A stretch of DNA of 38,346 bases from a virus: positions 1-38,346 of IMG/VR virus record IMGVR_UViG_3300025424_000022; one strand, written 5' to 3'. A program made the translations under genes and the position numbers. The notes under the pieces were generated by a model that worked only from the letters and a program-made list of their open reading frames with translations, was not told the DNA's origin and did no database searches. Of the stretch, positions 1-38,346 are shown piece by piece. Within the stretch, counting starts at the first letter, position 1; each line of letters begins with the position of its first letter.

Positions 1-1
1 T

Positions 2-154
2 CAAGAGACAAATACCGCAGGAACTGCGGAAATTTACGCCTGTGGAGCTATCTCTGACGGGGATCAAACACGTGATTGGTCTAGTTATGTAGCGCAGAAA
101 CAGGAATCAATTCCTTCGTCGGAAGGAAGCTGTTGTTCTTTAGAACAACAGTAG
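2..154 (+). CDS. 3' end of an unidentified protein (partial)
   Basis: An open frame enters from the left edge and runs for 50 codons to a TAG at 152-154. The visible tail is hydrophilic and ends in S-S-E-G-S-C-C-S-L-E-Q-Q. There are no recognisable motifs, so no function can be given. The composition is coding-like: no stop in 150 bases and a stop just before the next gene on the same strand. The last six codons lie in a perfect inverted repeat (130-151). Confidence 0.55.
   Translation, partial: QETNTAGTAEIYACGAISDGDQTRDWSSYVAQKQESIPSSEGSCCSLEQQ
130..151. other. Perfect 10-bp inverted repeat at a gene end
   Basis: CTGTTGTTCT, then TT, then AGAACAACAG form a perfect palindrome that overlaps the last codons of the upstream gene. 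It could fold as an RNA hairpin. The bases that follow (TAGTTCACTAACG) are not T-rich, so it is not a convincing intrinsic terminator. It may protect mRNA ends or be fortuitous. Confidence 0.4.
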
Positions 155-165
155 TTCACTAACGT

Positions 166-432
166 TTGGATGATCAAATGACTGATATAGTGTTAAAACT
201 TTATGACATTGACTGGAATATGCTTTCTTATTGGCGGAATTTCAGAGATTCCGTACCTATTTCAAATTCCGAATATATAGAAAACATGTATGATCAGGCT
301 CGCCAATATCAAATAGACATTGAACGAATTCTTAAAAGTGAGTGGAATGCTAGTTTTGAAAACCATTTTAAAACTTCATTAATTTTCAAAGCCGAATCAG
401 ACCGATTGGAATTTCTCATGACATTCAGCTGA
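166..432 (+). CDS. Small paralog of the DKLEF family, isolated plus-strand copy
   Basis: An 88-residue member of the family that fills the two arrays further right, but alone and on the opposite strand. It has the family plan: L-K-L-Y near the N-terminus, Y-W-R-N-F (W-x-N-F motif), W-N-A in place of Y-N-A, and a C-terminus F-K-A-E-S-D-R-L-E-F-L-M-T-F-S. A TTG at 166 gives the family-typical start M-D-D. An ATG at 178 is the alternative (84 residues). Neither has a strong ribosome-binding site. Function unknown. Its position outside the arrays suggests an older transposed or left-over copy. Confidence 0.8.
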   Translation: MDDQMTDIVLKLYDIDWNMLSYWRNFRDSVPISNSEYIENMYDQARQYQIDIERILKSEWNASFENHFKTSLIFKAESDRLEFLMTFS

Positions 433-460
433 AAAAGATCCCAGACACGAGCCTGGGATC
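431..460 (-). terminator. Intrinsic terminator for the minus-strand gene run
   Basis: GATCCCAG (437-444) and CTGGGATC (453-460) form an 8-bp GC-rich stem with an 8-nt loop. Read on the minus strand the stem is followed by TTTTTC. It lies just after the stop of the minus-strand gene at 491 and in the convergent gap with the plus-strand gene ending at 432. It therefore fits a Rho-independent terminator for the minus-strand run. Confidence 0.7.
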
Positions 461-490
461 AAGTTGGTATAAAACTATATAACTCTGTAG

Positions 491-781
491 TCACATTGAC
501 CAATATGTTTCACTTGCAACCGAACAACAACTGGGGGTATCTGCCAGTTCTTCAACCATGACACCCGTCATAAGATTTCGAACCCAAATCTTTGTGTTGA
601 TGTTGGTTCGATAGTCATTCCATTCAGCAACTTGTATTTGGGTAGCTCGGTCGCCCCAACGAGAGTTTTCCTTCTTTTGCAAAGCTGATTTACGGATATT
701 GGCGCCGCGAAGAGTTGTATGCATGCTGATCTTGTGGATACGACCAGTTTCTGCATCCTTGCTATAAACAACCCAAGTCAT
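491..781 (-). CDS. Hypothetical protein, 96 residues
   Basis: No recognised family. A charged soluble protein without a signal peptide or membrane segment. Its start is well supported: AAAGGAG lies eight bases before the ATG. It is the last gene of the minus-strand run and is followed by a good terminator at 431-460. The C-terminal part has a small Cys pair (S-C-C-S). The local DNA looks richer in GC than the paralog arrays. No role can be proposed. Confidence 0.7.
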   Translation of the reverse strand: MTWVVYSKDAETGRIHKISMHTTLRGANIRKSALQKKENSRWGDRATQIQVAEWNDYRTNINTKIWVRNLMTGVMVEELADTPSCCSVASETYWSM

Positions 782-879
782 CTACTGCTCCTTTGTTCAA
801 TAACGATATAGTAACAATTCTGAGAAAGAAGTCAACAAAAAGTTATCGATTGGAAAACTCTGCTGGTCATCATCTTCAT

Positions 880-1194
880 TTATTTGGTAAGCAGCAGACG
901 TTCATCCTCTCGACTAAGTGCTCGAACTGCTTGGTAGGCAGCAAAATATTCATCGAACGGGGTCTTACTGGTCTTGGACTTGGCCAGTTGGTCACGAATG
1001 GTTTGAACTTTTGATTGCAGGTCGGGATCATCAATGTAGTTGATGCCAATGTCAAACCACTTGACTGCTTCGTCTACTAGATCAACCGCATGCTTGTTTC
1101 GATTCCAGATATCGAACCAGTAGTCAGTGCCAGGGTAATAACGAAGTACTCGTAGATTATATCTGATCTTATTAATATTTTGATAATCACTCAT
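880..1194 (-). CDS. Hypothetical protein, 104 residues
   Basis: Unknown protein, rich in aromatic and charged residues (for example Y-Y-P-G-T-D-Y-W-F-D-I-W). The second half is predicted helical and ends in charged repeats (S-R-E-D-E-R-L-L-L). The start ATG overlaps the stop of the upstream gene as ATGA and has AGGAG six to seven bases before it, which indicates translational coupling. No membrane segment or catalytic motif is visible. Confidence 0.75.
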   Translation of the reverse strand: MSDYQNINKIRYNLRVLRYYPGTDYWFDIWNRNKHAVDLVDEAVKWFDIGINYIDDPDLQSKVQTIRDQLAKSKTSKTPFDEYFAAYQAVRALSREDERLLLTK

Positions 1195-1502
1195 CGGGAA
1201 TCTCCTGTTTCCACAAATTTCCAGTTTGTCACGTGCTGGCTCACTTCGTCTGTTTTCACAGTACCGTCCTCCAATAGGAAAATCAAGCCCTGTTCAGCGT
1301 CTTCATCCCACCAGCAATATTTTTCTCGCCAGGGATTGGTTTTGAGATTGGCTTTGGCAAACCGACCACCGTCATATTTGAGCCAAACTTGTTGATCATT
1401 TTTGGTTTTGGATTTATGCTGAAATGAGAATACTATATTCATCACAGTGATTCCCAGCATACCACCCAAGAAAAATCCCAAAGAAAATGAAACTGGATCC
1501 AT
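1191..1502 (-). CDS. Small membrane-anchored hypothetical protein
   Basis: About 103 residues. Residues 5-25 (S-F-S-L-G-F-F-L-G-G-M-L-G-I-T-V-M-N-I-V) form one hydrophobic glycine-rich segment that should act as an N-terminal membrane anchor. The remainder is soluble and charged, with W-W-D-E-D-A-E in the middle. I chose the ATG at 1502 because it overlaps the upstream stop as TAATG and has GGGGGA before it. A longer frame to 1550 has no such support. Its role is unknown, possibly in the host inner membrane. Confidence 0.7.
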   Translation of the reverse strand: MDPVSFSLGFFLGGMLGITVMNIVFSFQHKSKTKNDQQVWLKYDGGRFAKANLKTNPWREKYCWWDEDAEQGLIFLLEDGTVKTDEVSQHVTNWKFVETGDSR

Positions 1503-1798
1503 TAATTGTCCCCCAATGCCAGCAAGATCAATTCTTTGACGATCCGGCAAGAACGTGCTTGCATTTCTGGCGACCTTTTATCCCAGGGAGTTGCGGAGTC
1601 GAGCAACAAACGTCGAGCAGCTCGTTCCAAAGCTGGTTGACTGGTTGCATGTTCAATTATGGCTGCGTGAAGCAATTCTGCAATATATTCAGCGTGACCC
1701 CACATATCTCTGGCGGCCGAACTGGATCCATCATCCATAAAATCGCGCGGGATATTGTCGTAAAGGATTCGAGACATTTTGTCTTTAAGACTAGTCAT
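1502..1798 (-). CDS. Hypothetical protein, 98 residues
   Basis: A helical alanine-, arginine- and leucine-rich protein with no recognised domain. The ATG at 1798 overlaps the upstream stop as ATGA and is preceded by AAGGA, so I prefer it to the ATG 39 bases further upstream. The next gene starts in its stop codon. This is the pattern of a tightly coupled operon running from 2405 to 491. Confidence 0.7.
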   Translation of the reverse strand: MTSLKDKMSRILYDNIPRDFMDDGSSSAARDMWGHAEYIAELLHAAIIEHATSQPALERAARRLLLDSATPWDKRSPEMQARSCRIVKELILLALGDN

Positions 1799-2013
1799 CT
1801 GCTGTTTTCCTTCTTTCGAGACTTTGACAAAATACATTCAACTGCTTCTATAGCAAGTTGACGAGCCAGGTGTGGTGGGAGCGTTGGATGTGTTTGAATT
1901 TCCAAGTAGACGCCTTCTGGACTGCGCACTATCACTTTCCCGTAATCAGGACCATTCGTGTGTTGGCCACCCTTGACATGCGAACTGATAAAGCTCAACT
2001 CCAAGTCGTTCAC
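1795..2013 (-). CDS. Hypothetical protein, 72 residues
   Basis: Unknown small protein. The first half looks like beta strands with polar loops (G-G-Q-H-T-N-G-P-D-Y-G-K-V-I-V), and the C-terminal half is a helix ending in a basic tail. Both ends overlap neighbours by ATGA, so it is translated as part of the 491-2405 operon. The family is not recognised. Confidence 0.7.
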   Translation of the reverse strand: MNDLELSFISSHVKGGQHTNGPDYGKVIVRSPEGVYLEIQTHPTLPPHLARQLAIEAVECILSKSRKKENSR

Positions 2014-2405
2014 AACATATCTCTTTCTGCACGAAAACGTTCTAAAGCTGCATGGGCTTCACACCACGCACACTCTGGCTCACCATTATCTATACAGTCG
2101 TGATAAGCAGGTTGTTTTTCACGTTGAATGCGTTCAATGCTTTCCGCCAAATCCTCGGCTATAGATTGCCAGTCTCGTTCAGCTGCCTGCGCCTTGAGGG
2201 TTTCGATCTCACCTTCCGCGTTGAGCCAAGCTTGATCCAACTTGTCGTACTCTACCTTGAGAGCTGCATTCTCAACTTTCAGACGGTCTACTTGAGCGTA
2301 GAGCGTCAGCACGTCTAAGACCGCAGCACCGTAAGCACGTGACGCTTCACCACGCCGACAGTTAATAGCTTCGCGCTCCCACTCATCTCTTGTCCGGTGC
2401 ATCAT
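2010..2405 (-). CDS. Coiled-coil hypothetical protein
   Basis: 131 residues. The middle (about 30-85) is a heptad-like helix rich in L, A, E and K (for example L-K-V-E-N-A-A-L-K-V-E-Y), which indicates a coiled coil. Near the end are C-I-D-N-G-E-P-E-C-A-W-C, three cysteines and a nearby histidine that could bind a metal. The start is an ATGATG doublet with AGGAAA before it, so either ATG is possible. It is the first gene of a minus-strand operon with a promoter-like sequence at 2435-2463. Confidence 0.75.
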   Translation of the reverse strand: MMHRTRDEWEREAINCRRGEASRAYGAAVLDVLTLYAQVDRLKVENAALKVEYDKLDQAWLNAEGEIETLKAQAAERDWQSIAEDLAESIERIQREKQPAYHDCIDNGEPECAWCEAHAALERFRAERDML

Positions 2406-2434
2406 GATTTCCTGAACACTTTAAATATCAATTA

Positions 2435-2463
2435 AATCTAAAACAAAAAAGTCAATTTGTCAA
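2435..2463 (-). promoter_or_regulatory. Possible sigma70-like promoter for the 2405-491 operon
   Basis: On the minus strand TTGACA (2463-2458) and TAGATT (2440-2435) are separated by 17 bases, about 30 bases before the ATG at 2405. The -35 box is perfect and the -10 box is moderate. This is inferred from the sequence match only. Confidence 0.4.
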
Positions 2464-2464
2464 A

Positions 2465-2611
2465 TTATTCCACGTCCTGTTTGGGAAGTTGATTGCGTCG
2501 ATAAACAGAACCACGTCCCTTTTTGGCAGGCACTACTACAGGACGAGTTACCTTGTGCATGTTCTTTGCAACAGGGTTGCGAGACTTGGGAAGTTTGACG
2601 ACCTTTTTCAT
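2465..2611 (-). CDS. Very small basic protein, 48 residues
   Basis: A short open frame from an ATG at 2611 to TAA at 2465. It is strongly basic (M-K-K-V-V-K-L-P-K-S-R-N-P-V-A-K) and contains A-K-K-G-R-G-S-V-Y-R-R. The pattern K-S-R-N-P-V-A-K resembles small basic proteins seen in many tailed phages, whose role is unknown and may involve nucleic acid binding. A GGGGTAG precedes the start, and the gap between the neighbouring genes is otherwise empty. It is easily missed because of its length. Confidence 0.65.
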   Translation of the reverse strand: MKKVVKLPKSRNPVAKNMHKVTRPVVVPAKKGRGSVYRRNQLPKQDVE

Positions 2612-2661
2612 TGAATCTACCCCGGGTTAGGCGCCAATGATATATGCATAAATCAATTGAA

Positions 2662-2940
2662 TCAACTATTTTCTAGAAAACTAGCGAAATATTTTTGTGC
2701 ACCAGGGTTGCAACCAATGTCATATACCAGTTGTGGGTTGCGATATTTTCGTCGGGTGATTCCGGTGTCAGGCAAACTGAGTTCAATTAGGCTGATTTCA
2801 GGACCCAGCGTATTCCACGCAACGGAATCAAACATCTGATTGGCGAATGCCACATCAGCAGTTCGCAAGGCTGAAATCATCCAAGTGAAATTATGATTTT
2901 TGGGATCGGTGGCCCAATAACGAATGCTAGCAAATTTCAT
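2662..2940 (-). CDS. Hypothetical protein at the end of paralog array 1
   Basis: About 92 residues. It does not share the motifs of the array family and is not recognised. I chose the ATG at 2940 because GGAG, inside the last codons of the upstream paralog, lies just before it; a GTG three bases earlier is the alternative. It is translated at the end of the array operon. It contains a conserved-looking G-I-T-R-R-K-Y-R-N-P segment. Confidence 0.7.
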   Translation of the reverse strand: MKFASIRYWATDPKNHNFTWMISALRTADVAFANQMFDSVAWNTLGPEISLIELSLPDTGITRRKYRNPQLVYDIGCNPGAQKYFASFLENS

Positions 2941-2943
2941 CAC

Positions 2944-3171
2944 TTAACTCCACGTCAACAAAAAATCAAGTTTATCAGCTTCAGATTCAAAAATCAACTC
3001 TGTATAGGCATATCCATATCGAGCATTGTATTGTTGTGCAAGCAGTTGCACGTTATCTCCAAAAATAAATCCTTCGTTGTAACGATGATTTATGAAGTTT
3101 TTCCATATATCTACAATTTCGGTACCATCGTCTTCATACAACTTCAACTTAGGTCGATCAACGTCTGACAT
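2944..3171 (-). CDS. DKLEF-family paralog, array 1 copy 1
   Basis: 75 residues, with L-K-L-Y, D-I-W-K-N-F-I-N, Q-Q-Y-N-A-R and the C-terminal block F-E-S-E-A-D-K-L-D-F-L-L-T-W-S. It is the closest array copy to the family consensus. The start lies one base after the upstream stop, and the upstream copy's Trp-Ser codons (TGGAGT) supply GGAG five bases before the ATG. Function unknown. Confidence 0.85.
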   Translation of the reverse strand: MSDVDRPKLKLYEDDGTEIVDIWKNFINHRYNEGFIFGDNVQLLAQQYNARYGYAYTELIFESEADKLDFLLTWS

Positions 3172-3172
3172 T

Positions 3173-3418
3173 TTAACTCCACGTCAACAAAAAATCAAGT
3201 TTATCGGCTTCAGTTTCAAAAATCAAACAAGTTTCAATATCAGATTTAAAATCTGATAGTCTAGCATTATAGTAAGCAAGGAGGTATTGTTCATCTAAAA
3301 AGCTATATGCAGTACCGAAATTATAATTTATGAAATTTCTCCATATATCTACAGCCTGAATTGTATTTTTGTTAACTCGTTCATACAACTTCAATATGCG
3401 GTGATCAATGTCTGACAT
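3173..3418 (-). CDS. DKLEF-family paralog, array 1 copy 2
   Basis: 81 residues. It is very similar to copy 1 at both ends (M-S-D-x-D start, D-I-W-R-N-F-I-N, Y-Y-N-A-R, T-E-A-D-K-L-D-F-L-L-T-W-S) but has a different middle. This suggests a relatively recent duplication followed by divergence of the centre. GGAG from the previous copy's Trp-Ser codons lies five bases before the start. Confidence 0.85.
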   Translation of the reverse strand: MSDIDHRILKLYERVNKNTIQAVDIWRNFINYNFGTAYSFLDEQYLLAYYNARLSDFKSDIETCLIFETEADKLDFLLTWS

Positions 3419-3419
3419 C

Positions 3420-3635
3420 TCAACTCCATGTCAACAAAAAGTCTAGTTTGTCAGCTTCAGTTTTAAAAATCACGCGGCAACAAATGCCTCCAGTTGCATC
3501 AATCAAGTGGATATATTTCATGGAATATTGTTCAAATTTTTGTCTAGCTGACATGAAATTATTCCAAGCGGGCAATATGCGACTATCGTCATAGACTTGT
3601 AGGACCAGTTTTGTATCCACAGTAGTTAACTCCAT
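3420..3635 (-). CDS. DKLEF-family paralog, array 1 copy 3
   Basis: 71 residues from the ATG at 3635. I chose this start because ATGGAGTTAA is shared with the last codons of the upstream copy (W-S-stop), a junction also seen at 7648-7657. An ATG at 3647 is in frame but breaks the pattern. It contains P-A-W-N-N-F-M and ends F-K-T-E-A-D-K-L-D-F-L-L-T-W-S. The Y-N-A motif is not obvious. Confidence 0.8.
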   Translation of the reverse strand: MELTTVDTKLVLQVYDDSRILPAWNNFMSARQKFEQYSMKYIHLIDATGGICCRVIFKTEADKLDFLLTWS

Positions 3636-3838
3636 GCAATCAACCATTCCATTTTATGTTCTAGATCAACAAACTGCAACTGTCCGGTCTGAATATGTAT
3701 ATCTGCACCCCATTTTTCCCATAATAATTCAGCAGCGGCCCCATTGTTGGATTTGATCCAGTTATTCCATGGTGGAATTCTCGATTCGGGCCAGTGGATA
3801 GAATTATCATACAAATCAACAATCAAAGAATTATCCAT
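3626..3838 (-). CDS. DKLEF-family paralog, divergent array 1 copy 4
   Basis: 70 residues. It keeps M-D-N at the start and P-P-W-N-N-W-I, but its C-terminal block has drifted to L-E-H-K-M-E-W-L-I-A-W-S and the Y-N-A motif is lost. It overlaps the upstream copy by eight bases (TATGGATAA junction) and the downstream copy by ten. Confidence 0.8.
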   Translation of the reverse strand: MDNSLIVDLYDNSIHWPESRIPPWNNWIKSNNGAAAELLWEKWGADIHIQTGQLQFVDLEHKMEWLIAWS

Positions 3839-4058
3839 AAATCAACATGAACTCCAGTTTGTCACTTTCTGATTCAAAAATCAAACGCGTTTTTGAATTG
3901 AATGTTGTATCTGACATTCTAATATTCAATTTTTCTAAAGCAGGGCATATTTTATCATAGTGTAAAAATCCATCTCCGGTGACTGCAATGATAAAATTGT
4001 TCCACATAGGAGCTCTATCATCGACCGGATACATTAACAATGAAATTTCTTTATCCAT
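3831..4058 (-). CDS. DKLEF-family paralog, array 1 copy 5
   Basis: 75 residues, starting M-D-K-E-I-S-L-L-M-Y, nearly the same as copy 7 (M-D-K-E-I-S-L-L-I-Y). That is a sign of duplication or gene conversion between non-adjacent copies. It has M-W-N-N-F-I, L-N-I-R in place of Y-N-A-R, and F-E-S-E-S-D-K-L-E-F-M-L-I-Y-G. It overlaps both neighbours by eight bases. Confidence 0.85.
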   Translation of the reverse strand: MDKEISLLMYPVDDRAPMWNNFIIAVTGDGFLHYDKICPALEKLNIRMSDTTFNSKTRLIFESESDKLEFMLIYG

Positions 4059-4248
4059 AAGTCAAAATGAATTCCAATTTATCAGCTTCGGAATCAAATA
4101 CTATAAAACTACCTTCTAGTCGAGCATTAAAATTGTCGAGTCGGTGTGTTCTCAATTTTTCTTGATCTCGCCAATTTTTTACGTAGTGTATAATCCAATT
4201 TTCAACAATTGAAGAATCCGTCCCTAATACAATAACTGTTTTATCCAT
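4051..4248 (-). CDS. DKLEF-family paralog, array 1 copy 6
   Basis: 65 residues, with F-N-A-R-L and a good C-terminal block F-D-S-E-A-D-K-L-E-F-I-L-T-Y-G. The N-terminal half has N-W-I-I-H-Y-V in place of W-x-N-F. Eight-base overlaps with both neighbours use the shared TATGGATAA sequence. Confidence 0.85.
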   Translation of the reverse strand: MDKTVIVLGTDSSIVENWIIHYVKNWRDQEKLRTHRLDNFNARLEGSFIVFDSEADKLEFILTYG

Positions 4249-4468
4249 AAGTCAACATGAACTCCATCTTGTCAGATTGAGAATCAAAAATTATTCTCAG
4301 GGTTTGTGTGCTAATACCAGATATCTGGGCATTGAATTTTTCTCTAAGAAATACATCTTCATCGGCGATGACAAATGACCCATCCTGATCAATTATAATA
4401 TGTCTTTCCCAAGCAGGTATGAGCTTGCCATCAGCGTCATATATCAACAGTGAAATTTCTTTATCCAT
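4241..4468 (-). CDS. DKLEF-family paralog, array 1 copy 7
   Basis: 75 residues. The start M-D-K-E-I-S-L-L-I-Y is shared with copy 5. It has P-A-W-E-R, K-F-N-A-Q and F-D-S-Q-S-D-K-M-E-F-M-L-T-Y-G. Eight-base overlaps on both sides. Confidence 0.85.
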   Translation of the reverse strand: MDKEISLLIYDADGKLIPAWERHIIIDQDGSFVIADEDVFLREKFNAQISGISTQTLRIIFDSQSDKMEFMLTYG

Positions 4469-4646
4469 AAGTCAAAATAAACTCCAAGCGATCTTCAGCT
4501 GTTTCAAAAACAATGCAACTGTCTTCGTAACGATAAAATGCGTGAAATTCATCTAGTAGATGTTGACCATGATTGCCTTGACGAAATTGTTCTGTTGCCC
4601 AATTTTGAACTGTATCAGATAAGCAATGCAACTTGATATCATCCAT
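4461..4646 (-). CDS. DKLEF-family paralog, array 1 copy 8
   Basis: 61 residues, one of the shortest copies. It has N-W-A-T-E-Q-F, E-F-H-A-F in place of the Y-N-A motif, and F-E-T-A-E-D-R-L-E-F-I-L-T-Y-G. The variable middle is nearly absent, so this copy shows the minimal family core. Eight-base overlaps on both sides. Confidence 0.85.
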   Translation of the reverse strand: MDDIKLHCLSDTVQNWATEQFRQGNHGQHLLDEFHAFYRYEDSCIVFETAEDRLEFILTYG

Positions 4647-4824
4647 AAGTCAATATAAACTCCAATTTGTCGGATTGGGAATCAAATCGAATAAACCTAC
4701 TTACCAGTATCGCATTGAAGTTTGACAATGAATGTTCGGGTCCAGGCCAAGTTCTTTGATGGAGTTGTAACCATTTTAGAGCAGGGAGTGAATCACTCTC
4801 CAAATAAATGAACTGATTATCCAT
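4639..4824 (-). CDS. DKLEF-family paralog, array 1 copy 9
   Basis: 61 residues, another minimal copy, with L-K-W-L-Q, N-F-N-A-I and F-D-S-Q-S-D-K-L-E-F-I-L-T-Y-G. The upstream neighbour is the broken copy at 4817-5005, so its coupled start may receive fewer ribosomes than the others. Confidence 0.85.
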   Translation of the reverse strand: MDNQFIYLESDSLPALKWLQLHQRTWPGPEHSLSNFNAILVSRFIRFDSQSDKLEFILTYG

Positions 4825-5005
4825 AAGTCAACATGAACTCCAGTTTATCAGATATGTTTTTGAAACGAACTGCATCTAAGACTACAATCGCATTAAATTT
4901 GTTAATTGAATGGTCTGAAATATTGTCTTCAGAAGCTTTTCGCTAATATAATGTACACCAATTCTGAACTGCATTAGATTTCCAAGGCAAACGTAAATCA
5001 TCCAT
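4817..5005 (-). pseudogene. DKLEF-family paralog interrupted by an in-frame TAG
   Basis: The frame from ATG 5005 to TAA 4817 is a full-length copy (63 codons) with N-W-C-T-L-Y, K-F-N-A-I and S-D-K-L-E-F-M-L-T-Y-G, but codon 21 is TAG (4945-4943). Both junctions keep the eight-base overlap. TAG is used as a normal stop elsewhere in this window (154, 6786, 8378), so recoding is unlikely. It is probably a recent nonsense mutation, since the rest of the frame is intact. Confidence 0.8.
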
Positions 5006-5198
5006 ACGTCAAAATAAACTCCAAGCGATCTTCGGGTGTTTTAAAATATAGAGTATGTCCCAAGTTCCTCATCTGAAATTTATCCAAAGTTTCATCATAA
5101 ATATTCAAATACAACAAATAATCATCTATGGAGTTAATTGACATCCGCCAATTCCCCACCTCTTGGTGCGTCATGGGCAAAGGGTAATTTTTAGTCAT
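4998..5198 (-). CDS. DKLEF-family paralog, first gene of array 1
   Basis: 66 residues, with G-N-W-R-M-S and F-K-T-P-E-D-R-L-E-F-I-L-T-Y-G. The middle is divergent, and K-F-Q-M-R replaces the Y-N-A motif. The start ATGACTAA overlaps the stop of the unrelated upstream gene by eight bases, the same geometry as within the array. The array is therefore joined to its leading gene by the same coupling trick. Confidence 0.8.
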   Translation of the reverse strand: MTKNYPLPMTHQEVGNWRMSINSIDDYLLYLNIYDETLDKFQMRNLGHTLYFKTPEDRLEFILTYG

Positions 5199-5511
5199 TA
5201 TATTCTACACCCAAACGATTTCGCTCCCAACGGTCTTCTCGAATCCTGTCCCAATCCCAGTCGTCATCGACATGGTTCTCTAGGATGTAAACACAGGCTG
5301 CGGCTAGTTCTTCATCAGTTAATTCAATGTCAGAACAAGTGTCATCCCAGACTCTGATAATGTCAACTTCAGCAGGTTCAGCTGGCCAACATTTTTCAGG
5401 AAGACCCGATGTTTGAGCTGCTAGTCCAGGCGTGAAATGATATGAGATGTTGACTACCACATCATTTTCTGAATCTCGAACCCATTCCATGTCGTGAATT
5501 TCCATGCTCAT
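5191..5511 (-). CDS. Conserved-looking hypothetical protein leading array 1
   Basis: About 106 residues from the ATG at 5511, chosen because GGGAG lies seven bases before it and because the predicted promoter (5538-5565) would start transcription after the alternative TTG at 5535. It begins with a predicted strand region containing I-S-Y-H-F-T-P-G, then C-W-P-A-E-P-A-E-V-D-I, and has an acidic C-terminal half (D-D-D-W-D-W-D). The pattern of a beta-sheet start with C-x-P-A-E-P-x-E resembles small hypothetical proteins of other phages. Function unknown. Confidence 0.7.
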   Translation of the reverse strand: MSMEIHDMEWVRDSENDVVVNISYHFTPGLAAQTSGLPEKCWPAEPAEVDIIRVWDDTCSDIELTDEELAAACVYILENHVDDDWDWDRIREDRWERNRLGVEYND

Positions 5512-5537
5512 AAACATTCTCCCATTCATTTCCAATC

Positions 5538-5565
5538 ATTATATGATTATTTTTGAAAATCACAA
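5538..5565 (-). promoter_or_regulatory. Sigma70-like promoter for array 1
   Basis: On the minus strand TTGTGA (5565-5560) and TATAAT (5543-5538) are 16 bases apart. The sequence TCATATAAT also occurs at the promoters near 13220 and 32005. It lies in the divergent gap with folE and would start transcription about 20 bases before the ATG at 5511. Confidence 0.5.
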
Positions 5566-5612
5566 GACTGGATTATCTAAAAAATCACCGGAATAATTTT
5601 GTTTTTGAGAAA

Positions 5613-5642
5613 TTGATATTCTAAATACCAGTTGATTATAAT
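5613..5642 (+). promoter_or_regulatory. Sigma70-like promoter for folE
   Basis: TTGATA (5613-5618) and a perfect TATAAT (5637-5642) with an 18-base spacer, 23 bases before the folE start. This is a host-type promoter, which fits an early or middle gene. Confidence 0.55.
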
Positions 5643-5665
5643 TCAAACAATATAAGGAGAATAAA

Positions 5666-6352
5666 TTGAGCTACGATAAAACAAAAACAGATCCCAAGCT
5701 TGGAAAAAAAATACGTGAATACTTGATAGAACAGGGTGTTGAAACACCAGTGATATCTTCTATGCTAGAAGTTGATTCCAAAAGTAAAATTTCTAAGATT
5801 GAAGAAGCAATGACTACTGTTTATGAAACGATTGGTATGGATCTATCAAATGACAGTTTAGCCGAAACACCAAGTCGGATTGCAAAAATGCTGGTATTGG
5901 AATCATTTTATGGATTGCAGGAAGAAAATTTTCCCAAATGTACTACTGTAGAAAATGCCATGGCATATGATGAGATGGTGGTCGAAAAGGAAATAACCCT
6001 TATAAGTCAATGTGAGCATCATCAATCTGGGGTGATAGGAACTGCAACCGTGGCTTATATTCCAAAAAATAAAATCTTAGGCTTAAGCAAAATTCCACGC
6101 ATTGTTGAATATTTCAGCCGACGTCCACAAATACAAGAAAGACTCACTGCACAGATATATCATGCATTAAGTTATATTCTTGAAACTGATGCAGTAGCAG
6201 TCGTAGTTGAAGCTAAACATATGTGTGTATGTTCTCGAGGGGTGGAAGATACCAATCCCTATACAATAACGAGCAAACTTGGGCCGCCATTCAAAGCTGA
6301 TGCTGCTCTGAGAGCTGAATTTATGAGCTTAGCCTTATCAAGGAAATCCTAA
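5666..6352 (+). CDS. folE: GTP cyclohydrolase I (FolE)
   Basis: 228 residues. It converts GTP to 7,8-dihydroneopterin triphosphate, the first step of both folate and 7-deazaguanine (preQ0, queuosine) synthesis, in the cytoplasm. Family features are visible: zinc ligands C116 and H119 in Q-C-E-H-H and C187 in K-H-M-C-V-C; substrate motifs G-L-S-K-I-P-R-I-V (139-147) and R-R-P-Q-I-Q-E-R-L-T (152-161); R-G-V-E-D replaces the usual R-G-V. Length is typical. The start is TTG with AAGGAGA six to seven bases upstream. The next gene overlaps by one base (TAATG). The DpdA-like and QueD-like genes nearby favour a role in base modification over folate supply. Confidence 0.9.
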   Translation: MSYDKTKTDPKLGKKIREYLIEQGVETPVISSMLEVDSKSKISKIEEAMTTVYETIGMDLSNDSLAETPSRIAKMLVLESFYGLQEENFPKCTTVENAMAYDEMVVEKEITLISQCEHHQSGVIGTATVAYIPKNKILGLSKIPRIVEYFSRRPQIQERLTAQIYHALSYILETDAVAVVVEAKHMCVCSRGVEDTNPYTITSKLGPPFKADAALRAEFMSLALSRKS

Positions 6353-6786
6353 TGACTGCAACCCCGTTGTTAATCAATTCTGGTAATATCACTACCAACT
6401 TGAGTTTGACAACGGGTTCTTTCCATGCTGCCACTATAGCATCACCAACCTACTTAACTATTCGTGACACCGATTTTCAAGCACGCAACATACAAATCAA
6501 TAGTCCGTCTGGTGCAAAAATTTTGACGATTAGTACCGATGGAGAAGTAGAATGGTTTGGCAAACCCAGCCAAGCAGCTGATACGCTATGTTCAATTTTT
6601 ATAAATCACGTTGATGCCAAAATAGCTGAACCTGTTTATAGACAGCGTACATATGTCCGCGCAGCCAAATCAATCTTGCACCAAGTTAAATCACTGGAAT
6701 CACGGGAAGAAATAATTGATTTTTTAACTGACATTGTGGACCGACGGGAAGCTGTCGTACTGGAAAATCTGTTGAATAGAGAATAG
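6352..6786 (+). CDS. Hypothetical protein coupled to folE
   Basis: 144 residues. The N-terminal half is rich in S, T, N and G with beta-strand character (S-G-N-I-T-T-N-L-S-L-T-T-G), followed by D-G-E-V-E-W-F-G-K-P-S. The C-terminal half is helical and charged. This plan is seen in some phage structural proteins, but I do not recognise a family with certainty. The start overlaps the folE stop and uses AGGAAA in the folE end. No evident link to pterin chemistry. Confidence 0.65.
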   Translation: MTATPLLINSGNITTNLSLTTGSFHAATIASPTYLTIRDTDFQARNIQINSPSGAKILTISTDGEVEWFGKPSQAADTLCSIFINHVDAKIAEPVYRQRTYVRAAKSILHQVKSLESREEIIDFLTDIVDRREAVVLENLLNRE

Positions 6787-6798
6787 ATTTATCGAGTT

Positions 6799-6824
6799 TT
6801 AATCAACCACCTAAGGTCGATTAA
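6799..6824. terminator. Weak hairpin in a convergent gap
   Basis: TTAATC (6799-6804) pairs with GATTAA (6819-6824), with ACC/GGT pairing inside. It lies between the convergent genes ending at 6786 and 6847. The stem is AT-rich and has no clear T-run, so it is only a possible terminator. Confidence 0.25.
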
Positions 6825-6846
6825 GATCTACAATTAACAGTTGAAG

Positions 6847-7077
6847 TCAAGAATAAGTCAGAATGAATTCCAATTTGTCTTCTTTGGAATCAAAAATTAT
6901 GAACCAAGCAGGGTAATTGAAAAACAATAGTTCAGCATTGAACGTTTCTTTCAATATTTTATGTTCTTTTTCAGAAACTACGATGTTGCAAAAACCATTC
7001 ACTGACCGAAAATTTGCATATAAAATTGACAAAGACCAACGATCAGTACCTGCAATATTTAGCGTTGGTTTATCCAT
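6847..7077 (-). CDS. DKLEF-family paralog, last copy of array 2
   Basis: 76 residues, with Y-A-N-F in place of W-x-N-F, E-T-F-N-A-E and F-D-S-K-E-D-K-L-E-F-I-L-T-Y-S. The start lies three bases after the upstream stop, as expected after an F-G copy. It ends in Ser with a TCT codon, so it carries no start signal for a further copy, which fits its position at the end of the array. Confidence 0.85.
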   Translation of the reverse strand: MDKPTLNIAGTDRWSLSILYANFRSVNGFCNIVVSEKEHKILKETFNAELLFFNYPAWFIIFDSKEDKLEFILTYS

Positions 7078-7080
7078 GAA

Positions 7081-7326
7081 TTATCCAAATTCCATGATGA
7101 ATTCCAGTTTATCAGATTCATTTTCAAAAGCTATATACCACTCACCCGAGTCAATATCTTTTTTCATAAACGCATTATATTTTTCTTTCAGAAATTGGTT
7201 TTCATTTTCTATTTTGATATATGATAGATGTTCAAAATAATTTTCATAAATTTGAGTGGTTTGAGGATACATCGAATTCCCACTTCTCTCAGTTATTAGC
7301 ACTTTATAGGTCATCTTTTTATCCAT
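7081..7326 (-). CDS. DKLEF-family paralog, array 2
   Basis: 81 residues, with Y-E-N-Y-F, E-K-Y-N-A-F and F-E-N-E-S-D-K-L-E-F-I-M-E-F-G. The last residues differ (M-E-F-G instead of L-T-Y-G). The start overlaps the upstream copy by eight bases. Confidence 0.85.
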   Translation of the reverse strand: MDKKMTYKVLITERSGNSMYPQTTQIYENYFEHLSYIKIENENQFLKEKYNAFMKKDIDSGEWYIAFENESDKLEFIMEFG

Positions 7327-7657
7327 AAGTCAACAAGAATTCCAATTTATCTGCTTCAGTTTCAAATAAAATGAAAGCCCAGTTTCCACCAGTTTTGAAT
7401 AATTCAACTTCAGAAGGTTTACAAGATCGATCTATAAATTTGGCACTGTATAGATAGGCATTCCAGTGATTAATTAATTCTCTTTCTATTCTGCGAAGAT
7501 ATTCTGGCTGTGCATTCGATTGTGAGAGCTGGCCGCTAGCACATTCTTTTTGTATTTGTTCGAGTATAGGTTTAATGAAACGATGATAATGATTAGAGTC
7601 AACTACTAGGTTGATGTATACATCGTTTTCGATATCGAGATATTTTTTCAACTCCAT
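7319..7657 (-). CDS. DKLEF-family paralog with a long central insert
   Basis: 112 residues, the longest copy. The insert lies between H-W-N-A-Y and the C-terminal block F-E-T-E-A-D-K-L-E-F-L-L-T-Y-G, so length change is confined to the variable part. The start ATGGAGTTGA is shared with the last codons of the upstream W-S copy (ten-base overlap). Confidence 0.85.
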   Translation of the reverse strand: MELKKYLDIENDVYINLVVDSNHYHRFIKPILEQIQKECASGQLSQSNAQPEYLRRIERELINHWNAYLYSAKFIDRSCKPSEVELFKTGGNWAFILFETEADKLEFLLTYG

Positions 7658-7878
7658 GTCAACAAGAACTCCAACTTATCAACTTCAGTTTCAAAAACTA
7701 GAAAATAAGTCTGGTCATCCACACACAATCTAGCATTATACATCTTTCTCAAAATATTAAGACTCTGATCAAAACTTTCAAAACTTCCTGTCCTGCCAGG
7801 AGATGTGTCAAGGAATTTTTTGAAATGCCGACGCCAAAAACCATTATCATCTGATACTTGCAATTCCAAATTTGACAT
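7648..7878 (-). CDS. DKLEF-family paralog, array 2
   Basis: 76 residues, with F-W-R-R-H-F-K-K-F-L, K-M-Y-N-A-R and F-E-T-E-V-D-K-L-E-F-L-L-T-W-S. It starts three bases after the stop of an upstream F-G copy and hands over to the next copy through ATGGAG. Confidence 0.85.
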   Translation of the reverse strand: MSNLELQVSDDNGFWRRHFKKFLDTSPGRTGSFESFDQSLNILRKMYNARLCVDDQTYFLVFETEVDKLEFLLTWS

Positions 7879-7881
7879 AAG

Positions 7882-8112
7882 TTATCCGAATACCAATTGA
7901 AATTCCAATTTGTCAGCTTCAGATTCAAATTCAATTGATATTGAAAACATGTTTTCTATCCTAGCATTATATTGTTTCAAAAACAAGTTATATGTTTCAC
8001 AAATATCTTCACCTGGTTGATAGGGGCTTTCTTCTCGAACCGCCATTACAAATCTTGTCCAGGTTCTTGACCAATTGACGCCTTCTATTCTTCGCAACTT
8101 TATTTTATCCAT
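7882..8112 (-). CDS. DKLEF-family paralog, array 2
   Basis: 76 residues, with S-R-T-W-T-R-F-V, K-Q-Y-N-A-R and F-E-S-E-A-D-K-L-E-F-Q-L-V-F-G. Because the penultimate codon is Phe rather than Tyr, no overlapping ATG is possible and the next copy starts three bases later. The eight-base overlap with its own upstream copy is intact. Confidence 0.85.
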   Translation of the reverse strand: MDKIKLRRIEGVNWSRTWTRFVMAVREESPYQPGEDICETYNLFLKQYNARIENMFSISIEFESEADKLEFQLVFG

Positions 8113-8371
8113 ATGTCAACATGAACTCTAACCTGGCTTGTTCAGTTTCAAAAACAAAATATGTTTCCCACCGACTATAATATGCAGACCATTCATGTTG
8201 CAACCAATTGTGAAAAGGATTCATTAATGTATTATACCTCTGATATTTCAAAATGTTGTTCATCATTGGGGCAACTGATTTTTGATAATCAGCATAGACT
8301 TTGTCAAAAATTCTAGATTTGGTATCCTGTATAAAACGGGTTTTATATCTAGATCTCATCAACTTGGCCAT
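8105..8371 (-). CDS. DKLEF-family paralog with a basic N-terminus
   Basis: 88 residues from the ATG at 8371. It is unusual for a basic N-terminal stretch (M-A-K-L-M-R-S-R-Y-K-T-R). It keeps H-E-W-S-A-Y and F-E-T-E-Q-A-R-L-E-F-M-L-T-Y-G, in which the normally invariant Asp is replaced by Ala. I chose 8371 because it lies four bases after the upstream stop, as at other copies that follow an F-G ending. A TTG at 8383 overlapping that stop is the alternative. Confidence 0.8.
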   Translation of the reverse strand: MAKLMRSRYKTRFIQDTKSRIFDKVYADYQKSVAPMMNNILKYQRYNTLMNPFHNWLQHEWSAYYSRWETYFVFETEQARLEFMLTYG

Positions 8372-8375
8372 GTGC

Positions 8376-8588
8376 CTACCCAAACGTCAAAATAAACATT
8401 ATTTTATCTTCTGGTGTGTCAAATGTCAAGTTGATTAAACGTGTCCGGTAATTAATCCGTTGTGTAGTTACACCATATGTGTCTTTCAGCCATAATTTAT
8501 AATCAACATATTCACTCTGGTGCCAGCACCACTCCAGATTTCTTTGTGTAGGCGAGTCTAGCTCGAATAAATAACTTATTTCATCCAT
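8376..8588 (-). CDS. DKLEF-family paralog, divergent copy in array 2
   Basis: 70 residues, with L-E-W-C-W-H and F-D-T-P-E-D-K-I-M-F-I-L-T-F-G. The D-K-L-E-F core has become D-K-I-M-F and the Y-N-A motif is gone. It uses GGG TAG at its end where most copies have GGA TAA. Confidence 0.8.
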   Translation of the reverse strand: MDEISYLFELDSPTQRNLEWCWHQSEYVDYKLWLKDTYGVTTQRINYRTRLINLTFDTPEDKIMFILTFG

Positions 8589-8808
8589 AGATTAACTGGA
8601 ACTCCAATTTGTCTTCCTGTGTTTTGAATCTTATATAGTGCGCATGCTCAATTAATAACCAATCAGCTGAATATTCTTTCCGAAGCCAATACCTATATTC
8701 TGAAAACCACATTGCTCTACTTTCCCGAAAGCTATGAGTATAATAATATGTTTCGATCCACTCACCTTCTTGATTTTTATATATTATGATCAAACAACAA
8801 TCATCCAT
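8581..8808 (-). CDS. DKLEF-family paralog, array 2
   Basis: 75 residues, with an aromatic-rich middle (E-T-Y-Y-Y-T-H), E-Y-S-A-D and F-K-T-Q-E-D-K-L-E-F-Q-L-I-Y-G. Its upstream neighbour is the broken copy at 8801-9028. The eight-base overlap is kept at both ends. H-A-H-Y-I also occurs in that broken copy, a hint of sequence exchange. Confidence 0.85.
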   Translation of the reverse strand: MDDCCLIIIYKNQEGEWIETYYYTHSFRESRAMWFSEYRYWLRKEYSADWLLIEHAHYIRFKTQEDKLEFQLIYG

Positions 8809-9028
8809 AAGTCAAAATAAACTCCAGTTTGTCGGCTTCAGAATCAAATATGATGTAATGTGCATGTTTATCCAAATGACCATTGAAATATTTCAGCTGA
8901 GCATTTACCTCGGTAAAAGTTGGGTATTTATTTTCTTTCCACCAATCATTATGAAAAGCTGCAAATATTTTGGAAAATCACATTGCGGTACCTCCTTCCC
9001 AAATAGAGAGTCGAATTACATCATCCAT
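8801..9028 (-). pseudogene. DKLEF-family paralog interrupted by an in-frame TGA
   Basis: ATG 9028 to the shared end at 8801 reads as a canonical 75-residue copy with V-N-A-Q-L and F-D-S-E-A-D-K-L-E-F-I-L-T-Y-G, but codon 17 is TGA (8980-8978). It stands where the family has the Trp of W-x-N-F (here A-M-stop-F-S-K-I-F), so a single TGG to TGA change explains it. TGA ends many genes in this window, so reading it as Trp is unlikely. A strong AAGGAGGT lies just before this stop. Confidence 0.8.
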
Positions 9029-9242
9029 AGGTCAACATGAACTCCAACTTGTCAGCTTCAGTTTCAAATACAACATAAGTACGACAATTTGATATCCTAG
9101 CATTATAATGTGAAAGAGGATATTTTGTTTTATTATAATTGATCCATAATTTGGAGAATGGTAGAACCCATTTTTTTCTAATATCATCCCAGTCACTTTC
9201 ACTGTAGAGTGATATTTTATATGTATCAGTTGCATCATCCAT
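9021..9242 (-). CDS. DKLEF-family paralog, array 2
   Basis: 73 residues, with S-H-Y-N-A-R-I and a consensus C-terminal block F-E-T-E-A-D-K-L-E-F-M-L-T-Y-G. The W-x-N-F region reads F-S-K-L-W-I-N-Y. Eight-base overlaps with both neighbours, both of which are broken copies. Confidence 0.85.
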   Translation of the reverse strand: MDDATDTYKISLYSESDWDDIRKKWVLPFSKLWINYNKTKYPLSHYNARISNCRTYVVFETEADKLEFMLTYG

Positions 9243-9475
9243 AAGTCAACATGAACTCCAGTTTGTCTTCAACGTTTTCAAATTCAATAAGCCAATTGAA
9301 TTTTTTTTGCGCCGATTTTTTTCAAAGACAGTATCACCAATGGATAATCTGGATATTTAAAATATTCAGCATAATTTAATTCCCTCTGAAAAACTGAATC
9401 CAAATAATTCTGCCAGATTGGGGTTGGTTTCACTGGGTCTTCAAAGGTATATATTTGAATTGAGTTAGGTCCCAT
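9235..9475 (-). pseudogene. DKLEF-family paralog with a frameshift in an A run
   Basis: The frame from ATG 9475 (with P-I-W-Q-N-Y-L-D-S) runs to a premature TGA at 9284. The family C-terminal block (I-E-F-E-N-V-E-D-K-L-E-F-M-L-T-Y-G) continues in another frame to 9235. The switch falls at runs of eight (9301-9308) and seven (9316-9322) T on the plus strand; removing one A from either run restores the frame. It is a pseudogene, a slippage site, or a homopolymer sequencing error. Confidence 0.75.
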
Positions 9476-9484
9476 GGTGGATTC

Positions 9485-9760
9485 TCACGAATAGGTTAAG
9501 AGAAATTCTAGCCGATCTTCTTCAGAGTCAAAAACCAGTCCATATGGTTGAAAACTTCTATTTCCCAAGGTATCATCCAAAAAAGCGTTATATTTAGACA
9601 AAGCCCGATTGAGAATTTCGAATTTGCAATCAGATGGTTTGATTACGTGGATTTGAAAAATAGACACAACAAATTTTTCCCAATATGCATGCCATTTCCA
9701 CCCGGCGTCTAAACTTAGATAATCAATCGGTAGCGTAATTTTCATTGTATTTTGTTTCAT
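9485..9760 (-). CDS. DKLEF-family paralog, array 2
   Basis: 91 residues, with H-A-Y-W-E-K-F-V, S-K-Y-N-A-F-L and F-D-S-E-E-D-R-L-E-F-L-L-T-Y-S. The start lies three bases after the stop of an upstream F-G copy. It ends in TCG TGA and so cannot provide an overlapping ATG; the next copy begins nine bases later. Confidence 0.85.
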   Translation of the reverse strand: MKQNTMKITLPIDYLSLDAGWKWHAYWEKFVVSIFQIHVIKPSDCKFEILNRALSKYNAFLDDTLGNRSFQPYGLVFDSEEDRLEFLLTYS

Positions 9761-9763
9761 ATG

Positions 9764-10090
9764 TTATCCAAAAGTCAATAGGAATTCCAACTTATCTTCT
9801 GGTGTTTCAAAAAGCAAGTACTTGAATGTATGGTAATGTATCGTTGCGTGCCATTCAACTTCTAAAACATCAGCTTCAAGAAGATTATGTACACCTTCAT
9901 TCTTGCGCAACCGATTCTTTTCTCTAAAATATTTTATAAAATTTTGATATGCGGGAATCGGATTCCCGTATACGGGAATCCATTGAAATTCACTACCAGA
10001 TCTATAAAGTACCTGTAGACAACACTCTGGATCATAACCATCTGGTAATTGATGTATACCAAATGGTTTTTCAAGTTTTGTCATGACCAT
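9764..10090 (-). CDS. DKLEF-family paralog with a long N-terminus
   Basis: 108 residues. About 30 extra residues precede the usual pattern; then come P-A-Y-Q-N-F-I-K, V-E-W-H-A-T and F-E-T-P-E-D-K-L-E-F-L-L-T-F-G. ATG GTC ATG gives two possible starts. The first lies four bases after the upstream stop, as expected after an F-G copy. Confidence 0.85.
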   Translation of the reverse strand: MVMTKLEKPFGIHQLPDGYDPECCLQVLYRSGSEFQWIPVYGNPIPAYQNFIKYFREKNRLRKNEGVHNLLEADVLEVEWHATIHYHTFKYLLFETPEDKLEFLLTFG

Positions 10091-10094
10091 TGAA

Positions 10095-10355
10095 TCATCC
10101 GAATGTCAAAAAGAATTCAAATTTGTCTATGACTGTTTCAAAACTAATCTTGCCAGGCGAAACCAACGTTGCATTATGATATTTTCGCCAATATGCATCT
10201 GGGTTTATATTTTGGTGAAGACCCATTATAGCAACTAACGGGAATAATTCATTATCTATTCTAGCATCATAATTTTCTGAAAAATGATTGATGATATTTT
10301 TTGCCATACTGGGAGAAAAATCTCTCATGTATAACTTTTCATTATTTTCATTCAT
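10095..10355 (-). CDS. DKLEF-family paralog, first copy of array 2
   Basis: 86 residues, divergent, with E-N-Y-D-A-R-I near the middle, Y-W-R-K-Y-H-N-A and F-E-T-V-I-D-K-F-E-F-F-L-T-F-G. The order is altered: a Y-x-A-R-like motif comes before W-R-K-Y. The start overlaps the end of the DpdA-like gene by eight bases, so the array is translationally coupled to the modification gene. Confidence 0.8.
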   Translation of the reverse strand: MNENNEKLYMRDFSPSMAKNIINHFSENYDARIDNELFPLVAIMGLHQNINPDAYWRKYHNATLVSPGKISFETVIDKFEFFLTFG

Positions 10356-11985
10356 AAAAAATATCTTCTATGTTCTTCACTGTCGTACTTTCCATGTCCC
10401 GACCTCCCAAACTCTGCAACAATTTTTCATGTTTTGCAATCAAATCCATGGGACATTCACTTGTAAAAATGTCGGGACACAAGTCTTTGAATTCCAACAA
10501 GTCAGAAGTTAACAATTGACTTGCTTGTTCAATTGGTAGATCCTGTGCTTCAGTAGCGGCGCGCATGGAATTGATATGAAGTTCCAGATTGTGGTTCATG
10601 ATCAACAAATAGCTAAATCCATCCAAACTACTAGGCCATTTGGTTTGATATTTTTTAGTGGGATCAGAAAAATCCACAGTACCCCAATCAAACAATCCAC
10701 CCTGTTCAGGATGATGAGTAATATATTCCTTGTAGGCCTGGGTCCATTTGAATTGGTCATTGACTCGTGCTTCTGGACTGTTTTTATAATGATCAGTTGC
10801 TTGTTCTTTTTTGGACCAAGGAATCAATTTGTATTCCAAATCTTCATATCCACGAACACAAATATCACCCAAATTGATCCTGCTGCCAATTGTACTGGGT
10901 TTGAAATTAGCTGTTCTATCCTGCAACCAATCATTCAATAACATGGGATTGTTTTTCAATTCCTTGGCATCAGGCATATTGTCCAATGTAAACCCATTTC
11001 TTTCATGAGTTAAAAACCAACCATAATAGGCTTTGCCCATGGCAGTAGACACGAATGGACTTGATGCATCGAAACTGACAGTCAAATCGGGATCAACATA
11101 TTTTCTCAGACTTCTTTGTATAGTGGTCAAATAACAAGCTGTTTTAATTTTACCAATGCCCAGATAGTGGATCCATTCACGTCCCTGCAAATAACCAGTA
11201 TCACGCATTCTAATCAATCGTCTTAGACTGATAGCATTGTTCATTACTTGTGCACCACCTAGAGCCCAACCTTCAAAAGGCAAGTCTTTGACTGCTTCCC
11301 ACCAAATGTCATTCTCTTCTTGATTGCGTCCCTGTAGTACGTTTAGGAACTTGGTCTTACCCGGCGTTCTGTGCTTGGCAAAAAACTTGTGATTTTCCAA
11401 ACTGCCATTCAAACAATCTGCAAATGTTTTAAGTCCTGGATGCAAACATTCACCTGTTACTGGATCCACCCCATATCGCAGCATACTGTGTGTTGGCCAG
11501 TCAAGTAACATGCTATAATCAGCAGTTGCTTCCAACCACTTTAATATTTTGAGTTTGAACCCGTCTTGGTCTGATTTTAAATCTTCTAATGTTTGGTTGG
11601 GTTTGGGTTGCCAGGGATATTTTAATACACCGTTAGCTGCTTGGAATCCTCCTGAGTCACCAATAATCACGGTGCTGTCTCTGTCACGTTGTTGAACCAT
11701 GGCTTCAACTGACCAACTGGATTCAGGATTCAAATCAGCATGTCCTGCTGAATAGAGCGCGGCGGGATAATAGAATAGATTGTTGGCAGGATCTAGGAAA
11801 TCCAGCTCCTTCAATCCATTTGTCAAGCCTTTGGGAAGTTCAGTCCTTTGACTATAAGTTTCCATGCTGACAATTTTTGCATAGATTGAGCTAATGCTGG
11901 GCAAGAACAAAGCTGCATCTTCAATGTTCTTGCTCAAGTCTTTGGCATTGGGATTTACTGTAATATCAGGATTGGCTTTAAACAT
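10348..11985 (-). CDS. DpdA-like TGT-family transglycosylase
   Basis: 545 residues. TGT-family enzymes exchange guanine for a 7-deazaguanine; in phages the DpdA branch does this in DNA. Visible motifs: G-D-S-G-G-F-Q (109-115; TGT active-site Asp), L-L-D-W-P (160-164), L-Q-G-R (217-220), G-W-A-L-G-G-A (239-245, substrate loop), Y-L-G-I-G-K (274-279) and S-F-D-A-S-S-P (304-310), where D306 would be the nucleophile. The C-x-C-x2-C zinc motif of tRNA TGT is not visible. The protein is longer than tRNA TGTs. Together this favours DpdA over a queuosine tRNA enzyme. The start overlaps the glycosyltransferase stop (TGATG) and array 2 follows directly. An archaeosine-type RNA role is not excluded. Confidence 0.75.
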   Translation of the reverse strand: MFKANPDITVNPNAKDLSKNIEDAALFLPSISSIYAKIVSMETYSQRTELPKGLTNGLKELDFLDPANNLFYYPAALYSAGHADLNPESSWSVEAMVQQRDRDSTVIIGDSGGFQAANGVLKYPWQPKPNQTLEDLKSDQDGFKLKILKWLEATADYSMLLDWPTHSMLRYGVDPVTGECLHPGLKTFADCLNGSLENHKFFAKHRTPGKTKFLNVLQGRNQEENDIWWEAVKDLPFEGWALGGAQVMNNAISLRRLIRMRDTGYLQGREWIHYLGIGKIKTACYLTTIQRSLRKYVDPDLTVSFDASSPFVSTAMGKAYYGWFLTHERNGFTLDNMPDAKELKNNPMLLNDWLQDRTANFKPSTIGSRINLGDICVRGYEDLEYKLIPWSKKEQATDHYKNSPEARVNDQFKWTQAYKEYITHHPEQGGLFDWGTVDFSDPTKKYQTKWPSSLDGFSYLLIMNHNLELHINSMRAATEAQDLPIEQASQLLTSDLLEFKDLCPDIFTSECPMDLIAKHEKLLQSLGGRDMESTTVKNIEDIFYE

Positions 11986-13193
11986 CAGTATTTGTTTTCC
12001 AAGAGTCGGGTTCTATAATTGTTGTTTGATCGGTTCCAAGTTTCTCCAGCACCAGTCAAAATATCTATGATGCGATCAATAGTCCCATCTGTCCAATCAC
12101 TGATTTTTCCCACGTTTTGATGTGGTTCAACCAACAGTTTTTCCAGCTTTTGAATAGCATCTGGAATTGACCAGGGGATATACATGCGATCAGGATCATT
12201 TGCGAATATTTCCGGAAATGATCTATATGCGGGAAACAGAACATTTGTTCCCAGAGCATCTGCTTCACTTACGGTATTGGAAGTCCAATCTTGACTTGCA
12301 GAATTAAATAGGACTCTGGAATCTGCTAGAAGTTCGTAATATTGATCTTTTTTCAAATCTTCATATATGACCAGCTTGCCAGCTTCTTGTAGTTGTCTTG
12401 TTCTAGTCATATAGCTGCTATCATTTGATCGGAGCTTTGATCCAATGAATAGGGCGAATTCAACTGGTTCATTGGGGAAAATAGTATCTGCTGCTTTAAA
12501 AGCGGTGATTGGATAAGCTTCATACCAAGCTTCAATCAAATCCATATAGAAATTGGGATTTTTTTCTCGATCCCAACGACTTGCAAAACAAACTCGGTTT
12601 TTACGTTGGCTGAATTCAGGAATGTTTTTGACTCTGGATTGAACTTCCGCTTTACCAAATGCCAGTCCGGAAATATTATAAATTGGTGCTTTCCATCCTG
12701 CTATCCGCATATGAGCAACCATTTCTTCATTTGATGCTAGGACAATATCAGCAAATTCATTTACCATGCGTTCATAAGTCGCCATCCACTGTTCCATTTT
12801 CCAAACATGAACAAAGTCATCAGGATCAATTGATTGTGCTAAACAACGAACTGCTACTCGAGGTCGATAGTCGGGATCTATTTGATCAAATATATAGGGC
12901 AAGCTTTCAATACCTGGTGTAAACATGTCTTCAAAATAAACGACGTCGTCTTTGGTGAAAACACCTTGTTTCAGCTGTTTTACAAGATTGGCCATTTGGG
13001 TTAGTGAAAAGAACGAACGTCCATGCGCATCCAGTACCTGTCCTGTTACTATGGATTTGGAATCATCTAGAGTCTCACCATCAATTAGAATATATTCAAT
13101 ACCGCGTTTTTTAAAGACAGTCTCATTCCAGTCTTGAAGTTGTAGAGTATATCTACCTTCATATTTTTCCAGTCCACAGTAACCAATTTTCAT
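11985..13193 (-). CDS. GT4-like glycosyltransferase
   Basis: 402 residues, GT-B fold type. It should transfer a sugar from a nucleotide-sugar donor. The second domain has the usual GT4 marks: F-A-S-R-W-D-R-E-K-N-P (about 205-215), then Y-Y-E-L-L-A-D-S-R-V-L-F-N-S-A-S, and a donor-site E-A-D-A-L-G-T-N-V-L-F-P. The start ATG has TAGGAG before it. The one-base overlap with the DpdA-like gene suggests both act on the same product. I infer glycosylation of a modified base. Glycosylation of a virion or host surface component is the alternative. The acceptor cannot be read from the sequence. Confidence 0.75.
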   Translation of the reverse strand: MKIGYCGLEKYEGRYTLQLQDWNETVFKKRGIEYILIDGETLDDSKSIVTGQVLDAHGRSFFSLTQMANLVKQLKQGVFTKDDVVYFEDMFTPGIESLPYIFDQIDPDYRPRVAVRCLAQSIDPDDFVHVWKMEQWMATYERMVNEFADIVLASNEEMVAHMRIAGWKAPIYNISGLAFGKAEVQSRVKNIPEFSQRKNRVCFASRWDREKNPNFYMDLIEAWYEAYPITAFKAADTIFPNEPVEFALFIGSKLRSNDSSYMTRTRQLQEAGKLVIYEDLKKDQYYELLADSRVLFNSASQDWTSNTVSEADALGTNVLFPAYRSFPEIFANDPDRMYIPWSIPDAIQKLEKLLVEPHQNVGKISDWTDGTIDRIIDILTGAGETWNRSNNNYRTRLLENKY

Positions 13194-13216
13194 TTGATGC
13201 TCCTATATTATGATCA

Positions 13217-13245
13217 ATTATATGAAAAATTGGATCTGTATTCAA
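13217..13245 (-). promoter_or_regulatory. Sigma70-like promoter for the glycosyltransferase operon
   Basis: Minus strand TTGAAT (13245-13240), 17-base spacer, perfect TATAAT (13222-13217) in the context TCATATAAT, 23 bases before the ATG. It would drive the glycosyltransferase, the DpdA-like gene and array 2 as one unit. Confidence 0.55.
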
Positions 13246-13252
13246 TAATTGT

Positions 13253-13555
13253 CTAGGACCAAGTCAGTAGAAATTCCAATTTGTCTGCTTCAGAATCAAA
13301 TGTCAAATATACGTCTGATATGAGACAAACATCAGATGGGACAGAACCATTAAACCCAGCATTGAATTTTGCGTTGTATTCTTCTGCTAGGATAGATGCA
13401 ACAAAATCTGGAAATGTTTCATGTTCCGCAAATTGGAGTGAATATTGAATCTTACAGCAGTATCTCAAAAAATTCTGATAGTGGATCATATGTCGACCAT
13501 CAATAAGATCACTGACAAGCAAGACGTTGTCCATATTTTTATTCATCAGGACCAT
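13253..13555 (-). CDS. DKLEF-family paralog, isolated copy upstream of array 2
   Basis: 100 residues, with H-Y-Q-N-F-L, E-E-Y-N-A-K-F and F-D-S-E-A-D-K-L-E-F-L-L-T-W-S. It is separated from array 2 by the glycosyltransferase and DpdA-like genes. The ATG at 13555 (ATGGTCCTGA) overlaps the end of a decayed copy by ten bases, the same junction as at 3626 and 7648. M-D-N further in is a later possible start. Confidence 0.85.
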   Translation of the reverse strand: MVLMNKNMDNVLLVSDLIDGRHMIHYQNFLRYCCKIQYSLQFAEHETFPDFVASILAEEYNAKFNAGFNGSVPSDVCLISDVYLTFDSEADKLEFLLTWS

Positions 13556-13590
13556 TCAATCAAAAACGTAAGTTTGTCAAATTCTGTTTC
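13546..13590 (-). pseudogene. Remnant: C-terminus of a decayed DKLEF-family copy
   Basis: In one minus-strand frame the codons from 13590 to the TGA at 13548-13546 read E-T-E-F-D-K-L-T-F-L-I-E-W-S, the family C-terminal block. The frame is closed just upstream by a TGA, and the stop of the QueD-like gene (TAG 13592-13590) touches its edge. Only the tail of the copy survives, and it still supplies the ATG for the next copy. Confidence 0.7.
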
Positions 13591-13949
13591 TATTCAGGAA
13601 TATATTCCACTATACCGTCTGATTCACCGTCTTCTGAAACTACTACTTCATAGTATCGATCAGTACCATAGCTGGGAATCAAGTGATTGTCTAAAATATC
13701 AGTCGCAATCATTTCACATGATTTGTGATTTTGATTACCGCCCTGGATAAATTCTTCTAATGCCCATTTGACCAGAAAAAATTCTAATTCCCGGTCCAGT
13801 GAGTTAACAGTTATCTTGACTCCAATCTTGAACATATGGCGGTGTTCATTTTCTAAGAATTGGATACGTGGATCAATCAAACCTGCGCCGGGATAGAAAT
13901 GAAACCCTTCAAATTGTGTCCTAATTTTGATATAAGTCTTTTGAGTCAC
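13590..13949 (-). CDS. QueD/PTPS-like T-fold protein
   Basis: 119 residues. In QueD the fold turns dihydroneopterin triphosphate, the FolE product, into 6-carboxytetrahydropterin for preQ0 synthesis. Features in family order: F-E-G-F-H-F near the N-terminus (His of the first metal motif), E-H-R-H-M-F-K-I (compare H-G-H-N-Y), R-E-L-E-F-F (compare V-D-F), S-C-E-M-I-A (compare T-x-E-N-x-A), and V-V-V-S-E-D-G-E-S near the end (compare V-x-V-x-E-T). The usual catalytic Cys before H-x-H is not evident, so activity may differ. The start is a GTG overlapping the upstream stop as GTGA. Assignment is by pattern only. FolE and DpdA-like genes in the same window support it. Confidence 0.5.
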   Translation of the reverse strand: MTQKTYIKIRTQFEGFHFYPGAGLIDPRIQFLENEHRHMFKIGVKITVNSLDRELEFFLVKWALEEFIQGGNQNHKSCEMIATDILDNHLIPSYGTDRYYEVVVSEDGESDGIVEYIPE

Positions 13950-14146
13950 GATTTGTTTCCTTCTGGATCAGTTATATCGTGTGGTGATTTTTTTAAAAGT
14001 TCAGCAAATTTATCAGCAGCAATTTGTATTTCTTTCAAAAGATCAATACCATTAGCTTCTGACTTATCCACCAAATCTTGTGTGTATTCAAAAGTTAATT
14101 TATTGTCATCTCCAATATCAAATTCACTTTTAATTTCATTAGTCAT
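13946..14146 (-). CDS. Small hypothetical protein, paralog of the 14285 gene
   Basis: 66 residues from ATG 14146, which has AAGGAAC upstream and overlaps the previous small gene by eight bases. M-T-N-E-I and the following F-x-Y-T pattern (L-T-F-E-Y-T-Q-D-L-V) match the gene at 14285-14518 (M-T-N-K-I, V-I-N-Y-T-F-T-K-E-V). The two look like an old duplicated pair. The C-terminal half is helical and charged. Function unknown. Confidence 0.65.
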   Translation of the reverse strand: MTNEIKSEFDIGDDNKLTFEYTQDLVDKSEANGIDLLKEIQIAADKFAELLKKSPHDITDPEGNKS

Positions 14147-14288
14147 ATGATTGTTCCTTCTCAATATCTGATTTAATTTTTTCTAACTCAGCAACTGCTT
14201 GATCCGGAACAAGATCCCCAAAATCAATGTAATAGATTTTTCTAACCGGAGCATCATTACTGTCTTTTGATATTTCTTTATTAGTCAT
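14139..14288 (-). CDS. Small hypothetical protein, 49 residues
   Basis: A short gene between two larger ones, from ATG 14288 (ATGA overlap with the upstream stop) to TAA 14139 (eight-base overlap with the next start, ATGACTAA). The sequence begins M-T-N-K-E-I-S-K-D and contains K-I-Y-Y-I-D-F-G-D-L-V-P, then an acidic and basic helix. M-T-N starts in all three neighbouring small genes suggest repeated duplication of the start region. The overlaps on both sides are strong support that it is translated. Confidence 0.7.
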   Translation of the reverse strand: MTNKEISKDSNDAPVRKIYYIDFGDLVPDQAVAELEKIKSDIEKEQSYD

Positions 14289-14518
14289 ATAGTTTTCCCT
14301 CCTCGAATGTCTTCAATCAATTGTGGTTTATCTGAAACAGCTTTGTCAATTGATGATTGTTCATCTTCAATGGCAGACTTGATTCCCTGCTGAATTTCTG
14401 CATCAACATCAATCCCACGCTCAGCCAGTTCCTCCGCCACTTCTTTGGTAAAAGTATAATTAATTACCCGTCTTGTGCCATCATCAAATTGAAATTGGTT
14501 GTATATCTTGTTGGTCAT
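14285..14518 (-). CDS. Small hypothetical protein, paralog of the 13946 gene
   Basis: 77 residues. The N-terminal half contains F-D-D-G-T-R-R-V-I-N-Y-T-F-T with beta-strand character, then an E-E-L-A-E-R-G-I-D-V helix like that of its paralog (E-A-N-G-I-D-L-L). The start has GAGGAAG before it. It is a member of a small coupled operon ending in the QueD-like gene. Function unknown. Confidence 0.7.
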   Translation of the reverse strand: MTNKIYNQFQFDDGTRRVINYTFTKEVAEELAERGIDVDAEIQQGIKSAIEDEQSSIDKAVSDKPQLIEDIRGGKTI

Positions 14519-14527
14519 CCTGCTTCC

Positions 14528-14770
14528 TCACATTGAATAGATTATAACTGACACTTTTCTATTATAAAACAGCGGTTGGCATTTTGCAGTTAGCCAGGAT
14601 TCGGCGCGGGTGACATTTTCAAAACTTGTCTTGGCTTCAGTATCAGAGGTCAGAAGATTATCGACTTGCCATTTAATGTTGGCAGGGAACAATGTATCTT
14701 CTTCCAATTGTTCTACTTTTACTAAAATTTGATGTCGCGCATAGCTACACACTACTTCATGAAATGCCAT
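14528..14770 (-). CDS. Hypothetical protein, 80 residues
   Basis: Unknown small soluble protein with a mixed alpha/beta pattern. The start is well marked by AAAGGAA before the ATG. No motif recognised. It lies between two small genes transcribed the same way. Confidence 0.65.
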   Translation of the reverse strand: MAFHEVVCSYARHQILVKVEQLEEDTLFPANIKWQVDNLLTSDTEAKTSFENVTRAESWLTAKCQPLFYNRKVSVIIYSM

Positions 14771-14785
14771 GATATTCCTTTTTGT

Positions 14786-15103
14786 TTATTTCTTGGGTTT
14801 GACGTCTTCAATATCTTCTGGTTCAGGACAAGAGTAATCATTTTTGAAGGCTAACCAAATCCGCTTCCAAAGTGGATTAGATTTCAAATAATTCAATTGC
14901 TTTTTATGAATTGCAATCGTTTCATTATGTGGTTTGGTTATCTGCTGAACTGTTTGATTGACTGTGAACCTAAGAACCAACAGCGATTCATAGACTCCTG
15001 CTACACTGAGTGGATTGGTCATCATTGCAGCGACCTGATCTTTGTTGATCTTGGCATCATCAAGCAACAGCTCTTTGACCTTCTTGTGAATATCCGGTGT
15101 CAT
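14786..15103 (-). CDS. Hypothetical protein, 105 residues
   Basis: A mainly helical protein with an acidic tail (E-P-E-D-I-E-D-V) and a basic end (K-P-K-K). No catalytic motif, signal or membrane segment. AGGGG lies about eight bases before the ATG. Function unknown. Confidence 0.65.
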   Translation of the reverse strand: MTPDIHKKVKELLLDDAKINKDQVAAMMTNPLSVAGVYESLLVLRFTVNQTVQQITKPHNETIAIHKKQLNYLKSNPLWKRIWLAFKNDYSCPEPEDIEDVKPKK

Positions 15104-15154
15104 GGTTCAACCCCTATTGAAACAATATACAATCAAAACAGGAGTTGTCAACTA

Positions 15155-15553
15155 TCAAAACTTCTTGCCATCAGATTTAAGTCGGTTTTCAATTTTATGG
15201 TCTGCTCGGTTTTGATTGTAGTTCAATTTTTCTACCAATGCACCACCCAAATCCAAATCATGTGCTCCTGCAATGTCAAAGATTCTGATCAAGCAATCCG
15301 CCAATTCCACTTCAAACATTGATCGATGAGGTAGCTTGTCATCCTGTAGATTTTTACGATAGCCTTCCATGGCTTCAGATATTTCACTGTGTACTAGACA
15401 TAGAAGTTCAGGCACATTTCGTCTATCTCGACCAAATTCATCCTTACCTAAAAGTGTTTCACCCGTTTTAATATCAGTCCACCAACCAGCTAGTTGATTG
15501 CGGTTATGTATTTCTTGACTTAGTTCGTTTAATGCTGACTTGAGATGTTCCAT
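15155..15553 (-). CDS. MazG-like nucleotide pyrophosphohydrolase
   Basis: About 132 residues. MazG-type enzymes hydrolyse NTPs or dNTPs (and in some cases ppGpp) to monophosphate and pyrophosphate. The metal-binding pattern is visible: S-E-I-S-E-A-M-E-G-Y-R-K followed by E-V-E-L-A-D-C-L-I-R-I-F-D, that is E-x-x-E with E-x-x-D. I chose ATG 15553 because AAAGGA lies seven bases before it. A GTG at 15610 would add 19 residues with no family match. In a phage it may clean or rebalance the nucleotide pool. Confidence 0.75.
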   Translation of the reverse strand: MEHLKSALNELSQEIHNRNQLAGWWTDIKTGETLLGKDEFGRDRRNVPELLCLVHSEISEAMEGYRKNLQDDKLPHRSMFEVELADCLIRIFDIAGAHDLDLGGALVEKLNYNQNRADHKIENRLKSDGKKF

Positions 15554-15578
15554 AAATGGTCCTTTAAAAAATGTTGAA

Positions 15579-15707
15579 TTGAGGAGACTGCTCTCGAATA
15601 AAAGAACCACCTCCTTTGGATATTTGTCTACTATTACAACTCTGTTTGAGCTGTAAGGCGTGCCATTGTGCTCAATTGAATCACACCCACTGAACCAATC
15701 TCCTCAA
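15579..15707. repeat. Inverted repeat in the leader between clamp and MazG-like genes
   Basis: TTGAGGAGA (15579-15587) and TCTCCTCAA (15699-15707) are perfect inverted copies about 110 bases apart, with partial matching beyond. They lie in a gap of about 160 bases between the clamp and MazG-like genes, which also holds an unused AAAGGAGG on the minus strand. A structured leader that masks ribosome-binding sites is possible but unproven. The gap holds no convincing gene; a 10-codon ATG frame is visible. Confidence 0.35.
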
Positions 15708-15715
15708 CTCGATCC

Positions 15716-16459
15716 CTACTTGGTTTTAGCAGGGAATATGAATTGATAGCTGGAAATGCCAGTCGATAGTGTGATTTGAATTGCACCTTTGGCACTAAAG
15801 CTCATTGTAGCTTTAGAAGACTCAGACAATTTTAACACTGAAATAACTGGGGCAATCTTCCACTTCAAACCAGGATCGAATGCAGAGAAAGTGCCTTCAG
15901 CAAATACCACTCCGCCACGCTGGCTAGCAGCCTTTTCTTCACCAATAAAAAACTTGAGTTGATTACCAACTACTTTGGGTAGAAAATGCAGTTCATACCC
16001 ACTCAAACCACCTGCCGCCCAGGTAAATTGTTGGATGGCAGCTTTAGAAGGCTCAATTTCTACATCCCATTTGGGACTGTTGAAAACTGGTTGCGCAGGA
16101 GTATGTTCAACATTCATAAACCGATAATTGATGTGACTCTTGCTCTTATTAGTGTAATTAAGTTCTGATGGAATTGTTTTTCCATTTCGACTTTCATAAA
16201 CTACTTCTAACGTTGATTCAGTGTTTGAAAACAAGGCGTCACTGACAATGTGATTTAGCAGCCCAATATTACTCAAACCAAAATCACCTGTGAGATCAGC
16301 AATAGCATTAGTTTTAGCTTTTAGAATTACTTCACGATCATTTGAAACTGCTTCAATAACAGCTGAATCCGGCGTGCTAGTAATTTTGATCTTTTCAAAA
16401 AACTGCGGAGAAATAGCAAACTTGCTTAAATCCTGTATAAAATCTTTTAGTGTAATCAT
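15716..16459 (-). CDS. Sliding clamp (T4 gp45-like)
   Basis: 247 residues. It forms a ring that tethers DNA polymerase to DNA; in T4-like phages the clamp also activates late transcription. Length, the alternating beta and helix pattern, and the C-terminal Y-Q-F-I-F-P-A-K match gp45-type clamps. It is in the right place beside the polymerase. Its ATG overlaps the stop of the small gene upstream (ATGA). Clamp-loader genes are not in this window. Confidence 0.8.
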   Translation of the reverse strand: MITLKDFIQDLSKFAISPQFFEKIKITSTPDSAVIEAVSNDREVILKAKTNAIADLTGDFGLSNIGLLNHIVSDALFSNTESTLEVVYESRNGKTIPSELNYTNKSKSHINYRFMNVEHTPAQPVFNSPKWDVEIEPSKAAIQQFTWAAGGLSGYELHFLPKVVGNQLKFFIGEEKAASQRGGVVFAEGTFSAFDPGLKWKIAPVISVLKLSESSKATMSFSAKGAIQITLSTGISSYQFIFPAKTK

Positions 16460-16662
16460 CGATATCCTCTTACTCGATCTGCTTGTTTATTGGCGTTTTC
16501 TTCTTCATCACGCATTTTTATGTTTTCTGCCAACAGTTCATCTGAAAATCCCACGAGATTTTTTAGAATAAATCGCCGGCTTAAATAACTGGGCGCAATA
16601 TTGAGTGCTTCAAATATTGCTTTCAACTCACTGGGCGTATATTGTTGTGGTTTGGTTGCCAT
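16456..16662 (-). CDS. Small helical protein between polymerase and clamp genes
   Basis: 68 residues, helical and charged, with a basic C-terminus. The segment A-P-S-Y-L-S-R-R-F-I-L-K-N-L-V-G-F-S-D weakly resembles the C-terminal region of gp20-type portal proteins, but the location between replication genes does not support that role. GAGGGAA precedes the ATG, and a promoter-like sequence lies upstream. Function unknown. Confidence 0.65.
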   Translation of the reverse strand: MATKPQQYTPSELKAIFEALNIAPSYLSRRFILKNLVGFSDELLAENIKMRDEEENANKQADRVRGYR

Positions 16663-16680
16663 TTATTCCCTCTTTTATCA

Positions 16681-16709
16681 ATTATGCTGAAACTATTAAT
16701 TTTGATCAA
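16681..16709 (-). promoter_or_regulatory. Possible sigma70-like promoter for the clamp genes
   Basis: Minus strand TTGATC (16709-16704), 17 bases, CATAAT (16686-16681), about 18 bases before the ATG at 16662. Moderate match. Confidence 0.4.
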
Positions 16710-16710
16710 T

Positions 16711-18474
16711 TTAGAAACTGAACAAATCATCAAAAGTAGAGTCTTTTCTGTCAGTCAAATCCCAACCCAATACACTCAACAAATTGCTGATCTTTTTATC
16801 TATTAGGGCAATTTCCATGGCATCATTATCAAACGGCAAGGATTTGAACCAATCTGGTAATTGTAGTTGATCAACTGGATAAGCAACACTGGTCATACCA
16901 GATGGATTGGGGCGAAGTTTACAAACCACTACTTTGAATCCATCCTGTATTTCCAGACTATATTGATCGTCATAGATTTTTCTAAGTTTGTTCCAATTTA
17001 GACTGGCCAATACGTGACCTGGAATTGTTTTCTTAAGTGGATCTGTGTTTTTGCCTTTTTTTCTATTGTCAGATTGTTTGGCAGTTGTTTTTTTAACTTC
17101 TTTTTCCCAGTCAACAATCTGTTTGGCTCGATAAATTTCCCCATACATGGTCATATTATTCACACGTTTGGGAGAACCCTGTTCCCAACCAGGCCAGTTT
17201 CTAAACTCACGCCTAAAATCAGCGATCGCTGCCAGGATCTTTGATTGATCTGTTTCAGTCAGTGCCAGCAACAACAAATTGCTCAAGAAATGTTGCACTG
17301 TTTCTGGAGTGTCACTTCGCTTCAAATCCAGTCCCATGGCTTTGACTTCGCCTGGCTTGTCATTAACGTCTTTGCGTACATTGTCTTTATCATACATAAG
17401 AACCGCATATCGTTTCTTAGTCATAAACATGCCTTTAGTGCTGCATGTTTCACGACTTGCTTTGATAAAGCTACCTCGTTCAGGAGTTGTATGAAATGCT
17501 TGCTGCATAAATTCTGAGAAACTGTTATTCACTACTTCAGTTATGTCATTGTAGAGTTGCACTACATTTTCTTTGGTCCACTCATAATCCGAAAAGTCAG
17601 GATTGTCTTTCAAAACGTTGTAAGCCGAGAAAAATCCCGAATCGGTGTTGTGTACTAGGATGTCATTTGCAAAGAAAACTGGATCTGAATCAGCAATACT
17701 TATGTCATAGACATAGTCGTCAATTTCACCCAATTCTTCAATTCTGACTATTTTAATATGAGCTGTATTTCCCAAAAGATCAAGTGATATGGCTAGATCA
17801 GTATCAAACAATTCTGTGGGTTTTGATTCCATAATTTTATTGTCTCGCAAAACCATAACACTGTGGTCCTGTGTAACTTTTACTGATTTACCATTCGCCA
17901 GATAAATTTTATAAATTGTCTTAGCAGTTTTATGCCGCATTACATAATGTATGTTTCCCCAATTAATAGATTGGTTATTTAATGACATTCCCAGGACTTT
18001 ATGGGTGTTTTGCTCACCATATGCTTTTTCACCAATCGTATAAAATTCTTGACTGGATTTAAACAATTCAGCAATTGTGATGTCACCTGAATCAGTTCTA
18101 ATAACAGTATCACCAGTTACGCTGTCTCCATATATGATGGATTCACCCAAATGATTGTAACTACCAGTAATTACTTCATTGCATTTGGATTGCATATGTT
18201 TGGCAATTGACCTGCCACTTAATGTTGTGCTTTGGGCAATTCTAGTATCAGACCATCGACTGCCCTCGTTTGCTGTTCCACCATAAAGAGAATTAAGAAG
18301 TCGTTTCTTAATTCCCTGCCGCATGTCCCAATAGTCATAATATTTTTTGCAAGTGTCTTTGTCAGCTGTTATTTGACCATCAACAATCTTTAGATTGTAT
18401 TCCTGCATCAATTTTTTAATTTCTTCTGCATCACCAGATTCAATTGCTGTTTTTAATAGACCAACATCTAACAT
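16711..18474 (-). CDS. DNA polymerase (gp43-type), C-terminal part with mini-intein
   Basis: 587 residues, of which 118-276 are an intein, leaving about 428 residues of polymerase. It carries motif B (K-K-R-L-L-N-S-L-Y-G, 56-65) and motif C (Y-G-D...T-D-S), split by the intein exactly between Y-G-D (115-117) and T-D-S (277-279). It must splice to be active and must assemble with the N-terminal part encoded at 18468-20162. The ATG overlaps the stop of that part by seven bases (ATGTTAG), so the two halves are made together. The split lies between motifs A and B, as in the two-piece gp43 genes known from some T4-like phages. Confidence 0.9.
   Translation of the reverse strand: MLDVGLLKTAIESGDAEEIKKLMQEYNLKIVDGQITADKDTCKKYYDYWDMRQGIKKRLLNSLYGGTANEGSRWSDTRIAQSTTLSGRSIAKHMQSKCNEVITGSYNHLGESIIYGDSVTGDTVIRTDSGDITIAELFKSSQEFYTIGEKAYGEQNTHKVLGMSLNNQSINWGNIHYVMRHKTAKTIYKIYLANGKSVKVTQDHSVMVLRDNKIMESKPTELFDTDLAISLDLLGNTAHIKIVRIEELGEIDDYVYDISIADSDPVFFANDILVHNTDSGFFSAYNVLKDNPDFSDYEWTKENVVQLYNDITEVVNNSFSEFMQQAFHTTPERGSFIKASRETCSTKGMFMTKKRYAVLMYDKDNVRKDVNDKPGEVKAMGLDLKRSDTPETVQHFLSNLLLLALTETDQSKILAAIADFRREFRNWPGWEQGSPKRVNNMTMYGEIYRAKQIVDWEKEVKKTTAKQSDNRKKGKNTDPLKKTIPGHVLASLNWNKLRKIYDDQYSLEIQDGFKVVVCKLRPNPSGMTSVAYPVDQLQLPDWFKSLPFDNDAMEIALIDKKISNLLSVLGWDLTDRKDSTFDDLFSF
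17647..18123 (-). other. Mini-intein in the DNA polymerase catalytic motif
   Basis: 159 residues from S118 to N276 of the host frame. It starts S-V-T-G-D-T-V-I (block A, Ser nucleophile), has the block B T-x-x-H as T-Q-D-H-S-V, block F V-Y-D-I-S-I...F-F-A-N-D, and ends I-L-V-H-N with Thr as the first extein residue. Only about 50 residues separate blocks B and F and no LAGLIDADG motif is present, so there is no homing endonuclease domain. Polymerase inteins at Y-G-D/T-D-S are known from other organisms. The splice sites look intact. Confidence 0.9.
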
Positions 18475-20162
18475 AAGGCAGCCTTCAAATTATCAGGAAT
18501 GGCAATACCAGCTGATAGTTCATTTACAGCTCGCATCTTTGATTGTAACATTTTACGTTCTGTATACCATTGACTCAATATTGCTGGAATAATTCCCATC
18601 TTGGAACCATCAACTATGGTACCATTTGCAGTTAAGATTAAATTACTGTTTTTACCAAATACCAATTCATAGATGTCTTTGGCTGGCACACAAATAGTTG
18701 ATCCATCTGTGAAATCTACCGTAATAGGCGTAATTGCTTTTTCCATCACAGAAGTATATTCCAGTACTGCAAACAGATCGGTCCAAGCTTCACTGAAACT
18801 CATCTTTTCATTTTTTACTCGACTCATCAACAACTGATTGGTTGCATCAAGTCTGATTTGTCCAACAATAGTTTCTGGACTCAAATTTAGAGCTCGAATA
18901 GTTGATGGGTACAGACTTGAAATATCCATACTCCCAATCCATTCATGCATTCCTCTTTTGGGATCAGCTACATAGGCACCAGCGATGCGATCAAAAACCG
19001 GTTCTTCTTCGGCTTCGGGATCCCAGTCATCTGAATCACGAGAATTGGCCAACAAGTCATCCAATTCAATGGGTTTGTCTCGTATTCTAGCTGGTATTTG
19101 TAGATTTTGATTCCAAGCTGAATTAACAATAGCTTGGTCAATCTGCGCAACTGCACCCATTGTAGTCTGTAACAAAACACCGTTTTCGTGAGCCATTTGA
19201 TTGGCCAATTCAATAAATTTTTTCTTTTGATCAATTTTAACCAACAGCATCACGTCTTGTCGGTTATATTCAATAAATTTTTCAAAGTCCTGATTATAGA
19301 GACTGTCCAAACTGCCTTCATAGTGAATCTTATGTTCACCAACTTCATGTTCACCTACGAAATCTAGTCGATAGCTGTGAAGCACTTGTTCTGCGTGTTT
19401 TCTATACAATTGTAGATAATCCAAATGTACTCGACCAACTAGATCATATGTAACATTTTCTTTTCCAAATCTCTCAAATGTTCGTTTGGCAGGCAATTGG
19501 TTCCAGAGACACAATCTGCGAGTTTCTTGCTTACCCAGAACTTGAACAATTCTGTTGTGAATATAGGGAATATCATACTGTTCTGAATTCCAACCAGTAA
19601 GCACATCTGCGTCTTCAATAATTTGAAGAAATATGTCCAGCAGTTCCTTTTCAGTTTCACACAATAGCGTGTCTGGAAATTTATTGACGATGTTGATAGC
19701 AGTTGTTTGGTCCATTAATCGAGGTTTAAGTACTAAAGTCAGATTTTTATCAATCCAGTCACAATAAACGCTGATTGCTGTGATTGGTGCAAAGGCTTCT
19801 TCTACTTTAGACCAACCTCGAACTGGATCAAAATCCACTTCAATATCCAGCGTCGCAATATGTAATTTTGGCGCCGGTAAGTGTCTGTAGTTGTCATATA
19901 AGCATCTGAAGATGGGATTGATATCGGTTTCAAACAATCGCTTGGAATTAAGCATGCGAATTTCTTTTTGAAATTCTTTCAGCTTGTTTGTCTGAAACCT
20001 TTCTAATCGATCACCAAATATACTAGTAAACTTACCTGATTCTGAAGGCCAGTAGGCCACATATCTAGTGGGATAGCTGACAAATCGTCTTTGGCCAGCT
20101 GCATCCCGTTCTACCACATGTATTTGATTCTGTTCACGATCCAGTCTGCAATCCACATACAT
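18468..20162 (-). CDS. DNA polymerase (gp43-type), N-terminal part
   Basis: 564 residues. It holds the 3'-5' proofreading exonuclease: Exo I T-L-D-I-E-V (D106, E108), Exo II G-W-N-S-E-Q-Y-D (190-197) and Exo III Y-N-R-Q-D (299-303). It also has polymerase motif A, M-D-I-S-S-L-Y-P-S (412-420, catalytic D413), and a later G-I-I-P-A-I-L. It stops before motif B, which is in the next gene. All key residues of its half are present, so this is a working split gene and not a broken one. AAGGG lies before the ATG at a rather long spacing. Confidence 0.9.
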   Translation of the reverse strand: MYVDCRLDREQNQIHVVERDAAGQRRFVSYPTRYVAYWPSESGKFTSIFGDRLERFQTNKLKEFQKEIRMLNSKRLFETDINPIFRCLYDNYRHLPAPKLHIATLDIEVDFDPVRGWSKVEEAFAPITAISVYCDWIDKNLTLVLKPRLMDQTTAINIVNKFPDTLLCETEKELLDIFLQIIEDADVLTGWNSEQYDIPYIHNRIVQVLGKQETRRLCLWNQLPAKRTFERFGKENVTYDLVGRVHLDYLQLYRKHAEQVLHSYRLDFVGEHEVGEHKIHYEGSLDSLYNQDFEKFIEYNRQDVMLLVKIDQKKKFIELANQMAHENGVLLQTTMGAVAQIDQAIVNSAWNQNLQIPARIRDKPIELDDLLANSRDSDDWDPEAEEEPVFDRIAGAYVADPKRGMHEWIGSMDISSLYPSTIRALNLSPETIVGQIRLDATNQLLMSRVKNEKMSFSEAWTDLFAVLEYTSVMEKAITPITVDFTDGSTICVPAKDIYELVFGKNSNLILTANGTIVDGSKMGIIPAILSQWYTERKMLQSKMRAVNELSAGIAIPDNLKAALC

Positions 20163-20175
20163 TGATCAAATACCC

Positions 20176-20451
20176 TTAGACTTGTGTGCCTGCGCCCAGT
20201 AGTATTTGTTCAACTACATCAAGTTCTTCACGACCATCTGTAAGTTCATTCTTGTTTTGATTTAGTTTATAGGCAACTCGAATTGCTTTGTTCAAAACCT
20301 TGGGAGTTACATCCAGCTCTTCTGCAACGGCTGCAACTGTTTCTTTTAGTCCCAGTTTTAGATTAGTAATATCACCCAATACTTGAGTACCACTGTCAAT
20401 TAGATTCTTCAATTTGTCTCGATCACCTGAAGACAAGCTATGTAATGTCAT
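20176..20451 (-). CDS. DsbA-like double-stranded DNA-binding protein
   Basis: 91 residues, all helical. The segment A-E-E-L-D-V-T-P-K-V-L-N-K-A-I-R-V-A-Y matches the pattern of T4 DsbA (E-L-G-V-D-G-K-M-F-N-R-L), a small dsDNA-binding protein linked to late promoters. The acidic C-terminus also matches. The start has AGAGGAAG upstream. It sits just before the polymerase genes. Assignment is by pattern. Confidence 0.6.
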   Translation of the reverse strand: MTLHSLSSGDRDKLKNLIDSGTQVLGDITNLKLGLKETVAAVAEELDVTPKVLNKAIRVAYKLNQNKNELTDGREELDVVEQILLGAGTQV

Positions 20452-20503
20452 TTTTACTTCCTCTTTGTTGTTGTCAAAGAGTAATTAATTGTAGTTGGTT
20501 AGA

Positions 20504-21490
20504 TCAATATTTTCCTGTTATCTTCACAGTAATGATTTCACCAGCAAGTGCATCATAGGAATTTTCTAATATTATGGCAGCATATAGATTTCCACTGGTA
20601 TCTGTTTGAGCCTGCGTTGACATACCAGTTAATTGATATCCATAACTAGAAGTTCCAATTGTTGGTAGACTAATATTAACGTTACCAACAAAACCCACCC
20701 CCGTACTGATCAATGCTATGGAATCCGGTGTAAACAGATTACCATCGTTCAAATTTACACTACTTGGTGCAGCCGTTGGAAACAAGTATAACCCAAAATT
20801 TGCTTTGGGACTAGCTGTTCCATTATTGCTTAGCATAACAACATTATTGATAATAACTCGGGTATTTGATCCCAATCCAGTAGTTATTACTGGGAGTGTT
20901 GCCATTCCAACGTTGGCATTGTTTATCAATTGTCCAGTTGTATAAGTAAGATTGCTTGAGGTTCGAACCACACTGGCAATTGCTTCAAATGGGGTTTCAC
21001 CAACAACTGCTTGCCTATTTGGGAAATTACTGATACTTACCGTTCCAGAAACCGGTTGAGTTGTGGGGAAATTAGCAATAGAAACTGGAGCAACGATATT
21101 GACATTTTGTGTAGCCGGAAAATTGTCAATATTAACAGATCCCATTGAAACATTTACATTACCAACAATTTGTTGAATAACTGGCCAGTTTGTAATTGTG
21201 GAATTGCCCGATGTTACATTTACATTACCAACAATTTGTTGAATAACTGGCCAGTTTGTAATTGCAATATTACCAGATGAAATTACCACATTTTGTAAAT
21301 TGTCAGATAATGATTGTTGCAATGTTGTAATATCAGATTGGCTTGCAGGCAGCATGACGTTGCCAGAAGTATCAGACAAAATACTTACGGGTATTAAGTT
21401 TCCTGACGTAGTACCATCTGAACTCCAGAACTCAGCATTTCGATAAATTCCGATTGCATCTTTGACTTGTAAAATTACTACATTTCCCAT
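20504..21490 (-). CDS. Repeat-rich virion-type protein
   Basis: 328 residues, rich in N, S, T, V and I, with short beta repeats of the type I-T-N-W-P-V-I-Q-Q-I-V-G-N-V-N-V, present twice almost perfectly, and looser copies (N-F-P-A-T-Q, N-F-P-T-T-Q, N-F-P-N-R-Q). Repeating beta strands of this kind are typical of tail-fibre or baseplate-associated proteins. AGGGAA lies before the ATG, and a perfect TATAAATA (21512-21519) lies just upstream. Its exact structural role is unknown. Confidence 0.7.
   Translation of the reverse strand: MGNVVILQVKDAIGIYRNAEFWSSDGTTSGNLIPVSILSDTSGNVMLPASQSDITTLQQSLSDNLQNVVISSGNIAITNWPVIQQIVGNVNVTSGNSTITNWPVIQQIVGNVNVSMGSVNIDNFPATQNVNIVAPVSIANFPTTQPVSGTVSISNFPNRQAVVGETPFEAIASVVRTSSNLTYTTGQLINNANVGMATLPVITTGLGSNTRVIINNVVMLSNNGTASPKANFGLYLFPTAAPSSVNLNDGNLFTPDSIALISTGVGFVGNVNISLPTIGTSSYGYQLTGMSTQAQTDTSGNLYAAIILENSYDALAGEIITVKITGKY
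21150..21264. repeat. Two 49-base direct repeats inside the virion-type gene
   Basis: Bases 21150-21198 and 21216-21264 are identical over 49 bases with a period of 66 bases. They encode the duplicated W-P-V-I-Q-Q-I-V-G-N-V-N-V unit. Identity at DNA level indicates recent duplication or ongoing homogenisation, so unit number may vary between related phages. Confidence 0.8.
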
Positions 21491-21511
21491 TTGATTCCCT
21501 GGCTTGTCATA

Positions 21512-21519
21512 TATTTATA
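21512..21519 (-). promoter_or_regulatory. T4-type late promoter TATAAATA
   Basis: A perfect TATAAATA on the minus strand in a non-coding gap, 21 bases before the ATG at 21490. It matches the consensus read by gp55-type late sigma factors with the sliding clamp. Confidence 0.65.
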
Positions 21520-21520
21520 G

Positions 21521-22558
21521 TCAAATGTTTCTTTCCCACCAGTTCCAAATTAATGCGTCTTGGTCTGAATAATCCAGCTGAGCGATTCCTGTAGGGGGCG
21601 TTTGGGAAAATGCAGAAAATCCAGTGATTTGAATTTGATTATTTTGTGGTTCCCACGTCTTGCCATCTGTTGATCGCCAATAGGTGACAATTGTTTGATT
21701 TGATATTGCACTTACTATCCAACTGTTATTGAACCAAACAATATCTTTAAAATAATAGCCTGGTACTTGAAAACTAGTCCAATTAACACCGTCTGATGTG
21801 GAATAAATTGCTAGATGACTGGTTGCTACTAGACTGGGATCCAAATCATAATTGATATTGTCAATATTGGTTTTGCGTTCTACATTCGTAATTGGGATAG
21901 TCTTATTTGCAATCCAGTTGATTTGATATTGACTGGTATTAATATCAAATTTAAGTATATAACCTGCTCCAGAAAACCAAATTTTTTCAGCAACAGAATT
22001 GATTGTCAATCCATATGCAGGACCCAGTTCACCCAGATCCATTGGTTCCCAGACATTTGATGCATTTGTCCAACAGCTGATTTTATTGTTTACTGCACCA
22101 GCAACATACAAATCATTGCCATTATTTTTGATTTGATAAAAAATACTATTAGTTATTGAATGAGAAAATTCCATAGTCCAAACAACACCATCTGTGCTGG
22201 AATATATTCTAGCAACTTCATCCCATTGAGCAAAACTGCCCGTCGCAGTTTGATATTTGTAGATTCCACACACATAATATGTTGCATTTACTGTAATTGC
22301 AGACTGTGGAAGAAAACCTGCTGCGATTTGATAGATTTGCCATGACTGTCCCTGCGTAACTGTTTTGGCTACTTCTCCCAGAGAATTGAAAGCCAGTATT
22401 GTGGTCTCTGTTGCAATCAGTGTTTGTGGATTGGCATGAACCGGAAATATTTCAGAATCGTTATTGGTCCAACTCAACCCATCTTGTGAACTAATTAAAC
22501 GACTGGTGGTAAAATATTTGTTGGATTCAGTTCCAATTGCATAGACGATATTCGACAT
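21521..22558 (-). CDS. BNR/Asp-box-repeat protein, probable virion component
   Basis: 345 residues. Four Asp-box units (S-x-D-G-x-x-W) are clear: S-S-Q-D-G-L-S-W, S-S-T-D-G-V-V-W, S-T-S-D-G-V-N-W and S-T-D-G-K-T-W. Such repeats mark beta-propeller proteins including sialidases and phage fibre-associated proteins. No catalytic residues of a sialidase are evident, so a binding or structural role is more likely. The ATG at 22558 overlaps the upstream stop (TGATG). CATAAATA lies four bases before it. Confidence 0.75.
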   Translation of the reverse strand: MSNIVYAIGTESNKYFTTSRLISSQDGLSWTNNDSEIFPVHANPQTLIATETTILAFNSLGEVAKTVTQGQSWQIYQIAAGFLPQSAITVNATYYVCGIYKYQTATGSFAQWDEVARIYSSTDGVVWTMEFSHSITNSIFYQIKNNGNDLYVAGAVNNKISCWTNASNVWEPMDLGELGPAYGLTINSVAEKIWFSGAGYILKFDINTSQYQINWIANKTIPITNVERKTNIDNINYDLDPSLVATSHLAIYSTSDGVNWTSFQVPGYYFKDIVWFNNSWIVSAISNQTIVTYWRSTDGKTWEPQNNQIQITGFSAFSQTPPTGIAQLDYSDQDALIWNWWERNI

Positions 22559-23166
22559 CAACTATTTATGAATAGTTGACTCAGTGCCAGCTTAGCATCC
22601 AACAATTGCTGTATGTCTGCTGAATAGGAACCATACAATTCCACAATGAATGCGCGTCTTTCAAAATCATCCAATGTGGGATAAATTTCTCGAATTTGAC
22701 TTGCACTTGTAATTGTCTGCCCGAATAGCTCAAATTCCACCGTGGGTACAATTATTGAATAGGCTGTTTGATCCATGGTGAGACATTTTGACAATTTAGT
22801 AAATGGTCGTATGCTTTTGGCTCCCGCAAATCTGTCTGAGTCTTTGGCACCAATTGCAAAAATTAATTTTGTTGTAGTTGGATCAACCAAATCCAAAATT
22901 TCAGTGGGTTTGTATGGACTTCGAGTTTGAATAATTCGATCTTCAGGTATTCCAATAAATTTTGCTAGTTCAAGTTTTTCTTCAAATGTAAATGGACTGT
23001 TGGGTAATTTAACAATATTGCTGGTAGCCAAATAAACTTGATCTCCAAAGTTGGCTTGTAAGTATCTAAATACGGCAGCATGCCCTTTGTGGATAGGTTG
23101 GAAACGTCCACCATAAATGACTAACACGTTTTTTCGAGTGGACTCAAATAAATCTTGAAGTTTCAT
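22558..23166 (-). CDS. Nucleotidyltransferase with N-terminal capsid-targeting-like tag
   Basis: 202 residues of the cytidylyltransferase/NMN adenylyltransferase superfamily. Motifs: Y-G-G-R-F-Q-P-I-H-K-G-H (18-29, with the H-x-G-H core) and S-A-S-Q-I-R-E (compare S-S-T-x-I-R). It transfers a nucleotide to a phosphorylated substrate; the substrate is not evident, with NMN one option. The first nine residues (M-K-L-Q-D-L-F-E-S) match the tag of the next four genes upstream and precede the enzyme domain. By analogy with T4 internal proteins, the tag may direct it into the head and be cut after L-F-E. ATGA overlap with the upstream gene. Confidence 0.8.
   Translation of the reverse strand: MKLQDLFESTRKNVLVIYGGRFQPIHKGHAAVFRYLQANFGDQVYLATSNIVKLPNSPFTFEEKLELAKFIGIPEDRIIQTRSPYKPTEILDLVDPTTTKLIFAIGAKDSDRFAGAKSIRPFTKLSKCLTMDQTAYSIIVPTVEFELFGQTITSASQIREIYPTLDDFERRAFIVELYGSYSADIQQLLDAKLALSQLFINS
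22563..22570 (-). promoter_or_regulatory. Late-promoter-like CATAAATA at a gene start
   Basis: CATAAATA on the minus strand, four bases before the ATG at 22558. It lies in the end of the nucleotidyltransferase coding sequence, so chance is possible, but the same spacing recurs at 26654, 27309 and 27980. Confidence 0.4.
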
Positions 23167-24824
23167 TTTATATGGTCCTTATATTTTTCTGCCAAACCGG
23201 GATCACGGCATTTTTCAGATATCCTATTGATAGCATCGGGATTTTGTCGACAAGCAGCTGATTGTATCATCGGGGACGGAGCACGTATATCTCCAATAGA
23301 CAGACCATCCAAATTAACTGCCAATAACTGAAGAGGTATGCTGGGATTATCTATGAATCCGATTGAATCTGGTCTGTTTTTAATCGCCAGCTCACGAATT
23401 TCGTCTGTTATTTTGTCAGGAAATAGAAATTGCAATTCTTCTATCAACCAACCATCATGGCTCACCAAACGTTTCATCAATGATGAACTTATATTAGCAA
23501 TTTTAGCTAAAAAATCTTTTGCTTGATCGTAAGGTCCATTGCTTGATAACAAAATTATTTTGATTTTTTTGAAAAAATCATCATCTGACCAGGTACTGGT
23601 ATCATTAGGATCATATGCATATGATTCTGTCAATTTGTTTTCTTCAGCTTCCATAGCGTCTTTATATCTTTGTTTTAGATCTGGGAATTCAATTGCGTCA
23701 GAATACTTTTTTAACAAATTTATGTCAATGCATTCAATAGGAAGAATTTGGTTAATTGCAGACGGATTCTGCCGACAAGCAGCTGATTGTATCATGGGAC
23801 TGGGATTCGGAATCCATTTTATTGCATCCCAATCACAGTTAACTGCAAACAACTGAAGTGTTATACTGGGATTTTCGATAATATAAATTGTACTTGGATC
23901 AGATTCAATGGCCAACTTACATAAATCTTCTGTCATTTTATCGGGAAATAACAATTGTAATGAACCAATCAAGCCCCCATCATAATCTAACAAACGTTCC
24001 ATTAGTTCTTGACTTATATCTGGCAGTTTCTCTAAAAATTTATAAGCAACACGTGGACCATTGCCGGCATTCCAGCATCTCACAACTTTCTTAAATATAT
24101 CATCATCTGACCAAGTATTGGGATCATCGGGATCATATGATTCTGTTAATTTGTTTTCTTCAGCTTCTATTGCCGCTAAATATTCTCGTCTAGACCGATC
24201 TAAAAATGATATATATTTTTTCAAAAGACCTCGGTCAATGCATTCATTTGGGCATATCAAATTAATAGCATCAGGATCATTACTGCATGCAGCAGCTTGA
24301 ATCATGGGCGTAGGATATTCTATATATTGTACGTTTCTACCATCTTTTTGAACTGAAATCAACTGAATATCAATAGCAGGATTTTCAAGGAATCTGATCC
24401 AACTTGGATTAGCGGTAATCAACAACTTTAATAAAAATGGTGGTATGTGAACTAGAAGACTTACATATTCATGTGATAGCAAACAGTCATTATCGGCGGC
24501 TCTCATATATGGCATTGTTGGTTTCGGAAGCATACCTTCAAGTTGAGCGTTTGAATTTCCACAAAAAATTATCCTTTTCGAAACGCCGGGAATCAGAGAT
24601 CGAATGAAATATATGGGGCAAAATTTACTAGCTTGATTAAAGCTGGCTTTTGATTTCGCAAAAACCCACTCAGTACCTGCTGAATAAAACTGGCCAGCTT
24701 TCAATGAGTTGATTTTTATGATTTCAATACTATGACCCCCATAAACCAATTCAGCATCACCGTTAGCTAGCAGATCAGCTTCTAGAACTGGTTCATCAGA
24801 CTCAAACAAATCAATTAGTCGCAT
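23163..24824 (-). CDS. Repeat protein with capsid-targeting-like tag, 553 residues
   Basis: Begins M-R-L-I-D-L-F-E-S, the shared tag. Next is a domain also present in the three genes upstream (K-I-N-S-L-K-A-G-Q-F-Y...F-A-K-S...P-I-Y-F-I-R-S). Then come ankyrin-like helical repeats of the DUF4116 type (L-Q-L-L-A-V, P-S-P-M-I-Q-S-A-A-C-R-Q-N-P). About 180 residues are duplicated, each copy opening with E-E-N-K-L-T-E-S-Y...T-W-S-D-D-D, so the protein has grown by internal duplication. No catalytic motif. Probably a virion-internal protein, which is inference from the tag and the late context. Confidence 0.75.
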   Translation of the reverse strand: MRLIDLFESDEPVLEADLLANGDAELVYGGHSIEIIKINSLKAGQFYSAGTEWVFAKSKASFNQASKFCPIYFIRSLIPGVSKRIIFCGNSNAQLEGMLPKPTMPYMRAADNDCLLSHEYVSLLVHIPPFLLKLLITANPSWIRFLENPAIDIQLISVQKDGRNVQYIEYPTPMIQAAACSNDPDAINLICPNECIDRGLLKKYISFLDRSRREYLAAIEAEENKLTESYDPDDPNTWSDDDIFKKVVRCWNAGNGPRVAYKFLEKLPDISQELMERLLDYDGGLIGSLQLLFPDKMTEDLCKLAIESDPSTIYIIENPSITLQLFAVNCDWDAIKWIPNPSPMIQSAACRQNPSAINQILPIECIDINLLKKYSDAIEFPDLKQRYKDAMEAEENKLTESYAYDPNDTSTWSDDDFFKKIKIILLSSNGPYDQAKDFLAKIANISSSLMKRLVSHDGWLIEELQFLFPDKITDEIRELAIKNRPDSIGFIDNPSIPLQLLAVNLDGLSIGDIRAPSPMIQSAACRQNPDAINRISEKCRDPGLAEKYKDHIK

Positions 24825-25443
24825 AATAGGAATCCTGATATTTTTCCCATAAGGTGGGATCTATTGCAGTCTTATCCGGACGAATCCAATTGATAGCAAG
24901 CGGCATTTTTTGTAGAGCAATAGTTTGCAACAGAGGTGCAGGATATTCAATATATTGAATCGCCAGCGGATTTTGCCTAATAGCTGTCATTTGAAGATCA
25001 ACATCTGGTTCTTCAACATATCGTAGATATAATCCATTCAAACTTAGAATTGTTTTTATAAAGCTCTTTGGTGAATCATGTATTACAGCATGATCAAACA
25101 AGTTCATTATTTTATCATTCAAATCACGCAATTCAAATAATGGAATGCCTCGACTTTGACGTATGTTATAAAATGCAATGGTTGCGATTACGTAATTTGG
25201 GCTTCTAATATAATAAATCGGGCCTGAACCACTAATGATATTAAACTGTTCTTCTGATTTTAGAAATGGCCATTTGGCTTCTTTGGCAAAAAATCGAGCA
25301 GCATCATAAGTCATTATTTTAAAAATTTCCAGATTGTTTCGTGAATGAATGACTTCTACTGCACCTTGATCAACAAATTGTTGTTCAGCAGGATTCAATT
25401 CAGCTTCAAACAATTTTGAGATTTTTAAATCGGAAATTTTCAT
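24811..25443 (-). CDS. Repeat protein with capsid-targeting-like tag, 210 residues
   Basis: The N-terminus M-K-I-S-D-L-K-I-S-K-L-F-E-A places L-F-E at 11-13. It has the shared domain (I-F-K-I-M-T-Y-D-A-A-R-F-F, W-P-F-L-K-S, P-I-Y-Y-I-R-S), followed by a few DUF4116-like repeats (L-Q-M-T-A-I-R-Q-N-P-L-A-I-Q-Y-I). It is the shortest member of the four-gene family. It overlaps the upstream gene as ATGA and the downstream one by 14 bases. Confidence 0.75.
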   Translation of the reverse strand: MKISDLKISKLFEAELNPAEQQFVDQGAVEVIHSRNNLEIFKIMTYDAARFFAKEAKWPFLKSEEQFNIISGSGPIYYIRSPNYVIATIAFYNIRQSRGIPLFELRDLNDKIMNLFDHAVIHDSPKSFIKTILSLNGLYLRYVEEPDVDLQMTAIRQNPLAIQYIEYPAPLLQTIALQKMPLAINWIRPDKTAIDPTLWEKYQDSYYATN

Positions 25444-26654
25444 ATCAAATAGTCCTTGTATTTTTCTTTCAATTTGGGATCCAAAATGTCAGGATCAATA
25501 TTATTGATAGCTTTTGGGTTTTGTCTTAATGCGGCGGTCTGTACCAGTGGGCTAGGGTTTTTTATTTGGTCAATGGCGGTGCCATCATGACCAACTACAA
25601 ATAGTTGTAATGGAATAGAAGGGTTTTCCACCTGATAAAGAAGCCATGGATAATCTCGCAAAAATATTTCAAGAGCTTTGTCTGGCAAGTCTCTGTTTTG
25701 TATAAAAAGTGTGCTTAATGTTATTCTATCATCCAACCTACGATATAATCTAGGTAGCAAATCTTGAGATTCTGCATAAAATGCAAAACAATTTCTTTGC
25801 TGATTAGAATCAAGAAACATATAAATGCCTTTACCACAACAATCATTGAAATTACTTTGAGATTTTGAAAAATACCAACCGTGTGGATAGGGATCATAGT
25901 ATGCAGCAGCTTCATATGATTCTATTCTAATGAGTTTTCGGTTGTCTTTTTCCCAAACAATTTCAGCTTGTCCACTTGAAATTAATTCTGCTTCTGTTAC
26001 TGATGAGTTTGTTGATTCAGTTATTGGTTTATCGTTTTTCAATGACGGTGCTAGATCTTCTGGTTTGATAAACATAATTGCATCTGGATTCTGTTTGATA
26101 GCAGCAAATTGAACTAATGGACTTGGATGGTCAATATATTGAATTACCATTCCATTTTGTTGAACAGCAATCAATTGTAGGTTAATTGATGGCTGGCTAA
26201 TAAACATAATTAAATATGGATTAGTTTCTAATAACAATTTTGATATAAATTCTGGTACACCAGTGAAAGATCTGAAAAAGATTCTAAATCCTAATTGAGT
26301 ATCAACTCGCCAAGAGCTACCATCTCTTATCCTAAATAAAACATACCCCGCATACAATGGAGAAGGTTTATCGGTTTTATATAATATGTATTCCGGAAGC
26401 CAGATATTATCATCGTCTATATTTGAAAGAAATAAGAAAATATCACCATTCTTTTTAATTTGTTTAAAGTCTTTGGATGGTAATATTACTAATAAATGCA
26501 ATACACTGCTATAAAAATTCAATGCTTTCCAACTGTTGATTTTAACAATTCGATTCCTATTGTTTGAATAGACTATTTCAGATTGCCTAGACGACAACAA
26601 TTTCTGTTCTTCATCAACAGATTCCCATAAAAGATCAACAAGTCTAGACGCCAT
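25440..26654 (-). CDS. Repeat protein with capsid-targeting-like tag, 404 residues
   Basis: Starts M-A-S-R-L-V-D-L-L-W-E-S, with L-W-E in place of L-F-E. It contains two copies of the shared domain (K-I-N-S-W-K-A-L-N-F-Y near 40 and R-I-E-S-Y-E-A-A-A-Y-Y near 240), each followed by DUF4116-like repeats. It therefore looks like a tandem fusion of two family members with only one tag. GATAAATA lies four bases before the ATG. Confidence 0.75.
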   Translation of the reverse strand: MASRLVDLLWESVDEEQKLLSSRQSEIVYSNNRNRIVKINSWKALNFYSSVLHLLVILPSKDFKQIKKNGDIFLFLSNIDDDNIWLPEYILYKTDKPSPLYAGYVLFRIRDGSSWRVDTQLGFRIFFRSFTGVPEFISKLLLETNPYLIMFISQPSINLQLIAVQQNGMVIQYIDHPSPLVQFAAIKQNPDAIMFIKPEDLAPSLKNDKPITESTNSSVTEAELISSGQAEIVWEKDNRKLIRIESYEAAAYYDPYPHGWYFSKSQSNFNDCCGKGIYMFLDSNQQRNCFAFYAESQDLLPRLYRRLDDRITLSTLFIQNRDLPDKALEIFLRDYPWLLYQVENPSIPLQLFVVGHDGTAIDQIKNPSPLVQTAALRQNPKAINNIDPDILDPKLKEKYKDYLI

Positions 26655-26658
26655 CTCT

Positions 26659-26666
26659 TATTTATC
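26659..26666 (-). promoter_or_regulatory. Late-promoter-like GATAAATA at a gene start
   Basis: GATAAATA on the minus strand ending four bases before the ATG at 26654, in the short gap between two tagged genes. Same spacing as at 22558, 27309 and 27980. Confidence 0.4.
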
Positions 26667-27309
26667 AATAGCCGCGCTGGGCTTTTATGTCTTCAAGCTT
26701 TTCTACAAGACCGGGATCACGGCAATTGGGAGGCTGAACCAATTCTATGGAATCTGGTAATTGTTTAAATGCCGCCCATTGTACCATGGGTGCAGGTGAT
26801 TTAATATATTTGATAGCATCCGGATCATTTTTAATTGCCAATAACTGTAATTCTATACTAGGATTGTCAATATATTCAAGATATCTGAAATTTGAACCAA
26901 CCATAATTTTCCAAAATTCTTTGGGGAATTTATTTATGTCCTGTTTAAAATAATCACACACCCATATGGCTTCATCAGACATATCGTATAGTCGTGGGTC
27001 GATATTGAATGGTCCTTTATAAAAGGCATAATTAGGTTCGTTGGTATTTTGTGTTGAGATTCTAAGAATGATATAAATCGGAAATACTACCAAACATTCA
27101 TAAAAATATTGACTGTTTTTTGAAAATCGCCAATTGGAATCCCAATCATAAAATTTGGCAGCTTCATAAGTATTTATTTTCACCACTGTGAAAAAACTAT
27201 TCTGACAAATTATTTGTGCAGCACCTGAATCTAAAAGCTGTTGTTTTTTAACAGCGGTTTCATCATGTGAGTCAGTTTCAAATAAAGCTCGCCAAATACT
27301 GGATTTCAT
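26665..27309 (-). CDS. Repeat protein with capsid-targeting-like tag, 214 residues
   Basis: Starts M-K-S-S-I-W-R-A-L-F-E-T, with L-F-E at 9-11. It has one shared domain (K-I-N-T-Y-E-A-A-K-F-Y, W-R-F-S-K-N, P-I-Y-I-I) and a short run of DUF4116-like repeats (L-Q-L-L-A-I-K-N-D-P-D-A-I-K-Y-I). A perfect TATAAATA lies four bases before the ATG. It overlaps the upstream gene as ATGA. Confidence 0.75.
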   Translation of the reverse strand: MKSSIWRALFETDSHDETAVKKQQLLDSGAAQIICQNSFFTVVKINTYEAAKFYDWDSNWRFSKNSQYFYECLVVFPIYIILRISTQNTNEPNYAFYKGPFNIDPRLYDMSDEAIWVCDYFKQDINKFPKEFWKIMVGSNFRYLEYIDNPSIELQLLAIKNDPDAIKYIKSPAPMVQWAAFKQLPDSIELVQPPNCRDPGLVEKLEDIKAQRGY

Positions 27310-27980
27310 CTTTTATTTATAGAAAATTCACCACTAGAAAATAATCCTCGACTCAATTCCAGATCAGTCAATGGCGCAATTCCTGATGGTTCATCAAATA
27401 TAGTAATGTGTTGCCGATAATCAAAATCCGGCATGATATTCTTATAGTAACCTTCAAATATATTGTCTGTATATTGTCGAACAATCAACCACCATTTATT
27501 TTCATGAGTGATGGGATCTTCCAAAAAATCATCAACCGTTGTAGATTGATAAGCAACCGTTTGATCTGCTGATTTCCATTGTAATGAAAATTGCTGCGTT
27601 TTATGCATTTTATCAATTGCTGCAAAAGCAGCACGACTGATCAATTCATCACAGACAATTGCCCGCTTCTGTTCATGAACAATGAACCAAAACATGCGAC
27701 TCATCAAATTTCTACCCAAATAATTGGGATAGCAATAGGAAATTTTTGATTCCAAATAAGGTTGTTCGAATAATGTTTTTTCTATAAACAAATTGGCAAA
27801 TGCAGGCTGCTCACCATGAAACAAAACAAACCAATCACCTTGTCCCGATTGGTTTGGTGTAGTGAAGACACGATATTGATCCACCGATCCAATAGCCGTC
27901 ATTTGATCAATTTGAAAAATAGGCAGGATCGGTTCTAAATTGTACCTACCTATTCTTCGAGTTTCTGAAAAAGTTGTCAC
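27306..27980 (-). CDS. Hypothetical protein, 224 residues
   Basis: Not recognised with confidence. An alpha/beta protein; the middle (Y-L-G-R-N-L-M-S-R-M-F-W-F-I-V) is loosely like the acetyl-CoA site of GNAT acyltransferases, but key residues cannot be confirmed. I chose the GTG at 27980, four bases after AATAAATA; a TTG three bases earlier is the alternative. It lacks the tag of the next five genes yet heads their operon. Confidence 0.6.
   Translation of the reverse strand: MTTFSETRRIGRYNLEPILPIFQIDQMTAIGSVDQYRVFTTPNQSGQGDWFVLFHGEQPAFANLFIEKTLFEQPYLESKISYCYPNYLGRNLMSRMFWFIVHEQKRAIVCDELISRAAFAAIDKMHKTQQFSLQWKSADQTVAYQSTTVDDFLEDPITHENKWWLIVRQYTDNIFEGYYKNIMPDFDYRQHITIFDEPSGIAPLTDLELSRGLFSSGEFSINKR
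27314..27321 (-). promoter_or_regulatory. T4-type late promoter TATAAATA at a gene start
   Basis: Perfect TATAAATA on the minus strand, ending four bases before the ATG at 27309. Transcription would begin at or very near the start codon. It lies within the last codons of the upstream gene. Confidence 0.5.
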
Positions 27981-27984
27981 CAAC

Positions 27985-27992
27985 TATTTATT
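27985..27992 (-). promoter_or_regulatory. Late-promoter-like AATAAATA at a gene start
   Basis: AATAAATA on the minus strand, four bases before the GTG at 27980, in the small gap after phoH. The GTTG linker is the same as at 22558. Confidence 0.4.
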
Positions 27993-28781
27993 CTATTCTT
28001 CACCATACATTTTTAAAATTTCACCAATAACTGGATGTCGTTCAATGTCTTGCCTACCAAATTCACAGACTTGAATCCTATTACTGTTAGAAAATCTATG
28101 TAGAAAATCACTCAATCCATTGTCTTTTCCCAAGTCAGATTGATTTACATCTCCAGTAACCACCATTTTGCTATTATCACCCAGTCTGGTTAAAGTAGCC
28201 AACATGGATTTTCTGCTCATATTCTGACTTTCGTCAATAATTATAAATGAATTTTTGAAAGTCCGGCCGCGAACGTGCGCGAGTGGGAGGAGCTCCAAAA
28301 TATTTTCTTCAATCATTCCAACAATTTCTTTCACTGAATAATATTCTTCAAAAATATCAAGTATTGGTCTAGTCCAGGGGCTCATTTTTTGCATGATGTT
28401 TCCTGGCAAAAAGCCAATATCTTCTCCATCCAATCCGGTTATTGATCTACCAACTACAAATTTATCAATTGACCCTTCTTTTAATCGACGAATTCCTTCT
28501 AAGGTAGCTAAAAAAGTTTTTCCACAACCTGCCGGCCCAGTTGCAATAACGATATCAATTGAGGGATCCTCTAAGCATTCAATATATTGCTCTTGTGCTA
28601 CATTTTTGGGAAGTAGTTCTACTCGTTTTTTAACCGGTTTTCTAAAATTGGAAATTTCCAATATATTATTCGTATTTTTGCCTCGTCTATTGGGCTGTGT
28701 ATTTTTAGATTGTTGTGTTTCTGTTGCTTGTTGTCTTTGACGTCTGCTCAAGTGGTGCACTCCTTTGCGGTGAACTTCCAC
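27993..28781 (-). CDS. phoH: PhoH-like ATPase
   Basis: 262 residues from the GTG at 28781. Walker A T-G-P-A-G-C-G-K-T (81-89) and Walker B F-I-I-I-D-E-S-Q-N are complete, and V-T-G-D-V-N-Q-S-D fits the third conserved region. PhoH proteins are P-loop ATPases related to superfamily 1 helicases and are common in large phages. Their role is uncertain, with RNA metabolism and phosphate stress proposed. The first 45 residues are basic and disordered. A TTG at 28751 with AAAGGAG eight bases upstream is a serious alternative start. Confidence 0.9.
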   Translation of the reverse strand: MEVHRKGVHHLSRRQRQQATETQQSKNTQPNRRGKNTNNILEISNFRKPVKKRVELLPKNVAQEQYIECLEDPSIDIVIATGPAGCGKTFLATLEGIRRLKEGSIDKFVVGRSITGLDGEDIGFLPGNIMQKMSPWTRPILDIFEEYYSVKEIVGMIEENILELLPLAHVRGRTFKNSFIIIDESQNMSRKSMLATLTRLGDNSKMVVTGDVNQSDLGKDNGLSDFLHRFSNSNRIQVCEFGRQDIERHPVIGEILKMYGEE

Positions 28782-28798
28782 ATATTATTTACCGTCAA

Positions 28799-28827
28799 TT
28801 GACTTAATTGGAAACACTCTATATAAT
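28799..28827 (+). promoter_or_regulatory. Near-consensus sigma70 promoter giving a leaderless start
   Basis: TTGACT (28799-28804), 17-base spacer, TATAAT (28822-28827), then only six bases to the ATG at 28834. Transcription should start at or within a base or two of the start codon, and there is no ribosome-binding site. Probably an early promoter using host RNA polymerase. Confidence 0.7.
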
Positions 28828-28833
28828 AGAAAT

Positions 28834-29310
28834 ATGGAAGAAAATACATCAAACCTTTGTGTCTATGTTCTAGTAAGAACCGACATCTCTAGCCTAACAA
28901 ATGGCAAAATCGCAGCACAAGTGCATCATGCAGGTGTTCAAATGCTCAGCAAATACGCCAACAATCCAGTTGTGAAACAATATATTGCCAGCGGACAAGT
29001 GGATGGAGCAGATCATTTTGCTACCACAATTGTTTTGAGTGCTAATGTACAAGACATTGAGGTTGCTATGGCCAGAGTCAAGCACATTGAACAGTGTGTT
29101 TATGACATTATTATTGATCCTGCCTATCCATTTTTGGTTGATCCTGAATTGACAACGTTTCTAACAGCCAACCCTGAACTAACTTATATCCATTCAGTGG
29201 GAGATCGAGACTTGTTTACTCGTCATGAGTTAACAGTAGCTTGGGCCCTGGGTGACAGAAACAACGCTACTTTCCGATCCGTTTTTGAAAATTTAAAATT
29301 GCTGAGTTGA
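28834..29310 (+). CDS. PTH2-type peptidyl-tRNA hydrolase
   Basis: 158 residues. PTH2 enzymes release peptides from stalled peptidyl-tRNA. The family signature L-V-R-T-D-I...N-G-K-I-A-A-Q-V-H-H-A-G (compare R-x-D-L-x-M-x-x-G-K-x-A-A-Q-x-x-H-A) is at residues 13-34. The C-terminal T-R-H-E-L-T-V-A-W-A-L-G-D-R is conserved-looking in phage versions. It is longer than classical PTH2 (about 120). The start has no ribosome-binding site and sits six bases after a -10 box. Divergent from phoH. Confidence 0.7.
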   Translation: MEENTSNLCVYVLVRTDISSLTNGKIAAQVHHAGVQMLSKYANNPVVKQYIASGQVDGADHFATTIVLSANVQDIEVAMARVKHIEQCVYDIIIDPAYPFLVDPELTTFLTANPELTYIHSVGDRDLFTRHELTVAWALGDRNNATFRSVFENLKLLS

Positions 29311-29334
29311 CTTTCCGTCATTTCCTGCTATGAT
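29307..29334 (+). promoter_or_regulatory. Duplicated promoter, copy 1
   Basis: TTGACT (29307-29312), 16-base spacer TTCCGTCATTTCCTGC, TATGAT (29329-29334). The same sequence with one base changed occurs at 30047-30074. The -35 box overlaps the stop codon of the PTH2 gene. It precedes the gene at 29357, which has its own TAGGAG. Confidence 0.6.
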
Positions 29335-29356
29335 GATTGACAAGTAGGAGAAAATT

Positions 29357-30040
29357 ATGGGTGGATCAATCGCAGTTGCAATCAGATTCAGCAATGGAGA
29401 AACTGTTTGTTTTGAACGGTGGACAAATACAATGTCTGCTTGGTTTCTAAATGAACGTTGGCTGCAAGAAGATCGAAACTATATTTTGGAATATGTCTCT
29501 GCTGTCAAAAACAATTGGGATCCAAAAACAAAGACCTGGGACGGATATGGAAAACCACTACCCCTAAAACGATCTGGATATGGTATCGTGATTTGGGATT
29601 TTCTAACTCATCATATGATTGAAGAAAATGACTATACCAGTTTCAATCGTATTCACAGCATTTCTCTTGCAAATTCTATAGAAGATGATGACCAAGAAAG
29701 AGTTGAAGGCATCAAAAGTTTGGCTGATGCTGGTCGACTCTTTAAGAATGAAATCATCTATAATACTCGATCGAAAAAACATACGAAACGTGATACCCCT
29801 TCTACTTGGGATGAAATTCTCCAAGATTACCAAGATTATCAAGCAAGTAATTATGAATCAAAGAGACAAACTAGTGTGATGTACGATATTGACGTATCTC
29901 CATTCACATATGTTGATTTAGAAAAAGACAAATCAAAAAGTCTAAATCAATGGTTGGTTGATTTAGAATGGCCTCGAACACAGAAACAGGAATTGAATCG
30001 GTTTTATAAAAATTTAATTGCCAACAACTTTCAACTATAA
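29357..30040 (+). CDS. Hypothetical protein, 227 residues
   Basis: Not recognised. It opens M-G-G-S-I-A-V-A-I-R-F-S-N-G-E-T, a beta strand pattern, then F-E-R-W-T-N. The second half is charged and helical, with S-R-K-K-H-T-K-R-D. TAGGAG lies seven to eight bases before the ATG. It is flanked by two copies of the same promoter, which suggests shared early control with its neighbours. Confidence 0.7.
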   Translation: MGGSIAVAIRFSNGETVCFERWTNTMSAWFLNERWLQEDRNYILEYVSAVKNNWDPKTKTWDGYGKPLPLKRSGYGIVIWDFLTHHMIEENDYTSFNRIHSISLANSIEDDDQERVEGIKSLADAGRLFKNEIIYNTRSKKHTKRDTPSTWDEILQDYQDYQASNYESKRQTSVMYDIDVSPFTYVDLEKDKSKSLNQWLVDLEWPRTQKQELNRFYKNLIANNFQL

Positions 30041-30046
30041 AAACAA

Positions 30047-30074
30047 TTGACTTTCCGTCATTTCCTGTTATGAT
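30047..30074 (+). promoter_or_regulatory. Duplicated promoter, copy 2
   Basis: TTGACT (30047-30052), spacer TTCCGTCATTTCCTGT, TATGAT (30069-30074). It differs from copy 1 by a single base over 28. It precedes the DUF2786-like gene. Confidence 0.6.
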
Positions 30075-30106
30075 ACTGGTATTGCAACAGCAAACGGGAA
30101 TTGAAC

Positions 30107-30835
30107 ATGTCAGCGAACTTGGAAAGCATTAAGAACCGCATTCGTGCACTAGCAGCAAAGACTGTTGAAAATGGTTGCACGGAAGCTGAAGCCCTTTCAG
30201 CCATGGAAATGGTGGGTAAGCTTCTAAACCAATATAACCTCAGCATGACACAGGTTGAACTTGAAGCTGAAGAGTACACACTGCATAAAACTGATACTGG
30301 TCGTAAACAGAGACACGTGGTTTATTTTTGTTTAAACGCTATTGCTCAATTCACCGGCACAAAGATTTGGTTCAATCGATCCAGTAAAAGTTTGGGATAT
30401 AGCTTTTTTGGTCAAGAAAGTGACGTGCTTATGGCCAAATATCTCTATGAATTGGTAATCACTGCAATTGATTCTGAGACAGCAAGATTCAAAAAATCAA
30501 TTGTTTGGATTGAATCAAACAACCGCAAAGGCGCAAGCACAAGTTTCCAAATGGGCATGGTCACTAGGATTTCTCAGCGCCTTAAACAAATGGCTCAAGA
30601 AAACTCAAACGAACTCAACAAAGCCCGAGGAAACAATTCCCTGGTGGTTTTGAAAAATCAATTAGTCGAAAATGCATACAACAAGCAAGTTGGAATTAAA
30701 TTGAGAAATTCTAGTGCAACGTCAAGGACAACTGACGGTCATGCATACCATGCTGGCAAGGCGGCCGGCGATAAGGTTAATTTGAATCGGCCCGTCAACA
30801 ATGGTGCCGGAATGGCAGCTATTGGTCGACAGTAA
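30107..30835 (+). CDS. DUF2786-type protein
   Basis: 242 residues from the ATG at 30107, with GGGAA before it. The N-terminal 45 residues (I-R-A-L-A-A-K-T-V-E-N-G-C-T-E-A-E-A) match DUF2786, which begins I-x-x-L-L-A-K-T and has a helix with T-x-x-E-A-E-A. The rest contains F-F-G-Q-E-S-D-V-L-M-A-K-Y-L-Y-E-L and a C-terminal part rich in G and N. DUF2786 proteins are common in phages, with no firm function. It converges with and overlaps the end of the SLOG-type gene by 17 bases. Confidence 0.75.
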   Translation: MSANLESIKNRIRALAAKTVENGCTEAEALSAMEMVGKLLNQYNLSMTQVELEAEEYTLHKTDTGRKQRHVVYFCLNAIAQFTGTKIWFNRSSKSLGYSFFGQESDVLMAKYLYELVITAIDSETARFKKSIVWIESNNRKGASTSFQMGMVTRISQRLKQMAQENSNELNKARGNNSLVVLKNQLVENAYNKQVGIKLRNSSATSRTTDGHAYHAGKAAGDKVNLNRPVNNGAGMAAIGRQ

Positions 30836-31382
30836 AAGCATCAAAGGCCATTAGAGCGCTGGGATTGAGTTTTCTAGAACCGATCCCAGCGTAAGTGTCT
30901 TCAGGTACTGGAGGTTTTGATTTGGGTATCCAGTTATCAATTTCCCATTCAAACCATTGAAGTGATGTAGTTTCAAATAAAAACAACTGACATTTTTTCC
31001 AACTTCGTCGATCATAAATGAATTGATCGACGTACATCTGGCATGCCCAAGCAGTACCACCTTCAATATTCAAACCAGTTCCTCGACCAAATGGTGCAAT
31101 TGCATAGACCGCTGACGTTTCAGCTATTTGAAAATAATTGCGCCGCAATAGATTATCAACATAAGCATTTTGACCAGGAAACCGTCTCTTCAGTGATTTG
31201 TTAGCTCGGATCACAAAAGGTGTTGCTTGCGCCAATTCCAGGTCACTTAATTTATATACATTCGCTAGTTTGGATTTATGTCCGGCAAAACTCCAGTGAA
31301 TTACATCATGTCCTGCATGTCGAGCATAGGCATCCCATAAGCTGTCTGCACCTTCTGCTCCACCACTGAGCAGCAACGTCAA
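30819..31382 (-). CDS. SLOG-type nucleotide-binding protein
   Basis: 187 residues. L-L-L-S-G-G-A-E-G-A-D (3-13) is the nucleotide-binding S-G-G-A-x-G-A-D of SLOG/DprA-like Rossmann proteins, and Y-A-G-I-G-S-R-K lies near the C-terminus. In typical members Y-A-G-I-G-S-R precedes S-G-G-A. Here the order is reversed, so the fold appears circularly permuted. G-G-T-A-W-A-C is a further conserved piece. The start is a TTG overlapping the kinase stop (TTGA), with AAGGA upstream. Its ligand is unknown. Confidence 0.65.
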   Translation of the reverse strand: MTLLLSGGAEGADSLWDAYARHAGHDVIHWSFAGHKSKLANVYKLSDLELAQATPFVIRANKSLKRRFPGQNAYVDNLLRRNYFQIAETSAVYAIAPFGRGTGLNIEGGTAWACQMYVDQFIYDRRSWKKCQLFLFETTSLQWFEWEIDNWIPKSKPPVPEDTYAGIGSRKLNPSALMAFDAFTVDQ

Positions 31383-31996
31383 TTGATATCCTTGATCAAT
31401 TGATCTATTTTCCCATATAAATCCAACAATGTTCCATTATTGTCAATTATACAATCAATATGCGTTCCGATCCAAGCACGTTCGGATTCATGAATATTTA
31501 AATCAATAGCAGGTGCCATATTACCGGCTTGTGCTTCTAAAAACCAAGCAGGCAACGGATCTTTTCGAACCCAAACAATCTGACCTGACAATCGTTTTAT
31601 TAGATCAGCTTCATTGGGAAAACGAACATCAGTTATGACAATCGACTTGTTTTCTGCTTGAATTTTCTTTTCTAGACTGTCAATCCAAATGTTGGGATGA
31701 AAATTGTCACGCATGACTTCGGTTCCCATCTCTTGTAAAATAAGACGTGGTGTGATGGTTCTACCAAGTTTGCCACTCCAGTAGTCATCTGGCTGTTCAC
31801 GCCATTCGCGACTGATAGTAGTTGAACCCTCTAATAAAAATCGATCCCAACCAAAAATGGCCGAAACGGCATCCTTCAACGCCGCTGCGAAACTCAAGCT
31901 CACAAAATTTTGGTGACCGGATAGATAGTCACCCACAGTTCCTTTGCCACTACCTATGAGTCCAACAACACCAATTATAATTTTTTTCTGATTCAT
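31379..31996 (-). CDS. Deoxynucleoside monophosphate kinase (T4 gp1-like)
   Basis: 205 residues. It phosphorylates dNMPs for phage DNA synthesis. The P-loop G-L-I-G-S-G-K-G-T is at about 12-20, followed by F-A-A-A-L-K-D-A-V and D-V-R-F-P-N-E-A (compare T4 gp1-type kinases). I chose the ATG at 31996 because the P-loop then sits at the usual distance from the N-terminus and a -10 box lies six bases upstream. An upstream extension of 30 residues has no family match. Confidence 0.8.
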   Translation of the reverse strand: MNQKKIIIGVVGLIGSGKGTVGDYLSGHQNFVSLSFAAALKDAVSAIFGWDRFLLEGSTTISREWREQPDDYWSGKLGRTITPRLILQEMGTEVMRDNFHPNIWIDSLEKKIQAENKSIVITDVRFPNEADLIKRLSGQIVWVRKDPLPAWFLEAQAGNMAPAIDLNIHESERAWIGTHIDCIIDNNGTLLDLYGKIDQLIKDIN

Positions 31997-32002
31997 AGTG
32001 AA

Positions 32003-32031
32003 ATTATATGAAACCAAATCGCCAAAAGCAA
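32003..32031 (-). promoter_or_regulatory. Sigma70-like promoter giving a leaderless kinase mRNA
   Basis: Minus strand TTGCTT (32031-32026), 17-base spacer, TATAAT (32008-32003) in the context TCATATAAT, then six bases to the ATG at 31996. The arrangement is the same as at the PTH2 gene (28799-28834). Confidence 0.6.
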
Positions 32032-32066
32032 CTCTATTTGGAAAACCGCCATAAAAAAGCGTTGAG

Positions 32067-32074
32067 CATAAATA
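32067..32074 (+). promoter_or_regulatory. T4-type late promoter CATAAATA for the tail sheath gene
   Basis: CATAAATA, 37 bases before the sheath ATG. The same octamer stands 41 bases before the PrkA-type gene (37882-37889). It fits a late promoter for a structural gene. GAGG provides the ribosome-binding site at 32101-32104. Confidence 0.6.
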
Positions 32075-32111
32075 TAGATATGACAAATTCTTTCACAACA
32101 CGAGGTAAATA

Positions 32112-35100
32112 ATGGCAACTCTAGTATCACCTGGCGTTTCAGTCTCATTAACAAATGAGTCTTTTTATGCTACAGCAGGTGCCGGTACTGTACCACTAGT
32201 AATTTTTGCAACGGCTGCAAACAAAACACAGTCAGGAACTTCTGCAATTGCAGCAGGTACTACTTCAGCTAATGCCGGAACACTCTACAAACTCACCAGT
32301 CAACGAGATGTTTTGCAAACGTTTGGTAAACCAACTTATTATTCAGCTGGTGGTACACAACAATATGGCAATGAGCTCAATGAACATGGGCTATTTGCTC
32401 TCTATCAATATTTGGGACAAAACAACACTGCATTTGCATTGCGTGCTGATCTAGACACCAGTCAATTGATTCCAAGCAAAACTGCTCCACAAGGTGCGGC
32501 AGCAAATGGGGCTTATTGGCAAGATACCAGTTTGTCAACTTGGGGCATTTTTAGATCCAATGGCAATATTAATTCTGCTCTAGCTTGGCAATCCTATTCA
32601 CCAACTGTCATTAATTCTGCTGCTAATTTGGAAAGTTTCATACAAACCGCATTTGCAACTTCAGTAACCAGCAGTTCAACCACAATAATTAGTGCAAATG
32701 GTTCACTGGTTATAAATGGTGTGACTATTGCTGTTACTACTTCTGACACTGTGGTTTCTCTTACCAGCAAAATTAATTCAAATACTTATTTGACACAAAA
32801 AAAAATTACCGCAACCATTTATGCACAGGTTGGAAAATATTCTGCTACTTCCAGTGCATATGGTGACATCTACAATATTAGAATTGTCAGTGCTCTAGCT
32901 GGACAACCCATTACACTGACTGGAACCACCGGATCAGTTATAACAGATTTGGGACTAGTGTCAACAACACCAACCAATATTATTGCTCCGGCCAGTGGTT
33001 TTGGTTCAGCCGGTGACCTAGCCGTGGATACATACAGTGTGGTTTCAGGAAACACTGCACCGTCAAATCAGATTTGGGAAAAAATCAATCAAACAACCAG
33101 CTTGGGAATTACAGCTTGGTGGTACAAGGTTGGTTCAAATACAACAAATTATCCTGGTTTTGGTTGGAGAGAAGCAGTTCCCAAAGTTATTCTTGGAACT
33201 GTTGCAAATCCCACATTTACTGCTGGCGATACATTTACCATTAAAATTGGAAATGGTTCACAACTAACGGTTACTATACCAAGCACTCCAACACTGGCAA
33301 CAGTAGTTGATGCCATCAACAGTCAATTGAATTCCGGATCAGGAACAAATTGTGTGGCGTCAATATCAACCAGTGGTGCCAACAGCTATCTACAAATAAC
33401 AAATTATGATGGCACCAACATTTACTTAAAAGACAATGATGACCAAACTGCAACTCATCATCCACTTAGAAATGCAGGTATTTTTGCAACACAAAGTTAT
33501 TTTGGTTCAGTCACAGGCACTGTTGCTAATCCCACATTTGTTGCTGCAACATTATTGACTAGTTCAGCAGTTGTTACAGCAGCTGGAGCAGGTTATCAAG
33601 TTGGAAACACATTAACGGTTGTTGGTGGCACCAATACTGTAGCTAGCCAATTGACTGTGGCAAGCATTAAACTGGTTTCTGATACTATTGCTGCCGGTGG
33701 CACTGGTTATGCAGTTAATGATACACTTACTTTTAGTGGCGCTGGATATGCAAGCCCAATTATCCTAAAGGTTGCCACTGTTTCTGGAAGCGCAATTACT
33801 AGTACTACAATTGTTCAAGCTGGGCAATTTACTGGATCTGTTCCCAGCAATCCTGTTTCACAAACCACTACTAGTGGATCTGGTTCAGGTGCTAGCTTCA
33901 ACTTTACTTGGGGCGTATCAACTGTGACAGTTGGCACTGCTGGCAATTATACGGTGTATCCCAGCAACCCAGTTGCAATTACTGGTGGATCTGGTTCCGG
34001 CGCAACATTTACATTGACTCCAGGTTTCTTGACAAGTAATGCATTTACAATTGATGCAGGATCAGGACCCGTATTAATCAATGTTCCTGCAAGTCCCAAC
34101 AATACACTGGCAGGAGTGATTGCTGCTATTAATACAGCGTTCGCAAGTGGTCCAATTGTTGCTTCCAACGTTGGAAATACTCTGGTTCTTACAAATACAA
34201 ATGGTACAAACTTTACCTTACAAGACATCAGCGGAACACCACTTATGTCAGCGGGGATTCAAGTAGGTACTGTATTTGGTCGCCAATTAACTTATCAAGG
34301 ATATTCACCAACACTTACTGTGCCCAGTTCATTGGCTAGCTTGGCTGCTAACAACATTTGGATCAACACTACTCCAAGTGACTTGGGTGCTGCTTATGTA
34401 ATGAAAGAAAACATTAATGGTACATGGACTCGTTTGAATACATTACCAAATACTGGAACTATTCCAATGTATTCAAGTGATGCAGCAGCAAACGTTGGAT
34501 TTGGTGCGAATAAAGCAATTGGCAGTGTTTATGTTCGTTACAATTATACTGGCACCGCTAATGCACAAGCAGATCACATGTTCCTAAAATGGGATGGTTC
34601 TGCTTGGTCACAATTCGTTTATACTCCAGCTGCTATTGCACCACTAGGAGCTCCAGCAGCAGGCACATATTGGTATAATTCCTATTTACAAGCTGACGTC
34701 ATGGTAAGTAATGGTTCTGTTTGGAAGGGATATAGAAATGTTTATCCTGCAACTGATCCAGCTGGTATCATATTAAATGCTAGTGCACCAACCACACAAA
34801 GTGATCTAACTCCGCTAGTTGATTATGATTTGTGGCTTGATACCAGTGACACCGCAAATTACCCAGCAATCTATAGATATACTGCTGCCACAGCAACCTG
34901 GACATTAGTTAATTCAACTGATCATTCAAGCCCCGGTGGAATTATATTTGCTGATGCGCGTCCCAATACTGATGGTACACTAACTGGTAGTACTGCAACA
35001 AAAGATCTTGTGTTAAGTGATTATGTGGATGGTGACGCACCAAATGCACAACTATATCCTTCTGGACTTATGTTGTTCAACACTAGATTCAGTTCGAACA

Positions 35101-36152
35101 ACGTTAAAGTTTGGACCCCCAACTACTTGCCTGTTAGTGCACCCTATAGAGATCGTTGGGTCACAGCTAGTGGTAATGACAATTTGGGACGTCCCTATAT
35201 GGGAAGTGCAGCACAAAGACAAATTGTTGTTGAAGCACTAAATGCCGTAATTGTAGCAAACCAGGCTGTTCGAGCAGAACAAAACTTCTTTAACTTGATG
35301 GCTTGCCCAGGTTATCCAGAAACAATTGAAGCAATGATCAATTTGAATATTGATAAAAAACAAGTTGCATTTGTTTTGGGTGACTGCCCAAGTCACTTGG
35401 CATCCGATGGCACAAGTATTCAAAATTGGGCAACCAATGTTGCTGATGCAGTTGTGACTGGTGATGCTGGTCTTACAGTTGCAGACGAATATACTAGCCT
35501 ACATTATCCTTGGGGACTGGCTACTAATATAGACGGCAGTGAGGTTTTTGCGCCAGCTTCAGTGGCGGCACTAGTAACATTCTCTTATAACGATCAAGTT
35601 GCTTATCCTTGGTTTGCTCCAGCTGGATTCAATCGAGGCATTGTAACTGTGTTTAGTTCAGTTGGTTACTTGGATTCTTCCGACAATTACATTCCAGTTG
35701 TTCTAAACCAAGGACAACGTGATGTACTTTATACCAACAACATTAATCCTATTGCTTATATTCCCAATAAAGGACTTGTAATCTTTGGACAAAAGACTTT
35801 GAGTCCAACCAGTAGTGCAATGGATCGAATCAATGTTGCTCGTTTGTTGAATTATTTGAATTATAATTTGGATCTACTGGGAATGCCATTCCTATTCCAA
35901 CCAAACGACAATCAAACTCGTGCAGCGGTTACGGCCGTATTTACGAATTTTATGGGTAATTTGGTGGGATTACGTGGGTTATATGACTATGCGGTCAATT
36001 GTTCAGCCTCTAACAATGATTCTTCTCGTATAGATAGGAATGAACTTTGGGTGGATATAGCTATAAAAGCGACCAAGGACGTCGAGATGATTTATATTCC
36101 TATTAGATTACTCAATACCGGAGATCCACTCCCCGGTGCAGTACAACATTAA
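32112..36152 (+). CDS. Tail sheath protein with large inserted domains
   Basis: 1346 residues, about twice T4 gp18 (659). It forms the contractile sheath around the tail tube. The N-terminus (M-A-T-L-V-S-P-G-V-S-V) and the C-terminal quarter (N-V-A-R-L-L-N-Y-L, N-E-L-W-V-D-I-A-I-K-A-T-K, I-Y-I-P-I-R-L-L-N-T-G) are typical sheath sequences. Between about 200 and 900 lie S-, T-, G- and N-rich beta domains with internal similarity (G-T-V-A-N-P-T-F near 365 and 470; A-A-G-x-G-Y units near 495-535; G-S-G-S-G-A near 595 and 635). They resemble surface-exposed adhesion-type modules and would decorate the outside of the tail. GAGG precedes the start. Confidence 0.9.
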   Translation: MATLVSPGVSVSLTNESFYATAGAGTVPLVIFATAANKTQSGTSAIAAGTTSANAGTLYKLTSQRDVLQTFGKPTYYSAGGTQQYGNELNEHGLFALYQYLGQNNTAFALRADLDTSQLIPSKTAPQGAAANGAYWQDTSLSTWGIFRSNGNINSALAWQSYSPTVINSAANLESFIQTAFATSVTSSSTTIISANGSLVINGVTIAVTTSDTVVSLTSKINSNTYLTQKKITATIYAQVGKYSATSSAYGDIYNIRIVSALAGQPITLTGTTGSVITDLGLVSTTPTNIIAPASGFGSAGDLAVDTYSVVSGNTAPSNQIWEKINQTTSLGITAWWYKVGSNTTNYPGFGWREAVPKVILGTVANPTFTAGDTFTIKIGNGSQLTVTIPSTPTLATVVDAINSQLNSGSGTNCVASISTSGANSYLQITNYDGTNIYLKDNDDQTATHHPLRNAGIFATQSYFGSVTGTVANPTFVAATLLTSSAVVTAAGAGYQVGNTLTVVGGTNTVASQLTVASIKLVSDTIAAGGTGYAVNDTLTFSGAGYASPIILKVATVSGSAITSTTIVQAGQFTGSVPSNPVSQTTTSGSGSGASFNFTWGVSTVTVGTAGNYTVYPSNPVAITGGSGSGATFTLTPGFLTSNAFTIDAGSGPVLINVPASPNNTLAGVIAAINTAFASGPIVASNVGNTLVLTNTNGTNFTLQDISGTPLMSAGIQVGTVFGRQLTYQGYSPTLTVPSSLASLAANNIWINTTPSDLGAAYVMKENINGTWTRLNTLPNTGTIPMYSSDAAANVGFGANKAIGSVYVRYNYTGTANAQADHMFLKWDGSAWSQFVYTPAAIAPLGAPAAGTYWYNSYLQADVMVSNGSVWKGYRNVYPATDPAGIILNASAPTTQSDLTPLVDYDLWLDTSDTANYPAIYRYTAATATWTLVNSTDHSSPGGIIFADARPNTDGTLTGSTATKDLVLSDYVDGDAPNAQLYPSGLMLFNTRFSSNNVKVWTPNYLPVSAPYRDRWVTASGNDNLGRPYMGSAAQRQIVVEALNAVIVANQAVRAEQNFFNLMACPGYPETIEAMINLNIDKKQVAFVLGDCPSHLASDGTSIQNWATNVADAVVTGDAGLTVADEYTSLHYPWGLATNIDGSEVFAPASVAALVTFSYNDQVAYPWFAPAGFNRGIVTVFSSVGYLDSSDNYIPVVLNQGQRDVLYTNNINPIAYIPNKGLVIFGQKTLSPTSSAMDRINVARLLNYLNYNLDLLGMPFLFQPNDNQTRAAVTAVFTNFMGNLVGLRGLYDYAVNCSASNNDSSRIDRNELWVDIAIKATKDVEMIYIPIRLLNTGDPLPGAVQH

Positions 36153-36157
36153 TACAG

Positions 36158-36185
36158 AAAATAGCTGCTTCGGCAGCTATTTTTT
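36158..36185 (+). terminator. Intrinsic terminator after the tail sheath gene
   Basis: ATAGCTGC and GCAGCTAT form an 8-bp stem closed by a TTCG tetraloop, extended by A-T pairs and followed by TTTTTT. A strong plus-strand terminator. The minus-strand homing endonuclease gene ends inside it: its TAG is 36179-36177. Confidence 0.9.
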
Positions 36186-37769
36186 CAACCAAATATAATT
36201 TTCTCTACCACAATCAAATATCCTATTGATACGTTTTGGTCTGTTATTTCCCAAAGCGTTGAATTCATTTTCTGATACTCTAGTGATATTTTTCCCAATA
36301 TACCAACCAATTGGTAGAGCTGTACCTGTTTTTATAAAACCAGCATCTTCATAGAATGCGCCGGTTTGCAAACGAAGATCTACGTGTGAAACAATGTATT
36401 CTGGATCAAATAAATTCACAAAATAGTCAAATAATTTTGCAAATATACCATATTCGTTAATCTTAAATTTTACACAACAACCAACTATTTCATATGAAGC
36501 ACGATTGAATACATCAACAGTTGAAATATCATTTAAGCATAATATCGCAATTAATAGATCATTTTCAAATAATCCAATGTTAATTTCTGATTTATTGAAA
36601 AACAGTATGTGATTATTATCATAGAATTCTTTCGCAACATTTTGATCAATAAATTTAACAATACACGTATCAATTTCAACATGGTGTTGTTTTGGCACTA
36701 ATGTATCATATATGTAATCAAGTACATTATCTTTGTTATGTACCCATTCATCTTCAAATATGGTAATTAATCGGATATTTTTACTTTTACATTTATTATA
36801 CTTTCTTATATGATAATCATGTTCTGTTCCAAAATTTTCACTATGATACCATAAGCCACCATATTCAATCGCTAAATTTCGTTCTGGAAACCATATATCT
36901 AATTCTAATGGTCGGAAAGCATTGTATATGGTTGATCTATCACCATTTATGATTTTTTCAAAAGGTAATATACTACACGTAAAATTGTATATTTCTTGTT
37001 CAGCGACACTAGTACCGTTTGCACATCTACAATTGGGACAAAGAATTTCTTTTCTTTTACTTAAGTGAAAATTTTGACGAGTATATCGAAATATATATTC
37101 ACATTCCAAACATTTTAAAGTGAACAATTTCCCATTTTCTATTATATCAATAACTTCAATATTGTTCTCCTTTAGATATAAAATGTGTTTCTCAATTGTT
37201 TTTTGTTTTCTATTTTCTCTATATTTTTCAGTTCCTTTTACCATCTTCAGTTTAGATTCATCAGTATGGTGTTTACCTTTCATATATGATATACCATATG
37301 TGCCATTTGCTATTTTTGTATTTTTGGCTTTTTCCTTAGATTCAGGGGTTGCATAAGATTTGCCAAGCAGCGCTTCACTTATTTTTTGTCTAGTTTCTTT
37401 ACTAATAACTTGCCCAGCAGCTGGATGATAACCCATTTCCTTGTATCTTGCTTCCCGCCGTTTAGCAGATTCTTGAAAAGGTATGCATTCTTCCGGAGAT
37501 AATTTAACTCCTTTATTCCAGGATGGTTTTCCAGATCGTCTATCACTCATTAATGCAAGAGATTCAACTGAGTGGTTCTTATTCCACATGGGATTGCTTT
37601 CACCGGAATTTGCAGCCGATCTTTCTAATCTATATTCATCAGCTGAAAGGCTTTTTGCACCAAACTGCTCTTTATAAGCTGTAGTGGTAGTTCCATGTGC
37701 ATGTTTCAAATGACTATTGGTTATTTGTTTTTCAAATGATTGATTACACAATTGGCAAATTACTGGCAT
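36177..37769 (-). CDS. Homing endonuclease (NUMOD3 + EDxHD/Vsr-like nuclease)
   Basis: 530 residues. N-terminal zinc-finger-like C-x2-C...H-x4-H (5-26), then NUMOD3-type DNA-binding repeats (N-P-M-W-N-K-N-H, P-S-W-N-K-G-V, Q-K-I-S-E-A-L-L-G-K), then a Cys pair region (C-L-E-C...C-P-N-C). The nuclease core follows: A-E-Q-E-I-Y-N-F, L-E-L-D-I-W-F-P, A-I-E-Y-G-G-L-W-Y-H-S-E, Y-H-I-R-K-Y-N-K-C, F-E-D-E-W. This is the Vsr-related type of phage homing enzymes. The C-terminal domain (G-L-F-E-N-D-L-L-I-A...Y-E-D-A-G-F) is common in that group. It lies against the direction of its neighbours with its own promoter, as expected for an inserted mobile gene. Confidence 0.85.
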   Translation of the reverse strand: MPVICQLCNQSFEKQITNSHLKHAHGTTTTAYKEQFGAKSLSADEYRLERSAANSGESNPMWNKNHSVESLALMSDRRSGKPSWNKGVKLSPEECIPFQESAKRREARYKEMGYHPAAGQVISKETRQKISEALLGKSYATPESKEKAKNTKIANGTYGISYMKGKHHTDESKLKMVKGTEKYRENRKQKTIEKHILYLKENNIEVIDIIENGKLFTLKCLECEYIFRYTRQNFHLSKRKEILCPNCRCANGTSVAEQEIYNFTCSILPFEKIINGDRSTIYNAFRPLELDIWFPERNLAIEYGGLWYHSENFGTEHDYHIRKYNKCKSKNIRLITIFEDEWVHNKDNVLDYIYDTLVPKQHHVEIDTCIVKFIDQNVAKEFYDNNHILFFNKSEINIGLFENDLLIAILCLNDISTVDVFNRASYEIVGCCVKFKINEYGIFAKLFDYFVNLFDPEYIVSHVDLRLQTGAFYEDAGFIKTGTALPIGWYIGKNITRVSENEFNALGNNRPKRINRIFDCGRENYIWLKK

Positions 37770-37774
37770 CAACA

Positions 37775-37804
37775 ATTATAATCACTGTTCAAGAAAAATA
37801 TCAA
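37775..37804 (-). promoter_or_regulatory. Sigma70-like promoter of the homing endonuclease
   Basis: Minus strand TTGATA (37804-37799), 18-base spacer, TATAAT (37780-37775), then five bases to the ATG at 37769. No ribosome-binding site is visible, so the mRNA may be leaderless. Confidence 0.5.
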
Positions 37805-37881
37805 TATATATATTGACTGAATAGTTCAATTAATTTATGACCACCTAGTTATAATTTTTCATGAAACAATTAGAAAACGGC

Positions 37882-37889
37882 CATAAATA
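37882..37889 (+). promoter_or_regulatory. T4-type late promoter CATAAATA
   Basis: CATAAATA, 41 bases before the ATG at 37931. It is identical to the octamer before the sheath gene. Confidence 0.55.
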
Positions 37890-37930
37890 AACTTATACTT
37901 ATTGTAGTATAGAGAAACAAAGGTCATTTA

Positions 37931-38346
37931 ATGGTTTCAACTTTATTCAGCAAATATAAAGACAATTTTGCTAAATCTAAAACAGAAGAATTGTCAATTG
38001 ATGATTACTTGGTATTATGTAAAAAAGATCCATTAGCATATGCATCCGCCGCAGAGCGAATGTTGTCTGCGATAGGAGAACCCGAATTGCTAGACTCCAG
38101 TAAAGATGCGCGCCTAAGTCGTATTTTCCAAAATCGAGCAGTTAGAATTTATCCTAGTTTTAGTGAATTTTATGGCATGGAAGAAACTGTAGAAAAAATT
38201 GTTTCGTTTTTTCGGCATGCAGCACAGGGTCTTGAAGAACGTAAACAAGTTTTATATTTGCTGGGGCCTGTGGGAGGCGGGAAATCCAGCCTGGCTGAAC
38301 ATGTTAAAAAACTAATGGAAAAGAATCCAGTCTATTGTTTGACTTA
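37931..38346 (+). CDS. PrkA-type serine protein kinase, 5' part
   Basis: 138 codons are visible before the window ends. PrkA proteins join an AAA-type ATPase domain to a kinase-like C-terminal domain. The visible part is a close pattern match: A-A-E-R-M-L-S-A-I-G-E-P-E, L-S-R-I-F-Q-N-R, F-Y-G-M-E-E-T, F-F-R-H-A-A-Q-G-L-E-E and Walker A L-G-P-V-G-G-G-K-S-S. The start has AAAGG seven bases upstream. In bacteria prkA is usually grouped with yeaH and spoVR; whether these follow here cannot be seen. It is unusual but plausible cargo for a large phage. Confidence 0.85.
   Translation, partial: MVSTLFSKYKDNFAKSKTEELSIDDYLVLCKKDPLAYASAAERMLSAIGEPELLDSSKDARLSRIFQNRAVRIYPSFSEFYGMEETVEKIVSFFRHAAQGLEERKQVLYLLGPVGGGKSSLAEHVKKLMEKNPVYCLT

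Follow-up and report, generated by a model that had tools for sequence, protein, structure and literature searches.

Tandem arrays of small genes with a constant C-terminal end in a giant-phage fragment, and a related class of small proteins in jumbo phages

Introduction

Jumbo phages devote kilobases to small "hypothetical" genes of unknown purpose. The window analyzed here, a 38,346-nucleotide stretch of viral DNA, poses this question in a concentrated form, as 27 copies of a single family of small genes lie within its first 14 kb. The stretch is a fragment of a giant phage without a close relative, the nearest polymerase match being 52%. What do these genes have in common, where else do such genes occur, and what might a phage gain from keeping so many? 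In short, the copies appear to combine a fixed tail with a variable head, a design that recurs in several T4-related jumbo phages and that may serve the phage in conflicts with its hosts or with rivals.

Results

Eleven family copies lie at 2944-5198 and 14 at 6847-10355, both arrays being on the minus strand, and single copies are found at 13253-13555 and 166-432. The count rests on an ORF listing, a motif scan, and a profile search that located 26 places in the window; the 27th copy, 3626-3838, was counted from its position and a weak C-terminal motif, has no profile match, and is divergent at its C terminus (LQFVDLEHKMEWLIAWS). The strict C-terminal motif gave 4 matches, with 0.00 expected from shuffled sequences. 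The remaining copies of array 1, all matched by the profile, lie at 2944-3171, 3173-3418, 3420-3647, 3831-4058, 4051-4248, 4241-4468, 4461-4646, 4639-4824, 4817-5005, and 4998-5198, and all are open except 4817-5005, which is broken by an in-frame TAG. Array 2, again with a profile match throughout, consists of copies at 6847-7077, 7081-7326, 7319-7657 (long, 112 amino acids), 7648-7878, 7882-8112, 8105-8383 (with a TTG start inside the overlap), 8376-8588, 8581-8808, 8801-9028 (in-frame TGA after 16 codons), 9021-9242, 9235-9475 (frameshift by A7/A8 runs), 9485-9760, 9764-10090 (long, 108 amino acids), and 10095-10355. Thus, the reading frame is intact in 24 of the 27 copies and broken in 3, by one TAG, one TGA, and one frameshift. 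The sequence-only reading had arrived at the same 27 copies, 11 and 14 in arrays and 2 outside; its "one remnant" gives way to the three broken copies.

The interval 2944-10355 named by that reading does not belong to the family throughout, since an unrelated ORF (5191-5535), folE (5666-6352, plus strand), and an orphan ORF (6352-6786, plus strand) separate the two arrays. Nor is the minus-strand copy at 13253-13555, an intact ORF with a profile match, isolated as had been supposed. It heads a gene run that continues on the same strand through a glycosyltransferase-like and a TGT-like gene into array 2, the end of the TGT-like gene overlapping the first array gene (10095-10355) by 8 nt. Close relatives of this TGT-like gene were not found in viral contigs. 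The copy at 166-432 (intact ORF; profile match, E 2.3e-16) lies at the left end of the contig, on the strand opposite to the arrays. An identical 8-nt stop/start overlap recurs at 14 of the 23 array junctions, and the array genes are therefore probably translationally coupled. Late promoters (TATAAATA) were not above chance in number, with 2 found against 3.3 expected.

Conservation within the family is confined to one end. Mean pairwise identity is 48% in the last 22 alignment columns versus 18% upstream of the Y-N-A block, and the N-terminal parts differ from copy to copy. At the DNA level the boundary is sharp and falls some 60 nt short of the gene's 3' end: identity among copies is 48-68% over the final 60 nt and 26-31% upstream, which is the random level in an ungapped comparison that also loses register at indels. 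The initial description of conserved ends around variable centers is hence correct for the C terminus and not for the N terminus, and the W-x-N-F and Y-N-A motifs thought to be shared are carried by only some copies. One could imagine that the end is conserved only as DNA, to signal the start of the following gene. This idea was rejected because the copies at 6847, 13253, and 166, which no family member follows, keep the motif. The array genes are predicted to encode, at the C terminus, a constant alpha-beta-beta-alpha domain of some 40 residues (modeled helices at 43-50 and 70-80, strands at 52-54 and 64-67; pLDDT 73), and predicted structures indicate that this C-terminal fold is shared by the copies, in agreement with the common fold that had been anticipated.

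No characterized family emerged from profile and database searches, in line with the initial impression that no named family shows this expansion. Pfam, PHROG, NCBIfam, and PADLOC gave no above-threshold match to the window family and only chance-level matches below threshold, no family in the PDB fitted the window copies, and 20 concatenated copies used as a query did not match the family in annotated phages at E <= 10. Among viral contigs, a first DNA-pattern scan gave no matches, and a looser one gave three near-identical, low-complexity matches (DKFEFIFTFFYTNFFIF) that were dismissed as chance. The A1 profile scan confirmed none of 92 pattern matches. In the PDB, the window model comes nearest to RRM domains (best Z 4.0, a background level; rmsd 3.9 over 61 residues). 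The class model introduced below matches unrelated alpha/beta proteins (best Z 6.2), with RRM domains mostly not listed. We treated the fold matches of both models as background.

A more distant relationship was found with small proteins that end in hxFxxxxDAxxFKLxW[SG], here called the FKLxW class. When the two profiles were aligned by hhalign, the probability was 92% and the E value 6e-7, on the basis of no more than 20 columns at the C terminus, class profiles match several window copies (E 3e-4 to 0.01; the copy at 8376-8588 at 3.1e-4), and window copies carry the class motif hxFxxxxDxxxFxLxW at their extreme C terminus. The predicted class model (helix 17-34, strands 41-45 and 49-54, helix 57-67; pLDDT 79) finishes in the same alpha-beta-beta-alpha order as the window model, and the two models have the BFVD neighbors A0A6J5KTI1 and A0A6J5LHB1 in common. 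Together these data suggest that the window family is a fast-diverging branch of the FKLxW class, a link carried mainly by some 20 C-terminal residues. Common to both are the beta-alpha motif at the extreme C terminus, the alpha-beta-beta-alpha core, variable heads, and a high copy number of small genes in tandem, overlapping order. The window family differs in its own signature (FESEADKLEFxLT[YW][GS]), in its tail, which is shorter and does not contain the W-C helix motif, and in the lack of recognizable capsid heads.

Separate expansions of the class have taken place in several jumbo phages related to T4: Phosso has 50-52 copies, contig G034 has 18, contigs G036-G039 have 9-16 each, and PA5oct and Atu_ph07 have a few each. 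The class profile at E <= 0.01 was not found in T4, nor was the class found in RaK2, CBB, and several further phages tested. The class genes of Sinorhizobium phage Phosso and of Pseudomonas phage PA5oct are annotated as "hypothetical." A description of the class was not found in the literature searched, which covered few subscription journals, and the class is apparently undescribed so far. The family is thus not peculiar to one phage and belongs, as a branch, to a class with expansions in several others. Class orthologues across contigs are under purifying selection, with a dN of about 0.05-0.20 versus a dS of about 0.7-1.8 in the cases that allowed a dS estimate. The label "rapidly diversifying" consequently holds for the paralogues but not for the orthologues.

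Relatives of the window family also shed light on the variable part. In class members of these relatives, three distinct stretches of Gp23, the major capsid protein, are fused to the tail. The head of the Phosso gene at 113923-114303 matches Pfam Gp23 (E 9e-6), that of a G034 member matches the PHROG major head protein (7e-7), and that of G014:385-729 matches a local Gp23 profile (1e-5); a G039 orthologue scores 30.6 bits versus a Pfam cut-off of 24.4, and the best value in a shuffle control was 0.12 over 10 sets. Among about 140 class members, only 3 have a clear capsid head, and no more than 5 have one at all; recognizable head fragments come mainly from capsid protein and not from random genes. 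A capsid origin of all heads of the "IDxEI..GWT" type was retained only as a marginal idea, the hhalign probability being 17-34%. The Phosso head is 33% identical to the phage's own capsid protein and 30-37% to others, so that its own is no closer. The G034 head is nearest to the capsid proteins of S-BM3, P-SSM2, and Cr30 (45-49%, versus 27-42% for jumbo phages), the capsid protein of the G034 phage itself not being among them. In one orthologous gene the heads differ completely, with 16% identity (dN 0.98) in the head and 89% (dN 0.05) in the tail between G034 and G037. The capsid head compared between G034 and G036 shows a dN of 0.16 versus a dS of 0.48. Judged by these alignments, the head in the relatives is a module that is swappable on a conserved tail, which bears out the initial guess of modules with the constant part placed at the C terminus. 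In the window copies, neither Gp23 nor any other protein was matched by the heads. The capsid pieces, seen in some relatives, are the only clue to targets.

Discussion

The combination of a fixed tail with exchangeable heads suggests a set of tools that these phages may use against their hosts or against rivals. We tentatively favor, at somewhat less than even confidence, a lineage-specific repertoire of small adaptor or inhibitor proteins, for which use in conflict would be the most likely purpose and for which the targets are inferred. The coupled genes would be expressed jointly, giving a set of soluble proteins in which the tail may provide a shared scaffold or docking element and each head may bind or mimic a different target, acting as decoys or inhibitors against host defense sensors or against competing phages or satellites. 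The conserved 60-nt 3' ends could provide homology for unequal recombination, and we propose that new heads are thereby gained while copies decay. Counting against this reading are the lack of capsid or other recognizable fragments in the window copies, the short C-terminal stretch that carries most of the link to the class, and the small share of class members with capsid heads.

Capsid-derived heads are consistent with decoying of capsid sensors, with sabotage of rival capsids, or with an accessory role in the capsid. Capsid protein triggers CapRel, as well as Lit via Gol (PMC9712102). A more specific and rather unlikely version of the repertoire is therefore a phage "decoy kit," in which heads copied from capsid protein would occupy CapRel- or Lit-like sensors or poison the assembly of rivals or satellites, the window representing a 27-member edition whose heads have diverged beyond recognition and are renewed via the 60-nt 3' ends. 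A literature search on whether fragments of capsid protein act as dominant negatives brought up no relevant work.

The same Gp23 heads could point to accessory or injected proteins of the phage head akin to the T4 internal proteins, the capsid-like heads aiding capsid assembly and the variable parts acting after injection or modifying the shell. We consider this unlikely. In T4 the capsid-targeting sequence is N-terminal, whereas the constant part of the class is C-terminal; window copies have no capsid-like part; and, as a weak point, the ESI-MS/MS tag carried by many PA5oct genes is absent from the class members EST35_0247, 0274, and 0275. On the other hand, T4-type phages do inject variable small antirestriction proteins (PMC12373910). 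It is also conceivable, if doubtful, that the arrays reflect non-adaptive birth and death, in which recombination at the shared 3' ends yields short chimeric genes, mostly functionless and tolerated thanks to the spare capacity of jumbo heads. Three broken copies among 27, heads of chimeric appearance, and the frequent microhomology-driven tandem amplification in T4 (PMC9391042) would fit this account, but 24 frames are intact, dN is far below dS in orthologues, including the capsid head shared by G034 and G036, and capsid protein is the main source of recognizable fragments where random genes would be expected.

The predicted fold, finally, might be taken to indicate small nucleic acid-binding regulators of an RRM/ferredoxin-like type, each copy with its own RNA or DNA, and the phage G zinc ribbon, possibly DNA binding, offers a precedent for such an expansion (PMC7824862). 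Yet the RRM resemblance does not rise above background and is replaced in the class model by unrelated alpha/beta proteins, and the alignment did not reveal a conserved RNP-like surface of basic or aromatic residues, so that this explanation seems improbable. Returning to the repertoire of adaptors or inhibitors, we note that many of the small genes in several phages, about 50 in the complete, isolated Phosso, fall into one class that follows one rule, and that this class is testable in phages available in culture, among them Phosso and PA5oct. If the heads indeed are decoys or assembly poisons, they would constitute a modular system for viral counter-defense or competition.

Among known systems, the T4 internal proteins IPI-IPIII, which act against host restriction, resemble the class in having one constant end, a variable body, and several small genes in a row. 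Their constant end, however, is N-terminal and cleaved, whereas that of the class is C-terminal, and the window family, only 18% identical in its N-terminal part, has no conserved N-terminal capsid-targeting sequence. T4 TifA (gp61.4), Dmd, and related antitoxins are likewise small counter-defense proteins, although the class profile, at a cut-off of E <= 0.01 that a remote relative could escape, matches neither of these two nor anything else in T4, and tifA, encoding about 85 amino acids, amplifies in tandem by recombination (PMC9391042). The amplified tifA copies are identical, in contrast to the divergent copies of the window array. The zinc ribbon of Bacillus phage G, in about 35 copies, differs from the window family, in whose alignment conserved cysteines were not found, but it too is a small jumbo-phage protein whose expansion is lineage-specific (PMC7824862).

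RESULTS

The 38,346 bases of the window are a complete IMG/VR virus record, for which no nucleotide-level relative was found among the annotated phages searched. Its DNA polymerase has its best relatives in Sinorhizobium phage Phosso (48%) and Agrobacterium phage Atu_ph07 (46%), followed by Vibrio phage 2.275 and PA5oct (42%), and the top match among viral contigs reaches 52%. Given these affinities and a gene content that includes a tail sheath, GTP cyclohydrolase and PolB in two ORFs, the window is a piece of a jumbo phage genome of the T4-related group.

Small-protein arrays

The family studied here numbers 27 small-protein genes in the window, with 11 at 2944-5198 (array 1), 14 at 6847-10355 (array 2), one at 13253-13555 and one, on the opposite strand, at 166-432. 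All except three are intact (24 of 27): the copy at 4817-5005 carries an in-frame TAG, that at 8801-9028 an in-frame TGA, and that at 9235-9475 is frameshifted next to A tracts seven and eight bases long, a shift that could instead be an assembly error. Fourteen of the 23 within-array junctions are 8-nt overlaps, mostly ATGGATRA, so that the Y-G-stop of the upstream gene doubles as the M-D of the next; two are longer overlaps and seven are gaps of 1-9 nt. The first array 2 gene overlaps the end of its same-strand neighbor, a TGT-like gene, with the same geometry. From this junction geometry we infer that the array genes are translationally coupled.

Mean pairwise identity between the copies is 48% in the last 22 alignment columns versus 18% before the Y-N-A motif. 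In nucleotide sequence, identity between copies is 48-68% over the final 60 nt and falls to chance over the 90 nt before them (26-31%, with 27.5% expected at random), although this comparison was ungapped, so indels make the boundary look sharper. The C-terminal motif is retained in the copies at 6847, 13253 and 166, none of which has a family member behind it, and it is therefore not merely a start signal for the following gene.

Neither Pfam nor PHROGs held a family matching the copies, PADLOC and NCBIfam returned nothing for them, no PDB sequence matched, and tblastn with 20 concatenated copies against 50,697 phage records gave zero matches at E <= 10. Within the libraries searched, the family thus appears to be novel.

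A wider class in jumbo phages

A profile of the copies matched related phage contigs weakly, and the ORFs at those places revealed a wider set of 55-150-aa proteins with the C-terminal ending hxFxxxxDAxxFKLxW[SG], which we call the FKLxW class. A strict version of this ending occurs in 113 of 9,042 ORFs in the loci examined (23 of the 113 from the window itself) and in none after shuffling. The domain end is the exact C terminus in 64 of 141 class members and lies a few residues short of it in most others.

The window family is probably related to this class. Profile-profile comparison gave a probability of 92% (E 6e-7) across 20 columns, and the class profile matches five window copies (E 3e-4 to 0.011). 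AlphaFold2 models from independent alignments (pLDDT 73 for the window family, 79 for the class) both end in alpha-beta-beta-alpha and have two BFVD neighbors in common; for the class model, every one of the top 28 BFVD hits is a small uncharacterized protein from an uncultured Caudovirales phage. Window copies are 47% identical to one another in their final 20 residues versus 14-20% to other class members (ungapped), which indicates that the family either expanded separately or evolved in concert.

At E <= 0.01 the class was found at 50 places in Phosso and three each in PA5oct and Atu_ph07, and at none in T4, RaK2, CBB, BF, XaC1, Cr30, S-BM3, P-SSM2 or Vibrio 2.275. The related viral contigs G034, G017, G018, G033, G016 and G036-G039 hold 7-18 members each; in the contigs the genes often form overlapping arrays upstream of polB.

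Exchangeable heads and capsid protein segments

A scan of 90 class members picked up Gp23-type major capsid protein in the variable N-terminal part (head) of two of them, once with Pfam (E 9e-6) and once with PHROG (E 7e-7), and one member gave a DnaB-like P-loop (E 0.002). Run on 39 records, the Pfam Gp23 model matched fragments within class members as well as complete capsid genes. These fragments correspond to Gp23 profile positions 2-31 in G034, 305-354 in Phosso (113923-114303), 136-222 in G014 (385-729) and, marginally, 161-198 in G029. A profile of 13 capsid proteins gave E values of 4e-8 (G034), 5e-8 (Phosso), 1e-5 (G014) and 0.014 (G029), against a best value of 0.12 over ten shuffled sets. 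No non-capsid protein among the ORFs of the loci examined was matched repeatedly by class heads, and no head of the window copies was identifiable. Where testable, in Phosso, the capsid head is not a recent copy of the phage's own capsid gene. The G034 head aligns to T4 Gp23 residues 77-118, overlapping the Gol region, which we take to lie at about residues 93-122.

Orthologues of the G034 gene in G036 (79%) and G039 (46%) also carry the capsid head (30.6 bits in G039 versus a Pfam cutoff of 24.4), and in G037 and G038 a G034-type constant C-terminal part (tail) is joined to a different head. Since G034 and G037 are 89% identical in the tail versus 16% in the head, we read this as replacement of the head module.

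Orthologous pairs across contigs have a dN of 0.05-0.20 and, where estimable, a dS of 0.7-1.8. With dN so far below dS, the orthologous class members are, by this measure, functional proteins. For the capsid head, dN/dS is 0.16/0.48 between G034 and G036; among the window's tandem genes, the one closely similar pair (57% identical) has a dN of 0.34 and a dS of 0.57. On these estimates the diversity thus lies between paralogues and the orthologues are preserved.

Several further frames were noted in the loci. In Phosso (locus L170, 182280-182546), a 228-aa non-class frame opens with another capsid segment, which matches Gp23 profile positions 9-62 with a score above the cutoff (E 5e-10), and a 65-aa frame in locus L169 (G014:7133-7303) resembles a free-standing capsid protein fragment (Gp23 130-185; E 2.6e-5). 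P-loop sequences occur in class-member heads at L078:1689-2093 (SASRNTGKST) and L153:937-1341 (GGRGHGKST), the latter opening with a capsid-like stretch. Another small paralogous family (MNER...FAEL[VI]V..C...HFGV) occupies L078:2442-2684, 6859-7083 and 7280-7480 in the array region.

Other genes of the window

A TGT/DpdA-like protein, assigned by motif reading and without a match in Pfam, PHROG or PDB, lies with a glycosyltransferase-like gene at 10348-13193 (-), and folE is at 5666-6352 (+). Homologues of the TGT/DpdA-like protein in PA5oct and Vibrio phage 2.275 lie near 7-deazaguanine genes, so the phage DNA may be modified with 7-deazaguanine derivatives. folE lies by the window arrays and is also close to class-like genes at L094:1465-1722 (G032) and PA5oct 165381-165596, a proximity that may be due to chance. 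DNA polymerase B occupies two overlapping ORFs at 16711-20162 (-), the second with an apparent intein-like insertion, by reading, in the YGDTDS motif (GDSVTGDTVIRT...VHNTDS); PHROG polymerase families match around it. Four adjacent genes at 23163-27309 (-) form a second multicopy family with NPxAIxxI..PSPxxQxxA-type repeats, the two scanned being phrog_5925/17056, PHROGs without assigned function. An HNH homing endonuclease lies at 36177-37775 (-) (PHROG E 1.5e-49).

DISCUSSION

What we observe is an array, its coupling geometry, a C-terminal domain, the class, the module difference and the capsid heads in relatives. We infer that the array genes are jointly expressed, that the tail behaves like an adaptor and the heads are target specific, and that recombination acts at the 3' ends of the genes. 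A role in conflict would rest on precedent: bacteria can sense a capsid protein directly through CapRel, and Lit is switched on by Gol, a peptide of T4 Gp23 (PMC9712102). A block of virion assembly, as by Tab, is a known antiviral strategy (PMC10884400), and T4 can multiply the small antitoxin gene tifA in tandem (PMC9391042).
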